Shown: positions 1 to 41,816 of the stretch, piece after piece | How the letters are laid out: every line of letters begins with the position of its first letter | Position numbering within the stretch: the stretch's first letter is position 1 | The notes under the pieces: model-generated | What the model was told of the DNA's origin: nothing | The model's database searches: none | What the model saw: only the letters and a program-made list of their open reading frames with translations | Program-made: the position numbers and the translations under genes | Assembly: GCA_018818205.1 (NCBI GenBank) | Contig: JAHISJ010000006.1 | Location: 1 to 41,816, forward strand | Source of the DNA: Patescibacteria group bacterium | Lineage (GTDB): Bacteria; Patescibacteriota; JABMPQ01; JAHIRA01 | Length of the DNA stretch: 41,816 nucleotides | Direction: 5' to 3'

Positions 1-151
1 AACAATAGCTACAATTCCTCAAGGACACACATATGTGTACCCCAGAGGCACTAACAACTCTTGGCCCTACAAAATCCCCAGATCATGCTTATTTTCTGGT
101 TCTATTGAGTGGATTGAGCGTTCTCAAGGTGGAGCTATACGAATTAAATGA
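1..151 (+). CDS. C-terminal end of an unrecognised protein (partial)
   Basis: An open frame enters from the left edge (first full codon at base 2) and runs about 49 codons to a TGA at 149-151. The encoded tail is rich in Gly, Ser, Tyr and Pro (for example QGHTYVYPRG and SQGGAIRIK), which looks like a folded secreted or enzyme C-terminus rather than random sequence. It is followed by a weak hairpin with a T-run. Too little is visible to assign a family. The alternative is that the frame is open by chance, but its composition argues mildly against this. Confidence 0.5.
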   Translation, partial: TIATIPQGHTYVYPRGTNNSWPYKIPRSCLFSGSIEWIERSQGGAIRIK

Positions 152-189
152 ATTAAAATATTTTTGCTTTCAACAAATAGTGAAAGCGG

Positions 190-220
190 TACAGGTGCAC
201 CACGTACACTGTATTTTTTT
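190..220 (+). terminator. weak putative terminator hairpin
   Basis: TACAG at 190-194 pairs with CTGTA at 209-213, extended by two pairs across a one-base bulge, and is followed by a run of seven T. It would end the gene entering from the left edge. The stem is short, so this is tentative. Confidence 0.3.
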
Positions 221-231
221 GTGTTTTATTA

Positions 232-261
232 TTGTGCTATTTATGCTACAGTTGCTATACT
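232..261 (+). promoter_or_regulatory. putative promoter of the VWA gene
   Basis: TTGTGC (232-237), an 18-bp spacer and TATACT (256-261), with TG one base before the -10 box (extended -10). The predicted transcript start is close to 268, leaving a leader of roughly 27 nt before the ATG at 295. The -35 box is poor. Confidence 0.4.
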
Positions 262-294
262 ACTTACATCATCAAAGCATCTAAATCAAACAAA

Positions 295-2202
295 ATGACA
301 CGATTACTACGCACGGTTATTTCGATTTCAGTCATATCGATTTTTTTGACTGTTAGCTCATTTACTAGCTCTGCCATGAGCCTTTCTGAATCGCTCAATA
401 CCACTGACACTACTCCTACCAATACAAACACCAACACGTCAGATGAATCGGATGACAAAAATGAAACTGAAGTAACAAAAAGTGCTGATGCATTAACCAC
501 AAAGAAAAGTGTGGCGATTGTTGTTGATGCTTCCGGAAGTATGAATGAACGTGTCGATGGGGTAACTAAGATGGATGTGGTCAAAAAGGCGATTAATGAG
601 TCAACAGCTTCAATGGGCTCTTTAGAATCTTTGTCGGTGTGGGTGTATGGCAGTCAGTACTCAAGTCAGGATCAAGATAAAAGTTGCAAGGATGCTAAAG
701 AATATGTCAACGTACTTCCAAGCGCAAGCACGGTGTATGAAAAAAGGGTTGAGGAAGCACTATCAGGCGTAGAACCACTCGGGAATGCGCCAATTGCTTA
801 CACGCTTGAGCAAATTGGAAAGAGCTTTGAAGTGGGTAGTGACCATGCGATTGTGGTTATTAGCGATGGCGCGGATAATTGTGCCGGAGACCCTGTAGCA
901 GAGGCAAAGAAAATTATTTCGGAAAACGAAGAAGCGACTATTGATACCGTCGGTTTGGATGTTGACACAAAAGGTGAGGCGGCGCTAGAGGCACTAGCAC
1001 TTGCGGGGAATGGTACCTACACTCCTGCCAAAGATAGTACTGATATTGCAAATGTACTCATTGAAGCTTCAGGAACACAGCAGACAAAAGGCACTACAAG
1101 TGGCGAGCTGGTAACGGTTGCTGGTGGTGATTCATTTGATGATGCAAAGGTATTTTCCAAAGATTACTTTGATACAGACCTAACCCTTGATAAAAATCTT
1201 CCCGCAAATACCTACGAGTATTGGAAACTGGTGCTGACTCCCGGGCAAGGAGTAAAGATTTCTGTAACGACCGGTGACAAGGATGTACAGTTTCAAGACA
1301 ATGAAGCAAAAGAGACAAACGACGCGCCTTCCGCGGGAGTATCTGTATTTGATGATGAAGAAGCAAAACTGTTTGATGTTGGTGTTCAACAAAAGAAAAA
1401 TGCGACAGAGTCAGGTGAAGTATGGGAAGTCTCTGCAGACGATGAAACACATGTCTTTTACATTAGTGTGGGATACTGGCTTCCCGTGCATAAAGATATG
1501 CACTTTAGTGTAGAGCTTCTTGAAGAGTACGATGACGCCTTAGGAAAGGGCGATGCACCAAATAGCCTGCGAGAAAAGTTAGAAGCACTCAAAACAGGAG
1601 GGTACGTTGGGTATTTATCGGGGAATGATACACTTGATTATTATGCTCTAGATCTAAGCGAGGGTCAAACAGCAATCGTTACGCTTACCCCCACAGAGAA
1701 TGACGGAGACTTTGCATTAGAGCTGTACGATTCCAAGCGAGCAGTGGTACTTGCCAAGCGAGTGGAGACACCCGGCAAGCCCGTTACGCTAACCTATGAG
1801 GTTCCTGTGACTGATATGTATGCACTTGGGGTGCTTTCTGGAGAAGGGAAATATGCGCTTGATGTTGATATCGCTGGAGAAGCAAAAACAGACGAGGTCG
1901 TTGGGACAGTTCAACCAGTTATTGATTCATCAGAGCAAGATCTTATTAATGTTCAAGGGACTGAAACATCTCCATTGTTTGCTCAAACGTGGTTTTTAGT
2001 AGCACTTATTGTTGGCATACCCGTGCTTATCTTTATTGTTGTTCTGGTTATTGCCATTATGGTTATCATGAAGAGGCGTAAGAAAATGGGAAAAACAACT
2101 GGCGGTGTAGGGCCTCAAGGAGATAAAAAAGAGCCTCCAAAACCAGAAGCTCCTCAAGGGGGTATCACAAGTCCAAAAGTTCCCGGGGGCGACATTTCAT
2201 AG
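295..2202 (+). CDS. secreted, membrane-anchored von Willebrand factor A domain protein
   Basis: The 635-residue protein starts with a hydrophobic signal segment (residues about 8-28), then an acidic Thr/Asn/Ser-rich linker. A VWA domain occupies about 70-270: the metal-binding (MIDAS) motif DASGS is at 78-82 and a second conserved acidic motif SDGADN is near 188-193. Residues about 435-540 resemble a PPC-type beta domain (a GYLSGNDTLDYYALDL-like stretch). A single membrane helix lies near 562-590 and is followed by a basic, Pro/Gly-rich cytoplasmic tail. The VWA part should therefore face outward and bind a protein or surface ligand through a divalent metal. The frame is open back to a TTG at 232, but ATG 295 gives a proper signal peptide and lies after the promoter. 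The lipoprotein gene follows after 6 nt. The ligand is unknown. Confidence 0.85.
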   Translation: MTRLLRTVISISVISIFLTVSSFTSSAMSLSESLNTTDTTPTNTNTNTSDESDDKNETEVTKSADALTTKKSVAIVVDASGSMNERVDGVTKMDVVKKAINESTASMGSLESLSVWVYGSQYSSQDQDKSCKDAKEYVNVLPSASTVYEKRVEEALSGVEPLGNAPIAYTLEQIGKSFEVGSDHAIVVISDGADNCAGDPVAEAKKIISENEEATIDTVGLDVDTKGEAALEALALAGNGTYTPAKDSTDIANVLIEASGTQQTKGTTSGELVTVAGGDSFDDAKVFSKDYFDTDLTLDKNLPANTYEYWKLVLTPGQGVKISVTTGDKDVQFQDNEAKETNDAPSAGVSVFDDEEAKLFDVGVQQKKNATESGEVWEVSADDETHVFYISVGYWLPVHKDMHFSVELLEEYDDALGKGDAPNSLREKLEALKTGGYVGYLSGNDTLDYYALDLSEGQTAIVTLTPTENDGDFALELYDSKRAVVLAKRVETPGKPVTLTYEVPVTDMYALGVLSGEGKYALDVDIAGEAKTDEVVGTVQPVIDSSEQDLINVQGTETSPLFAQTWFLVALIVGIPVLIFIVVLVIAIMVIMKRRKKMGKTTGGVGPQGDKKEPPKPEAPQGGITSPKVPGGDIS

Positions 2203-2208
2203 GTACGT

Positions 2209-2886
2209 ATGAAAACACGAGCTCTATTCTCCGTGTTCCTATTTATCACCGCAGTATTTTTTGCGGGATGTACTCTTTTGAGTCCAGAAACAGAAACAGA
2301 GAGAGAAAAGAAAGAGTGGTACTTTGAAACATTTGATGTTGTAGCTATTATCCAGGACCAGACAGTTCATTTCTCCGAGCGTCAAAAAGTAACTTTCAGG
2401 GGTGACTTTGATACGTACGTCCGTGAACTTCCGCGTACGTATAATGGAGGAACAATAACAGATATTGTAGTGCGTGATTCTGACAATGAATTGCTTGATG
2501 ACGTAGACTATGTAGTAGAGAAGCGAGGGGATGTGTTTGAGATTGTTATTGAACTTGATTTAGAAAGCTCTCCAAGCAAAACCCGTGAATGGGTGATCGG
2601 TTATACACTGCTTGATGGCATTTCTTGTGCAAATGGCCAGAATAGTTTTATGTGGTCAGTGATTCCGTTCCCAAGAACAGGGGGAGTGAAGTCACTGAGA
2701 GTACTAGTTGAGAATGAAGAGACGTTTGATGATCTTAAGCCTGAGGTACATATAGGTGGTGAGACTGATAATCAGTATGTCATGCCAGATATTCACACCT
2801 TTATATCTGTCGCAGAAAATATTCCTTTTACTAAAGAGTACGAGTTGCAGCTTACCTGGAACAGTGCAGAATGTGAAAAAAACTAA
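2209..2886 (+). CDS. DUF2207-like lipoprotein
   Basis: This 225-residue protein has an N-terminal hydrophobic segment ending in a lipobox-like FFAGC with the lipidated Cys at 21. The rest is predicted beta sheet and matches the general pattern of the extracytoplasmic domain of DUF2207 proteins: a conserved VHFSERQKVTFRGDF start, then alternating strands and an EWVIGYTLLDGI stretch. Unlike full DUF2207 proteins it has no C-terminal membrane region and is anchored only by lipid. It lies 6 nt after the VWA gene and is probably co-transcribed with it, so the two may act together at the cell surface. The family match is by eye; the function is unknown. Confidence 0.7.
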   Translation: MKTRALFSVFLFITAVFFAGCTLLSPETETEREKKEWYFETFDVVAIIQDQTVHFSERQKVTFRGDFDTYVRELPRTYNGGTITDIVVRDSDNELLDDVDYVVEKRGDVFEIVIELDLESSPSKTREWVIGYTLLDGISCANGQNSFMWSVIPFPRTGGVKSLRVLVENEETFDDLKPEVHIGGETDNQYVMPDIHTFISVAENIPFTKEYELQLTWNSAECEKN

Positions 2887-2915
2887 TCTCGCGTTTGCGG
2901 GACTAACAAAAAAAT

Positions 2916-3266
2916 ATGAGATTTATCCTTAGGCTATTACTTAATGCCGCAGGTATCTTATTTGTAGCATACATCATTCCCGGCCTTGAGGTTTCAAGTT
3001 TTATTGCTGCATTGCTTTTTGCTTTGATTTTGGGCATTGTTAATGCGCTGTTAAGGCCTCTTATATTACTCCTTACACTGCCGGTGAACATTCTGACTTT
3101 GGGTCTTTTTACACTCGTGGTTAACGCGTTTACGTTTTGGCTTGCGAGCGTTGTCTCATTTGGGGTACATGTTGAGTCCTTTGCCGCAGCTATCTGGGGT
3201 GGACTTATTGTCTGGATCATCACGGCAATTACCGGATTACTGCTTAAGGATGGAAACGAGGAATAG
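2916..3266 (+). CDS. YvlD / phage-holin-4-2 family membrane protein
   Basis: The 116-residue protein has four predicted membrane helices (about 4-22, 27-47, 53-76 and 88-110). It carries the family hallmark of a conserved central GIVNALLRPLILLLTLPVN stretch with an NxxxRP loop. The family (PF04020) is widespread in bacteria. The holin name comes from similarity only, and there is no phage context here. The ATG at 2916 follows an A-run and has no Shine-Dalgarno sequence, which is common in this window. It lies 29 nt after the lipoprotein gene, and a weak hairpin follows. Confidence 0.85.
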   Translation: MRFILRLLLNAAGILFVAYIIPGLEVSSFIAALLFALILGIVNALLRPLILLLTLPVNILTLGLFTLVVNAFTFWLASVVSFGVHVESFAAAIWGGLIVWIITAITGLLLKDGNEE

Positions 3267-3301
3267 GGTAACGTTTGATTGAATTAGAATTACTACATAA
3301 G

Positions 3302-3326
3302 AAAAACTGCGTATTTGTGCGTTTTT
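3302..3326 (+). terminator. putative terminator after the YvlD-like gene
   Basis: AAAAAC (3302-3307) pairs with GTTTTT (3321-3326), with an inner GC/GC pair next to a one-base bulge. The stem itself supplies the T-run. It is low in GC and may be weak. Confidence 0.4.
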
Positions 3327-3331
3327 GTATC

Positions 3332-3359
3332 TTGACTTTTACCACCAATTCGCTACAGT
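3332..3359 (+). promoter_or_regulatory. putative promoter of the 3388 gene
   Basis: TTGACT (3332-3337), a 16-bp spacer and TACAGT (3354-3359). It lies directly after the putative terminator and 28 nt before the ATG. Confidence 0.5.
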
Positions 3360-3377
3360 TAAGGCGGATTTTTTTGT

Positions 3378-3383
3378 AGGAGG
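3378..3383 (+). promoter_or_regulatory. strong Shine-Dalgarno site fixing the start at 3388
   Basis: AGGAGG lies 4 nt before ATG 3388. The frame is open upstream to 3325, but only this ATG has a ribosome binding site. Most genes in the window lack such a site. Confidence 0.75.
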
Positions 3384-3387
3384 ATAC

Positions 3388-3777
3388 ATGTCGAAAAGAA
3401 AAAGTTTAGTAGAACAATTATTAGAGCCATTGCCAGAAGGTGTTGTGGAAGAAGTTTTTCTTCGTGAAGAATGTTCTTGTCAAGACTCTAAAAAAAGAAT
3501 TGTGTGCGAACGTATTGCTGAAGACTTTGGCACACATATTGTTGTATTTGTGGATGGAAATGCAGTGCTTAAAATTCCTATTACCTCAGAGCTTCACAAG
3601 AGAGTTCATGAAGTATTACTTGCTGGAGAGTATCCTCATGCTCGTCTCGTTTGCTGGCACGGTACACGCAATAATTGTGACCAGAATCGGTGGTTTATTG
3701 GCGTTAAAAGTTTTTATCCGCCCATTATTTCTTGGAGCATTTTGCGATTTTTCTCAAATACACTTTCTTGCTTGTAA
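3388..3777 (+). CDS. hypothetical protein, 129 residues
   Basis: No family is recognised. The protein is mixed alpha/beta with five Cys in its first 100 residues (including ECSCQD near 30 and VCER near 40) and a hydrophobic, aromatic C-terminus. There is no signal peptide or clear membrane helix. It has its own promoter, a consensus Shine-Dalgarno site and a strong terminator, so it is a single-gene unit. These signals support real expression although the sequence is unfamiliar. A second open frame overlaps at 3440-3817 but lacks a ribosome binding site and looks like a shadow. Confidence 0.6.
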   Translation: MSKRKSLVEQLLEPLPEGVVEEVFLREECSCQDSKKRIVCERIAEDFGTHIVVFVDGNAVLKIPITSELHKRVHEVLLAGEYPHARLVCWHGTRNNCDQNRWFIGVKSFYPPIISWSILRFFSNTLSCL

Positions 3778-3803
3778 AAGAAGCAAGAATCTGATTTATT
3801 TTG

Positions 3804-3837
3804 CGCGAGCCACATAGGTTCGCGCTTATTTTTTTTC
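3804..3837 (+). terminator. intrinsic terminator
   Basis: A 9-bp stem (GCGCGAGCC with GGTTCGCGC, one G-T pair, loop ACATA) is followed by TTATTTTTTTTCT. It ends the 3388 gene. The T-run overlaps the last codons of the convergent minus-strand gene that ends at 3826. Confidence 0.85.
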
Positions 3838-4638
3838 TATTGTTATAACATTGGGCACCGGCACCAAAGAGGGGAGATATTCACTATGACCATCCATATT
3901 GGCGTAGAGGCCCGTGGATGTTCCGCCGTCTACATTGATAACCATATCCCACTCAATAGCAATCTCTTGTAGTTTTTTCATGAGTTCAAAAAGGGAGAGT
4001 GACTTTTCGAAGAGCACGCCCACGTATCTATTACCGCTTGTGTCTGTACCAATAAATGTTCGTTGTGCGCTGCGGCCGCTATCTTCTAGTATTGCCTCTT
4101 TCCCGTGTGTTAACAAAAAAGGATAGCTTTGCATGCCATACTGTACGCCGCTGGTGTTTAGCGGTTTTGTGCTGGTGTCTACAATGTCAAAAACAGGACT
4201 CAGTGAAACAAAGCCCGATTTTTTTGTATCGTACTCAGTTTTTGATACTTTTTTGCCATTTTCAATAAGGAGTCCCGTTGGATTATTATTCTCGTCAAAA
4301 TAGACTCCATTTATGATGATAAGTGGTTTTTTGTCGAGCTTTTCATACCATGAGCTTAAGAAAAGTTCTTCAGTACTGTTTTGGATCTTCCAGGAATACC
4401 CCTCTTTTGGTATTTTGTAGAGAATAATTTTTGCGGTACTCTCTGAGTCAAAATAATGAACGATTTTTTCAATGCCTCCTCCAAGTGACTCTGTCTGAGT
4501 CCCTTCTTTTGCAGAAGAGATCAAAGAATTAGTGCTCCCATTTGTTTTTTTGGTAGACGAAACATCCGTCTGGGTCGCAGAGCACCCAGAAAAGATGAGT
4601 AGTGCGATGATGCTTGCTGTGACAAGAAAGCGAGCCAT
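3826..4638 (-). CDS. lipoprotein with phosphodiester glycosidase (NAGPA) domain
   Basis: The 270-residue protein has a lipoprotein signal (IFSGC, Cys 19) and a Ser/Thr-rich linker to about 50. A NAGPA-type domain (PF09992) fills the rest: INGVYF at 109-114 followed by GLLI, a QRTFIG motif at 192-197 with the conserved Arg-Thr, and NVDGGTSTGLY at 235-245. In this family these elements form the active site of phosphodiester glycosidases, and bacterial members act on cell-surface or exopolysaccharide linkages. The substrate here is unknown. The gene starts 3 nt after the stop of the cyclophilin lipoprotein gene, so the two form an operon. Confidence 0.85.
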   Translation of the reverse strand: MARFLVTASIIALLIFSGCSATQTDVSSTKKTNGSTNSLISSAKEGTQTESLGGGIEKIVHYFDSESTAKIILYKIPKEGYSWKIQNSTEELFLSSWYEKLDKKPLIIINGVYFDENNNPTGLLIENGKKVSKTEYDTKKSGFVSLSPVFDIVDTSTKPLNTSGVQYGMQSYPFLLTHGKEAILEDSGRSAQRTFIGTDTSGNRYVGVLFEKSLSLFELMKKLQEIAIEWDMVINVDGGTSTGLYANMDGHSEYLPSLVPVPNVITIEKK

Positions 4639-4641
4639 ACG

Positions 4642-5325
4642 TTATTTTTCTAGTACAATTTCTTCAATAGTGATGTCTTCTATCGGGTGGTCAACACTAT
4701 CGGTTTTTACTGTTTCCATAGACTCTACTACGTCCATACCGCCGGTTACTTCACCAAAATTGGTGTGTTTACCGTCAAGCCACGGCGTTGACTCTTTAGT
4801 GACAATAAAGAATTGTGAGCCGTTGGTGTCAGGTCCGGAATTTGCCATAGCAAGACCGCCTTTAACAAGCGTTTCTTCATTGAACTCGTCATCAAAGGAG
4901 TATCCAGGACCACCAGTTCCATGCAGCATCGTGTTTTCTTCTTTGCTTAATGGGTCACCTCCTTGGATCATGAAGTCGCTTATGACACGATGAAATTTTG
5001 TGCCGTCATAAAAACCCATTTTTGCCAAGTTAAGAAAATTGTTGACCGTTTTTGGGGACTTATCGCCATAAAAGGTCACTGTGATGTCACCTTCACTGGT
5101 TTTTAAGATTGCTTTTGAATATGAAGAGACAAGATCTTCAAATGCTGACTGATCAATGATGTCTTGTTTAGGCATGGTGTTTGTACTTAGCTCATTTGTA
5201 GGTAACGTTTTAGTGTTTGTTGTTTTGGCTGAGGTCTGTGTGGATGTCTCAATGTTTTCTGCCGTGCTTGAGCATCCGGTAACCACAAGTAACGCAACTG
5301 CGGCAATATAGAATCCCTTTTTCAT
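4642..5325 (-). CDS. cyclophilin-type peptidyl-prolyl cis-trans isomerase, lipoprotein
   Basis: The 227-residue protein has a lipobox VVTGC (Cys 18), a Thr-rich linker to about 60 and a complete cyclophilin domain. Motifs visible are FHRVI (111-115, catalytic Arg), QGGD (121-124), GSQFFI (169-174), a Trp at 182 and DGKH (184-187). It should catalyse proline isomerisation in proteins folding outside the membrane, probably helping exported proteins such as the pilins and lipoproteins nearby. It is the first gene of a two-gene operon with the NAGPA lipoprotein. There is no Shine-Dalgarno sequence before the ATG. Confidence 0.95.
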   Translation of the reverse strand: MKKGFYIAAVALLVVTGCSSTAENIETSTQTSAKTTNTKTLPTNELSTNTMPKQDIIDQSAFEDLVSSYSKAILKTSEGDITVTFYGDKSPKTVNNFLNLAKMGFYDGTKFHRVISDFMIQGGDPLSKEENTMLHGTGGPGYSFDDEFNEETLVKGGLAMANSGPDTNGSQFFIVTKESTPWLDGKHTNFGEVTGGMDVVESMETVKTDSVDHPIEDITIEEIVLEK

Positions 5326-5401
5326 ATGCTGCTTTTAATAATAGGTGTTTGAAATACGTTTCACCCTCTTACTATATAGGAATTTCAGTTTTTTTCTAGG
5401 A

Positions 5402-6166
5402 TTATTTCAATTGTTTCCAAATTCCTTTAAACAGTTCCCGCATATTGTGTGCCATGATCGTGTCGTGAATCTCAATGAGGTAGTGCGGATGCTGTTTAGT
5501 GATAATCATAATGATATAGTCACCATTGACCCATGTTGTTGCGGTAAATTTTTTACTTTCTTTCCAAAACCTAATGTCTCTTCTGCGATATTTCTTTTTT
5601 TCCATTCTTGTTTCGGTCTTGGGTTCATTGCTGAGCAGTTTAAGCTGTAAGTCTTTTGGCACAGATTCTTTCCAGTACCAATCGATCCAGTTCTCAAAAT
5701 AGTCAACAAATGTGTGATCCTGAAAACCCCACCACGTCGTGTCATCTTTCATAATACTTTCATTCCATTTTGCACTATTTTTATAGAGATATTTTTCTAT
5801 TTCTGACTCATCAATAAAGTTGATTTTTGGAATTGAGTAACGCGTGTCTTTTGCAAGTCGCTCAAGCTCAGTTATCGCTTTTGAAATAGTTTTTTTCTTT
5901 TTTTGCACCATTTTTTCTTCCTTCTCTGAGAGAATGTAAAGGTCTGATGGCGGGTTTGCGAGGTAGTAGCGTGTTTTTCCACCCAGATCTTCTGTTATCA
6001 CTCCTTTACTCAGCAATTCCTTTGTGACACTATAGACGGTTGTTCTGTTGATTTTAGTTATTTGTGCGATCTCTGTTGCAGAGACTTTTCCTTGCTCCAA
6101 AATAGTGAGATAGACATCAGTTTCTTTAGAATCAAAATCGAGTTTTTGAAGTAGTTGTTGGAGCAT
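5402..6166 (-). CDS. TrmB-like transcriptional regulator
   Basis: The 254-residue protein starts with a winged helix-turn-helix (about 1-75) of the TrmB type: LDFDSKETDVYLTILEQG, then INRTTVYSVTKELLSKGVI and GGKTRYYLA. A Lys-rich helical linker (about 80-110) follows. The C-terminal domain has an aromatic TTWWGF...NWIDWYW cluster that resembles the effector part of TrmB-like proteins common in CPR genomes. No sugar-binding signature can be named with confidence. It has its own promoter at 6194-6222, and a second divergent promoter at 6285 shares the same 15-bp dyad, which suggests autoregulation and control of the 6370 gene. Confidence 0.85.
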   Translation of the reverse strand: MLQQLLQKLDFDSKETDVYLTILEQGKVSATEIAQITKINRTTVYSVTKELLSKGVITEDLGGKTRYYLANPPSDLYILSEKEEKMVQKKKKTISKAITELERLAKDTRYSIPKINFIDESEIEKYLYKNSAKWNESIMKDDTTWWGFQDHTFVDYFENWIDWYWKESVPKDLQLKLLSNEPKTETRMEKKKYRRRDIRFWKESKKFTATTWVNGDYIIMIITKQHPHYLIEIHDTIMAHNMRELFKGIWKQLK

Positions 6167-6193
6167 AGTCTTTTTTAGTAGATTAATAGCTTA

Positions 6194-6222
6194 ATTGTAC
6201 TATGTTGTTGATAAATAGTCAA
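6194..6222 (-). promoter_or_regulatory. promoter of the TrmB-like gene
   Basis: On the minus strand: TTGACT (6222-6217), a 17-bp spacer and TACAAT (6199-6194). The leader to the ATG at 6166 is about 20 nt. The -35 box is the first half of the dyad at 6208-6222. Confidence 0.75.
6208..6222. promoter_or_regulatory. candidate operator 1 for the TrmB-like regulator
   Basis: TTGATAAATAGTCAA is an imperfect dyad. Read on the minus strand it begins with the -35 box of the regulator's own promoter. It matches the reverse complement of the dyad at 6285-6299 at 13 of 15 positions. That TrmB-like protein binds here is inference. Confidence 0.5.
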
Positions 6223-6284
6223 CACTATTTCTAGGCCTAAAATAAATAGAAAGTTGTATAAAAATAGAGAATGTTGAAAAAGTA

Positions 6285-6299
6285 TTGACAAATTATCAA
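6285..6299. promoter_or_regulatory. candidate operator 2 for the TrmB-like regulator
   Basis: TTGACAAATTATCAA is an imperfect dyad that begins with the -35 box of the plus-strand promoter. It is the inverted partner of the dyad at 6208-6222, so both divergent promoters carry the same element in the same relative place. Confidence 0.5.
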
Positions 6300-6313
6300 A
6301 ACAGTGCTAATCT
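6285..6313 (+). promoter_or_regulatory. promoter of the 6370 gene
   Basis: TTGACA (6285-6290), a 17-bp spacer and TAATCT (6308-6313). It is divergent from the TrmB-like promoter and leaves a leader of about 50 nt that contains a palindrome. Confidence 0.75.
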
Positions 6314-6318
6314 TGTGT

Positions 6319-6340
6319 GTTCAATCAATCTTGGTTGAAC
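6319..6340. promoter_or_regulatory. 22-bp palindrome in the leader of the 6370 gene
   Basis: GTTCAA at 6319-6324 pairs with TTGAAC at 6335-6340, and TCAA/TTGG extends the symmetry inward to ten pairs around a 2-nt centre. It lies just after the predicted transcription start. It could be a DNA operator or an RNA hairpin. Confidence 0.5.
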
Positions 6341-6358
6341 TGGACGTTTAAAACTATT

Positions 6359-6364
6359 GGGAGG
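6359..6364 (+). promoter_or_regulatory. strong Shine-Dalgarno site for the 6370 gene
   Basis: GGGAGG lies 5 nt before ATG 6370, in contrast to the SD-less starts of most neighbours. Confidence 0.7.
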
Positions 6365-6369
6365 AAAGA

Positions 6370-6978
6370 ATGAAAAGAGTTTTCTTTTTTTCAGTGCTTT
6401 TTTTGATGCCGTGTATTTCTTTTGCAGGGATTAGTTGGAAATCTGAGCAGGTAAAGTTGGTAGTAGGTGGTAAAGTTGCACTTCATAAAACTAAAAATTG
6501 TAGCATCGGTTTTAAGTCCGTAGGAGTTTTTCTTGCTGCACCTCGTGATTCGTTTTATCTTGGTGCTTTATACCTTGGGATAAGTCTGAGTTTTTCGAAA
6601 TTTTCTCTTGGACTCGATTTAATGACCGGGGGAGCTTTAGGAGTTTCTAATGACGGGCACGCTACTCTTTTATTCTCGCTTAGACTATTTTGGCAACCAA
6701 CCAAAAGAATTATCTACTTTGGTCTTCTAGACATGTATTTTCGAGAACAATTGTTTTCTCTTTACACAGAACATACTTTGACTATAACAATACTCGAATG
6801 GCTGGGAGTGGGTCTACAGTACGAACAGCTTGACTTAGTATATTATAGACCTGGCATTCATGTACGATTTCTCTTTGGGAAAAATGTAACTCTATCTCTA
6901 GAGTACTTGTTACAATTTGAGGGTGAGAGTGATGCTTTTGGGCATATGGTTCGCTCAGCGCTTTTCTTGTTTTTTTAG
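6370..6978 (+). CDS. secreted beta-strand-rich protein, possibly barrel-like
   Basis: The 202-residue protein has a clear signal peptide (MKRVFFFSVLFLMPCISFAG, cut near 19). The mature part is a series of amphipathic beta segments separated by short turns, such as YLGALYLGISLSFSKF, TLLFSLRLFWQ and GIHVRFLFG. It ends in SALFLFF, with a terminal Phe. This pattern resembles an outer-membrane barrel, which is unexpected for a CPR cell envelope. A secreted beta sandwich is the other reading. No family is recognised. The gene has a strong promoter, a candidate operator region shared with the TrmB-like gene and a good ribosome binding site, so it is probably the regulator's target. Confidence 0.7.
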   Translation: MKRVFFFSVLFLMPCISFAGISWKSEQVKLVVGGKVALHKTKNCSIGFKSVGVFLAAPRDSFYLGALYLGISLSFSKFSLGLDLMTGGALGVSNDGHATLLFSLRLFWQPTKRIIYFGLLDMYFREQLFSLYTEHTLTITILEWLGVGLQYEQLDLVYYRPGIHVRFLFGKNVTLSLEYLLQFEGESDAFGHMVRSALFLFF

Positions 6979-7042
6979 TAAGCAAGAGAGAGACTATTTT
7001 TTTGAATTCTTGCTTTAAGTGAAATGAACTTACTCTCATATG

Positions 7043-7048
7043 AAGGAG
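7043..7048 (+). promoter_or_regulatory. strong Shine-Dalgarno site for the 7058 gene
   Basis: AAGGAG lies 9 nt before ATG 7058 and confirms the start. Confidence 0.7.
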
Positions 7049-7057
7049 AAGTAAAAG

Positions 7058-7783
7058 ATGAACCATGCTACTCGGTTTTCCGGAAAGATTGGCGAGGACT
7101 ATGCACTTTTTATGCTGGCGGTCCCGCATCACGAAGAATTTCAAGATAGTGTAGCAGCAATACTCAAAAATTATTGTCAAAATGTGCACGCAGGCAAACC
7201 AGTCGTTGTTGTAGAGGTAGGTTGTGGAACTGGATATACTACAAGACGAATTTTGCAGATTTCTAGTGTACGTGTGGTAGCGGTTGATAATGAAGAGCAA
7301 ATGATTTCTCAGACGCGGCGAAACTTATCTGACAATAGTGAAGGGGAAGGGAGTCTTGAAGTCCTATGTGCAGATGCACTAGAATATCTAAAAACACTTC
7401 CAGAAAACTCAATTGACGCGCTGGTTTCAGCGTATGCTATCCATAATTTTACTCCTTTGTATCGCAAAACTTTTTTTGAAGAAGTGGCAAGAGTGTTAAG
7501 GGAAGGAGCTTTTTTCATCAATGGTGACAAATATGCGCGAGATGATTGTGCCAGTCATAAACGTGATTTAGATGAGCAGATTGCCAGACTTCAGGTTTTT
7601 AGAGAACCTCATATTGACAGACCGGATTTAACTATAGAGTGGACAAAACACTATTTGGAGGATGAACTGACGCGAATTACAGAATCAGAGCAAAGGGAAC
7701 TGTTAGAATCTTGTGGTTTTACAGAAGTTAAATATGTGTATAGGAAAGGCATGGATGCAATTGTAATAGCTCAAAAGAATTAA
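7058..7783 (+). CDS. class I SAM-dependent methyltransferase
   Basis: The 241-residue protein has the Rossmann methyltransferase core. Motif I VEVGCGTGY is at 52-60, an acidic residue ends strand 2 (VVAVDNEEQ, near 84-92), and motif IV/post-motif SAYAIHNFTPLYR lies near 128-140. The C-terminal region is mixed helix and strand with no named substrate domain, so the methyl acceptor cannot be told from sequence. It is not a CheR: the CheR N-terminal helical domain is absent. It follows the secreted beta-rich gene by 79 nt and is probably read from the same promoter. Two hairpins follow. Confidence 0.85.
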   Translation: MNHATRFSGKIGEDYALFMLAVPHHEEFQDSVAAILKNYCQNVHAGKPVVVVEVGCGTGYTTRRILQISSVRVVAVDNEEQMISQTRRNLSDNSEGEGSLEVLCADALEYLKTLPENSIDALVSAYAIHNFTPLYRKTFFEEVARVLREGAFFINGDKYARDDCASHKRDLDEQIARLQVFREPHIDRPDLTIEWTKHYLEDELTRITESEQRELLESCGFTEVKYVYRKGMDAIVIAQKN

Positions 7784-7787
7784 GACT

Positions 7788-7802
7788 GTTTCCGTAGGAA
7801 AC
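7788..7802 (+). other. perfect short hairpin before the terminator
   Basis: GTTTCC, loop GTA, GGAAAC: a 6-bp perfect stem 4 nt after the methyltransferase stop codon. It has no T-run of its own. It may protect the 3' end of the transcript. Confidence 0.45.
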
Positions 7803-7842
7803 ATAAAAGATGCATTTGCCTTGGCTAGATGCATCTTTTTCT
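7803..7842 (+). terminator. intrinsic terminator
   Basis: AAAAGATGCAT (7805-7815) pairs with ATGCATCTTTT (7829-7839), followed by T and CTATTTC. It separates the methyltransferase from the pilus operon. Its A/T flanks make it potentially bidirectional. Confidence 0.8.
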
Positions 7843-7911
7843 ATTTCAGAAAATAGTCTATACTATCTAATATTGAGGGAGAAAAAGCAAAAATGTCATT
7901 ATTAATCTACA

Positions 7912-7940
7912 TTGACATTTTCCCAAAATAAGTGTAAAAT
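7912..7940 (+). promoter_or_regulatory. promoter of the type IV pilus operon
   Basis: TTGACA (7912-7917), a 17-bp spacer and TAAAAT (7935-7940), close to consensus. The predicted transcript begins near 7947, about 23 nt before the response regulator start. Confidence 0.8.
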
Positions 7941-7969
7941 AAAAGCACAAGGTCGCTTATATCCTAATA

Positions 7970-8362
7970 ATGTCAGAAAAGAAAAGAACAATTTTGGTTG
8001 TAGAGGACGACAAATTTCTCTTAAAGGTGTTAGATGACAAATTGAGTCGAGAAGGATACACAGTACTGGTGGCTCATGATGGAAATGAGGCAATGATGAA
8101 GTTTAAAAAAGGGCCACTTCCAGATCTTGTCCTTCTTGATTTAGTCATGCCTTTTAAGAGTGGTTTTGAGGTACTGGAAGAAATGCAAGCGAGCAAGAAG
8201 CTCAAGAAGATTCCCGTTATTGTCGCGTCAAACTTGGGACAAGACAGTGACGTAGAAAAGGCAATGGATCTTGGTGCGGTTGATTATCTCATTAAGTCAG
8301 ATTTCACTATCTCTGAAGTAATTGCTCGTATGGAAAAACAGCTCCCACCAAAGAAAAAATAA
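7970..8362 (+). CDS. single-domain response regulator heading the pilus operon
   Basis: The 130-residue protein is a lone receiver domain. Acidic pocket EDD is at 12-14, the phospho-acceptor Asp is at 57 in LLDLVMP, and the usual Thr/Ser switch position lies in IPVIVASNLGQ. The Lys motif region reads YLIKSDF. It lacks an output domain, like PilG/PilH or CheY. It is the first gene of the pilus operon, 23 nt before pilB, so it probably works on pilus motor or assembly proteins. The S-N-L-G-Q variant of the switch region is shared with the response regulator at 38540 in the chemosensory operon. The kinase is not adjacent; CheA at 35738 is the only candidate in the window. Confidence 0.9.
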   Translation: MSEKKRTILVVEDDKFLLKVLDDKLSREGYTVLVAHDGNEAMMKFKKGPLPDLVLLDLVMPFKSGFEVLEEMQASKKLKKIPVIVASNLGQDSDVEKAMDLGAVDYLIKSDFTISEVIARMEKQLPPKKK

Positions 8363-8385
8363 TACTGATTAAGTAAAAAGCAAAA

Positions 8386-10077
8386 ATGAATATTCCAGAC
8401 AAAAAACTTGAAGAAATATTGGTAAAGCCAGGACACGTTGATGTCAAAGACTTTGAGAACGCAAAAGAGCGTGCAAAGAATGAAAAAACGTCGCTTTATA
8501 AAGCGTTGATTAATGGAGGATGTATTACTGACAATCAGCTTGGACAGCTTATTGCAATAGAGTTTGGGTTCAAATTTGCTGATCTTAAGAGAGAGGGTGT
8601 CGACAAGGATTATTCAGACATATTGCCGGAGCTTGTTGCTAAGACACAACACGTTATTGTTTTTGGGAAGGGAAAGAAGGGCCTAAAAGTCGCCATGGAT
8701 GATCCTTCAAGGCTTGATCTTATTAGTATGATTGAGAAGAAAACAGGAGAGCCGGTTGTTTCTTATTATGCGACAACGAGAGATATAGAATTTGCTCTAG
8801 ATGTGTATAGAAAAGAACTTAAGGAACAGTATGACGAACTGCTAAAACTAAGCATTGCAGAGGCGGAAGGCGCAGATGCGGAAGAAGCTCCCATTGTGAA
8901 AATAGTAGATGTTCTTTTTGAGTATGCATACAAGAATCAAGCATCTGATGTGCATATTGAGCCACGTAAAGAAAAAACAATAGTCAGATTTAGGATTGAT
9001 GGCATGATGGTACATGTTCTTGATTTACCGAGTGAAATTCATGAATCGGTGGTGACGCGGATAAAGATTTTGGCTAATTTACGAACGGATGAACATTTTT
9101 CGCCGCAAGACGGAAAAATAGTAAGACAAATAAACGATGATGAGATTGATATACGTGTATCTATTGTTCCTATTACTACGGGTGAAAAGGTAGTGATGCG
9201 ATTACTGGCTGAGCGGACACGTACGTATGCGCTTGAGTCTCTTGGTATGCAAGAGTCTGATTTTGAAAAGATTAGGCAAGCGATAAAAAAACCTTGGGGT
9301 ATGATTTTAGCTTCCGGCCCAACGGGGTGCGGTAAGACAACAACACTCTATTCCATCTTAAAGGTGTTAAATAGGCCGGAAGTCAATATTGCGACGATTG
9401 AAGATCCGGTAGAGTATGATCTCGAAGATGTAAATCAAATTCAAGTAAATCCCAATACTGATCTTACGTTTGCCAAAGGACTTAAATCAATTGTAAGACA
9501 AGACCCGGATATCATCATGGTAGGGGAGATCCGGGATCAAGAGACTGCAGGAATTGCCGTTAACTCTGCTATGACCGGACATCTTGTTCTCTCAACCATA
9601 CATACAAACGATGCTTCAACGGCATTTCCTCGTCTATTAGACATGGATATTGAGCCGTTTCTTATTGCATCTACAGTGAATGTGATTATCGCCCAGAGGC
9701 TGGTGAGAAAGATTTGTCAGCGGTGTAGAGCAAGCGTAGAACTTTCTGCAGTTGAAAAGGAGCAATTTAGAAAGCAGCTTTCAACTCGGGTTAAGAATCA
9801 ATTTAAATCCTACTTGGGCGGAAAGAAAATAGTAGCCTATAAAGGTGCCGGGTGTTCCGCATGTAACAATACCGGGTACATTGGACGCGTGGGTATTTTT
9901 GAAGTACTTGATGTTGATGATGATTTAAAACCCTTCATCATGAAACGTGCAAATGCCAATGAAATAGAAAAAGAAGCGATAAAAAAAGGAATGACAACCA
10001 TGATTGAGGATGGTATTACGAAGATTATTGAAGGCGTAACAACCATTGAAGAGGTGATACGAGTGATTCGAGAATAG
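8386..10077 (+). CDS. pilB: type IV pilus assembly ATPase PilB (GspE family)
   Basis: The 563-residue protein has an N-terminal GspE/PilB regulatory domain (about 1-150) followed by the PAS-like N2 and RecA-like ATPase domains. Walker A GPTGCGKTTT is near 310. The Asp box region IATIEDPVEY, Walker B region DPDIIMVGEIRD and His box HLVLSTIHTND are all present. A zinc-binding pair of CxxC motifs, CQRC and CSAC, lies near 444 and 491. It powers pilin polymerisation on the cytoplasmic side of the membrane, partnered with PilC. No retraction ATPase PilT is found in the window. Confidence 0.97.
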   Translation: MNIPDKKLEEILVKPGHVDVKDFENAKERAKNEKTSLYKALINGGCITDNQLGQLIAIEFGFKFADLKREGVDKDYSDILPELVAKTQHVIVFGKGKKGLKVAMDDPSRLDLISMIEKKTGEPVVSYYATTRDIEFALDVYRKELKEQYDELLKLSIAEAEGADAEEAPIVKIVDVLFEYAYKNQASDVHIEPRKEKTIVRFRIDGMMVHVLDLPSEIHESVVTRIKILANLRTDEHFSPQDGKIVRQINDDEIDIRVSIVPITTGEKVVMRLLAERTRTYALESLGMQESDFEKIRQAIKKPWGMILASGPTGCGKTTTLYSILKVLNRPEVNIATIEDPVEYDLEDVNQIQVNPNTDLTFAKGLKSIVRQDPDIIMVGEIRDQETAGIAVNSAMTGHLVLSTIHTNDASTAFPRLLDMDIEPFLIASTVNVIIAQRLVRKICQRCRASVELSAVEKEQFRKQLSTRVKNQFKSYLGGKKIVAYKGAGCSACNNTGYIGRVGIFEVLDVDDDLKPFIMKRANANEIEKEAIKKGMTTMIEDGITKIIEGVTTIEEVIRVIRE

Positions 10078-10111
10078 GTGTTCCTTGTTTGTTAAATAAA
10101 GACTAAAAAAC

Positions 10112-11188
10112 ATGGCAGACTCAAAGAAGAGAAAAAACATATCTCTCGAGTATGTACGGATTACTGACAAGGTTTTGTTTACTAAAAATCTTGCACTTAT
10201 GCTTAAGGCAGGACTTACTATCAACGAAGCGCTTAACGTTTCTGTTGACCAAGCAAATGGGTCGTTTAAAAAAGCGCTTGAAGATATTAATGATCGTGTT
10301 ACGGCGGGAACTGCTTTTTCTGAAGGACTAAGAAGACATCCGCGGCTCTTCTCAACGCTCTTTGTTAGTATTGTACGTGTTGGAGAGAAGAGTGGTACGC
10401 TTGTTGAGAGTTTAAACCAACTTACAAACCAGCTTGAAAAAGAGAGAACCCTCAAGTCAAAAATTACTCAGGCTATGATGTATCCGGTGATTGTGTTGAT
10501 TACTTTGGTGCTTGTTGGTGCCGGCATTTCTATCTTTGTTCTTCCAAAACTTACTTCGCTTTTTAACGTTTTTCAGGGGGAAATCCCTTTTTCAACACAG
10601 GTGCTTTTATGGATTGTTGATGTGATGTCAAAATGGGGTATTTATATTATTGGCGGAGGAATTCTTCTAGTCGTTTTCTTGATTTTAATTGTTAAAACAA
10701 AACCAATTAGACCAATCTGGCATGCGCTATTACTCCGAATTCCCGTGATTGGTAAAATCGCGCGTAACTTGAACTTAGCACGCACAACACGAAACTTAGG
10801 AACACTGCTTCAAAGTGGTCTTCCTATTGTTGAGAGTTTAGACATTGTCTCAAGGAGTATTCCTAACGAGTCGTACAAAAGAAAGATACACGCCATTAGT
10901 GAGGAAGTGCAAACAGGAACGGAGATTCATACATCAATGGAAGGTGCTGAGCATATTTTTCCAAAAATAGCCTCTCGTATGATTGCGGTTGGTGAACGCT
11001 CGGGTAGGCTTGATGAAGTGCTACTCTACTTGGCAGATTTTTATGAGAATGAAGTCGACAAGGCATCTCAAAATTTGTCAACAACTCTTGAGCCAATACT
11101 TCTGGTTATTGTTGGAATTGCCGTTGGATTTGTCGCGCTTGCCATTATTACACCAATTTATCAATTGACTGCTACAATAGCCGGGTAG
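10112..11188 (+). CDS. pilC: type IV pilus inner membrane platform protein PilC
   Basis: The 358-residue protein has two tandem GspF/PilC domains (about 20-140 and 220-340). Three membrane helices lie near 122-150, 175-198 and 325-352. The repeated family motifs are visible: ALMLKAGLTINEAL and GTLLQSGLPIVESLD, and VGEKSGTLVESL and VGERSGRLDEVL. It forms the membrane platform turned by PilB. The length is somewhat short compared with proteobacterial PilC but normal for Gram-positive and CPR versions. It sits 34 nt after pilB and 10 nt before the first pilin gene. Confidence 0.97.
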   Translation: MADSKKRKNISLEYVRITDKVLFTKNLALMLKAGLTINEALNVSVDQANGSFKKALEDINDRVTAGTAFSEGLRRHPRLFSTLFVSIVRVGEKSGTLVESLNQLTNQLEKERTLKSKITQAMMYPVIVLITLVLVGAGISIFVLPKLTSLFNVFQGEIPFSTQVLLWIVDVMSKWGIYIIGGGILLVVFLILIVKTKPIRPIWHALLLRIPVIGKIARNLNLARTTRNLGTLLQSGLPIVESLDIVSRSIPNESYKRKIHAISEEVQTGTEIHTSMEGAEHIFPKIASRMIAVGERSGRLDEVLLYLADFYENEVDKASQNLSTTLEPILLVIVGIAVGFVALAIITPIYQLTATIAG

Positions 11189-11198
11189 TGATACTTAT

Positions 11199-11657
11199 AT
11201 GCAAAGAAAGACACAATGTGGATTTACTCTGATGGAGTTGTTGCTCGTAATAGCCATTATAGCCATAATGGCTGCTATGGCGATTCCCGTACTTGGCACA
11301 TTCATTAACCGTACGCAGATTGATGCAACAACGGATGATGTTGTCAGCGCACTGCGATACGCCCAGCAGAAAGCCGCAGCTTCTCAGGAAGATTCTCGGT
11401 ATGGAGTATATTTTGATGATCCAAATAACGCATTTTATATTTTTAGAGGTGACGCATTTGGTGTAAACCCTTCTGAAAATATAAAGTATACGTACCCTAA
11501 TGCGATTACTATTTCTCAGTCTTTTGTAGGCAATGAAGTCAATTTTGAAAAATTGCATGGAACAACTGCTGACACCGGAACGATAACCATTACTAATACG
11601 AGTGGTGATACTAAGCAGGTCACCATTAATTCTGCGGGGACTATAGAGAAAAATTAA
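11199..11657 (+). CDS. GspH-like type IV prepilin
   Basis: The 152-residue protein has a type III prepilin signal with cleavage expected at CG|FTLMELL, where Glu is at +5 and the next 20 residues are hydrophobic. The remainder has a GspH/FimT-like layout: a helix around residue 45 (TTDDVVSALRYAQQKA) and then a beta-rich C-terminus. GspH-type subunits are minor pilins that start the fibre. Processing needs a prepilin peptidase (PilD), which is not encoded in the window. Confidence 0.88.
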   Translation: MQRKTQCGFTLMELLLVIAIIAIMAAMAIPVLGTFINRTQIDATTDDVVSALRYAQQKAAASQEDSRYGVYFDDPNNAFYIFRGDAFGVNPSENIKYTYPNAITISQSFVGNEVNFEKLHGTTADTGTITITNTSGDTKQVTINSAGTIEKN

Positions 11658-11680
11658 TCGAGCACCAGAGTTTTTAACTG

Positions 11681-14440
11681 ATGTATATGGAAAAAAAACA
11701 AAAAGGGCAAACTCTTGTAGAGATAGTACTCGCAGTTGGTATTTTTGTTACGCTTGCTGGTGGTATTACAGTGCTTGTTTTGGGATCATTGCTTTCCGAA
11801 AGACAGGGAGGCGAGTTGACTCAAGCTACGTCTTATATGCAAGAAGGGTCAGAAGCAGTACGGAGTATTGGTGAAGAGGCGTGGAATAAACTTGCGTATA
11901 TGGATGATGGCGCAACGCATGGTCTTGATAACGGTTCAGGTGTGTGGGATTTCTCAGGTACGAGTAATACAGATGGAAAATATACTCGAACCATTGATGT
12001 AGACTCAGTTACGCGTGATGGCGGTGGTGACATTAACCCGGGCACAAACGATCTAGAAACGAAAGAAATTACCGTAACTACCGATTGGGATTTTGCACCG
12101 GGGAGACCAAAGCAAACGGTCTCGGTGTATAATCTTACCAATTGGAACAGGGGGCTATGGACAGAAACTACCGATGCTGATTTTAATGATGGAACATTCT
12201 CAAATACGGTAGCAAATAGTGATACTCTTATCCTGTCGGGAAGTGGAGGAACAACCGACTCAAATAGCTGGGATTTTAGCACGAGCGGTGAGTATACATT
12301 TGATCCGCTAAAAATAGAAGTGACTGGAGGTCAGGCGAGTTTGGTTGGATCGGGAGGAACAGTAAGTGGTTCAACTACAGACCCCGGGTTTGATACTGGA
12401 GCACCTTGGACAAGCGGTACGTGGGATCAAGGGGGAAGTGATTATGTGTTCAACAATAGGTACCCAACCTATGGGAATCCCACGTGGTGGGTCTACAGTT
12501 ATTTGCGGGGAAGAAATAATGCTGAACTGGGAGGATACTGGCAGCAGGCATTTACAACCACAGTTGACGATCCTGATGTATCGGTTACCTTGGATTACCA
12601 ACCATGGACTCGTACATTGCAAGCAAATGATCATGGATATTTCTATGCTTTTGTCGATAGTTCACCCGGTGCTCCCGCAAGTCCCGGTAACGCAGTATGG
12701 TCACATGAATTTGTTGCCGGTGATCCGGTACAAACATGGGTAACGGGTAACACTTTCACCGATAGTGGGAATGTGACTACAGCTGGTACGTATTACTTAA
12801 AGGTTGCTTTGTGGCTTGATAATAGAAATGCGGGAGGAAATCCTTATCGGTATTTACTTGGCGGATATGATAATGTTCAGCTTGATTGGACCAAAACAAC
12901 AGTGCCAACGTATCCATCTGATAATCCACCGATTAACCCAACTGGCTCATGGGACCCCGACAATAAAGTGGTGACGTGGACTTCATTCACTGAAACGGCC
13001 ACAAAAAATGGCGGTGAAATCTATTATCAGTTATCCTCAGACGGGGGAACGACGTGGCAGTACTGGAATGGCTCGGCATGGGTTACAGTGGTTGGTGCAA
13101 CTGATTATAATACCGCTTCCCAAGTAAATAGTCAGATTACCTCTTTTGATACTTCTACCGGGATTATTATGTTTAAGGCGTTCTTGTCATCAGATGGGAC
13201 ATACGATGTTTTATTGGACAATATAGATATTACTGCAGAGATTGAAACGATTACTATGGAAGTTGGGGAAGTGACTACCGATGAAACGTGGGCAACAGTT
13301 AGTACGGCAAATACGTATACGTCTCCGGTGGTCACAGCGTTATATGAAGAACAAACCGGTTCCAATGCAGCGTATTCAGTTTCTACTCGGGTAAGAAATG
13401 CCGGGTCAAACAGTTTTCAAATCAGAATCGAAGATCCATCTGGAGCAGATCTGGGGGATAGTCGAGTTAGATATATTGTGATGGAAGAAGGTGCATGGGA
13501 TATGGGTTCGACCAAAGTTGAGGCGCATAAAGAATCCATAGCAACTGTTGCACGTAAAAATAATTGGATTGGAGATAATAAGGGGTACGATCAAACGTAT
13601 GCCAGCAACCCCCTCGTGTTGCATCAAGTTATGAGTGATAATGATACACGGTGGATAGAGTCCTGGGTTTCAAGTCAGGGGAACAAAAATGACCCTCCTA
13701 ACACTTCAGGATTTCAGATTGCTATGAATGCAGCGGAAGTGGCTGCTTCGTATGCGCACAATCCTGAAATACTTGGTTGGATTGTTGTGCAGGCAGGTCA
13801 AGATGATTCTATTGATGGTAACAATTTTAGGACAAGGATAACAGGCGATACTGTCAGGGGGCATGCCAACGGTTGCTATAATCAAAATTATGGCACGACC
13901 TTTATCTCTCCGTATGTTGTTGCAGATCAGGAGACAATGGATGGAGGAGATGGAGGGTGGCTCGTTGAGTGTGCGTTATCGGGAACGGCTGTGGGCGTTC
14001 ATGTCGAGGAAGATCAAGAGGGTGACCCGGACAGAAGTCATACAACAGAAATTGCAGCATATGTTGTTTTTGAAGACTCTTTTTCTGTAAGTGGTAAGGG
14101 TGGTTATTCACCATCTGGCACGTATGAGTCTTCTGACTTTGGGACGGCCTCAAATTTTAATCTCATAAAATGGACTGAGACAGTGCCACCAAGTACCGAT
14201 TTACGTGTTCAAATTAAAACCGCCCCAGATGCAAGCGGTTCACCCGGTGCGTGGTCACCGACGTGGTGTGGTCCAGAAGGTGAGGATGGAGATGAAACAG
14301 ATTACTTCACGAATCCTGCAGGAGAGCTTATTCACCCCGACCACATTGGTGATAATTGGATTAAGTATAAATTGTCACTTACCGGACCAGGGAGCGATAC
14401 GCCAATACTTGCTGATATTACGGTGAATTATAAGCCTTGA
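11681..14440 (+). CDS. giant pilin-like surface protein (919 residues)
   Basis: The N-terminus is a prepilin signal, KG|QTLVEIVLAVGIF with Glu at +5 and a hydrophobic helix to about 35. It continues as a helix (SYMQEGSEAVRSIGEEAW) like a normal pilin. Then come about 850 residues rich in Thr, Ser, Gly, Asp and Trp that look like consecutive beta domains, with repeated DGGTTWQYWNG-like and WDFSGT-like elements. The C-terminal module ends in TPILADITVNYKP. Cys are few. By analogy with tip adhesins that carry a pilin stalk, it is probably a pilus-tip adhesin, but the ligand is unknown. Start could also be the second ATG two codons later. It is about five times longer than a usual pilin. Confidence 0.85.
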   Translation: MYMEKKQKGQTLVEIVLAVGIFVTLAGGITVLVLGSLLSERQGGELTQATSYMQEGSEAVRSIGEEAWNKLAYMDDGATHGLDNGSGVWDFSGTSNTDGKYTRTIDVDSVTRDGGGDINPGTNDLETKEITVTTDWDFAPGRPKQTVSVYNLTNWNRGLWTETTDADFNDGTFSNTVANSDTLILSGSGGTTDSNSWDFSTSGEYTFDPLKIEVTGGQASLVGSGGTVSGSTTDPGFDTGAPWTSGTWDQGGSDYVFNNRYPTYGNPTWWVYSYLRGRNNAELGGYWQQAFTTTVDDPDVSVTLDYQPWTRTLQANDHGYFYAFVDSSPGAPASPGNAVWSHEFVAGDPVQTWVTGNTFTDSGNVTTAGTYYLKVALWLDNRNAGGNPYRYLLGGYDNVQLDWTKTTVPTYPSDNPPINPTGSWDPDNKVVTWTSFTETATKNGGEIYYQLSSDGGTTWQYWNGSAWVTVVGATDYNTASQVNSQITSFDTSTGIIMFKAFLSSDGTYDVLLDNIDITAEIETITMEVGEVTTDETWATVSTANTYTSPVVTALYEEQTGSNAAYSVSTRVRNAGSNSFQIRIEDPSGADLGDSRVRYIVMEEGAWDMGSTKVEAHKESIATVARKNNWIGDNKGYDQTYASNPLVLHQVMSDNDTRWIESWVSSQGNKNDPPNTSGFQIAMNAAEVAASYAHNPEILGWIVVQAGQDDSIDGNNFRTRITGDTVRGHANGCYNQNYGTTFISPYVVADQETMDGGDGGWLVECALSGTAVGVHVEEDQEGDPDRSHTTEIAAYVVFEDSFSVSGKGGYSPSGTYESSDFGTASNFNLIKWTETVPPSTDLRVQIKTAPDASGSPGAWSPTWCGPEGEDGDETDYFTNPAGELIHPDHIGDNWIKYKLSLTGPGSDTPILADITVNYKP

Positions 14441-14460
14441 TTGTGATAATAAGGATTGAT

Positions 14461-14940
14461 ATGGCACGTAAACAAAGAAGCGATTCTGGATTCACACTTA
14501 TAGAGCTTCTTGTTGTTCTAGTCATTTTAGTAGTACTTTTTGGTGTTTTCTTTGTTATTTTTTCTCCGGAAAAGAGAGTCTCTGAGGCCAGAAACGCACA
14601 GCGTTTTGAGGAAATTAGGTCAATAGCGGGTGCATTTAGTACGTACGAAGTAGATCATAGTGGTGCAACGCCGGAAGGTGTTGATACGACACTACGTATG
14701 CTTGGAACAAGCCAAGAAGGCTGCGATACGGAATGTGGAGTTTTAGAGGAGAAGACAGAAAACGCGTGCTTAAATCTTGAAGCTCCTTTTGTTGGAAACT
14801 ATTTTGGACGTATTCCCTATGATCCACTTCATGGATCTCGTGAGAAAACATACTATGCAGTCAAAAAAACAGAGGCAGACCAGGTATTTGTGGTTGCATG
14901 TAGGCCGGAACTTGGTGAACATATGGCTGTTGAGAGGTGA
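14461..14940 (+). CDS. type IV prepilin
   Basis: The 159-residue protein has the class III signal SG|FTLIELLVVL with Glu at +5. The globular part has four Cys (GCDTEC and single Cys near 100 and 150), probably forming disulfide loops. The IPYDPLHG motif resembles the proline-containing loop of major-pilin-like subunits in Gram-positive and CPR bacteria. The frame is open from a TTG at 14437, but ATG 14461 has an AAGGA element about 8 nt upstream and gives a normal short basic leader. Confidence 0.88.
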   Translation: MARKQRSDSGFTLIELLVVLVILVVLFGVFFVIFSPEKRVSEARNAQRFEEIRSIAGAFSTYEVDHSGATPEGVDTTLRMLGTSQEGCDTECGVLEEKTENACLNLEAPFVGNYFGRIPYDPLHGSREKTYYAVKKTEADQVFVVACRPELGEHMAVER

Positions 14941-14952
14941 CGTGTGGATTTT

Positions 14953-14981
14953 TTGAAAAACTTTTCTATTGATTCTAATAT
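14953..14981 (+). promoter_or_regulatory. possible internal promoter in the pilus operon
   Basis: TTGAAA (14953-14958), a 17-bp spacer and TAATAT (14976-14981), in the 73-nt gap that is the longest inside the operon. It would give extra transcription of the PilW-like, PilX-like, pilM and major pilin genes. Confidence 0.45.
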
Positions 14982-15013
14982 TGGTACAATACGTACACAG
15001 GTGAACTAAAAAT

Positions 15014-15559
15014 ATGAAAAAACAGAAAAAAAGAGCGCAGATACAGAACGAGTCAGGGTTTACACTCATAGAACTGCTTTTGTCGATTGCAATTATCGCA
15101 GTCATTATTACCGCGATAACGTATTTCAGTATTGATACTTTTAAGGCAAAGGCAAAATCGAGCGTTGTCCTTGAGACGCAACAAAATGCCCGGCATGCAT
15201 TTCAGCAAATGACATATTATATTAGGAATTCTGAAGATGGACTCAATGTAGGGGGGTCGTCGTTTGCTCCTACTGATCCGGGAACGCTTCATTTGAACAT
15301 GGGTGCGGGAGCGGGGGATGATGTTGTATTTGATGTAAATTCTGGAAGACTCAGAATAACGACTGGGGGAGGTACGCCAGAATATCTTACGACTGACGCA
15401 GTGACGGTGACTAGTTTGCTTTTTGAAAATAATTCGGCTTCCGGTACACCGGGGAATATAACCATGTCCATGTCACTTGAATACGATAATCCATCCGGAG
15501 CGCAAGAGTTTAATTATTCGTATGATCTTCAAACGAGTACATCGTTTAGAGTTGAGTAA
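15014..15559 (+). CDS. PilW/GspJ-like minor prepilin
   Basis: The 181-residue protein has the signal ESG|FTLIELLLS with Glu at +5 after a basic 15-residue leader. The QQNARHAFQQMTYYIRNS helix and following beta-rich region are typical of PilW/GspJ-type minor pilins (predicted by pattern, not by search). It carries no Cys. It probably sits near the pilus tip with the GspH-like and PilX-like subunits. Confidence 0.85.
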   Translation: MKKQKKRAQIQNESGFTLIELLLSIAIIAVIITAITYFSIDTFKAKAKSSVVLETQQNARHAFQQMTYYIRNSEDGLNVGGSSFAPTDPGTLHLNMGAGAGDDVVFDVNSGRLRITTGGGTPEYLTTDAVTVTSLLFENNSASGTPGNITMSMSLEYDNPSGAQEFNYSYDLQTSTSFRVE

Positions 15560-15563
15560 AAAT

Positions 15564-15968
15564 ATGAAGAATATACAAAAACAACGTGGTCAAATCGCAT
15601 TAATATCAGTTCTCATTATTGCAGCAGCAGCGCTTATTGTTGCACTAGCTATGAGTTCTGGTGGAATCAATGAAAGCATAATAAGTTTTGACGATGAACA
15701 GTCTGAACGTGCGTTTCAAATTGCAGACGCGTGTGTTGACGAGGGGCTCCTTCGATTACAAAGAGTACATGCTGGTGAGGAGGTAAGTTATTCAGGGGGG
15801 ACGTTGAATTTTGGGACTGATTCATGTACAATTACCGTGACGGTGTTAGGAAGTAATAGAGTTGTTGATGTTGAGTCAACGGTTAATGCTAAGATACATA
15901 GAAAAATACAAGCCATAGCACAGTGGACACCCACTTACGAACTTATCTCGTGGCAAGAACAAGAATAA
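15564..15968 (+). CDS. PilX/GspK-like minor pilin without Glu5
   Basis: The 134-residue protein starts at ATG 15564, 4 nt after the previous stop. The frame is open upstream, but that part overlaps the pilin gene. After a basic leader comes RG|QIALISVLIIAAAALIVAL, so the cleavage site Gly and hydrophobic helix are there but the usual Glu at +5 is replaced by Ile. This is the hallmark of PilX/GspK-type subunits, which cap the fibre. The FDDEQSERAFQIADACVDEGL helix is typical of PilX proteins. Confidence 0.82.
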   Translation: MKNIQKQRGQIALISVLIIAAAALIVALAMSSGGINESIISFDDEQSERAFQIADACVDEGLLRLQRVHAGEEVSYSGGTLNFGTDSCTITVTVLGSNRVVDVESTVNAKIHRKIQAIAQWTPTYELISWQEQE

Positions 15969-15969
15969 T

Positions 15970-17031
15970 ATGTCACTTTTCAAAAAAAAATCATTTGGTC
16001 TAGAGATATCAGATAATGCAGTAAAAGTAGCTGAGCTTTCCGGAAAGCCTATGGCTGCTCGTCTTGATGCATATGGCGCTTCTCAACTTGACATAGGAGT
16101 GGTTGATAATGGAGGTATTTTTGATAAGAAAAAGTTAGCGGAAGGTATTGCTCAGGCGATAGAGAAAGCATCACCTGGGGCTATTGATACCGAGGATTTT
16201 ATTTTTGCATTGCCGGAATCAAAGGTGTTTATTCAGTTTTTTGAGATTCCAAATAATGTAGATTCTGTTTCCGATGCAATCCGTGTTAAAGCATCTGAAG
16301 TTGTTCCGATAGATTTTGCAAATCTCGTAGATGATTATATGCCGGTTCTCGAAGGGGAGGAGGCAAATGAGTATTTATACGTTGCAGCGCAAAAAGATGT
16401 ACTTACTTCCTTTTTTGAGGTATTTGAGCAGGTAGGCATAGAGCCTTATGCTGTTGAGTTTGAATCTGCAGCCATGGTGAGAGCACTTTTTGATACGTGC
16501 CCCGAAAATCATGCATCGTTACTTGTGGATATTGGTGCGCGGACAACCATTGTGAGCATCTATGATTACTGTAGTATTGTTTTTTCAAAGAATATTCAAA
16601 TTGCTGGAAACACTTTTACTAAGCACCTTTCTGAGGGTCTTAAGGTTTCAATGAAAGACGCTGAACAGCTAAAAATAAAATCGGGACTTGACCCCAAGAC
16701 AAAAAAAGGAAAAAGTGCTACACTGTTAAAGTCGCCAATTGATGAGATTATTGCAGAAATTTCTCAGGTTCTTTCATTTTATAAAGGTAAGACTGATCGT
16801 CCGATCAAAGAGATGATCCTATGTGGCGGGTCTTCAAGACTCAAGCAATTACCAGAGTATATGCATGATACACTTGGTATACCGGTCAAAGTAGGGTTAC
16901 CACTCAGTAAGATAAAGACAAAAAAAGGGAGCAAAAAAGCAATTCTTTCTCCAACAGTTATTGGACTAGCCTTGCGGTCACTTGAGAAAAAACCCGATGA
17001 AGCGGGTATAAATTTGTTAGCTAATTTGTAA
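15970..17031 (+). CDS. pilM: type IV pilus assembly protein PilM
   Basis: The 353-residue protein has the actin-like PilM fold: FGLEISDNAVKVAEL (phosphate-1 region) near 9-23, the VDIGARTTIVSIYD (phosphate-2 region) near 186-200, and the LCGGSSRLKQL (adenosine region) near 278-288. It binds ATP in the cytoplasm and normally holds the N-terminus of PilN, linking the motor to the membrane. In this operon it is followed by a pilin gene and not by pilN and pilO, so its membrane partner is unknown. It starts 1 nt after the previous stop. Confidence 0.95.
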   Translation: MSLFKKKSFGLEISDNAVKVAELSGKPMAARLDAYGASQLDIGVVDNGGIFDKKKLAEGIAQAIEKASPGAIDTEDFIFALPESKVFIQFFEIPNNVDSVSDAIRVKASEVVPIDFANLVDDYMPVLEGEEANEYLYVAAQKDVLTSFFEVFEQVGIEPYAVEFESAAMVRALFDTCPENHASLLVDIGARTTIVSIYDYCSIVFSKNIQIAGNTFTKHLSEGLKVSMKDAEQLKIKSGLDPKTKKGKSATLLKSPIDEIIAEISQVLSFYKGKTDRPIKEMILCGGSSRLKQLPEYMHDTLGIPVKVGLPLSKIKTKKGSKKAILSPTVIGLALRSLEKKPDEAGINLLANL

Positions 17032-17054
17032 AAAAATAATTAACAGAAAAACAC

Positions 17055-17546
17055 ATGGGAAATCTCAAACAAAAAGGTTTTACATTGATTGAGCTTCTGA
17101 TTGTTATCGCAATTCTTGCGATTATCGGAGCAGCAGTGTTTGTAGCACTTAATCCAGCAAAAAGGCTGGGTGAAGCAAACGATGCAGCACGGTGGAGTGA
17201 CGTGAATCAAATTTTGAGCGCAATCCATCAGTATACAATAGATAATCAAGGTGATATTCCAAATGATGGAACTGGTGATTGGGATAATAACAACTACAAT
17301 GTTCTTGGTACCGGCGCTGTAACTACGTGCGATACTTGTGCTGCTGTAACAGGAACCATAGACGGCGATTGTCTTACGTTTACTGATCTTACCGGCACCT
17401 ATCTTGGGTCAATTCCAGAAGATCCACGATACGGTTCTGAAGCTGATACACAATACTATGTTCAGAGAAATACAAGCAATATTGTGACGGTTGGTGCATG
17501 TCAGACATCATCATATGCTCCGGGACCAATCAAAGTGGTCAGATAA
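17055..17546 (+). CDS. type IV prepilin, major pilin candidate
   Basis: The 163-residue protein has a very short basic leader and the signal KG|FTLIELLIVIAILAIIGAAV with Glu at +5. The FVALNPAKRLGEANDAARWSDVNQI region after the helix is typical of the major pilins of Gram-positive and CPR bacteria. The Cys pairs CDTC, DC and AC may form disulfides. The GSIPEDPRYG loop is shared with the 14461 pilin. As the last gene before a strong terminator it is likely to be the most abundant subunit, which is inference. Confidence 0.9.
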   Translation: MGNLKQKGFTLIELLIVIAILAIIGAAVFVALNPAKRLGEANDAARWSDVNQILSAIHQYTIDNQGDIPNDGTGDWDNNNYNVLGTGAVTTCDTCAAVTGTIDGDCLTFTDLTGTYLGSIPEDPRYGSEADTQYYVQRNTSNIVTVGACQTSSYAPGPIKVVR

Positions 17547-17568
17547 ATTCATTTTGATGTATTCGTAG

Positions 17569-17602
17569 AAGCGAGCCCGTACCGTATGTGCGGGCTCGCT
17601 TG
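17569..17602 (+). terminator. strong terminator at the end of the pilus operon
   Basis: An 11-bp GC-rich stem: AAGCGAGCCCG (17569-17579) pairs with CGGGCTCGCTT. The T-run is short (TTGTTTATT). It rules out starts for the next gene upstream of 17603, although that frame is open from 17586. Confidence 0.78.
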
Positions 17603-17627
17603 TTTATTAGCATTAATGTACGTATTC

Positions 17628-18962
17628 ATGTCAAAACACAATTTAAAAAACGCATATCGGTTTGAGAGGGAAGGATGGGTGTATTTGCATATAGAGGGGG
17701 AGCCTTTTGAGAGAGGGTATCAGCATGGTTATTATCTTTCTGATGAGCTCACACAAATATATAGGAATCTCAAATATTTAACGTATATTGATACCGGCAA
17801 GGATTGGGATTTTTTTGTCGAGTCTGCGAGAGATCTTTTTGTAAAGCACATGGATGATGAATATATTGAGGAAATGAAAGGGATAGCCAAGGGAGCTTCT
17901 GATCATGGGTGCAGTGTAACGTGGGAAGAAATACTCGCGTGGAATGGTTATGATGAGCTTACACAGTACTGGTGGCCAGGTGAGCGGAGGCGGATGTTTA
18001 ATACGTATGAGCATAGAAGAAAGGAACACTGCAGTGCTTTTATTGCAACAAAACCATTTACCGTAACAGGTGAGATTATTATGGCGCATAACACCTGGGC
18101 CCGGTATGAAACGGGTCAGTTTAGTAACCTTATTATTGATATTAAACCAAAAGAGGGGCATCGCATTTTTATGCAGAGCTCTCCCGGGTATATAGATAGC
18201 TTTTCTGATTATTTTGTTACTGAAGCAGGAATAATGGGAACAGAGACGACTATTGGTGATTTTAGTATGTATGATGCAGATGAAGTGCCGGAGTTTCATC
18301 GGGCCAGGAAAGCAATGCAGTATGGGGAGTCAATTGATGATTTTGTAAAGCGTATGCTCAAACAAAACAGTGGAGGCTATGCAAATAGTTGGCTTCTAGC
18401 TGACACAAATACTGGTGAGATCGCACGGTTTGAGCTGGGCCTTAAATACTATAATGTAGAGCGAAAAAAAGATGGTTATTTTGTTGGTTATAACGCTGCC
18501 GAGGATCCACGGATTAGAAATTTAGAATGTGCAGACTCTGGATTTTTTAACGTTAAACGGGCGCAAGGGGCACGGAGAGTTCGACTTACTGAACTCATGG
18601 AACAGTATAAGGGAGAGATAGATATAGAAGTAGGGAAAAAAGTGCTTAGCGATCATTTTGACCCGTACTTACAAAAAGAAAACCCGTGCGGAAGAACAAT
18701 AGAGGGACATCATGAGCTTGATGATAGTAAATACACAACATATACACCGTTTGAACCAAAGGGGAGTGTAGATGGAAAGGTGACTAGTAGCTCGCTCGCA
18801 AAAGAGCTCAGTTTTGATGCGCGGTGGGGGAGCTCGAGTGGAATGGAATTTGATGCAAATGAGTTTTTAAAACAGCATCCACAGTGGGATTACTTACGCA
18901 ACTATTTATTTGATAGACCGACAAAAGAGTGGTCTCAGTTTGGAGTAGGTGAAAAGAAATGA
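17628..18962 (+). CDS. Ntn-hydrolase of the C45 / phospholipase B-like group
   Basis: The 444-residue protein resembles secreted or cytosolic Ntn-hydrolases of the C45 and phospholipase B-like families. The visible pieces are a Gly-x-x-x-Gly N-terminal GEPFERGYQHG motif, an ILAWNGYDEL helix, the nucleophile region EHCSAFIAT with Cys 135, IMAHNTW, and the late YANSWLLADTNTGEIARFELG motif. In these families autocleavage exposes the Cys, which then hydrolyses an amide or ester bond. The substrate here is unknown and no signal peptide is seen. Start is uncertain: ATG 17628 is chosen, ATG 17616 is possible, and neither has a Shine-Dalgarno site. Confidence 0.75.
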   Translation: MSKHNLKNAYRFEREGWVYLHIEGEPFERGYQHGYYLSDELTQIYRNLKYLTYIDTGKDWDFFVESARDLFVKHMDDEYIEEMKGIAKGASDHGCSVTWEEILAWNGYDELTQYWWPGERRRMFNTYEHRRKEHCSAFIATKPFTVTGEIIMAHNTWARYETGQFSNLIIDIKPKEGHRIFMQSSPGYIDSFSDYFVTEAGIMGTETTIGDFSMYDADEVPEFHRARKAMQYGESIDDFVKRMLKQNSGGYANSWLLADTNTGEIARFELGLKYYNVERKKDGYFVGYNAAEDPRIRNLECADSGFFNVKRAQGARRVRLTELMEQYKGEIDIEVGKKVLSDHFDPYLQKENPCGRTIEGHHELDDSKYTTYTPFEPKGSVDGKVTSSSLAKELSFDARWGSSSGMEFDANEFLKQHPQWDYLRNYLFDRPTKEWSQFGVGEKK

Positions 18963-19013
18963 CTTGCGTGAGGTGCTTTTGATTGGTAGTTTGGATAATA
19001 TGAACAAATTTTG

Positions 19014-19022
19014 AAAGGAGGG
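19014..19022 (+). promoter_or_regulatory. Shine-Dalgarno site that decides a TTG start
   Basis: AAAGGAGGG ends 3 nt before TTG 19026. No ATG is available in this frame ahead of the zinc ribbon motif, so TTG is the start. Confidence 0.7.
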
Positions 19023-19025
19023 ACT

Positions 19026-19205
19026 TTGCCTGTTACGAAATACCAATGTACCTGTGGTACTATTTTTGAAACAATGTCTTCAGTAAATGGAGACAATGTT
19101 TCATGTTCCAATTGTGGGAGTACGAAAGTCGAAAAAGTTCAGGCTTCATCAAACAAAAAAAAGCCTCGTCAATCTGACACAACAGAAGAGCGCGAAGAGA
19201 AATAA
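19026..19205 (+). CDS. FmdB-like zinc ribbon protein
   Basis: The 59-residue protein starts with TTG. It has one zinc ribbon: YQCTCGTIFE (CxC) and VSCSNCGSTKVEKV (CxxC), then a Lys/Glu-rich tail. This matches the FmdB-type regulatory zinc ribbon found as small stand-alone proteins in many bacteria; their role is poorly known. The gene is flanked by its own strong ribosome binding site and terminator. The first pair being CxC and not CxxC is a common variant. Confidence 0.75.
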   Translation: MPVTKYQCTCGTIFETMSSVNGDNVSCSNCGSTKVEKVQASSNKKKPRQSDTTEEREEK

Positions 19206-19225
19206 TTGATGTTTATATTGAATAC

Positions 19226-19248
19226 GGTCTCACTTGAGACCTTTTTTG
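19226..19248 (+). terminator. intrinsic terminator after the zinc ribbon gene
   Basis: GGTCTC (19226-19231), loop ACTT, GAGACC (19236-19241), then six T. Confidence 0.82.
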
Positions 19249-19251
19249 TTA

Positions 19252-19500
19252 CTATAAAGCCAACAGTACATTAGCAATGGCATAAAGAATAAGTATCGCT
19301 ATAATGATTGCCCATGGCGCTCCACCTATGCATATGCCTAAAATAAAATACTTTTTCCGCTGCTTTTTCTTCTTTTTTTCTGCAAATCCTAAAACCAAAA
19401 AAACTATTCCAAGAATAGTTAATGGGATAATGAGGAGTACGATAACAAACCCTATAATACCTAATACAAATTGTACTAGGGTAGAAACAAATGGTGCCAT
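19252..19500 (-). CDS. small membrane protein, 82 residues
   Basis: No family is recognised. It has two or three predicted membrane segments: about 8-38 (long, possibly two helices) and 50-80, separated by a strongly basic loop EKKKKKQRKKY. By the positive-inside rule this loop faces the cytoplasm. The gene starts 25 nt after the end of tRNA-Asp on the same strand and may be read through from the tRNA transcript; no promoter or ribosome binding site is evident. Confidence 0.65.
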   Translation of the reverse strand: MAPFVSTLVQFVLGIIGFVIVLLIIPLTILGIVFLVLGFAEKKKKKQRKKYFILGICIGGAPWAIIIAILILYAIANVLLAL

Positions 19501-19525
19501 AATAATGTTAAAACGTGTCGTGATA

Positions 19526-19602
19526 TGGCGGGGACGAAGGGATTTGAACCCTCGATCTCCTGCGTGACAGGCAGGCGCTTTAAACCGCTAAGCTACGCCC
19601 CC
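19526..19602 (-). tRNA. tRNA-Asp (GTC)
   Basis: 77 nt with encoded CCA. On the minus strand the acceptor GGGGGCG pairs with CGTCCCC (one G-T pair). The anticodon arm CCTGC-CTGTCAC-GCAGG gives anticodon GTC, and the T-arm contains GGTTCAAATCC. The discriminator base is G, as expected for Asp. Confidence 0.95.
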
Positions 19603-19643
19603 AAATGCCATGATATTGTTGCTTGGCCCACTGCGTATGTGTC

Positions 19644-19720
19644 TGGTACCAGGGGTGGGAATCGAACCCACGACCTCCGCTTTATGAGGGCGGCGCTGCT
19701 AACCACTGAGCTACCCTGGC
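19644..19720 (-). tRNA. tRNA-Met (CAT), elongator type
   Basis: 77 nt with encoded CCA. The acceptor GCCAGGG pairs with CCCTGGT (G1-U72 wobble), the discriminator is A. The anticodon loop is CTCATAA, giving CAT. The anticodon stem CCGCC/AGCGG has a C-A mismatch next to the loop. It lacks the C1xA72 mismatch and GC-rich anticodon stem of the initiator, which is at 20474. An isoleucine tRNA with modified CAT anticodon cannot be excluded from sequence alone. Confidence 0.88.
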
Positions 19721-20400
19721 TTGTTTGTAGTTTCAGATAAAGCCTTTAGCCATCCCCATATCTTATACTGAAGTTCAGAACTTTTTGTAATAGTTATTCT
19801 CAGTGTACCAAAGTGGTTCTGATTATTTTTATAAATCTTCTGATTCTGAACTTGCTTAAAACTCGTTTTCACAAATTGACAGTAGGGGACACCAGTTAGA
19901 CTTGACCAGTACTTTTTAACTTCAGATTCTCTTTGACGGTGAATTTCGTTTATGCCTATTTGAAGTGAGAATCTAGTCTTATCTACTTTTAGAAAATGGA
20001 TAAGCCACTTTTCCATGAACTGTATTGCATGTGGGTCAGAGTTAGAAAACCCGACACGATTTTCTTTTTTTGATCCTTCTCCCCAGTAGAGTGCTAAACC
20101 TGAAACAAAAAAATCTCTTTTACTCAACTTTCCAATATCTTTATTTCCTAACTTTTTATAATGTTCAATCTTATTTAGCCTGTTCTGCTGTTGCTTTTTT
20201 GCTCCCTTTAATCTTCCAACGAGACTTGCGGTATTTTGCTTCTTCTGTAGTCTTTCTATCTGTTCTTTTGTAAGTTCAATATCTCTACACCAAACACTTA
20301 CTGTGCTTTTAGCAATGTTTAGCTTACTTATAATTTCTTTTAAGCTATAACCTTGCTTTCTTAATCTTCTAGCTTCAATTTTTAATGCAGATTTTGCCAT
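19711..20400 (-). CDS. HTH protein with LAGLIDADG-like endonuclease domain
   Basis: The 229-residue protein starts with a helix-turn-helix (about 1-50: RLRKQGYSLKEIISKLNIAK, STVSVWCRDI). A basic linker follows. From about residue 100, FVSGLALYWGEGSK resembles a single LAGLIDADG motif with an acidic residue before the last Gly. FSNSDPHAIQFMEKWL and a beta-rich TLRITITKSSELQYKIWGWL end complete the fold. One motif implies a homodimer. Such HTH plus endonuclease-like proteins are frequent in CPR genomes and may be mobile, but nuclease activity is inference. The gene lies between tRNA-fMet and tRNA-Met, and its TAG stop is formed by bases 8-10 of tRNA-Met. Confidence 0.72.
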   Translation of the reverse strand: MAKSALKIEARRLRKQGYSLKEIISKLNIAKSTVSVWCRDIELTKEQIERLQKKQNTASLVGRLKGAKKQQQNRLNKIEHYKKLGNKDIGKLSKRDFFVSGLALYWGEGSKKENRVGFSNSDPHAIQFMEKWLIHFLKVDKTRFSLQIGINEIHRQRESEVKKYWSSLTGVPYCQFVKTSFKQVQNQKIYKNNQNHFGTLRITITKSSELQYKIWGWLKALSETTNKPG

Positions 20401-20434
20401 TACACGAATACCATTGTTTTATATATCCTTCTCC

Positions 20435-20463
20435 ATTGTACAGTGGTTCGTAAATGTTGTCTT
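20435..20463 (-). promoter_or_regulatory. possible promoter of the HTH/endonuclease-like gene
   Basis: On the minus strand: AAGACA (20463-20458), a 17-bp spacer and TACAAT (20440-20435). It lies directly after the tRNA-fMet gene. The -35 box matches consensus at four of six positions. Confidence 0.4.
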
Positions 20464-20473
20464 GTGGACATTG

Positions 20474-20548
20474 TGGTTGCGGGGGGCGGATTCGAACCGC
20501 CGACCTCGAGGTTATGGGCCTCGCGAGCTACCACTGCTCCACCCCGCG
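20474..20548 (-). tRNA. initiator tRNA-fMet (CAT)
   Basis: 75 nt with encoded CCA. The 5' arm CGCGGGG faces CCCCGCA, leaving the C1xA72 mismatch diagnostic of bacterial initiators. The anticodon arm is CGAGG-CCCATAA-CCTCG. Two deviations: the loop has C at position 33 where U is nearly universal, and the anticodon stem has A29-U41 in place of the third of the usual three consecutive G-C pairs. Confidence 0.93.
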
Positions 20549-20786
20549 TTCGTCCAAACAACCTTGCAGCTTACGTGTGCTCCTTCGCAAAGCCTACGGA
20601 GCCCACTCCAGCTTCCAGGTTGTTTCTCCTCTTCCCCAAACAATCGGAATTATTTGGGGACCCCTCCATTTCCTAAACACCATTCCAGTCTGCACGTATC
20701 CCTTCGCAAAGCCTTCGGGATCCGCGCAGGCTTCCCTGTTGTTCCTTCTCTTCCCCAAAAAAGTAAGAACTTTTTTGGGGCCCCGA
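20549..20786. repeat. two diverged tandem copies of a 119-bp unit with covarying hairpins
   Basis: The unit at 20549-20667 recurs at 20668-20786 with matching elements exactly 119 bp apart. Hairpin 1 is GCTCC/GGAGC (20579-20602) in the first copy and ATCCC/GGGAT (20698-20721) in the second. Hairpin 2 is CCCCAAA/TTTGGGG (20634-20659) in the first and a perfect 12-bp stem (20753-20780) in the second. The loops share CTTCGCAAAGCCT and the linker CTCTTCCCC. Compensating base changes in the stems suggest selection for RNA or single-strand structure. The array abuts the 5' end of tRNA-fMet. Confidence 0.8.
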
Positions 20787-20884
20787 TACTAATATCTTTA
20801 AGGGTTACTGCACTTTGTACTTTGCATTTAGCCTTCAGATTGTTTTATATAGGGCGACTGACTAAGTATGAGTATAGCAAAAAA
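20787..20884. other. intergenic remainder between the repeat and the antiporter promoter
   Basis: No gene is seen. A stretch near 20812-20842 (TGCACTTTG...AGCCTTC) weakly resembles the repeat and may be a decayed third copy, but it is too degraded to count. Confidence 0.3.
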
Positions 20885-20913
20885 TTGGCAAGGTGCAAGA
20901 GTTTTGGTAAGAT
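20885..20913 (+). promoter_or_regulatory. promoter of the antiporter and DNA-repair operon
   Basis: TTGGCA (20885-20890), a 17-bp spacer and TAAGAT (20908-20913). The leader before ATG 20935 is only about 15 nt. Confidence 0.65.
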
Positions 20914-20934
20914 GAGCATATTAAATATAAAAAA

Positions 20935-21897
20935 ATGTTACTGACTCTTATTTTATTTTTGCTGGCGTGTGTAGCTATGATGTTTAGTGGGGCATGGTTG
21001 GTTACACACTTGACGAGGATCGCGGCATATTTGCGTGTTTCCGGTTTTGTTGCTGCGTTTGTTATTATGGCGCTTTCTACCTCACTTCCTGAGCTATTTG
21101 TGGGTATTTCTGCAGCAACGAGTAATAATGGTGCGTTAGCGCTTGGTAATATCATTGGCTCAAACATTGTGGTGCTTACTCTTATTGTTGGTATATCGGT
21201 TCTTCTTGCGAGAGGCATAAAGGTGCCGAGCAAAACGGTTCGTCGGGAGTCACTTAGCGTGTTTGTCATTGTAGTGATCCTTTCTTTACTTATGTTTATT
21301 GGCAATGGTCTTTCTCGGTTTGATGGAGGATTACTTGTACTGCTTTTCTTGTATCATCTCTATACTATGTACAAGGGGAGCAAACGGTTTTCACAAAAAT
21401 TTGCAGACAAACCCCCACGAAACGATTTTGTTATTTCAGTCGTTATTTTTATTGTCAGTTTAGTTGTTTTGTTTGGCAGTGCTGATGCTGTGGTAAAATA
21501 TGGGACAAGTCTCGCGTCAGATCTTTCTTTGCCGCCGATACTTATTGGTCTCTTTATAGTTGCTCTTGGCACCTCACTTCCAGAACTTGCGTTTCAGGTA
21601 CGTGCTGCCACCCAAGGCAAAGGTGAAATGAGCCTTGGTGATGCGCTGGGGAGTGTTATTACAAACTCAACACTTATTATTGGTATCGTTGCACTCATTA
21701 ATCCTATTGAGGCTAATTTTTTGCTGTATTTAACGAGCGCTATTTTCATGGTTGTCATAACCTTTATCTTCTTAACGTTTGTTGAAAGTGAGGATAGACT
21801 GAGAGTTAAAGAAGGTATCTCTCTTATTTTTCTGTATGTTATCTTTTTGGTTGTAGAGTTTTATATCAAGACGATTGAAGGGAAGGAGTTGTTTTGA
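20935..21897 (+). CDS. calcium/sodium antiporter (CaCA family)
   Basis: The 320-residue protein has about ten membrane helices in two homologous halves. The alpha-1 repeat has STSLPELFVGISAATSNN and ALGNIIGSN (about 48-80). The alpha-2 repeat has GTSLPELAFQVRAATQGKG and LGDALGSVITN (about 211-245). The paired [ST]TSLPE motifs carry the ion-binding Glu of YrbG/CaxA-type exchangers. It should move Ca2+ or another cation out of the cell in exchange for Na+ or H+. The next gene starts 4 nt after its stop, so the two are co-transcribed. Confidence 0.93.
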   Translation: MLLTLILFLLACVAMMFSGAWLVTHLTRIAAYLRVSGFVAAFVIMALSTSLPELFVGISAATSNNGALALGNIIGSNIVVLTLIVGISVLLARGIKVPSKTVRRESLSVFVIVVILSLLMFIGNGLSRFDGGLLVLLFLYHLYTMYKGSKRFSQKFADKPPRNDFVISVVIFIVSLVVLFGSADAVVKYGTSLASDLSLPPILIGLFIVALGTSLPELAFQVRAATQGKGEMSLGDALGSVITNSTLIIGIVALINPIEANFLLYLTSAIFMVVITFIFLTFVESEDRLRVKEGISLIFLYVIFLVVEFYIKTIEGKELF

Positions 21898-21901
21898 ATT
21901 T

Positions 21902-23026
21902 ATGATCACTTTTATTCACACCGCAGATGTTCACATTGGAGCCCCGTTTACCTCACTTGGTAAAAAGGGGAGTGAGCATCGTAAGCAAATTAAAGATACC
22001 TTTTCTCGCGTAATCGATTTGGCGATTGAAAAAGAAGTATCGCTCCTTTTGATTGCCGGCGATTTGTTTGATTCAAACACTGTTTCAAAAACCGATTTTG
22101 AATGTGTAACGTATGAGCTAAAGCGACTTATAAAGAAAGACATAATCGTAGTAGTAATTGGTGGAAACCATGACTTTTTGGGTGATAACAGCGTGTATAC
22201 TGATTCTTTTTTCAAGAATACTCCAGGGGTTACGGTTCTTTCAAAGGAGAAACCGTATGAGGTGTTTGATCATTTGGACGTGACTATTTATGGTGCATCG
22301 TGCTATTCGAATAAATCGACAAAAAGCCCATTTGAAGCGTTAAGTAAAGAAGACACAGGCACGCGCCATGCCATTGCACTTATTCATGGATCTCATGCGA
22401 TTCCAGACAAGCACGCACCAGATGATTATCCCTTTACTTCAGAGGAAATTGATGGCTCAGAGTTTGATTACATAGCTTCCGGTAATTGGCATTCGTACTA
22501 TGAGGTCCCCACAGAAAAGATTGAAGCTATCAATCCAGGGTCACCTGAAGCTTTGGGATTTGACCAGAAAGGGGCGGGCAGTGTGGTGTACGGAGAAATA
22601 GAAGGTGATGATTTGAAAACAGAAAAGGTTCAGGTTGGTTCAAGACAGTTTGCCTCACTCGATTTGGATGTTACCGCGCACGATGATGTGTACGGGTATG
22701 TATTAGGTCAAATTCGAGACAATGCAGACGCTGATACCGTTTTGGATGTGACACTTACCGGCGTTCTTTCACCGGATACGCTTGTTTCCTCAAAGAAAAT
22801 TGAGGAAGAGTTTGGCGCAGATTTTTTTATGCTGAAAGTTACCGATAAAACGCAGCTTGCACTTGATGCACTATCACTCGATGATTTTCCTGAAGAATTG
22901 ATTGTCGGTCAGTTTGTAAGAATTATGATTGAAAAAATTCAAGATGAGCCAGATGATGCACAAAAGATGGTCTTAGAAAAGGCGCTTCAGGTTGGCATTC
23001 ATGAGCTTCAAGGAAGGGAAGTGTAA
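21902..23026 (+). CDS. Mre11/SbcD/YhaO-like DNA exonuclease
   Basis: The 374-residue protein has the calcineurin-like phosphoesterase motifs in order: TADVHIG (7-13), AGDLFD (near 56), GGNHD (near 86), HGSH (near 162) and GNWHSY (near 191). The last replaces the usual GHxH with NWH. These residues bind two metal ions for 3'-5' exonuclease and endonuclease activity on DNA ends. The C-terminal domain resembles the capping region of YhaO-type proteins. It pairs with the SbcC/YhaN-like ATPase encoded 4 nt downstream. ATG 21902 is preferred over an upstream frame extension that overlaps the antiporter gene. Confidence 0.9.
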   Translation: MITFIHTADVHIGAPFTSLGKKGSEHRKQIKDTFSRVIDLAIEKEVSLLLIAGDLFDSNTVSKTDFECVTYELKRLIKKDIIVVVIGGNHDFLGDNSVYTDSFFKNTPGVTVLSKEKPYEVFDHLDVTIYGASCYSNKSTKSPFEALSKEDTGTRHAIALIHGSHAIPDKHAPDDYPFTSEEIDGSEFDYIASGNWHSYYEVPTEKIEAINPGSPEALGFDQKGAGSVVYGEIEGDDLKTEKVQVGSRQFASLDLDVTAHDDVYGYVLGQIRDNADADTVLDVTLTGVLSPDTLVSSKKIEEEFGADFFMLKVTDKTQLALDALSLDDFPEELIVGQFVRIMIEKIQDEPDDAQKMVLEKALQVGIHELQGREV

Positions 23027-23030
23027 CTCT

Positions 23031-25070
23031 ATGAATGTATCACGGATAACGCTTAATCGATTTAAGAAATTTGATACACTCGATGTTGCGTTTACGTCGG
23101 GGCTTAACGTAATAAAGGGGAAAAACGAGCAAGGCAAGTCAACACTCGTCTCTGCCATTATTGCCGGACTTTTTTATGATCCAAAGAAGAATAATAAAGA
23201 TATCCGGTCACATAAATCTTGGGGAGAAGAGAAGCTGTATGATATTGCTCTTGAGTTTGATTCAGATGATGCATCGTATGTATTAAAGAAAGATTTTGAA
23301 AATAAAACGGTGCTTATAAGAAATGTAGGGTCGGGGAAAGAACACGATGCGTTTAAGGATGCAAAAAGTTGTGTGGCCGAGGCGTCAGGACTTTCTACGC
23401 CAACACTCTTTGAAAGCACAGCCTGTGTAAGACAGGATAAAATGGCTGCATTGTCTTCGGGTAAAAAAGAGCTTGAGGCGGTGCTTCAAGACATAATAAC
23501 GTCCGGCACTGACAGTGTTTCAGCAGTTGATGTGCTAAAGCGCTTGCAAAAAATGGTTAAGGACCTTAAAAAAGGACTCGATAGGCCAACCAAGTATCCG
23601 GGGAAGCTCAAAGAAATCTCTGATGAACTTGCGGAGAAACAAGAGGAGCATGTGAGACTAAAAGGCTTGCTTCAAGATATTCATACCAAGAAGGATGAGC
23701 AACAAGGCTTGTCCCAAACAAAAGAAACATTAGAAAAAGAATTCGCCATAAAGCGTGAACTATTTAAAGAAAACGCTGAACTTCAAGATGTTTTAAAGGA
23801 ATATGAGTCGGTTAAAAAAGAGTTAACACGAGCGCAAATCCTTATAGACAGTGCAGAAAAAGTGACAAAGGATATTCACAGCGCAAAGGAGAAGCGTACA
23901 TTGTTTTCTGGATTTGATTCAAAAGATCTCCGAGCTGATGAGGCAACTCTTTTAGGGCTTGAAGCAAAAAAGAAGTCTTTAGAAGAAAAACAGAATGATC
24001 AAAAAGAGGTGAAGCCGCGGAATACGCAAATGATTCTTTATGTGATATCGGTGGTAGTGTTCCTTATGGGATTTCTTGGATTACTGATTCATCCAGCATT
24101 TTACGGATTTTTTGTACTCGGAGCCATGGGAGCTCTTTATACGTTTTACTCTCAAAAAAATACTCTTGTAGAAGATACTATTTTCGAGAAAGAAAAATCG
24201 ATTCAAGATGAATCAAAAAAGATTCTCTCTCGCTACTCCTGTGCTGATTTTGAAGAATTTTCTGTCAAGAAAGGTAAGTATGAGGCATTGATTCAGGAGA
24301 TAAATACACACAAGGCAAAGCTAGGCGGTGTGCTTTCCGGAGAAAGTTTAGAGGATTTAGCAAAGAAAAAAACTGACTTTGCGACCAAGCTTGCCTTGCT
24401 TGAAGCAACAAAGAAGCAGATTGGGTCAGATAAACTTTTGAGTCCCGAGGCATTTAAAAAGCTTGAGTATGAAGTAGCGGCGCTTGAAAAAGAATTAAGA
24501 GAAGTGGACACCAGCCTCACCAGGGCAAATACGCTTATAGAGGCAAGCGGCGATGAAGAAAAAAGACTGTTGGAACTTGATGAAAGTATAGCGTCGCTTA
24601 GAGATGAGCTTGCACATGAAAAAACCAGGCTTGCAGTGTACGAAGAGACATTTAGAGGAATATACGAAGCAAAAACAATAGTTTCAAAAAGTGCAAAAAC
24701 TGTCTTAGAAGAGGACATGAAGCATTTTTTACCGCGACTGACCAATGGAAAATATACGGACGTATCGGTTGATGACGATTTGGTGTTTACCGTAAAAAAT
24801 GAGGTATCAGATATGGTGAGGCCAGAAGAGCATCTCTCACGGGGCACAATTGATCAGTTTTATCTTGTTGCACGGTTTTCGCTTATTAAACTTATGTCAG
24901 AAGACAAAAAACCACTGATCATCTTAGATGATCCTTTAGTTACTTTTGATGAGGACCGGACTAAACAGGCGATGGAGCTTATTAAAGAGTTTTCCAAGGA
25001 GTACCAGATATTTTTGTTTACGTATGCAGATGAATATGACGCGTGGGCTGAGAATGTAGTAGAGTTATAA
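23031..25070 (+). CDS. YhaN/SbcC-like SMC-type ATPase
   Basis: The 679-residue protein has an N-terminal ABC half with Walker A GKNEQGKST (30-38), long coiled coils (about 190-310 and 400-560), and a C-terminal half with signature LSRGTIDQF (near 602) and Walker B PLIILDDPL (near 627). Two hydrophobic segments at about 332-375 interrupt the coiled coil in place of the zinc hook. This is typical of YhaN-type proteins and could tether the complex to the membrane. With the Mre11-like nuclease it should form an ATP-driven DNA end-processing complex. Confidence 0.9.
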   Translation: MNVSRITLNRFKKFDTLDVAFTSGLNVIKGKNEQGKSTLVSAIIAGLFYDPKKNNKDIRSHKSWGEEKLYDIALEFDSDDASYVLKKDFENKTVLIRNVGSGKEHDAFKDAKSCVAEASGLSTPTLFESTACVRQDKMAALSSGKKELEAVLQDIITSGTDSVSAVDVLKRLQKMVKDLKKGLDRPTKYPGKLKEISDELAEKQEEHVRLKGLLQDIHTKKDEQQGLSQTKETLEKEFAIKRELFKENAELQDVLKEYESVKKELTRAQILIDSAEKVTKDIHSAKEKRTLFSGFDSKDLRADEATLLGLEAKKKSLEEKQNDQKEVKPRNTQMILYVISVVVFLMGFLGLLIHPAFYGFFVLGAMGALYTFYSQKNTLVEDTIFEKEKSIQDESKKILSRYSCADFEEFSVKKGKYEALIQEINTHKAKLGGVLSGESLEDLAKKKTDFATKLALLEATKKQIGSDKLLSPEAFKKLEYEVAALEKELREVDTSLTRANTLIEASGDEEKRLLELDESIASLRDELAHEKTRLAVYEETFRGIYEAKTIVSKSAKTVLEEDMKHFLPRLTNGKYTDVSVDDDLVFTVKNEVSDMVRPEEHLSRGTIDQFYLVARFSLIKLMSEDKKPLIILDDPLVTFDEDRTKQAMELIKEFSKEYQIFLFTYADEYDAWAENVVEL

Positions 25071-25093
25071 ATATTGAGAAAAAGGCAGTAGGT

Positions 25094-27994
25094 ATGTTCC
25101 AAGACATCTATAAAAACTTAAATTCTAAGCAAAAAAAAGCCGTTGAGCATACAAACGGGCCTCTTTTGATTGTGGCTGGTGCTGGTACGGGGAAAACATC
25201 GGTGATTACGTGTAGGCTTGTGTATTTACTCCAGAAGTTTAAGTTAAAGCCGGAAAATATTTTGGCGGTAACGTTTACAGAAAAAGCTTCCGAGGAAATG
25301 GAAGAGCGAGTAGACCAAATGCTCCCGCTTGGTTACTCAGACCTTTGGATTAATACGTTTCATGGTCTTGGGGAGCGGATTTTAAAGGACCATGCGCTTG
25401 ATATTGGTCTTCCTCAGAATTTTGAACTTGCCTCAGAAGTGGAGCAGCGAATGATTTTGCGAAAGCATTTTTACGACTTTGATCTTGAGTACTTTAAGCC
25501 ACTGGCAAGTCCCGACAGTATCATCTCAGCGTTTATTTCTCATTTTTCCCGTGCAAAGGATGAAGACATAGATCCGGAGGCGTATTTAGCTCATGCAAAG
25601 AAGATACAAAAATCAGCAGGAGTAGAAGATGAGGAGAAGAAAAAAATTCTCGAGATTGCGCATGCGTATAAGAAGTATCAGGAAATATTGCTTGAGGAAG
25701 ATGTGCTTGACTTTGGTGATCTTATTAATTATACGGTAATGCTTTTTAGAAAGCGGCCAAATGTACTTAAAAAGTTCCAGGATCAATTTAATTTTTTGCT
25801 CATTGATGAGTTTCAAGATACCAATTTTGCACAATATCAACTCATAAAACTTCTTGCAGGGGAAAAGCACAATGTAACCGTTTGTGCTGATGATGACCAA
25901 GCAATATATAAGTGGCGGGGCGCGTCGGTATCAAACGTTCTTAATTTTAAGAAGGACTATCCAAGCACCAAGGAAGTGGTACTGACTGAGAACTATCGGT
26001 CAGCGCAGCCGATTTTAGATCTTTCGTATCATTCAATTCAACTTAATAATCCAGATAGACTTGAGGTGCAAAACAAGATTCAAAAGAAGCTTACGTCACA
26101 TGTAAAAGAGTCGGTAAAGCCGGAGTATATACATTTAAAAACGCTTGAAAATGAGGTTATCTTTGTCTTAAGCAAAATCATTGAGCTTAAAAATAGTGAT
26201 ACATCGCTTGATTGGAATGATTTTGCAGTGCTTATTCGCTCAAATAGTGAAGCAGAACCGTTTATTGACCTCTTCTCAAAAAAGGGGATTCCGTATGATT
26301 TTGTCGCAAGCAAAGGGCTCTATGCAAAACCCGAGGTGCTTGATTTGCTCTCATATTTGCGGGTTCTTGTTAACTACCATGATAGTACTGCGCTTTACCG
26401 AGTATTAACACTCCCTGTAGTTGATCTTGCTTATACTGATCTTGCACCGATTTTAGAAAAAGCATATCGTACTTCAGATCCGCTCTTTGACATTATTCTA
26501 AACCATAACGATGTTGCGCATATTAGTGAAAAAGGAAGGGAGAGAATTGAGCGGTTAATTGGCCTTATAGAAAAGCATGCAAAAATGGCAGCGGAAAAAG
26601 ACGTTGGGGAAGTGCTCTTATCATTCCTTGAAGATTCCGGGTATTTAAAGGAGGTACAAAAAACTAAGGACATAGAGACTGAAAAAAAGATTTTAAATAT
26701 CAGCTTGCTCTTTAAGCGTATCCAGTCATTTATGGAAAACAAAAAGACAGGAACAAAAACCAAAGATTTTGTGGATGAGCTTGAGACGATGCAGGAGGTA
26801 GGGGAGGATCCTGCACCGGCAAAGATTGAGGAAGGTCCTGAAGCAGTAAAGATTATGACGATTCATGGCGCAAAAGGTCTTGAGTTTGACACGGTGTTTG
26901 TGGTCAATATGGTGCACGGTCGGTTTCCCGTGAGGAGGCGTAGCGAAGGTATTTCTCTTCCCGAGGAGCTTATCTCAGAGGTGCTTCCTGAAGGGGATCC
27001 ACATATTCAAGAAGAACGGCGTCTTTTTTACGTTGCACTTACGCGTGCAAAGAACCGTCTGTTTTTAACAAGTGCAGAAGATTATGGCGGAAAACGAAAA
27101 AAGAAGCCGTCAATCTTTATTCAGGAAATTAATGACAAGATAAAAACGATTCAAAATATGGAAACAAAAACACAACAGGCGTTAGATCTAAAGGGAATTA
27201 AGGTATCTAAACCAAAAAAGTATACTGTTTCTTTTAAACTTCCGAGCAAGTTTAGCTACACACAGATCATTGTGTTTGAGAAGTGTCCAAAGCAGTACAA
27301 GTATCGTCATTTGCTCAAAATTCAAGGCAAAGGGTCAGTCTCTATGAGTTTTGGCAACTCTCTGCACAACACGCTTGCGCAGTTTTATCAGGAAATTATA
27401 GACAGCAGTCAAAAAAAATTGATTGAGACAACTGACCAAAAAGTAGGGAGCCTCAAGCGACTTCTTGCTCTTTATGATGAACGGTGGATTCCTGAATACT
27501 ATGATAGTAAAAAACATGAACTGAAGAAGAAAGCTGAGGGTGAAGAAATGCTTAGAGAGTATTATAAAAAAAATAAAAACGATTTTGACAAGGTACTGAT
27601 GATAGAGAAGGGGTTTAACGTAAAAATAGGTGAGTATACGTTTAGAGGGGTAATCGACCGCGTGGATGATCTGGGAGGTGACAGTGTTGCGATTGTTGAC
27701 TACAAGACCGGTCGTGAGAAGAAAGAGCGTGAAGTGAAAAATGACAAACAGCTTACACTCTATAGTATTGCGTTAGACCAAGTGTTTAATAAAAAAGCCG
27801 AGGAGGTTAGTTTGTACTTTCTTGTCACGGGAAACAAAATTGATACGGAGCGTACCAAAAAAGACAAGGAAAAATTTGTCGCTGGTGTTTGTGAAACAAT
27901 AGACAAAATAAAGTCGAGCGACTTTAAAGCAACTCCGGGGTTTAACTGCCAGTTTTGTGATTATAAAGGGATTTGTGAGGATAGGGCAAAGTAA
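25094..27994 (+). CDS. UvrD-family helicase fused to RecB-type Fe-S nuclease (AddA/AddB-like)
   Basis: The 966-residue protein is an SF1A helicase followed by a PD-(D/E)xK nuclease. Helicase motifs: GAGTGKTS (29-36), LLIDEFQDTN (near 233-242), QAIYKWRGA, TIHGAKGLEFD and VALTRAKNRL (near 646). The nuclease (about 715-960) has FSYTQI at its start, GVIDRVD and VDYKTG as catalytic motifs and QLTLYSIAL as the family Q-motif. Cys 731, 952, 955 and 961 form the C...CxxCx5C pattern of an Fe-S cluster as in AddB and Cas4. It probably replaces RecBCD/AddAB in this reduced genome. It follows the YhaN-like gene by 23 nt. Confidence 0.93.
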   Translation: MFQDIYKNLNSKQKKAVEHTNGPLLIVAGAGTGKTSVITCRLVYLLQKFKLKPENILAVTFTEKASEEMEERVDQMLPLGYSDLWINTFHGLGERILKDHALDIGLPQNFELASEVEQRMILRKHFYDFDLEYFKPLASPDSIISAFISHFSRAKDEDIDPEAYLAHAKKIQKSAGVEDEEKKKILEIAHAYKKYQEILLEEDVLDFGDLINYTVMLFRKRPNVLKKFQDQFNFLLIDEFQDTNFAQYQLIKLLAGEKHNVTVCADDDQAIYKWRGASVSNVLNFKKDYPSTKEVVLTENYRSAQPILDLSYHSIQLNNPDRLEVQNKIQKKLTSHVKESVKPEYIHLKTLENEVIFVLSKIIELKNSDTSLDWNDFAVLIRSNSEAEPFIDLFSKKGIPYDFVASKGLYAKPEVLDLLSYLRVLVNYHDSTALYRVLTLPVVDLAYTDLAPILEKAYRTSDPLFDIILNHNDVAHISEKGRERIERLIGLIEKHAKMAAEKDVGEVLLSFLEDSGYLKEVQKTKDIETEKKILNISLLFKRIQSFMENKKTGTKTKDFVDELETMQEVGEDPAPAKIEEGPEAVKIMTIHGAKGLEFDTVFVVNMVHGRFPVRRRSEGISLPEELISEVLPEGDPHIQEERRLFYVALTRAKNRLFLTSAEDYGGKRKKKPSIFIQEINDKIKTIQNMETKTQQALDLKGIKVSKPKKYTVSFKLPSKFSYTQIIVFEKCPKQYKYRHLLKIQGKGSVSMSFGNSLHNTLAQFYQEIIDSSQKKLIETTDQKVGSLKRLLALYDERWIPEYYDSKKHELKKKAEGEEMLREYYKKNKNDFDKVLMIEKGFNVKIGEYTFRGVIDRVDDLGGDSVAIVDYKTGREKKEREVKNDKQLTLYSIALDQVFNKKAEEVSLYFLVTGNKIDTERTKKDKEKFVAGVCETIDKIKSSDFKATPGFNCQFCDYKGICEDRAK

Positions 27995-28005
27995 GCTTAC
28001 TTTTC
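27987..28005 (+). terminator. weak AT-rich hairpin after the helicase-nuclease gene
   Basis: AAAGTA, loop AGCT, TACTTT, followed by TCTTCTTCTTC. The stem is only six pairs and overlaps the stop codon, so termination may be partial. Confidence 0.3.
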
Positions 28006-28011
28006 TTCTTC

Positions 28012-28040
28012 TTCACTTTTGGTCTATCTTCCTTTATAAT
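28012..28040 (+). promoter_or_regulatory. promoter of the 28060-pheS-pheT unit
   Basis: TTCACT (28012-28017), a 17-bp spacer and a perfect TATAAT (28035-28040). The leader before ATG 28060 is about 13 nt. No T-box or attenuator-like structure is seen in front of pheS. Confidence 0.55.
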
Positions 28041-28059
28041 GAACCTGTAACATTATTTT

Positions 28060-28455
28060 ATGACGCTCAAACGATATCTCCTTGGAATAGCAATAAGCAC
28101 CCTTTTTTGTGTTGCTGCTTTTTTCCTAGTTCTTGTATACATAGATCCGGCGGATACGGGCATTGTTGGTTTTGTGTGTTTTTATCTGAGCTTGTTTTTC
28201 TCTTTTGTGGGTTTATTTACACTTATTGGGTTCTATTTACGGATCTGGTTTTCCGGGAACGAAATTATCTTTGCGCATGTTGCACCGTCGTTTAGGCAAG
28301 CCATCTTTTTTGCCATTATTATAGTTGGGTCCCTTATGCTTCAGTCGTTTAGATTACTTACATGGTGGGATGCACTTTTGTTTGTTCTATCAATCATCCT
28401 TCTTGAATTTTTCTTTATGTCTAGGTCAAGCAATAAGTCGTTTAGAAGAGCGTAA
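28060..28455 (+). CDS. four-helix membrane protein, hypothetical
   Basis: The 131-residue protein has four predicted membrane helices (about 6-27, 36-62, 80-97 and 102-122) and a short basic C-terminus. The cytoplasmic loop contains a FSGNEIIFAHVAPSFRQA stretch. No family can be named. It is 9 nt before pheS and shares its promoter. There is no evidence linking its function to translation. Confidence 0.75.
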   Translation: MTLKRYLLGIAISTLFCVAAFFLVLVYIDPADTGIVGFVCFYLSLFFSFVGLFTLIGFYLRIWFSGNEIIFAHVAPSFRQAIFFAIIIVGSLMLQSFRLLTWWDALLFVLSIILLEFFFMSRSSNKSFRRA

Positions 28456-28464
28456 ATAGCACAT

Positions 28465-29490
28465 ATGCCATTTGAAGATGATATTAAATCACTTTTAAAA
28501 GATTTTAACACCGAGCTGCAGAAGTCGGGGACTAAAGAGTCACTTGAAAATCTTAAGAATACCTACCTTGGCAGAAAAGGAAAGCTTTCTGGACTGCTTG
28601 GTACGCTTAAGGATTTTTCAAAAGATGAAAAGGCTCGCTACGGGAAGCTTGCAAATGAGGTAAAAGCAGAGATGGCAAAGGAGTTTTTAGAAAAACAACA
28701 GCATACAGCGGGTGGTGGAAGCGGTTTTTTTGATGTCACTGAGCCGGGAAAATCACAAAAACTGGGACATCTGCACCCGTATACCAAAATGCGAGAAGAG
28801 GTGAATCATATTCTGTATTCCATGGGGTTCCAGATTCTTGATGGAGAGGAAATTACGAGTGATTATTACTGTTTTGAAAGTCTCAACATTCCAAAGGGAC
28901 ACCCGGCACGTGATGCGTGGGACACGTTTTATATTGAGCAAAAACGGAACAAAAATGAAGAATTGGTGCTAAGAACTCACACCTCTTCTATGCAGGTTGC
29001 CATAATGGAAAATCAAAAACCGCCACTGCAAACGGTGGTTTTGGGAAAATGTTATAGAAATGAGGCAACCGATGCATCACATGAACACTCGTTTTATCAG
29101 ATAGAAGGATTTGTGGTTGATGAGACTATTTCGGTAGCTAATATGGTGTCTACGCTTAAGCAATTGCTCTCTGCAGTATTTAAGGAAGACGTTAACGTGA
29201 GACTAAGGCCGGGTTTTTTCCCGTTTGTTGAACCGGGGTATGAGATGGATATGTCGTGCTTAAATTGTAAGGGCGAGGGGTGCAAAGTCTGTAAACAATC
29301 AGGATGGGTAGAACTCTTGGGGTGCGGTATGATTCATCCCAATGTGTTTAAGTGTGCGGGGTATGAGCCGGGCAAATATACCGGGTACGCGTTTGGCGTT
29401 GGGTTCGATAGGCTTACCATGATGCGGTATAAGATACCTGATATTAGACTTTTTAATTCCGGAGATTTGAGATTTATTCATCAGTTTTGA
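28465..29490 (+). CDS. pheS: phenylalanyl-tRNA synthetase alpha subunit
   Basis: The 341-residue class II synthetase subunit has an N-terminal helical region (1-85, including TYLGRKGKLSGLL) and a catalytic domain from about 95. Motif 2 is near CYRNEATDASHEHSFYQIEG. A Cys-rich insert SCLNC...GCKVCKQSGW lies near 255-276, as in many Gram-positive PheS. Motif 3 is GVGFDRLTMMRY. It joins PheT in an alpha2-beta2 enzyme that charges tRNA-Phe in the cytoplasm. The ATG has no Shine-Dalgarno site. Confidence 0.98.
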   Translation: MPFEDDIKSLLKDFNTELQKSGTKESLENLKNTYLGRKGKLSGLLGTLKDFSKDEKARYGKLANEVKAEMAKEFLEKQQHTAGGGSGFFDVTEPGKSQKLGHLHPYTKMREEVNHILYSMGFQILDGEEITSDYYCFESLNIPKGHPARDAWDTFYIEQKRNKNEELVLRTHTSSMQVAIMENQKPPLQTVVLGKCYRNEATDASHEHSFYQIEGFVVDETISVANMVSTLKQLLSAVFKEDVNVRLRPGFFPFVEPGYEMDMSCLNCKGEGCKVCKQSGWVELLGCGMIHPNVFKCAGYEPGKYTGYAFGVGFDRLTMMRYKIPDIRLFNSGDLRFIHQF

Positions 29491-29508
29491 TAAATGATAT
29501 AAGTAATT

Positions 29509-31878
29509 ATGAAAGTTTCACTTGATTGGTTAAGCGATTTTGTCGCAATTCCAAAGGATTCAAACAATCTTGCCAAGGAACTCACGCTTAAAACGTGTGA
29601 GGTTGAGGATGTTATCTGTGAAAAAGATCAGTTTGATGGCATTTTGGTTGGTGAAGTGTTAGAAAAAAATAAGCACCCAAACGCTGATAGACTCTCTGTA
29701 GCAACGGTTAACTATGGTGAAGGGAAAGAGACAGTTGTATGTGGTGCGCCCAATTTAAAGGAAGGGCAGCTGGTAGTTTTTGCGACATCCGGAACAGTAC
29801 TTCCCAATGGACTTGAGCTAAAAGAAATTGATATACGAGGAGTTACCTCAAAGGGTATGATCTGTGCAGAAGATGAGGTAGGTCTTTCAGAAAATCATGA
29901 TGAAATTATTGTGTTAGATCCTGATAAAGCAACGGTTGGCATGGCTTTTGCTGAGTATCTTGAGAAGGATGATGTTGTTTTTGAAATAGATAACAAGTCA
30001 ATAACGCATAGACCTGATTTGTTCTCGCATATTGGTATTGCACGTGAAATAGCTGCAATAACTGATACTGAGTTTAATGAGCCAGACTATAACAATGTTA
30101 CTTCAAAAGGGGATGATGCACTCAAAATAGTTATTGAAAATCCAGATGAGTGCTCACGGTATATGGGTCTTGTTTTAAGTAATGTACAAAACACTAAGTC
30201 ACCTGGGTTCATTCAAAAACGATTGTCCGCATGTGGTATGCGCCCGATTAATAGCATCGTTGATATTGCTAACTACGTCATGCTTGAGACGGGACAGCCA
30301 CTTCATACGTTTGACTATGATACTGTTGCTGATGGGAAAAAAGGCAAAGAAGTGCATGTAAGATACGCAAAAAAAGGCGAGACTCTTGAGACGATTGATG
30401 GTGAAACTCGTGAGCTAAAGGAAAGAGACCTAGTTATTGCTGACACACAAAAGCCAATAGCGCTTGCTGGAGTTATGGGTGGTGCAAACACTGAAGTTTC
30501 TGAAGACACACACAAGATTATTTTAGAATCGGCACATTTTAATGGACCAACCGTCAGACGGACTTCATGGCGACTGGGACTGCGGTCTGAGTCAGTGACG
30601 CGGTTTGAAAAAGGACTCCCTCGTGTTCTTCCTGAAAAAGGACTTAAACGAGCCGTTGAGCTACTGATGGAATATGCTGGCGCAACAATTGAAAGTGAAG
30701 TAGCAGATGAATATCCAAATCACTATAAAGAAACTACTATTTCTCTTGATCAAACATATCCTTCTCAACTTCTTGGTATTTCACTGTCAGATGAGATGGT
30801 GAAGAATTCTTTGAGTAAGCTTGGGTTTGGCACCGAGAAAGAGGGAGAAAATAGTGTAGTAACTGTTCCATGGTTTAGAGAGGGGATGACGCTTGCTGAG
30901 GAGGTGGTAGAAGAGGTTGGGAGGATGTACGGGCCAGACAAAATTCAACCAGTGGTGTTTGATATAGAATCTAAACCAACAACAAAGGATCCACTTCTCG
31001 CAATTTCTTCAGAGATTAAGCCACTGCTTGCAGGACTGGGCCTTGATGAACTTTCTACCTACTCTTTTTATGGAGACAAAGAAATCCAAAACTGTCATTT
31101 GAACGTAAAAGACCACTTAAAAATTGCAAATCCTTTTTCAAAGGATTGTCAGTATATGAGAATAAGTTTGCTTCCTAATCTTCTTTCAAAACTTTCATTA
31201 AATTTGCCGTATTTTGAAACACCTCGTTATTTTGAGATTGGTCATGTGTATAGTTTTGATTATGAGGTACACTATGTAGCAGGACTCATTTTTGGAGCAA
31301 AAAAGAGCATCTTCTTTGAGGCAAAAGGTATGCTTGAAACAGTGCTTTCGAGGCTTAACGTACCATATAACACAAAAAAAGAACTTCGTGGGCCCGACTC
31401 CGGCATGCTAGAGGATAATCAGACGCTTATGTATGAATATGATGGTGAGCCGGTAGCGAGACTGAGTGTGGTAAAGAGCGATGTAGTTAAGAGGTTCAAA
31501 GTGAAGAAAGGCTTTGTAGCCACGTTTACCGTTCATTTAGAAAATCTACTTGATGCAAGAGACGAAAAAAGTGAGTATGTGGCTTTACCTAAGTATCCGG
31601 ATGCAAAGCTCGATCTTGCTTTTGTGATTAAGCAGGACGTACCTGTTCAAGAGGTTATTAATGCCATTTTTGAGGTGTCAGGTGCATTTCTTAAAAATGT
31701 CTCTATTTTTGATATTTATAGAGGAAAACCGCTTACTGAGGATGAAAAAAGTGTTGCCTTTCACTTAACCTACAGAAGTAATAAACGGACACTCACTGAC
31801 AAAGAAGTAGAGGAAGTGCGCAAAAATACAGAAAAGAAGCTCATGGTAGAATTTGGAGCTCGTCTTCGGGATTTTTAG
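29509..31878 (+). CDS. pheT: phenylalanyl-tRNA synthetase beta subunit
   Basis: The 789-residue subunit has the full bacterial domain order. EMAP-type tRNA-binding domain at about 40-150 (VGEVLEKNKHPNADRLSV), B3/4 editing domain at about 210-390 (RPINSIVDIANYVMLETGQP), B5 domain at about 405-475, synthetase-like core at about 480-690 and an FDX-ACB anticodon-binding domain at about 695-789 (PKYPDAKLDLAFVI). It starts 18 nt after pheS. Confidence 0.98.
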   Translation: MKVSLDWLSDFVAIPKDSNNLAKELTLKTCEVEDVICEKDQFDGILVGEVLEKNKHPNADRLSVATVNYGEGKETVVCGAPNLKEGQLVVFATSGTVLPNGLELKEIDIRGVTSKGMICAEDEVGLSENHDEIIVLDPDKATVGMAFAEYLEKDDVVFEIDNKSITHRPDLFSHIGIAREIAAITDTEFNEPDYNNVTSKGDDALKIVIENPDECSRYMGLVLSNVQNTKSPGFIQKRLSACGMRPINSIVDIANYVMLETGQPLHTFDYDTVADGKKGKEVHVRYAKKGETLETIDGETRELKERDLVIADTQKPIALAGVMGGANTEVSEDTHKIILESAHFNGPTVRRTSWRLGLRSESVTRFEKGLPRVLPEKGLKRAVELLMEYAGATIESEVADEYPNHYKETTISLDQTYPSQLLGISLSDEMVKNSLSKLGFGTEKEGENSVVTVPWFREGMTLAEEVVEEVGRMYGPDKIQPVVFDIESKPTTKDPLLAISSEIKPLLAGLGLDELSTYSFYGDKEIQNCHLNVKDHLKIANPFSKDCQYMRISLLPNLLSKLSLNLPYFETPRYFEIGHVYSFDYEVHYVAGLIFGAKKSIFFEAKGMLETVLSRLNVPYNTKKELRGPDSGMLEDNQTLMYEYDGEPVARLSVVKSDVVKRFKVKKGFVATFTVHLENLLDARDEKSEYVALPKYPDAKLDLAFVIKQDVPVQEVINAIFEVSGAFLKNVSIFDIYRGKPLTEDEKSVAFHLTYRSNKRTLTDKEVEEVRKNTEKKLMVEFGARLRDF

Positions 31879-31901
31879 CTCTATAAAAAATAAAAACCAC
31901 C

Positions 31902-31930
31902 TTGAAAAGATTTGAGAAATATGCTATAAT
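31902..31930 (+). promoter_or_regulatory. strong promoter of the chemosensory operon
   Basis: TTGAAA (31902-31907), a 17-bp spacer and a perfect TATAAT (31925-31930) with TG one base upstream (extended -10). It is the best promoter in the window by eye. Confidence 0.85.
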
Positions 31931-31935
31931 GTATG

Positions 31936-31960
31936 CATACTTCTTCAAGTATGAAGTTTA
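31936..31960 (+). other. leader hairpin with an alternative fold
   Basis: CATACTT (31936-31942), loop CTTC, AAGTATG (31947-31953) forms a 7-bp stem at the very start of the che transcript. ACTTC (31939-31943) can instead pair with GAAGT (31953-31957). The two stems exclude each other. A role in mRNA stability or control is inference. Confidence 0.4.
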
Positions 31961-31979
31961 AAACAAATAACAAATAGCA

Positions 31980-33248
31980 ATGGTGATAGCGATATTACAT
32001 TACGGGCAGACGGTACTAGTATTGTTTGCATTTGGCATTGTGTACTATCTTCTTGTCAAAACCCATATTATGAATAGATTGGCTAAGCTGTTTGGTATAC
32101 GGTCGTTTAAGCGCACAGTGAGTTTTTCTGTTGTTGTACAAGTTTTTCTTTCTTTGTTCGCGTGTGCACTCATTTATCTATTTTTTGGTTTTGACTTGGT
32201 TAATGTGATTTTGTGTTTTCTTGGATTTATTATACTTGCGCTTCTTTCTGCATCTGGCGTGTCTGACATTATTTTGGAGCCGATTCGAAGAGACGTAAAA
32301 AAAATAAGTAATGCTGCGGAAGCATTGCGTCGATTCTCTGAACTATCACTTGAGGCAGCACAGCGCAATACAACAGTCACGGAACAGATGGCTGCAGGAG
32401 CGCTTCAACAATCAAAGCAGTCTGATGAGGTTTCACAAGAGATCGCAGTACTTGCATCAACTATTCAACAGATATCATCCTCTGCTCAGGAAGTCTCAAA
32501 TGGTGCAACAGAGACTTCTCAGATGATTCAAAATGCTGGGGAAAGTAGCGAAAAATCTCAAAAGAGCTTAGATCAAATCAAAGGTACGGTTGATAATTCA
32601 TCTGTGATGATTAAAAAGATGTCTGAGCGTTCAGAAGAAATAGGTGAGATTGTAGAAACAATCACTGATATTGCAGAACAAACTAACCTCCTTGCATTAA
32701 ACGCTGCGATTGAGGCTGCTCGCGCTGGAGAAGCGGGGAGAGGATTTGCAGTTGTTGCTGATGAAGTTGGAAAGCTTGCCGAGGGTTCTGGAAAGGCCGC
32801 GCGAGAGATCAAAGATAGAATTCACGAGATGACACAGCAAATAAACGAAACGGTTGAAGCTGTAGAGACCGGTAAGATTTCTGCTGACAAGAGCTCAAAA
32901 GTTATTAGCGAGACATTGCTTACTTTACAAAGTGTAGCTGCAGCAATTCAGCAGGTTTCGGTGAAGATTCAAGATGTGTCAGCAGGTGTACAGCAACAAT
33001 CTACTTCTGTACAAGAAGTAGCAAAGACAATAGACGGCATGGCTGCTGTTGCGGATCAAAATACCTCTGGAGCAGAACAGCTTTCTGCTGAGACACAAGA
33101 GCGTAGTGCTGACTATGAACAGATTAGTTCGACTGCTAGAGAGTTAAATACATTATCTGACGAGCTTTATAAAGTTGTGGACGGTAAGGAAAAACAAGAG
33201 AACATAGTAAAAAGTGAACCGCAAAAGGATACTTCTCATAAAAAATAG
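31980..33248 (+). CDS. methyl-accepting chemotaxis protein without a sensor domain
   Basis: The 422-residue protein has three membrane helices in its first 95 residues (about 8-27, 47-69 and 72-94) with only very short loops outside. A helical connector ([11 protein letters not shown]) leads into a cytoplasmic signalling coiled coil. The conserved tip is [20 protein letters not shown] followed by [16 protein letters not shown] (about 235-270), which binds CheA and CheW. No Cache, PAS or four-helix ligand domain and no recognisable HAMP is present, and there is no C-terminal tether pentapeptide for CheR/CheB. It therefore probably takes its input from another protein; the H-NOX protein at the end of this operon is the obvious candidate. 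Confidence 0.92.
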
Positions 33249-33299
33249 ATGTTCGGCACTGCTTTGGTTATTTTTTAATGTGAATAATCGCAAAAAAGA

Positions 33300-33845
33300 A
33301 TGGATTCTTTAAATGAAACATCTAAAGATGAAGATCAAGATACCAAAGCAGACGTGATTCAGCTTGTTGTTTTTGAACTTGACTCAGAGGAATATGCGGT
33401 AGAAATAACAGACATACGTGAGATTGTACGAATTCCAGAAATTACCCCAGTTCCCGATGCACCAGCGTTTATTAAAGGTATATTTAATTTACGAGGACAA
33501 ATTGTAGTTGTTTTGGACTTAGAAAAAAAATTTGGTCTAAAACGTGAACATACAAAACTTTTTGAGCATGTTGTAATTTTAGAAAGTGGTAAGAGTGTAT
33601 ATGGTGTTTTGGTTGATACGGTCCTTGAGGTGCTTCGCGTTTCTAAAAAGTCAATAAAGAATACTCCTGACCTCGTGACAACAAAGATTCATACGGACTT
33701 CATTAAAGGTATAGTTGTTATTGATAAAAAGAAAAAGAAAGAAAGCAGAATTATTGTACTACTTGATCTACTTAAGGTTCTTAATGAAAAGGAACTTTTG
33801 AAGGTTGAAAAGAGTGTAGCAAAAGAAAATAAGAGAGAAAAATGA
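33300..33845 (+). CDS. cheW: chemotaxis coupling protein CheW
   Basis: The 181-residue protein has one CheW domain (about 18-165): LVVFELDSEEYAVEITDIRE, then IPEITPVPDAPAFIKGIFNL and RGQIVVVLDL, the classic double-barrel signature. The N-terminus is acidic and the C-terminus strongly basic, both longer than in a minimal CheW. It links the MCP to CheA in the array. Its last four bases overlap the start of the next gene (ATGA). Confidence 0.95.
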   Translation: MDSLNETSKDEDQDTKADVIQLVVFELDSEEYAVEITDIREIVRIPEITPVPDAPAFIKGIFNLRGQIVVVLDLEKKFGLKREHTKLFEHVVILESGKSVYGVLVDTVLEVLRVSKKSIKNTPDLVTTKIHTDFIKGIVVIDKKKKKESRIIVLLDLLKVLNEKELLKVEKSVAKENKREK

Positions 33846-34261
33846 ATGAAATAGACAACGCATATAAGGTGTATTTAGAAGAGGGAAATCTTATTGTTGT
33901 CGATTTTTTAATTGATGTTCCTGAAGAAAATGGTGAAGACGTTGCTGTTGCAGAAGCGATAGGGAGAGAGGTTAATACTATCTTGCGTAGAAATCCTACA
34001 AAGCAATTCAAAGTGCTTGCGAGTACACTAGCTCTTGGTAAAGACACCGGCAATGTTTCAAAAGAAGCCCGGGGAGTGTATGTTGCTATTATCTCAAATG
34101 ATCAAATCGAAAAAACCGCATTTGTTTCTGCAAGTTCATTTTTAACTATTGTTGCTACATTTGTTTTTCAAGCTGCTGGGAGAAGTAATAAGGTCAAATT
34201 TTTTAAGGAAAAAGAAAAAGCTCTTGGATGGTTACATGAAGGAGATGATGAAGATAACTAA
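33842..34261 (+). CDS. STAS/SpoIIAA-like protein in the che operon
   Basis: The 139-residue protein has a beta-alpha pattern like SpoIIAA/STAS-related proteins: YLEEGNLIVVDFLIDV, then an acidic helix (ENGEDVAVAEAIGREVN), a core strand KVLASTLALGK, SKEARGVYVAIISND and a final FKEKEKALGWLHEG helix that matches the ending of SpoIIAA-like lipid/STAS domains. The family call is by pattern only. It overlaps cheW by four bases, so it is translationally coupled and very likely part of the signalling machinery. It is an unusual member of a chemotaxis operon. Confidence 0.6.
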   Translation: MNEIDNAYKVYLEEGNLIVVDFLIDVPEENGEDVAVAEAIGREVNTILRRNPTKQFKVLASTLALGKDTGNVSKEARGVYVAIISNDQIEKTAFVSASSFLTIVATFVFQAAGRSNKVKFFKEKEKALGWLHEGDDEDN

Positions 34262-34279
34262 TATAATGAAAATAGCCAC

Positions 34280-34645
34280 ATGCAAAAAGATATAAAAGTA
34301 CTTCTTGCTGACGATTCAGCGTTTATGAGAAAAATACTAAGAGATATTCTTGAACATGAGGGGTATTCTCATTTTATTGAATGTGCAGATGGTGAAGAGT
34401 GTATTGAAAAAAGTAACTCAGAAAATCCTGATTTGATTTTTTTAGATATTGTTATGCCCAAGATTGATGGTATTGAAGTACTAAAAAGAGTTGGGAGAAA
34501 TTATAATGTTATTGTAGTCAGTGCAATAGGTCAAGAAAAAACAAAAGAAATGGCTAAAGATTTAGGAGCAAAAGGGTACATTACTAAACCGTTTGATTGG
34601 AAGCAGGTTTCTTCCGAGATAAAGAAACTATATCCTGAATCGTGA
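34280..34645 (+). CDS. cheY: response regulator CheY
   Basis: The 121-residue receiver has the acidic pair DD at 11-12, phospho-acceptor Asp 56 in FLDIVMP, switch Ser in VVSAIGQ and Lys in GYITKPF. The sequence, with DDSAFMRKILRDIL at its start, is close to CheY from non-enteric bacteria. It is the canonical output of CheA, and CheC at 37417 would dephosphorylate it. There are no flagellar motor genes in the window, so its target may be the type IV pilus machinery. Confidence 0.93.
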   Translation: MQKDIKVLLADDSAFMRKILRDILEHEGYSHFIECADGEECIEKSNSENPDLIFLDIVMPKIDGIEVLKRVGRNYNVIVVSAIGQEKTKEMAKDLGAKGYITKPFDWKQVSSEIKKLYPES

Positions 34646-34666
34646 ACATAGTACTAAGAAGAGTAG

Positions 34667-35731
34667 ATGCCCACAAATGAACAAAAAATTCGAGTACTAA
34701 TTGTTGATGACTCATTTCTTATGCGTCGTCTTTTAACTGACATCTTGAATTCGGACAAAGAGATTACTGTTGTTGGTAGTGCAAAAAATGGTGAGGATGC
34801 CATAAAAAAGATACGATTGTTTAAGCCCAATGTAGTCACAATGGACTATCATTTACCTGATATGTCTGGAGCAGACATTACTCGTAAAATACTTTCAAAA
34901 AAATCACTACTGCCGGTAGTTATTATGGTTTCTGCTTATACAAAAAAGGATGCAAAGGAAACCTTAGAGTCATTAGACGCAGGTGCTGTAGATTACATTG
35001 AGAAGCCTTCCGGAGAAGTATCGCTTGATTTAGATTCAGTCAAGGAGAGTATTATTAAAAAAGTTAAGGAACTTTCCAAGGTAGGCATGAATGGTCCTGT
35101 GAGGCCTACGGTGCAAAAAAAGAAAAAGAAAAAGAGACCAAAAACAATTTATTCGATTGTGATAGGTGCATCAACAGGAGGTCCGGTAATGCTTGAAGAT
35201 ACCATTTCTCATTTATCAATAAATATAGATCTACCTATATTTATTGTGCAACACATGTCAAAGCATTTTACTGCTGAGCTTGCCAAGAGACTCAATTCTA
35301 AAACTGATGTACCTGTTTTAGAAATTTCGGATGGGATGCATATTCAACCTGGAACAGTGTATGTAATGCCTGGGGGGTATCATTTATTATCTTTCAGAAA
35401 CACAAGAGACGGAAAAAAAAGCGAGCTGATTGCCAGAATAGAAAAAAGAACATCAAAAAATGGTAATTGTCCATCAATAGATGAGGTCATGTGTGCGGTT
35501 GCAAAACAATATGGTTCTCGAGTGCTTGCTGTAGTTTTAAGTGGTATGGGGAAGGATAGTGTTGAGGGTGTGACAGCAATTAAAAAAGAGGGAGGCTACT
35601 GTATCACACAAGATCCAAGTACCGCACTTATTGCGTCTATGCCTAATGCAATTATAGAGAAGGGACTTGCAGATGAGATACTTTCTCCAAAAGAGATAAC
35701 GCAAGCAATAAAAGAAATTGCTCGGAAGTAA
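34667..35731 (+). CDS. cheB: chemotaxis methylesterase/deamidase CheB
   Basis: The 354-residue protein has a receiver domain (about 7-125, phospho-acceptor Asp 60 in TMDYHLP, EKPSG at its end), a basic KKKKKKRPK linker near 150 and a methylesterase domain. The catalytic Ser 169 is in IGASTGGP, the catalytic His is in FIVQHMSKHF, and the Asp region is LSGMGKDSVEG. It removes methyl groups from, or deamidates, MCP signalling helices. The partner methyltransferase CheR is absent from the window. Confidence 0.96.
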   Translation: MPTNEQKIRVLIVDDSFLMRRLLTDILNSDKEITVVGSAKNGEDAIKKIRLFKPNVVTMDYHLPDMSGADITRKILSKKSLLPVVIMVSAYTKKDAKETLESLDAGAVDYIEKPSGEVSLDLDSVKESIIKKVKELSKVGMNGPVRPTVQKKKKKKRPKTIYSIVIGASTGGPVMLEDTISHLSINIDLPIFIVQHMSKHFTAELAKRLNSKTDVPVLEISDGMHIQPGTVYVMPGGYHLLSFRNTRDGKKSELIARIEKRTSKNGNCPSIDEVMCAVAKQYGSRVLAVVLSGMGKDSVEGVTAIKKEGGYCITQDPSTALIASMPNAIIEKGLADEILSPKEITQAIKEIARK

Positions 35732-35737
35732 AAGAAT

Positions 35738-37408
35738 ATGGATTTATCAAATTATACAGACGTATTTATAACTGAGGAGAAGGAATGCTTACGTGGGATA
35801 AGTGATGGCTTGTTAGTGCTCGAGAAGAAGAAAGATGAAGAAACACTCAATGAGCTCATGCGCCTTTCTCATACCATCAAGGGCGGATCCTCAATGATGG
35901 GGTACACAAAATTGGCCTTTTTGGCGCATGTTATGGAAGATGTATTTGATTATGCTCGTCATGGGCTTCTCGAAATAACTTCTGAAACTATAGATGAACT
36001 TTTTTCTGCCGTGGATGCAATGCAAAAGTCGCTTGATTCCGTAAAGAAAAAGGGAACAGAAATGGATCTTACTTCAGTGTCTAAAACTATTAAGGAGATT
36101 ACCGGTGTTCGGACAGTTGGGACGGGCAAATCAAGACGGACAAAAAAGGGTATGCCAAAACATGCAAAAAAAAGCCCAGAAAAGAAATCAAAGAAAAAGG
36201 TGTTGAAAGAAAGTAAAGAAGCAAAAGATTCACTATCTAAACTCTCGGAAGAAATAATCCAGTATTCCTATATCAAGGTACCCGTAAAGAGGCTAGATGC
36301 AATGGTGGATTTAGTAGAAGGATTGCTCATAGATAAGATGCGTTTGGAAAATTTACCTGACCAAGGGCCTGAATTAAAAAAAAATATTGCACATCTAAGT
36401 AGGCAAATTTCTGATATACAATATGAAATTATGCAAGCACGACTTGTTCCGATTTCTCAAGTGTTTGATTATTTTCCTCGAATGGTACGAGATCTTGCTC
36501 GGGAGAAAAAAAAGAAAATCAATCTTACCATTTTAGGTGGTGCTATGGAGCTTGACAGAACGGTTCTTGATAAGCTTGCTTTACCACTTATTCACTTAAT
36601 CAGAAATGCAGTTGACCACGGCATTGATAAGAAAGGAACAATCAAAATAATTGCTATGCGAGAGAGGAACAATACCACCGTCGCTGTAGAAAATGATGGA
36701 AGATCGATTGATCTTGAAAAAGTGAAGGAATCTGCACTAAAGAGAGGGATTATATCTGAAAAAAAACTTTCTACATTCTCAGATGAGCAAGTGATGAACT
36801 TGATTTTTAATCCAAATTTATCGACCAAGGAAAAAGTTACAAAAACATCAGGGAGAGGAGTAGGCATGAGCGTAGTGAAAAACTTTGTAGAGCAAGTCGG
36901 GGGGAAGATAGTTATACGGTCGCCACTTAACGGAGGAGGTACTCGTGTGACACTTGAATTGCCGCTAACGCTTGCGATAATCAATGCATTGCTGGTTACG
37001 GTATCTAATGAGACTTTTGCAGTTCCTTTTACGTCAATTGAGCGTTCTGTTTTGGTATCTTCTCAGGACATTAAAAGTCTTGGTGATCAAGATGTGGCGG
37101 TTGTTGATGGTGCGGAGATTCCTCTTTTTTGGACTGAGAAGGTTTTTAATTTAGAGAGAAAACATGTTTCTTCCCGTACGGATAGAAAAAATTTGGTAAT
37201 TATTGTTAATGATGGAGGTGAACGAGCAGGAATAATCGTTGATAGTCTGGTAGGTGGAAATGAAATTATTGTTAAGCCCCTTGCGGCGATACTCAGAAAA
37301 GTCGGTTATTTTTCTGGTTCAACAATTCTGGGTGATGGCAAGACGGTACTCATTATTGATGTGCCAGGTTTGCTTGAAGATAAAACAAAGCTTTTAAGAG
37401 TAACATAA
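35738..37408 (+). CDS. cheA: chemotaxis histidine kinase CheA
   Basis: The 556-residue protein has an Hpt (P1) domain with the phosphorylated His 45 in LSHTIKGGSSMMGY, a basic linker (about 125-165) with no recognisable P2 domain, a P3 dimerisation helix pair (about 175-240), a P4 kinase domain (about 240-410) and a P5 CheW-like domain (about 412-550). In P4 the N box HLIRNAVDHGI and G2 box SGRGVGMSVVK are intact. The G1 box reads ENDGRSID, with Asn 319 and Ser 323 where most CheA have Asp and Gly. Without P2, CheY must dock directly on P1 or P4. Genes on both sides are within 10 nt. Confidence 0.96.
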   Translation: MDLSNYTDVFITEEKECLRGISDGLLVLEKKKDEETLNELMRLSHTIKGGSSMMGYTKLAFLAHVMEDVFDYARHGLLEITSETIDELFSAVDAMQKSLDSVKKKGTEMDLTSVSKTIKEITGVRTVGTGKSRRTKKGMPKHAKKSPEKKSKKKVLKESKEAKDSLSKLSEEIIQYSYIKVPVKRLDAMVDLVEGLLIDKMRLENLPDQGPELKKNIAHLSRQISDIQYEIMQARLVPISQVFDYFPRMVRDLAREKKKKINLTILGGAMELDRTVLDKLALPLIHLIRNAVDHGIDKKGTIKIIAMRERNNTTVAVENDGRSIDLEKVKESALKRGIISEKKLSTFSDEQVMNLIFNPNLSTKEKVTKTSGRGVGMSVVKNFVEQVGGKIVIRSPLNGGGTRVTLELPLTLAIINALLVTVSNETFAVPFTSIERSVLVSSQDIKSLGDQDVAVVDGAEIPLFWTEKVFNLERKHVSSRTDRKNLVIIVNDGGERAGIIVDSLVGGNEIIVKPLAAILRKVGYFSGSTILGDGKTVLIIDVPGLLEDKTKLLRVT

Positions 37409-37416
37409 GTAAAAAT

Positions 37417-38034
37417 ATGGCTTATTTAAGTGAAGAAGAAAAGGATCAACTTATTGAGGTAATTAATATCGGGGTTGGAAACGCATCAACAGCACTCTCT
37501 CAAATGGTAAATGAGCAAGTTACGCTTTCCGTTCCTGAAATGTATGCCGGTCCGGTAGAAAATGCATTGGATTTTATTGGTGAATCAGAGCAGGTTCAAA
37601 CGGCGGTACTGTTTACAGTTTCTGGCGATATTGATGGTATGATGTTTCTTATTTTTTCATCTGAAGATGCGCTGAAATTGGTGCAATTGGTATCAAAGCA
37701 GTATAATCAAGAAAAGAGTATTACCAAAGGTTCAAACGAGTCTGCACTAAAAGAAATAGGTAACGTGCTTCTTGGTCCAGCACTTGGGGCACTTTCACAT
37801 TTTCTTGATGCACATATTGTTCAATCTGTTCCTGAACTTGCAAGCGATATGCTTGACTCGGTTATTGATGAAGCATTATCTGAAGTGCTTAAATCTTCAA
37901 AAGCGGCAATGATTTTTAAAACAGAATTCTCAGTAAAAAGTAAGGATATTTCTGGCCATTTTTTCTTCCTTTTTGAGCCAAAGGCGACCGATGAGATTTT
38001 GAAGATGATTAAAGAAAAGTACACTACGAGCTAG
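37417..38034 (+). CDS. cheC: CheY-P phosphatase CheC
   Basis: The 205-residue protein carries two copies of the CheC/CheX/FliY phosphatase motif. The first is DQLIEVINIGVGNAS (D-x3-E-x2-N pattern) near residues 10-24. The second is SALKEIGNVLLGPAL near 109-123. Two active sites indicate CheC and not CheX. It would dephosphorylate CheY-P and bind CheD, encoded 9 nt downstream, giving the adaptation loop known from Bacillus and Thermotoga. Confidence 0.94.
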   Translation: MAYLSEEEKDQLIEVINIGVGNASTALSQMVNEQVTLSVPEMYAGPVENALDFIGESEQVQTAVLFTVSGDIDGMMFLIFSSEDALKLVQLVSKQYNQEKSITKGSNESALKEIGNVLLGPALGALSHFLDAHIVQSVPELASDMLDSVIDEALSEVLKSSKAAMIFKTEFSVKSKDISGHFFFLFEPKATDEILKMIKEKYTTS

Positions 38035-38043
38035 AAAAAGTAT

Positions 38044-38535
38044 ATGAGCAATACAGTAAAAATTGGTATTGGAGAACTTGCGGTTGGAAAAGGGAGGGAA
38101 TGTATTAAGACAAGTGGAGTTGGGTCGTGTGTAGTTATTGCTTTATATGATCCTGATGTCAAGGTTGGTGGCTTGGCACATGCAATGCTTCCGACAAACA
38201 AAATAAGTGGAGACAAAGAGACTAAAAACAAGAGTGTACATTTAGAAAAGACGGCAAAATATGTTGATGAAGCTATACGAGAGCTCATTTTGACAGTAGA
38301 AAAAAAGGGAGGCAAGAGAGAACGACTGAGCGCTAAACTTGTTGGCGGTGCTCAAATGACCCCTCTTTTTGGAGGATTAAAAGAGAGTATTGGAGTTGAA
38401 AACGTACGTGAAGCGAGAAAACAACTTAAAGCGTATGCAATTCCACTTGTTAATGAGGATACCGGAGGGTCAATTGGTAAGCTTATAGAGTTTTATTCAG
38501 ACAGTGGACTTTTGAAGATAACATCAATGATATAA
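38044..38535 (+). CDS. cheD: receptor deamidase CheD
   Basis: The 163-residue protein has the CheD signature: TSGVGSCVVIALYD with catalytic Cys near 29, GGLAHAMLP with catalytic His near 45, and the KLVGGAQMTPLF region near 98-109. It deamidates specific Gln residues in MCPs and is modulated by CheC. Together with CheB it could set receptor activity even without CheR. It starts 9 nt after cheC and ends 4 nt before the next gene. Confidence 0.95.
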   Translation: MSNTVKIGIGELAVGKGRECIKTSGVGSCVVIALYDPDVKVGGLAHAMLPTNKISGDKETKNKSVHLEKTAKYVDEAIRELILTVEKKGGKRERLSAKLVGGAQMTPLFGGLKESIGVENVREARKQLKAYAIPLVNEDTGGSIGKLIEFYSDSGLLKITSMI

Positions 38536-38539
38536 TCAT

Positions 38540-38905
38540 ATGAAGGTACTTATAATAGACGATGATACATTTGTTCGAACCGTTTATAATTCACTTTTGA
38601 CCGAAGAGGGATATGAAGTGTTGCAAGCTGCTGATGGTGAAGAAGGGTTTAAGGAGTTAAGGAAGAGTAAACCTGATATTGTGCTTCTTGATATGATTCT
38701 TCCCAAGATGACCGGTTTTGATGTATTGGAGAAAAAGAGAAAAAATGCGTCGATTAAATCTATTCCAGTGATCGTGATTTCTGATTTAGGCCAAAAGAAT
38801 GATATTGATCGTGCAAAAAAACTAGGTGCACGTATGTATTTACCAAAAGGGGAGTATTCGCCCAATGAAATTGTGACAGAGATTAATAAGTTAACCAAAA
38901 AATAA
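38540..38905 (+). CDS. second single-domain response regulator of the che operon
   Basis: The 121-residue receiver has the acidic cluster IIDDD at 5-9, phospho-acceptor Asp 51 in LLDMILP, IPVIVISDLGQ in the switch region and YLPKGEYSPNEIV at the Lys position. It differs from the CheY at 34280 (VVSAIGQ, YITKPF) and is closer in these motifs to the receiver at 7970 (ASNLGQ, YLIKSDFTISEVI), which opens the pilus operon. It may be a separate output or a phosphate sink. Its neighbours cheD and the H-NOX gene are 4 nt and 1 nt away. Confidence 0.93.
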   Translation: MKVLIIDDDTFVRTVYNSLLTEEGYEVLQAADGEEGFKELRKSKPDIVLLDMILPKMTGFDVLEKKRKNASIKSIPVIVISDLGQKNDIDRAKKLGARMYLPKGEYSPNEIVTEINKLTKK

Positions 38906-38906
38906 G

Positions 38907-39434
38907 ATGAAAGGTGTTATTGTCAGTTGTTTCGAAGAGCTGGTAAAAGAAAAATTTGGGCAGGACAAGTGGGATGAGATTCTTGATAAAGTAGGGATAG
39001 ATAAAGGTAAGCGTGTTTTTCTAGCGACAGAAGATATTGATGATGCTGCAGTTATGAATGTTTTAGATAAGACGTGCGAAGTTCTTGACATGTCAGTAAA
39101 CGATGTGACTGATGCGTTTGGTGATTACTGGGTAAACAGTTACGCGCCACGGTTTTACAAAATTTATTTTAATCAAGCTCACTCAGCAAGAGAATTTTTA
39201 CTTAATATGGATAACGTGCATATAGCGACAACTAAAAGCATTGCCAACGCACATCCACCTCGTTTTGAGTATGAATGGAAAGATGATAATACACTTATTA
39301 TGACGTATAAGTCGGAGCGAGGTCTCATCGATCTTTTTATCAGTCTGGTAAAAGGAGTTGGTAAACATTATCACGAGGATTTGAAGGTAACAAAATTGGA
39401 CAACAAGAAGGTAGAGATAGTTTTTCCTTCGTAA
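38907..39434 (+). CDS. stand-alone H-NOX heme gas-sensor protein
   Basis: The 175-residue protein matches the H-NOX (HNOB) domain over its full length. The start MKGVIVSCFEELVKEKFG is the family N-terminus. The predicted proximal heme ligand is His 105 in LLNMDNVHIATT, and the heme-propionate motif YxSxR is Tyr 134, Ser 136, Arg 138 in TYKSERGL. PP at 117-118 matches the family's conserved Pro. No effector domain is attached. Known H-NOX proteins bind NO, and some bind O2 or CO, and pass the signal to kinases, cyclases or fused MCPs. Here it is the last gene of a che operon whose MCP lacks a sensor, so it probably acts on the MCP or CheA. Confidence 0.88.
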   Translation: MKGVIVSCFEELVKEKFGQDKWDEILDKVGIDKGKRVFLATEDIDDAAVMNVLDKTCEVLDMSVNDVTDAFGDYWVNSYAPRFYKIYFNQAHSAREFLLNMDNVHIATTKSIANAHPPRFEYEWKDDNTLIMTYKSERGLIDLFISLVKGVGKHYHEDLKVTKLDNKKVEIVFPS

Positions 39435-39475
39435 ACAATCATTATCTCTGTTGCTTCTGATACAAAGAAGTCACC

Positions 39476-39504
39476 TTGTTTGAGACAAAAAGAAATGATA
39501 CAAT
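39476..39504 (+). promoter_or_regulatory. promoter of gyrB
   Basis: TTGTTT (39476-39481), a 17-bp spacer and TACAAT (39499-39504) with TG before the -10 (extended). The leader before ATG 39545 is about 34 nt. No terminator is evident for the che operon in the 110-nt gap. Confidence 0.65.
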
Positions 39505-39529
39505 ATATAAAAGTTTCCTTTATTGATAA

Positions 39530-41512
<1,983 letters not shown>

Positions 41513-41539
41513 AAACAATTTCAAAAATAATACAAAATT

Positions 41540-41816
41540 ATGCCACACGAAGGTCAGGGGATGGACCCCTTTGAAGAAGAAGCAAAAAAGTTTAATACAC
41601 AGATGAAAGAAAAAAGACAAGATGAGTATCCGCAAGAAGGAAATGACATGCAAGCAGAAGAAGCTTCATCAGGATTTTCTCAATTTGATGTAAACGTACC
41701 ACTGATGGAACAGAGTTTTGAAGACTTAATCAGAGGTACTGAGGAGTTGATGGCTACAGAACAGGATCCAAAGAGGGTTGAGGAATATCAGATGTTAATT
41801 GACATGTTTAAGCAAG
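41540..41816 (+). CDS. N-terminal part of an unrecognised protein (partial)
   Basis: An ATG 27 nt after the gyrB stop opens a frame that runs off the right edge (92 complete codons). The visible part is hydrophilic and acidic: PFEEEAKKFNTQMKEKRQDEY, a Gln/Glu-rich stretch, then SFEDLIRGTEELMATEQDP and a Glu-rich helix. There is no signal peptide or membrane helix. It may be co-transcribed with gyrB. No function can be proposed. Confidence 0.65.
   Translation, partial: MPHEGQGMDPFEEEAKKFNTQMKEKRQDEYPQEGNDMQAEEASSGFSQFDVNVPLMEQSFEDLIRGTEELMATEQDPKRVEEYQMLIDMFKQ

Follow-up and report, generated by a model that had tools for sequence, protein, structure and literature searches.

Single-domain receivers beside pilB and in the che operon of a Patescibacteria genome, and a candidate kinase-receiver-pilB cassette

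The pilus and che operons of the window

The window, which is the whole stretch of 41,816 nucleotides analysed here, carries a pilus operon headed by a single-domain receiver (RR1) and a chemotaxis (che) operon with a second receiver (RR2) which is not a CheY. The features of the pilus operon are as follows.

7970..8362, + strand: RR1, single-domain receiver at the head of the operon, 130 aa (PF00072, E 4.7e-22)
8386..10077, + strand: PilB1, pilus assembly ATPase with MshEN N-terminal domain (T2SSE 2.1e-126, MshEN 7.9e-7)
10112..11188, + strand: PilC1, platform protein (from its position and its resemblance to the PilC proteins of relatives and of the second locus)
11199..15968, + strand: five pseudopilin-type open reading frames, most with prepilin-like N-termini (from translations)
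15970..17031, + strand: PilM-like assembly protein (TIGR01175, 138.5 bits, above cut-off)
17055..17546, + strand: pilin-like protein (from translation)

The stop of RR1 at 8362 and the start of pilB at 8386 are 24 bases apart on the same strand, with pilC from 10112, so that RR1 lies directly upstream of pilB-pilC, as in the candidate cassette discussed below. PilC1-like genes also follow pilB in G005, G049, G088, G229 and other genomes. No kinase gene adjoins RR1 in the window, where the upstream gene (7058-7783) looks like a methyltransferase, and the kinase of RR1 must thus act in trans. Against TIGR02538, PilB1 scored 524 bits, under the cut-off of 676, and by eye its MshEN segment is without the usual R-L-G motif start. 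GGDEF domains, which bear on c-di-GMP as an alternative regulator of PilB, were found in 39 of 96 genomes, the window's included, and are absent in G001, the only other genome of the same family.

The window's genome (1.41 Mb, 97% complete) gave eight receiver matches. In the six of them other than CheY and CheB, the switch Ser/Thr is followed by N or D and the Lys by a residue other than Pro. A second pilus locus is found on contig C21 (L001:4731-8012), with a receiver reading TPVILLTNLGQ between pilB2 and pilT, and a third pilB on contig C5 has no adjacent receiver.

The features of the che operon and of the gene which follows it are listed next.

31980..33248, + strand: chemoreceptor (MCP) with a typical MCP signalling sequence, 53% to its counterpart in the che operon of G001
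33300..33845, + strand: CheW (PF01584 9.9e-36)
33842..34261, + strand: SpoIIAA/DUF7793-like protein (PF25056 5.8e-7)
34280..34645, + strand: canonical CheY, 121 aa, with S-A-I-G-Q and K-P-F (PF00072 1.4e-26)
34667..35731, + strand: CheB (PF01339 7.7e-57)
35738..37408, + strand: CheA with one Hpt, dimerisation, HATPase_c and CheW domains (Pfam)
37417..38034, + strand: CheC-type phosphatase (PF04509 7.6e-12, PF13690 1.5e-11)
38044..38535, + strand: CheD (PF03975 2.3e-22)
38540..38905, + strand: RR2, second non-CheY receiver, 121 aa (PF00072, E 1.1e-24)
38907..39434, + strand: H-NOX haem gas sensor (PF07700 3.2e-44), starting one base past the RR2 stop

The gene order is thus MCP-CheW-SpoIIAA-like-CheY-CheB-CheA-CheC-CheD-RR2, followed by the H-NOX gene. 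The components MCP, CheW, CheY, CheB, CheA, CheC and CheD are also those of CheA-CheY chemotaxis of the Bacillus and Thermotoga type, from which the window differs in that RR2 and the H-NOX gene come after them and a flagellum is not expected. The SpoIIAA/DUF7793-like gene occupies the same place between CheW and CheY in G001, with 35% identity. The haem His region and the Y-K-S-E-R motif of the H-NOX protein appear intact, and among 380 genomes of the phylum convincing matches were limited to the window's genome and G001, where the gene lies at another location.

The orthologue of RR2 in G001 (52% identity) is likewise the last che gene, just before gyrB, and reads SNLKQ and K-D-Q-F, which shows that the L-G-Q of RR2 is not fixed. 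The che operons of G406, G436 and G036 also have receivers other than CheY after CheD, and RR2 is thus one case of a more widespread pattern; in G406 and G436 there are three of them in tandem (L206:10760-11890 and L209:8162-9364).

Receiver motif and kinship within the phylum

RR1, RR2 and CheY are all intact and full-length, with all catalytic residues present. The PF00072 scores of RR1 and RR2 were 78.7 and 87.2 bits in comparison to the Pfam cut-off of 30.2, and the receiver domain alone was matched by Pfam in both, with no PATAN domain. From the sequence, RR1 has the acidic pair D13/D14, the phospho-acceptor D57, S87 and K109, with the switch S87-N88-L89-G90-Q91, Y106 and the Lys loop K109-S-D-F. 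RR2 has the acidic residues D7-D9, the phospho-acceptor D51, S81 and K103, with the switch S81-D82-L83-G84-Q85, Y100 and the Lys loop K103-G-E-Y. The preliminary description of this DNA had pointed to the two receivers and to a switch segment common to them, and the open reading frames and the PF00072 matches confirm both their places and the segment (IPVIVASNLGQ in RR1 and IPVIVISDLGQ in RR2, with P-V-I-x-x-S-[ND]-L-G-Q in common), while the Lys regions read Y-L-I-K-S-D-F and Y-L-P-K-G-E-Y, respectively. It was also right in setting the pair apart from the canonical CheY with its S-A-I-G-Q and K-P-F, since neither receiver has K-P or an Ala/Ser at position T+1 as the CheY of the che operon does. 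In the 159-row tree, the 17 CheY rows formed one clade with a support of 99, without RR1 and RR2; a placement of RR2 beside CheY gave p 0.45 in the AU test and is not excluded by that test alone.

The switch segment had further been called unusual, which is true in comparison to bacterial receivers at large, where Ala or Gly stands at T+1 in 74% (PMC12632262), but not within the phylum, where among 88 receivers outside the named groups N was found at T+1 in 68 and a residue other than Pro at K+1 in 87. A DNA pattern for P-V-x-x-x-[ST][ND]-L-G-Q gave 37 matches in 28 of 96 genomes and none for the reversed control, and [ST][ND]LGQ was present in 33 of 100 sampled single-domain receivers of the phylum, the sample being made up of receivers other than CheY and CheB. 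The proposal that the motif marks a dedicated subfamily of CheA-pilus receivers was not supported, because 20 of these 33 adjoin neither pilB nor pilT, and several motif-bearing receivers adjoin ordinary histidine kinases or no kinase. An association with the pilus genes was seen all the same, with pilB or pilT adjoined by 13 of 33 receivers with the motif vs 4 of the 67 that lack it (p 7e-5 in a Fisher test, which serves as a guide only because the rows are not independent). Co-occurrence of the motif with pilB counted by genome was uninformative, since T2SSE-family ATPases are present in 95 of 96 genomes.

A close kinship of RR1 and RR2 did not emerge. The identity of RR1 was 40% to RR2 (121 columns), 38% to CheY and 46% to the C21 receiver, with a median of 38% to the receiver set, and 53-55% to the G005 receiver which stands upstream of pilB in the same gene order. 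RR1 and RR2 were not paired in any of the three receiver trees, which are based on about 125 columns and disagree on the deep forks, and joining them gave p 0.29 in the AU test, so that the pairing is neither supported nor rejected.

Receivers and kinases beside pilB

In 17 families of the phylum, receivers of the RR1/RR2 type are linked to pilB or pilT, with two recurring layouts and a third, in which CheA takes part, described further below. In the first layout (pilB-RR-pilT), the receiver stands between the two ATPase genes, as on C21 of the window's genome (G000) and in G001, G002, G016, G026, G037, G054, G085 and G086, with the variants pilM-RR-pilT in G003 and RR-pilT, up to the contig end, in G071. 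In the second layout (RR-pilB-pilC), the receiver comes first, as in the window and in G003, G005, G007, G008, G048, G049, G051 and G088, and as RR-pilB in G047. Numerous pilB genes in the phylum are without a receiver beside them, and the contig of G001 ends before the 5' part of its pilB1, so that the upstream gene is not visible. The long PilB proteins examined included no natural fusion of a receiver to PilB and have extended N-terminal regions instead; those of 770-850 aa in L241, L242, L243 and L244 carry seemingly duplicated MshEN-like segments in long N-terminal regions, and their loci have the order pilB-pilT-pilC without a receiver.

The receiver and pilB genes overlap or touch in G051, G088 and G008, as is expected of partners which are made together. 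With no output domain and no proven partner, RR1 might act on pilus expression or placement through some other protein and not on PilB itself. We regard this as improbable, as receivers of its type are tightly coupled to pilB specifically, with start/stop overlap in several genomes.

The kinase varies. A histidine kinase precedes the receiver of the second layout in G003, G007, G047 and G049. Profile searches of the nine other genomes with this layout gave no CheA dimerisation domain and no CheW match, the CheW search (matches in 17 of 380 phylum genomes) having been added because two CheA proteins, a split one in G001 and a divergent one in G036, had escaped the CheA search. A different arrangement was found in G229, one of the 17 genomes with a CheW match, where MCP, CheW, CheA, a receiver (PVIILSNLGQ), pilB and pilC follow one another on one strand; Hpt, HATPase_c and CheW domains were identified in the kinase, and its two upstream neighbours score as CheW and MCP. 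In its family (f111), 17 of 21 genomes have CheW matches, with CheA-RR-pilB in 16 and CheA-RR running to the contig end in one, and the same MCP-CheW-CheA-RR-pilB-pilC arrangement is present in G400 and G404 of family f153. No CheY, CheB, CheC or CheD lies alongside in these operons (L151, L187-L205), which leaves the receiver as the only obvious output of CheA, and a path from CheA through the receiver to PilB would be the natural reading of the gene content. The operons of these two families are the best evidence for a link from CheA to the pilus, though they lie outside the window's family. Two other clusters were also seen, namely in G107, where a histidine kinase and pilB-pilC come after the che cluster, and in G259, where CheA, pilC, pilB and a receiver lie together, the receiver being divergent from pilB. 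The view of the preliminary description, in which CheA signals through dedicated receivers to the pilus motor, is thus supported in kind, given the operon in two other families, and not in detail, as the motif does not define a subfamily and neither CheA nor CheW was found in the nine RR-pilB genomes searched.

The Lys loop, which is part of the face of CheY that contacts targets, follows these arrangements, with K-[SAT]-D in 8 of 9 receivers of RR-pilB, K-A-H in 9-10 of 11 of pilB-RR-pilT and K-D in 9 of 10 of CheA-RR-pilB. The K-S-D-F of RR1 is of the form seen with histidine kinases or orphan receivers in the second layout and not the K-D of CheA-linked receivers, which is a mild argument against CheA as its kinase; the CheA-linked receivers are about equally similar to RR1 and to RR2.

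These comparisons bear on two further readings. In the first of them, RR2 rather than RR1 would connect CheA to the pilus by reaching PilB in trans, with RR1 serving a separate histidine kinase and the two inputs converging on PilB. The retention of RR2 in G001 at the end of the che genes and ahead of gyrB, best matches (after the orthologue) that include CheA-RR-pilB receivers at 44-48%, the K-D of the G001 orthologue and a position beside CheA-RR-pilB receivers in the 159-row tree (SH-aLRT 83) are in its favour; that grouping was however lost in the careful 70-row tree, the AU test was neutral (p 0.46), the window's own RR2 has K-G instead of K-D, and no pil gene adjoins it, so that we consider this reading rather unlikely. 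It seems similarly doubtful that RR2 is a phosphate sink or a partner of CheC/CheD in a chemotaxis unrelated to pili, with RR1 under an unlinked histidine kinase only and the motif a common style of the phylum. This would agree with the phylum-wide occurrence of the motif style, with the extra receivers after CheD in other che operons and with the presence of RR-pilB in genomes where neither CheA nor CheW was matched, but the CheA-RR-pilB operon of relatives argues against a purely chemotactic role, and the che system needs some other output if there is no flagellar target. To our knowledge, no such target is expected in CPR bacteria.

A candidate cassette and its meaning

Based on the gene neighbourhoods, we regard it as somewhat probable that RR1 is a phospho-switch of PilB1 within a phylum-wide kinase-receiver-pilB-pilC cassette in which the kinase is exchangeable. 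The receiver would be made together with the motor, and its phosphorylation would alter the activity or placement of PilB, while the kinase would be an ordinary histidine kinase, a compact MCP-CheW-CheA array or, as in the window's organism, an unlinked kinase. There, the phosphate of RR1 would most likely come from CheA, the gene of which is at a distance of 27 kb, or from an unlinked histidine kinase. Transfer from CheA to RR1 is thus possible, and the operons of the two other families make a steering of pili by chemotaxis plausible. RR2 could be a further receiver of CheA, which either reaches the pilus as well or drains phosphate from CheA, like PilH and PixH against PilG and PixG. Phosphotransfer, the binding of PilB and the link to CheA in the window's organism are what we infer from this arrangement.

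Chemosensory kinases are already known to control type IV pili, and control through two receivers exists in PilG/PilH and PixG/PixH (PMC12632253, PMC12288463). In the Pil-Chp system of Pseudomonas aeruginosa (PilJ, PilI/ChpC, ChpA, PilG, PilH; PMC12632253), a CheA-family kinase and bare CheY-like receivers, as are present here, control the type IV pilus extension ATPase, and PilG controls the placement of PilB (PMC12632253). ChpA is however large with several phosphotransfer domains, whereas the window's CheA has one Hpt, which sets the window apart from Pil-Chp, and the Pil-Chp receivers are coded with the chp genes while here a receiver is coded with pilB. The cyanobacterial Tax/Pix phototaxis systems (PixG, PixH; PMC12288463) also combine a chemotaxis-like kinase with two receivers, and the response regulator PixG contacts PilB1 and PilC (PMC12288463); that PilB-binding regulator carries a PATAN domain, in contrast to the bare receivers RR1 and RR2. 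Closest are the phylum's own kinase-receiver-pilB operons, which RR1-pilB-pilC matches in position and sequence, except that the window is without an adjacent kinase. In the literature searched, which covers few of the subscription journals, we found no description of these kinase-receiver-pilB operons and no conserved operon of CheA, a bare receiver and PilB in the phylum; chemotaxis and pilus genes were noted without detail in Peribacteria (PMC4736985), and one CPR genome paper reported pili and no chemotaxis (PMC7143001).

We tentatively suggest from the gene content that the pili of Patescibacteria may be under chemosensory control by a minimal pathway encoded in an operon, where a single bare receiver, made together with the motor, would form the whole link between kinase and PilB. 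A histidine kinase and an MCP-CheW-CheA array would be interchangeable as the kinase, and the chemosensory operon of the window's genome would have gained an H-NOX gas sensor. The action of CheA-type kinases on type IV pili is still debated in the model systems, in which further proteins and second messengers come into play. The MCP-CheW-CheA-receiver-PilB-PilC operon, kept in two families, offers a small protein set for direct testing of the steps from CheA through the receiver to PilB, and also has a bearing on the way in which tiny and probably host-dependent bacteria find their hosts or hold on to them.

Follow-up and report, generated by a model that had tools for sequence, protein, structure and literature searches.

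The locus studied here raises the question of whether a small Patescibacteria genome carries a chemosensory array that receives a gas signal from a separate heme protein, and what such an array would control. CPR bacteria have been described as nonmotile and without chemotaxis (PMC7137472). The window, that is, the whole stretch of 41,816 nucleotides that was analysed, belongs to a genome of 1.41 Mb that is 97% complete. An initial annotation had called it CPR-like, in agreement with the genome size at this completeness and with the taxonomy labels; the placement in the CPR/Patescibacteria rests on these labels, and the family is that of JAHIRA010000138.1 (Patescibacteria group bacterium). Statements on presence or absence in this genome come from family searches.

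Ten ORFs on one strand make up the chemosensory operon, and Pfam, coordinates and strand bear out all ten genes, from MCP to H-NOX, at the positions the initial annotation gave. The operon and its immediate neighbours are as follows:

29509 to 31878, plus strand: pheT, upstream neighbour of the che operon (from ORF translations), common to the sibling genus
31902 to 31930, plus strand: promoter-like site TTGAAA-17-TGCTATAAT with extended -10 (direct reading), 49 nt upstream of the MCP start
31980 to 33248, plus strand: MCP, 422 aa (PF00015, 151.5 bits)
33300 to 33845, plus strand: cheW (PF01584, 122 bits)
33842 to 34261, plus strand: SpoIIAA/STAS-like protein (DUF7793, 30 bits, cut-off 26; SpoIIAA-like, 21.6 bits, below cut-off)
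34280 to 34645, plus strand: cheY (PF00072, 93 bits)
34667 to 35731, plus strand: cheB, receiver plus methylesterase (PF01339, 192 bits; NF001965, 326 bits, cut-off 293)
35738 to 37408, plus strand: cheA, P1/P3/P4/P5 (Pfam Hpt, H-kinase_dim, HATPase_c and CheW)
37417 to 38034, plus strand: cheC, CheY-P phosphatase (PF04509, 45 bits; NF041093, 114 bits, below its cut-off)
38044 to 38535, plus strand: cheD, receptor glutamine deamidase (PF03975, 80 bits)
38540 to 38905, plus strand: stand-alone response regulator (PF00072, 87 bits)
38907 to 39434, plus strand: stand-alone H-NOX, 175 aa (HNOB, PF07700, 151 bits)
39545 to 41512, plus strand: gyrB, downstream neighbour of the che operon; a GyrB 72% identical lies in the sibling contig L115

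The Pfam profile search assigned each of the ten products to its family, the STAS-like one weakly. The intergenic gaps, in operon order, are 51, -4, 18, 21, 6, 8, 9, 4 and 1 nt; none exceeds 51 nt and eight of the nine are below 25 nt, as the tight spacing described earlier implies. The promoter proposed for the operon was also found, with TTGAAA at 31902-31907, a 17-nt spacer and TATAAT at 31925-31930, the second hexamer preceded by TG. The region contains 24 matches, a number no higher than in shuffled sequence; this one ranks first among them and alone scores 11/12.

With MCP, CheW and a four-domain CheA, the core of a chemosensory system is present, and it is virtually certain that the Che array is real. 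CheB has its catalytic Ser, His and Asp motifs (GASTGG, QHM, LSGMGKD), CheC has two ExxN motifs, and CheD has its Cys and His motifs (GVGSCV, HAMLP); for both CheC and CheD the top-scoring models are those of Thermotogales. CheA retains the His of its P1 domain, and alignment with other CPR CheA proteins shows intact N and G2 ATP-binding boxes. Its G1 box, however, reads NDGRS instead of DxGxG, so kinase activity cannot be assumed; of the window genome and its sibling, only the former has this change, the sibling box being normal.

The gene set is not the "complete" one previously described, because the operon has no cheR gene and the family search turned up no CheR in the genome either, the best match reaching 16 bits against a cut-off of 27. 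A methyltransferase at 7058-7783 of the window was considered and rejected, since it scores only 13 bits with the CheR profile. Nor was a real CheR match found among 15 CPR genomes of the che type; a marginal one in G110 is a generic-looking methyltransferase of 212 aa. The MCP, the only one found in the genome, has about three membrane helices at its N-terminus and no periplasmic domain (hydropathy and direct reading), in accordance with the sensorless receptor proposed before. It gave no profile match to HAMP, and its C-terminal part is a long signalling coil with a conserved hairpin tip. Adaptation sites in CPR receptors are mostly Gln (147 Q to 21 E, against 18 to 58 in controls), which suggests that adaptation in CPR arrays may proceed by deamidation only, starting from Gln-rich sites.

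Regarding the last gene, its identification as H-NOX was well founded. The PF07700 match covers residues 2-162, far above the cut-off of 25.5 bits, the AlphaFold model (pLDDT 84.9) fits H-NOX crystal structures, and the top Foldseek matches of this model are all H-NOX structures, with TM mostly 0.72-0.84. Fusion to the MCP was ruled out, as the two are separate ORFs. The heme motif (His105, Pro118, Tyr134-x-Ser136-x-Arg138) is invariant across four relatives. In the distal pocket, Leu143 stands where O2-binding H-NOX has Tyr140; a distal Tyr is present in O2-binding H-NOX proteins and absent from the NO type (PMC8738867, PMC12329717). Because the Tyr needed for stable O2 binding is replaced, NO is the expected ligand, and of the earlier proposal of NO or O2 only the former stands. 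The protein probably binds heme and NO.

Family searches of the genome found no ferrochelatase and no COX1/NorB; the genome therefore gives no sign of making heme or turning over NO itself, and heme is probably acquired from outside. The lack of a ferrochelatase would also suit an H-NOX that senses redox state with no heme bound, in a genome that cannot make heme, and PMC7108781 offers a precedent in the heme-free H-NOX signalling of Vibrio cholerae. That redox mode involves zinc bound by three Cys together with one His or Gln (PMC12329717), whereas this H-NOX has two Cys only (C8 and C57) and a fully conserved heme motif, which makes a heme-free sensor very improbable. A tree of H-NOX proteins sets those of the window, the sibling, WOR-3 and the acidobacterium apart from the proteobacterial NO sensors; it does not fix the order of these four or the position of the long MCP-fused branch, and hence supports a claim of neither vertical descent nor transfer.

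Among 380 CPR genomes sampled, MCP was found in 14 (about 4%) and H-NOX in two, both of the window genome's family. Both of these also have MCP (Fisher p 0.0013, though the two represent one family). As a module the che gene set recurs among CPR genomes, though rarely, and H-NOX is an addition specific to this family. The CPR survey for che/H-NOX synteny thus supports the recurrence of the operon but not the linkage of H-NOX to it. In the sibling genus, the che operon likewise lies between pheT and gyrB and has no H-NOX, while the H-NOX gene is alone on a different contig, so the linkage is not conserved. A contig-end artefact was rejected as the explanation, as the sibling contig is continuous from cheA through cheC, cheD and the regulator directly into gyrB.

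This arrangement would suit an independent NO sensor with its partner elsewhere, whose place at the end of the operon would reflect a recent rearrangement and shared expression only. It is consistent with the WOR-3 relative, a lone gene among unrelated neighbours, and with annotated plasmid-borne stand-alone H-NOX genes, whose neighbours are a gene for a kinase-like ATP-binding protein or genes of the GGDEF or EAL type, and not che genes. Further HATPase_c proteins, which are probably histidine kinases, are encoded in the genome and could serve as partner instead of CheA. However, only 1 nt separates H-NOX from the regulator, and no kinase adjoins H-NOX in either CPR genome. Furthermore, an unrelated lineage, the acidobacterial MAG L038, has the order cheR-MCP-cheW-cheY-cheA-cheC with a stand-alone H-NOX (48% identical) about 1 kb downstream, and its MCP likewise lacks a periplasmic domain. 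An independent sensor is a serious possibility, though we would not call it likely.

The same 1-nt gap could mark H-NOX and the 38540-38905 regulator as a two-gene unit, in which H-NOX would control phosphorylation or release of the regulator and bypass the MCP; PMC8738867 treats Legionella H-NOX 2 together with a CheY-like gene, in a species that lacks cheA. Against this, the sibling operon keeps the regulator (52% identity, same position) with no adjacent H-NOX, so the regulator does not need one. Moreover, H-NOX proteins are not known to have phosphatase or kinase activity, and a unit of this kind seems quite unlikely.

A link between H-NOX and the che gene set is plausible, and the most likely reading, which we hold tentatively, is a flagellum-free array for pilus control that receives NO through the soluble H-NOX. 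The single membrane MCP without a sensory domain would assemble an array with CheW and CheA, and H-NOX would take up external heme and bind NO. It would then alter CheA activity through contact with MCP, CheW or CheA, in the manner of other stand-alone H-NOX proteins, whose targets are histidine kinases. CheA would pass phosphate to CheY, CheB and the 38540 regulator, and perhaps also to the regulators of the pilus loci; once phosphorylated, these would shift pili between extension and retraction, and CheC would take the phosphate off. In place of a methylation cycle, CheB and CheD would deamidate the Gln-rich receptor sites. In the signalling from H-NOX to a sensorless MCP that was proposed earlier, the receptor held, but the signalling step is weakened, because the sibling keeps the operon and a similar MCP with H-NOX elsewhere and the CPR genomes G007 and G029 have sensorless MCPs and no H-NOX match. 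Whether H-NOX feeds the che array is almost evenly balanced, leaning slightly towards no. In weighing the array reading, we counted for it the 1-nt gap between regulator and H-NOX, the one promoter, the L038 neighbourhood and the co-occurrence with MCP, and against it the sibling operon, G007 and G029, the missing ferrochelatase, the altered CheA G1 box and the other probable kinases.

A broader proposal is that CPR arrays dispense with methylation, receptors being made with Gln and converted one way to Glu by CheB and CheD while receptor synthesis and turnover replace CheR, and that in the window genome's family NO input comes through an H-NOX with scavenged heme. This combination is rather doubtful; if true, it would make the behaviour of the pili depend on NO that comes from neighbours or hosts.

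The output was examined through the pilus genes, which in the window are:

7970 to 8362, plus strand: response regulator just upstream of pilB, a candidate CheA phospho-target (PF00072, 78.7 bits)
8386 to 17546, plus strand: type IV pilus locus 1, with pilB, pilC, pilins and pilM (Pfam T2SSE, T2SSF, PilM_2, N_methyl)

The 7970 and 38540 regulators are 40% identical. The "full pilus operon" of the initial annotation does hold pilins together with PilB, PilC and PilM; what it lacks is pilT. PilT (TIGR01420, 446 bits) is encoded at a separate pilus locus of the genome, near pilB and with a response regulator between them, an arrangement kept in the sibling. Across the genome, therefore, pilB, pilC, pilM, pilins and pilT form a retraction-capable gene set, and the presence of type IV pili is upheld. 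The lack of flagellar genes reported for the window also agrees with our family searches, which found no flhA in the genome's own class or in the 15 CPR che genomes. Type IV pili are likely to be the output of the array.

Chemosensory systems with alternative functions are known, and the array might instead control gene expression or another cell process via its stand-alone regulators. The operon contains no pilus gene, and within the genome che and pilus genes are linked only by their shared contig. On the other hand, the two pilus loci each have a receiver protein, PilT is present and a flagellum is not, and in L042 a CPR che operon has a kinase, two regulators and a pilin-like ORF downstream of it; an output other than pili is thus unlikely. 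In Saccharibacteria, type IV pili serve for twitching and host binding (PMC12206443).

The locus can be compared with several known systems. MCP-fused H-NOX proteins (Caldanaerobacter tengcongensis type; also Acetoanaerobium, L111) share the tie to chemotaxis signalling and give the top PDB sequence matches (E 1e-18), but they are described as O2 sensors (PMC8738867, PMC12329717), while the window protein is separate and has Leu143 for the distal Tyr. The HnoK systems of Vibrio, Shewanella and Caulobacter are similar in their stand-alone H-NOX, in the lack of distal Tyr and in signalling expected by protein contact; here, however, there is no dedicated adjacent kinase, CheA being the only one in the operon, and no Cys/Zn site. 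CheA, CheW, CheY, CheB, CheC and CheD are common to the CheC/CheD-type systems of Thermotoga and Bacillus, from which the window differs by its lack of CheR and flagellum, its one sensorless MCP and its Gln-rich adaptation sites. Other CPR operons (G007, G031, G099, G110, G250, G347 and others) keep the order MCP-cheW-cheY-cheB-cheA-cheC-cheD with small variations and likewise have no CheR or FlhA, but none outside the window genome's family has H-NOX, and most of their MCPs carry about 150-330 aa between two membrane helices, with dCache in three of four tested. Pil-Chp and Frz-type pilus systems have in common the chemosensory proteins, pilus motors, receivers and lack of flagellum, although the pilus link is inferred here and the Pil-Chp gene set differs from one containing CheC and CheD.

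A conserved che operon, flagellum-free and CheR-less, in about 4% of the CPR genomes sampled contradicts the absence of chemotaxis as a general statement, and offers a testable route for an episymbiont to steer its pili. Nothing on point was found in the open-access literature for CheA in CPR or for H-NOX in Patescibacteria. If an NO-type H-NOX acts in the operon, it would be a new way for a gas signal to reach a receptor array, and the Gln-rich receptor sites make methylation-free adaptation directly testable in vitro. The SpoIIAA/STAS-like protein, whose predicted structure has a pLDDT of only 42, was seen in no che operon of the comparison other than those of the window and the sibling genus, and has a 35% identical homologue in L034.

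The ten open reading frames of the chemosensory operon (31902-39434) lie at the positions reported in the initial annotation, all on a single strand, with successive intergenic gaps of 51, -4, 18, 21, 6, 8, 9, 4 and 1 nt. Pfam assigns them, in order, to MCP, CheW, a weak SpoIIAA/DUF7793-like protein, CheY, CheB, CheA (Hpt, dimerisation, ATPase and CheW-like domains), CheC/CheX, CheD, a response regulator and HNOB. One promoter-like element was identified:

31902-31930, TTGAAA-17-TGCTATAAT, 5' of the MCP gene

It is the sole 11/12 match in the region, the overall frequency of promoter-type matches being not above that of shuffles. A pattern search of the + strand from 31500 to 41600, including the 110-nt hnox-gyrB gap, found no terminator. 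The window is a portion of a 110-kb contig from a genome of 1.41 Mb (97% complete), whose assignment to the CPR is borne out by taxonomy labels; the nearest genome, G115 (JAHIRA010000138.1, deposited as 'Patescibacteria group bacterium'), shares its family and is of a different genus. The finding is real: this is a flagellum-free CPR chemosensory operon without CheR, to which a stand-alone H-NOX, predicted to be NO-type, is joined in one genome, a variant of known systems.

An MCP above the Pfam cut-off is present in 14 of 380 CPR genomes scattered over the phylum, in a recurring gene order (MCP-cheW-cheY-cheB-cheA-cheC-cheD), and H-NOX in only two, the window genome and G115. Thus the che operon is a recurring though rare CPR module, whereas H-NOX is confined to one family among the sampled CPR. 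Tian et al. gave a mean of 0.7 genes for motility and chemotaxis per Patescibacteria genome and termed the group nonmotile (PMC7137472), which holds as an average but not for the che-bearing genomes described here. Variants of the operon include the loss of cheB in the CPR genome G007 and, elsewhere, added receivers or CheC/X-like genes. ORFs weakly similar to CheC lie between cheW and cheY in three loci (L040:10021-11204, L042:8391-8957 and L049:7591-8181), the slot of the STAS-like gene in the window's family; the single one tested had no Pfam match. Another contig, L051 (genome G229), shows a different, reduced chemosensory arrangement, in which a CheA-like kinase is accompanied by a receiver and an ORF with weak similarity to MCP and CheW.

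CheR is absent from the window genome (best match 16 bits, cut-off 27). Profile search of 15 CPR genomes likewise gave no CheR, the sole match above the cut-off being rejected as a generic-looking methyltransferase; the identical search was positive in 7 of 14 control genomes. CheB and CheD of the window retain their catalytic motifs. Adaptation sites were scored with the consensus [ASTG]2-x2-[EQ]2-x2-[ASTG]2 in 16 CPR MCPs (from L034, L039-L050 and the window) and in eleven controls, one acidobacterial and ten plasmid-borne, with CheR confirmed beside one (L038). The sites held 147 Gln and 21 Glu in the CPR proteins versus 18 and 58 in the controls. The Gln share was at least 75% in every CPR MCP and at most 50% in every control (Mann-Whitney p 1.5e-5, for related sequences, non-independent sites within one protein and a consensus motif). 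Together with the missing CheR, we read the Gln-rich sites as a sign of lost methylation, which would leave deamidation by CheB and CheD as the remaining covalent adaptation in these CPR. Helicobacter pylori, with neither CheR nor CheB, is an example of chemotaxis without methylation (PMC11357200); in contrast, the CPR keep CheB and CheD while CheR is missing, and this is the unusual feature. The window CheA (35738-37408) retains the P1 His and has intact N and G2 boxes; its G1 ATP-binding box in HATPase_c reads NDGRS, against DNGKG in G115, and this box is also unusual in two further CPR che loci (L040 and L046).

The H-NOX protein (38907-39434) has the heme-motif residues His105 (proximal), Pro118 and Tyr134-x-Ser136-x-Arg138, invariant among four relatives, and its AlphaFold model (pLDDT 84.9) resembles H-NOX crystal structures. 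Because Leu143 stands where the C. tengcongensis protein has its O2-binding Tyr140, the published distal-Tyr rule that separates O2-binding from NO-type H-NOX (PMC8738867; PMC12329717) would place it in the NO type. With only two Cys, a Cys/Zn redox mode appears unlikely. Neither ferrochelatase nor COX1/NorB was found in the window genome, so heme is probably taken up.

The initial annotation proposed that H-NOX signals to a sensorless MCP array, a mechanism that is possible and is based on the gene order of one genome. The che operon of G115 has the same genomic place and genes, in two contigs: pheT-MCP-cheW-STAS-like-cheY-cheB-cheA (L034, broken within cheA) and cheA-cheC-cheD-regulator-gyrB (L115), with no H-NOX between regulator and gyrB. 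Its H-NOX, 52% identical to that of the window, is surrounded by unrelated genes on a third contig. H-NOX is therefore kept in both genomes, but its membership of the operon is not conserved. Mainly because the G115 operon lacks the gene, which is kept elsewhere, we put signalling of H-NOX into the array, our leading reading, at slightly below even odds. The acidobacterial MAG contig L038 (cheR-MCP-cheW-cheY-cheA-cheC, two ORFs, about 1 kb in all, then an H-NOX 48% identical) gives independent but loose support to the association; che genes are missing from the 3.3-kb contig (L037) of a WOR-3 relative. A SpoIIAA-like gene (PF11964, L035:3222-3578) faces the lone H-NOX of G115, and such a protein is also found in the che operon of this family, which may be coincidence.

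The N-terminus of the window MCP has about three membrane helices with short loops, the middle one just below the hydropathy threshold and called by reading of the sequence, followed by a signalling coil with a conserved tip; it lacks a periplasmic domain and gave no match to HAMP by profile. Most other CPR MCPs have about 150-330 residues separating two membrane helices, and dCache matched three of four such parts tested. Short sensorless MCPs also occur in G115 and in two other CPR genomes, G029 and G007. As the latter two gave no H-NOX match, sensorless MCPs do not need H-NOX.

FlhA is absent from the genome's own class and from 15 CPR che genomes. Two pilus loci were identified:

Pilus locus 1, in the window: regulator, pilB, pilC, pilins, pilM
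Pilus locus 2, on contig C21 of the same genome: pilM, pilN/O-like ORFs, pilB, regulator, pilT, pilC, pilin, prepilin peptidase-like ORF (pilB, regulator and pilT by profile, the remaining genes by reading of the sequence)

PilT of locus 2 matches TIGR01420 with 446 bits, and the regulator between pilB and pilT has a counterpart in G115 (77%). Each pilus locus has a stand-alone response regulator adjoining pilB (window 7970-8362; L092:8822-9190; L098:8253-8639). Given the absence of FlhA, the two pilus loci, PilT and the conserved regulator, type IV pili are our best guess for the output of the array. Downstream of another CPR che operon lie genes for a GAF/PAS histidine kinase and two response regulators, along with a pilin-like ORF (L042:12497-15474). 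Pilus locus 1 also encodes a protein of 919 aa (11681-14440) that begins like a pilin and is possibly a tip adhesin.
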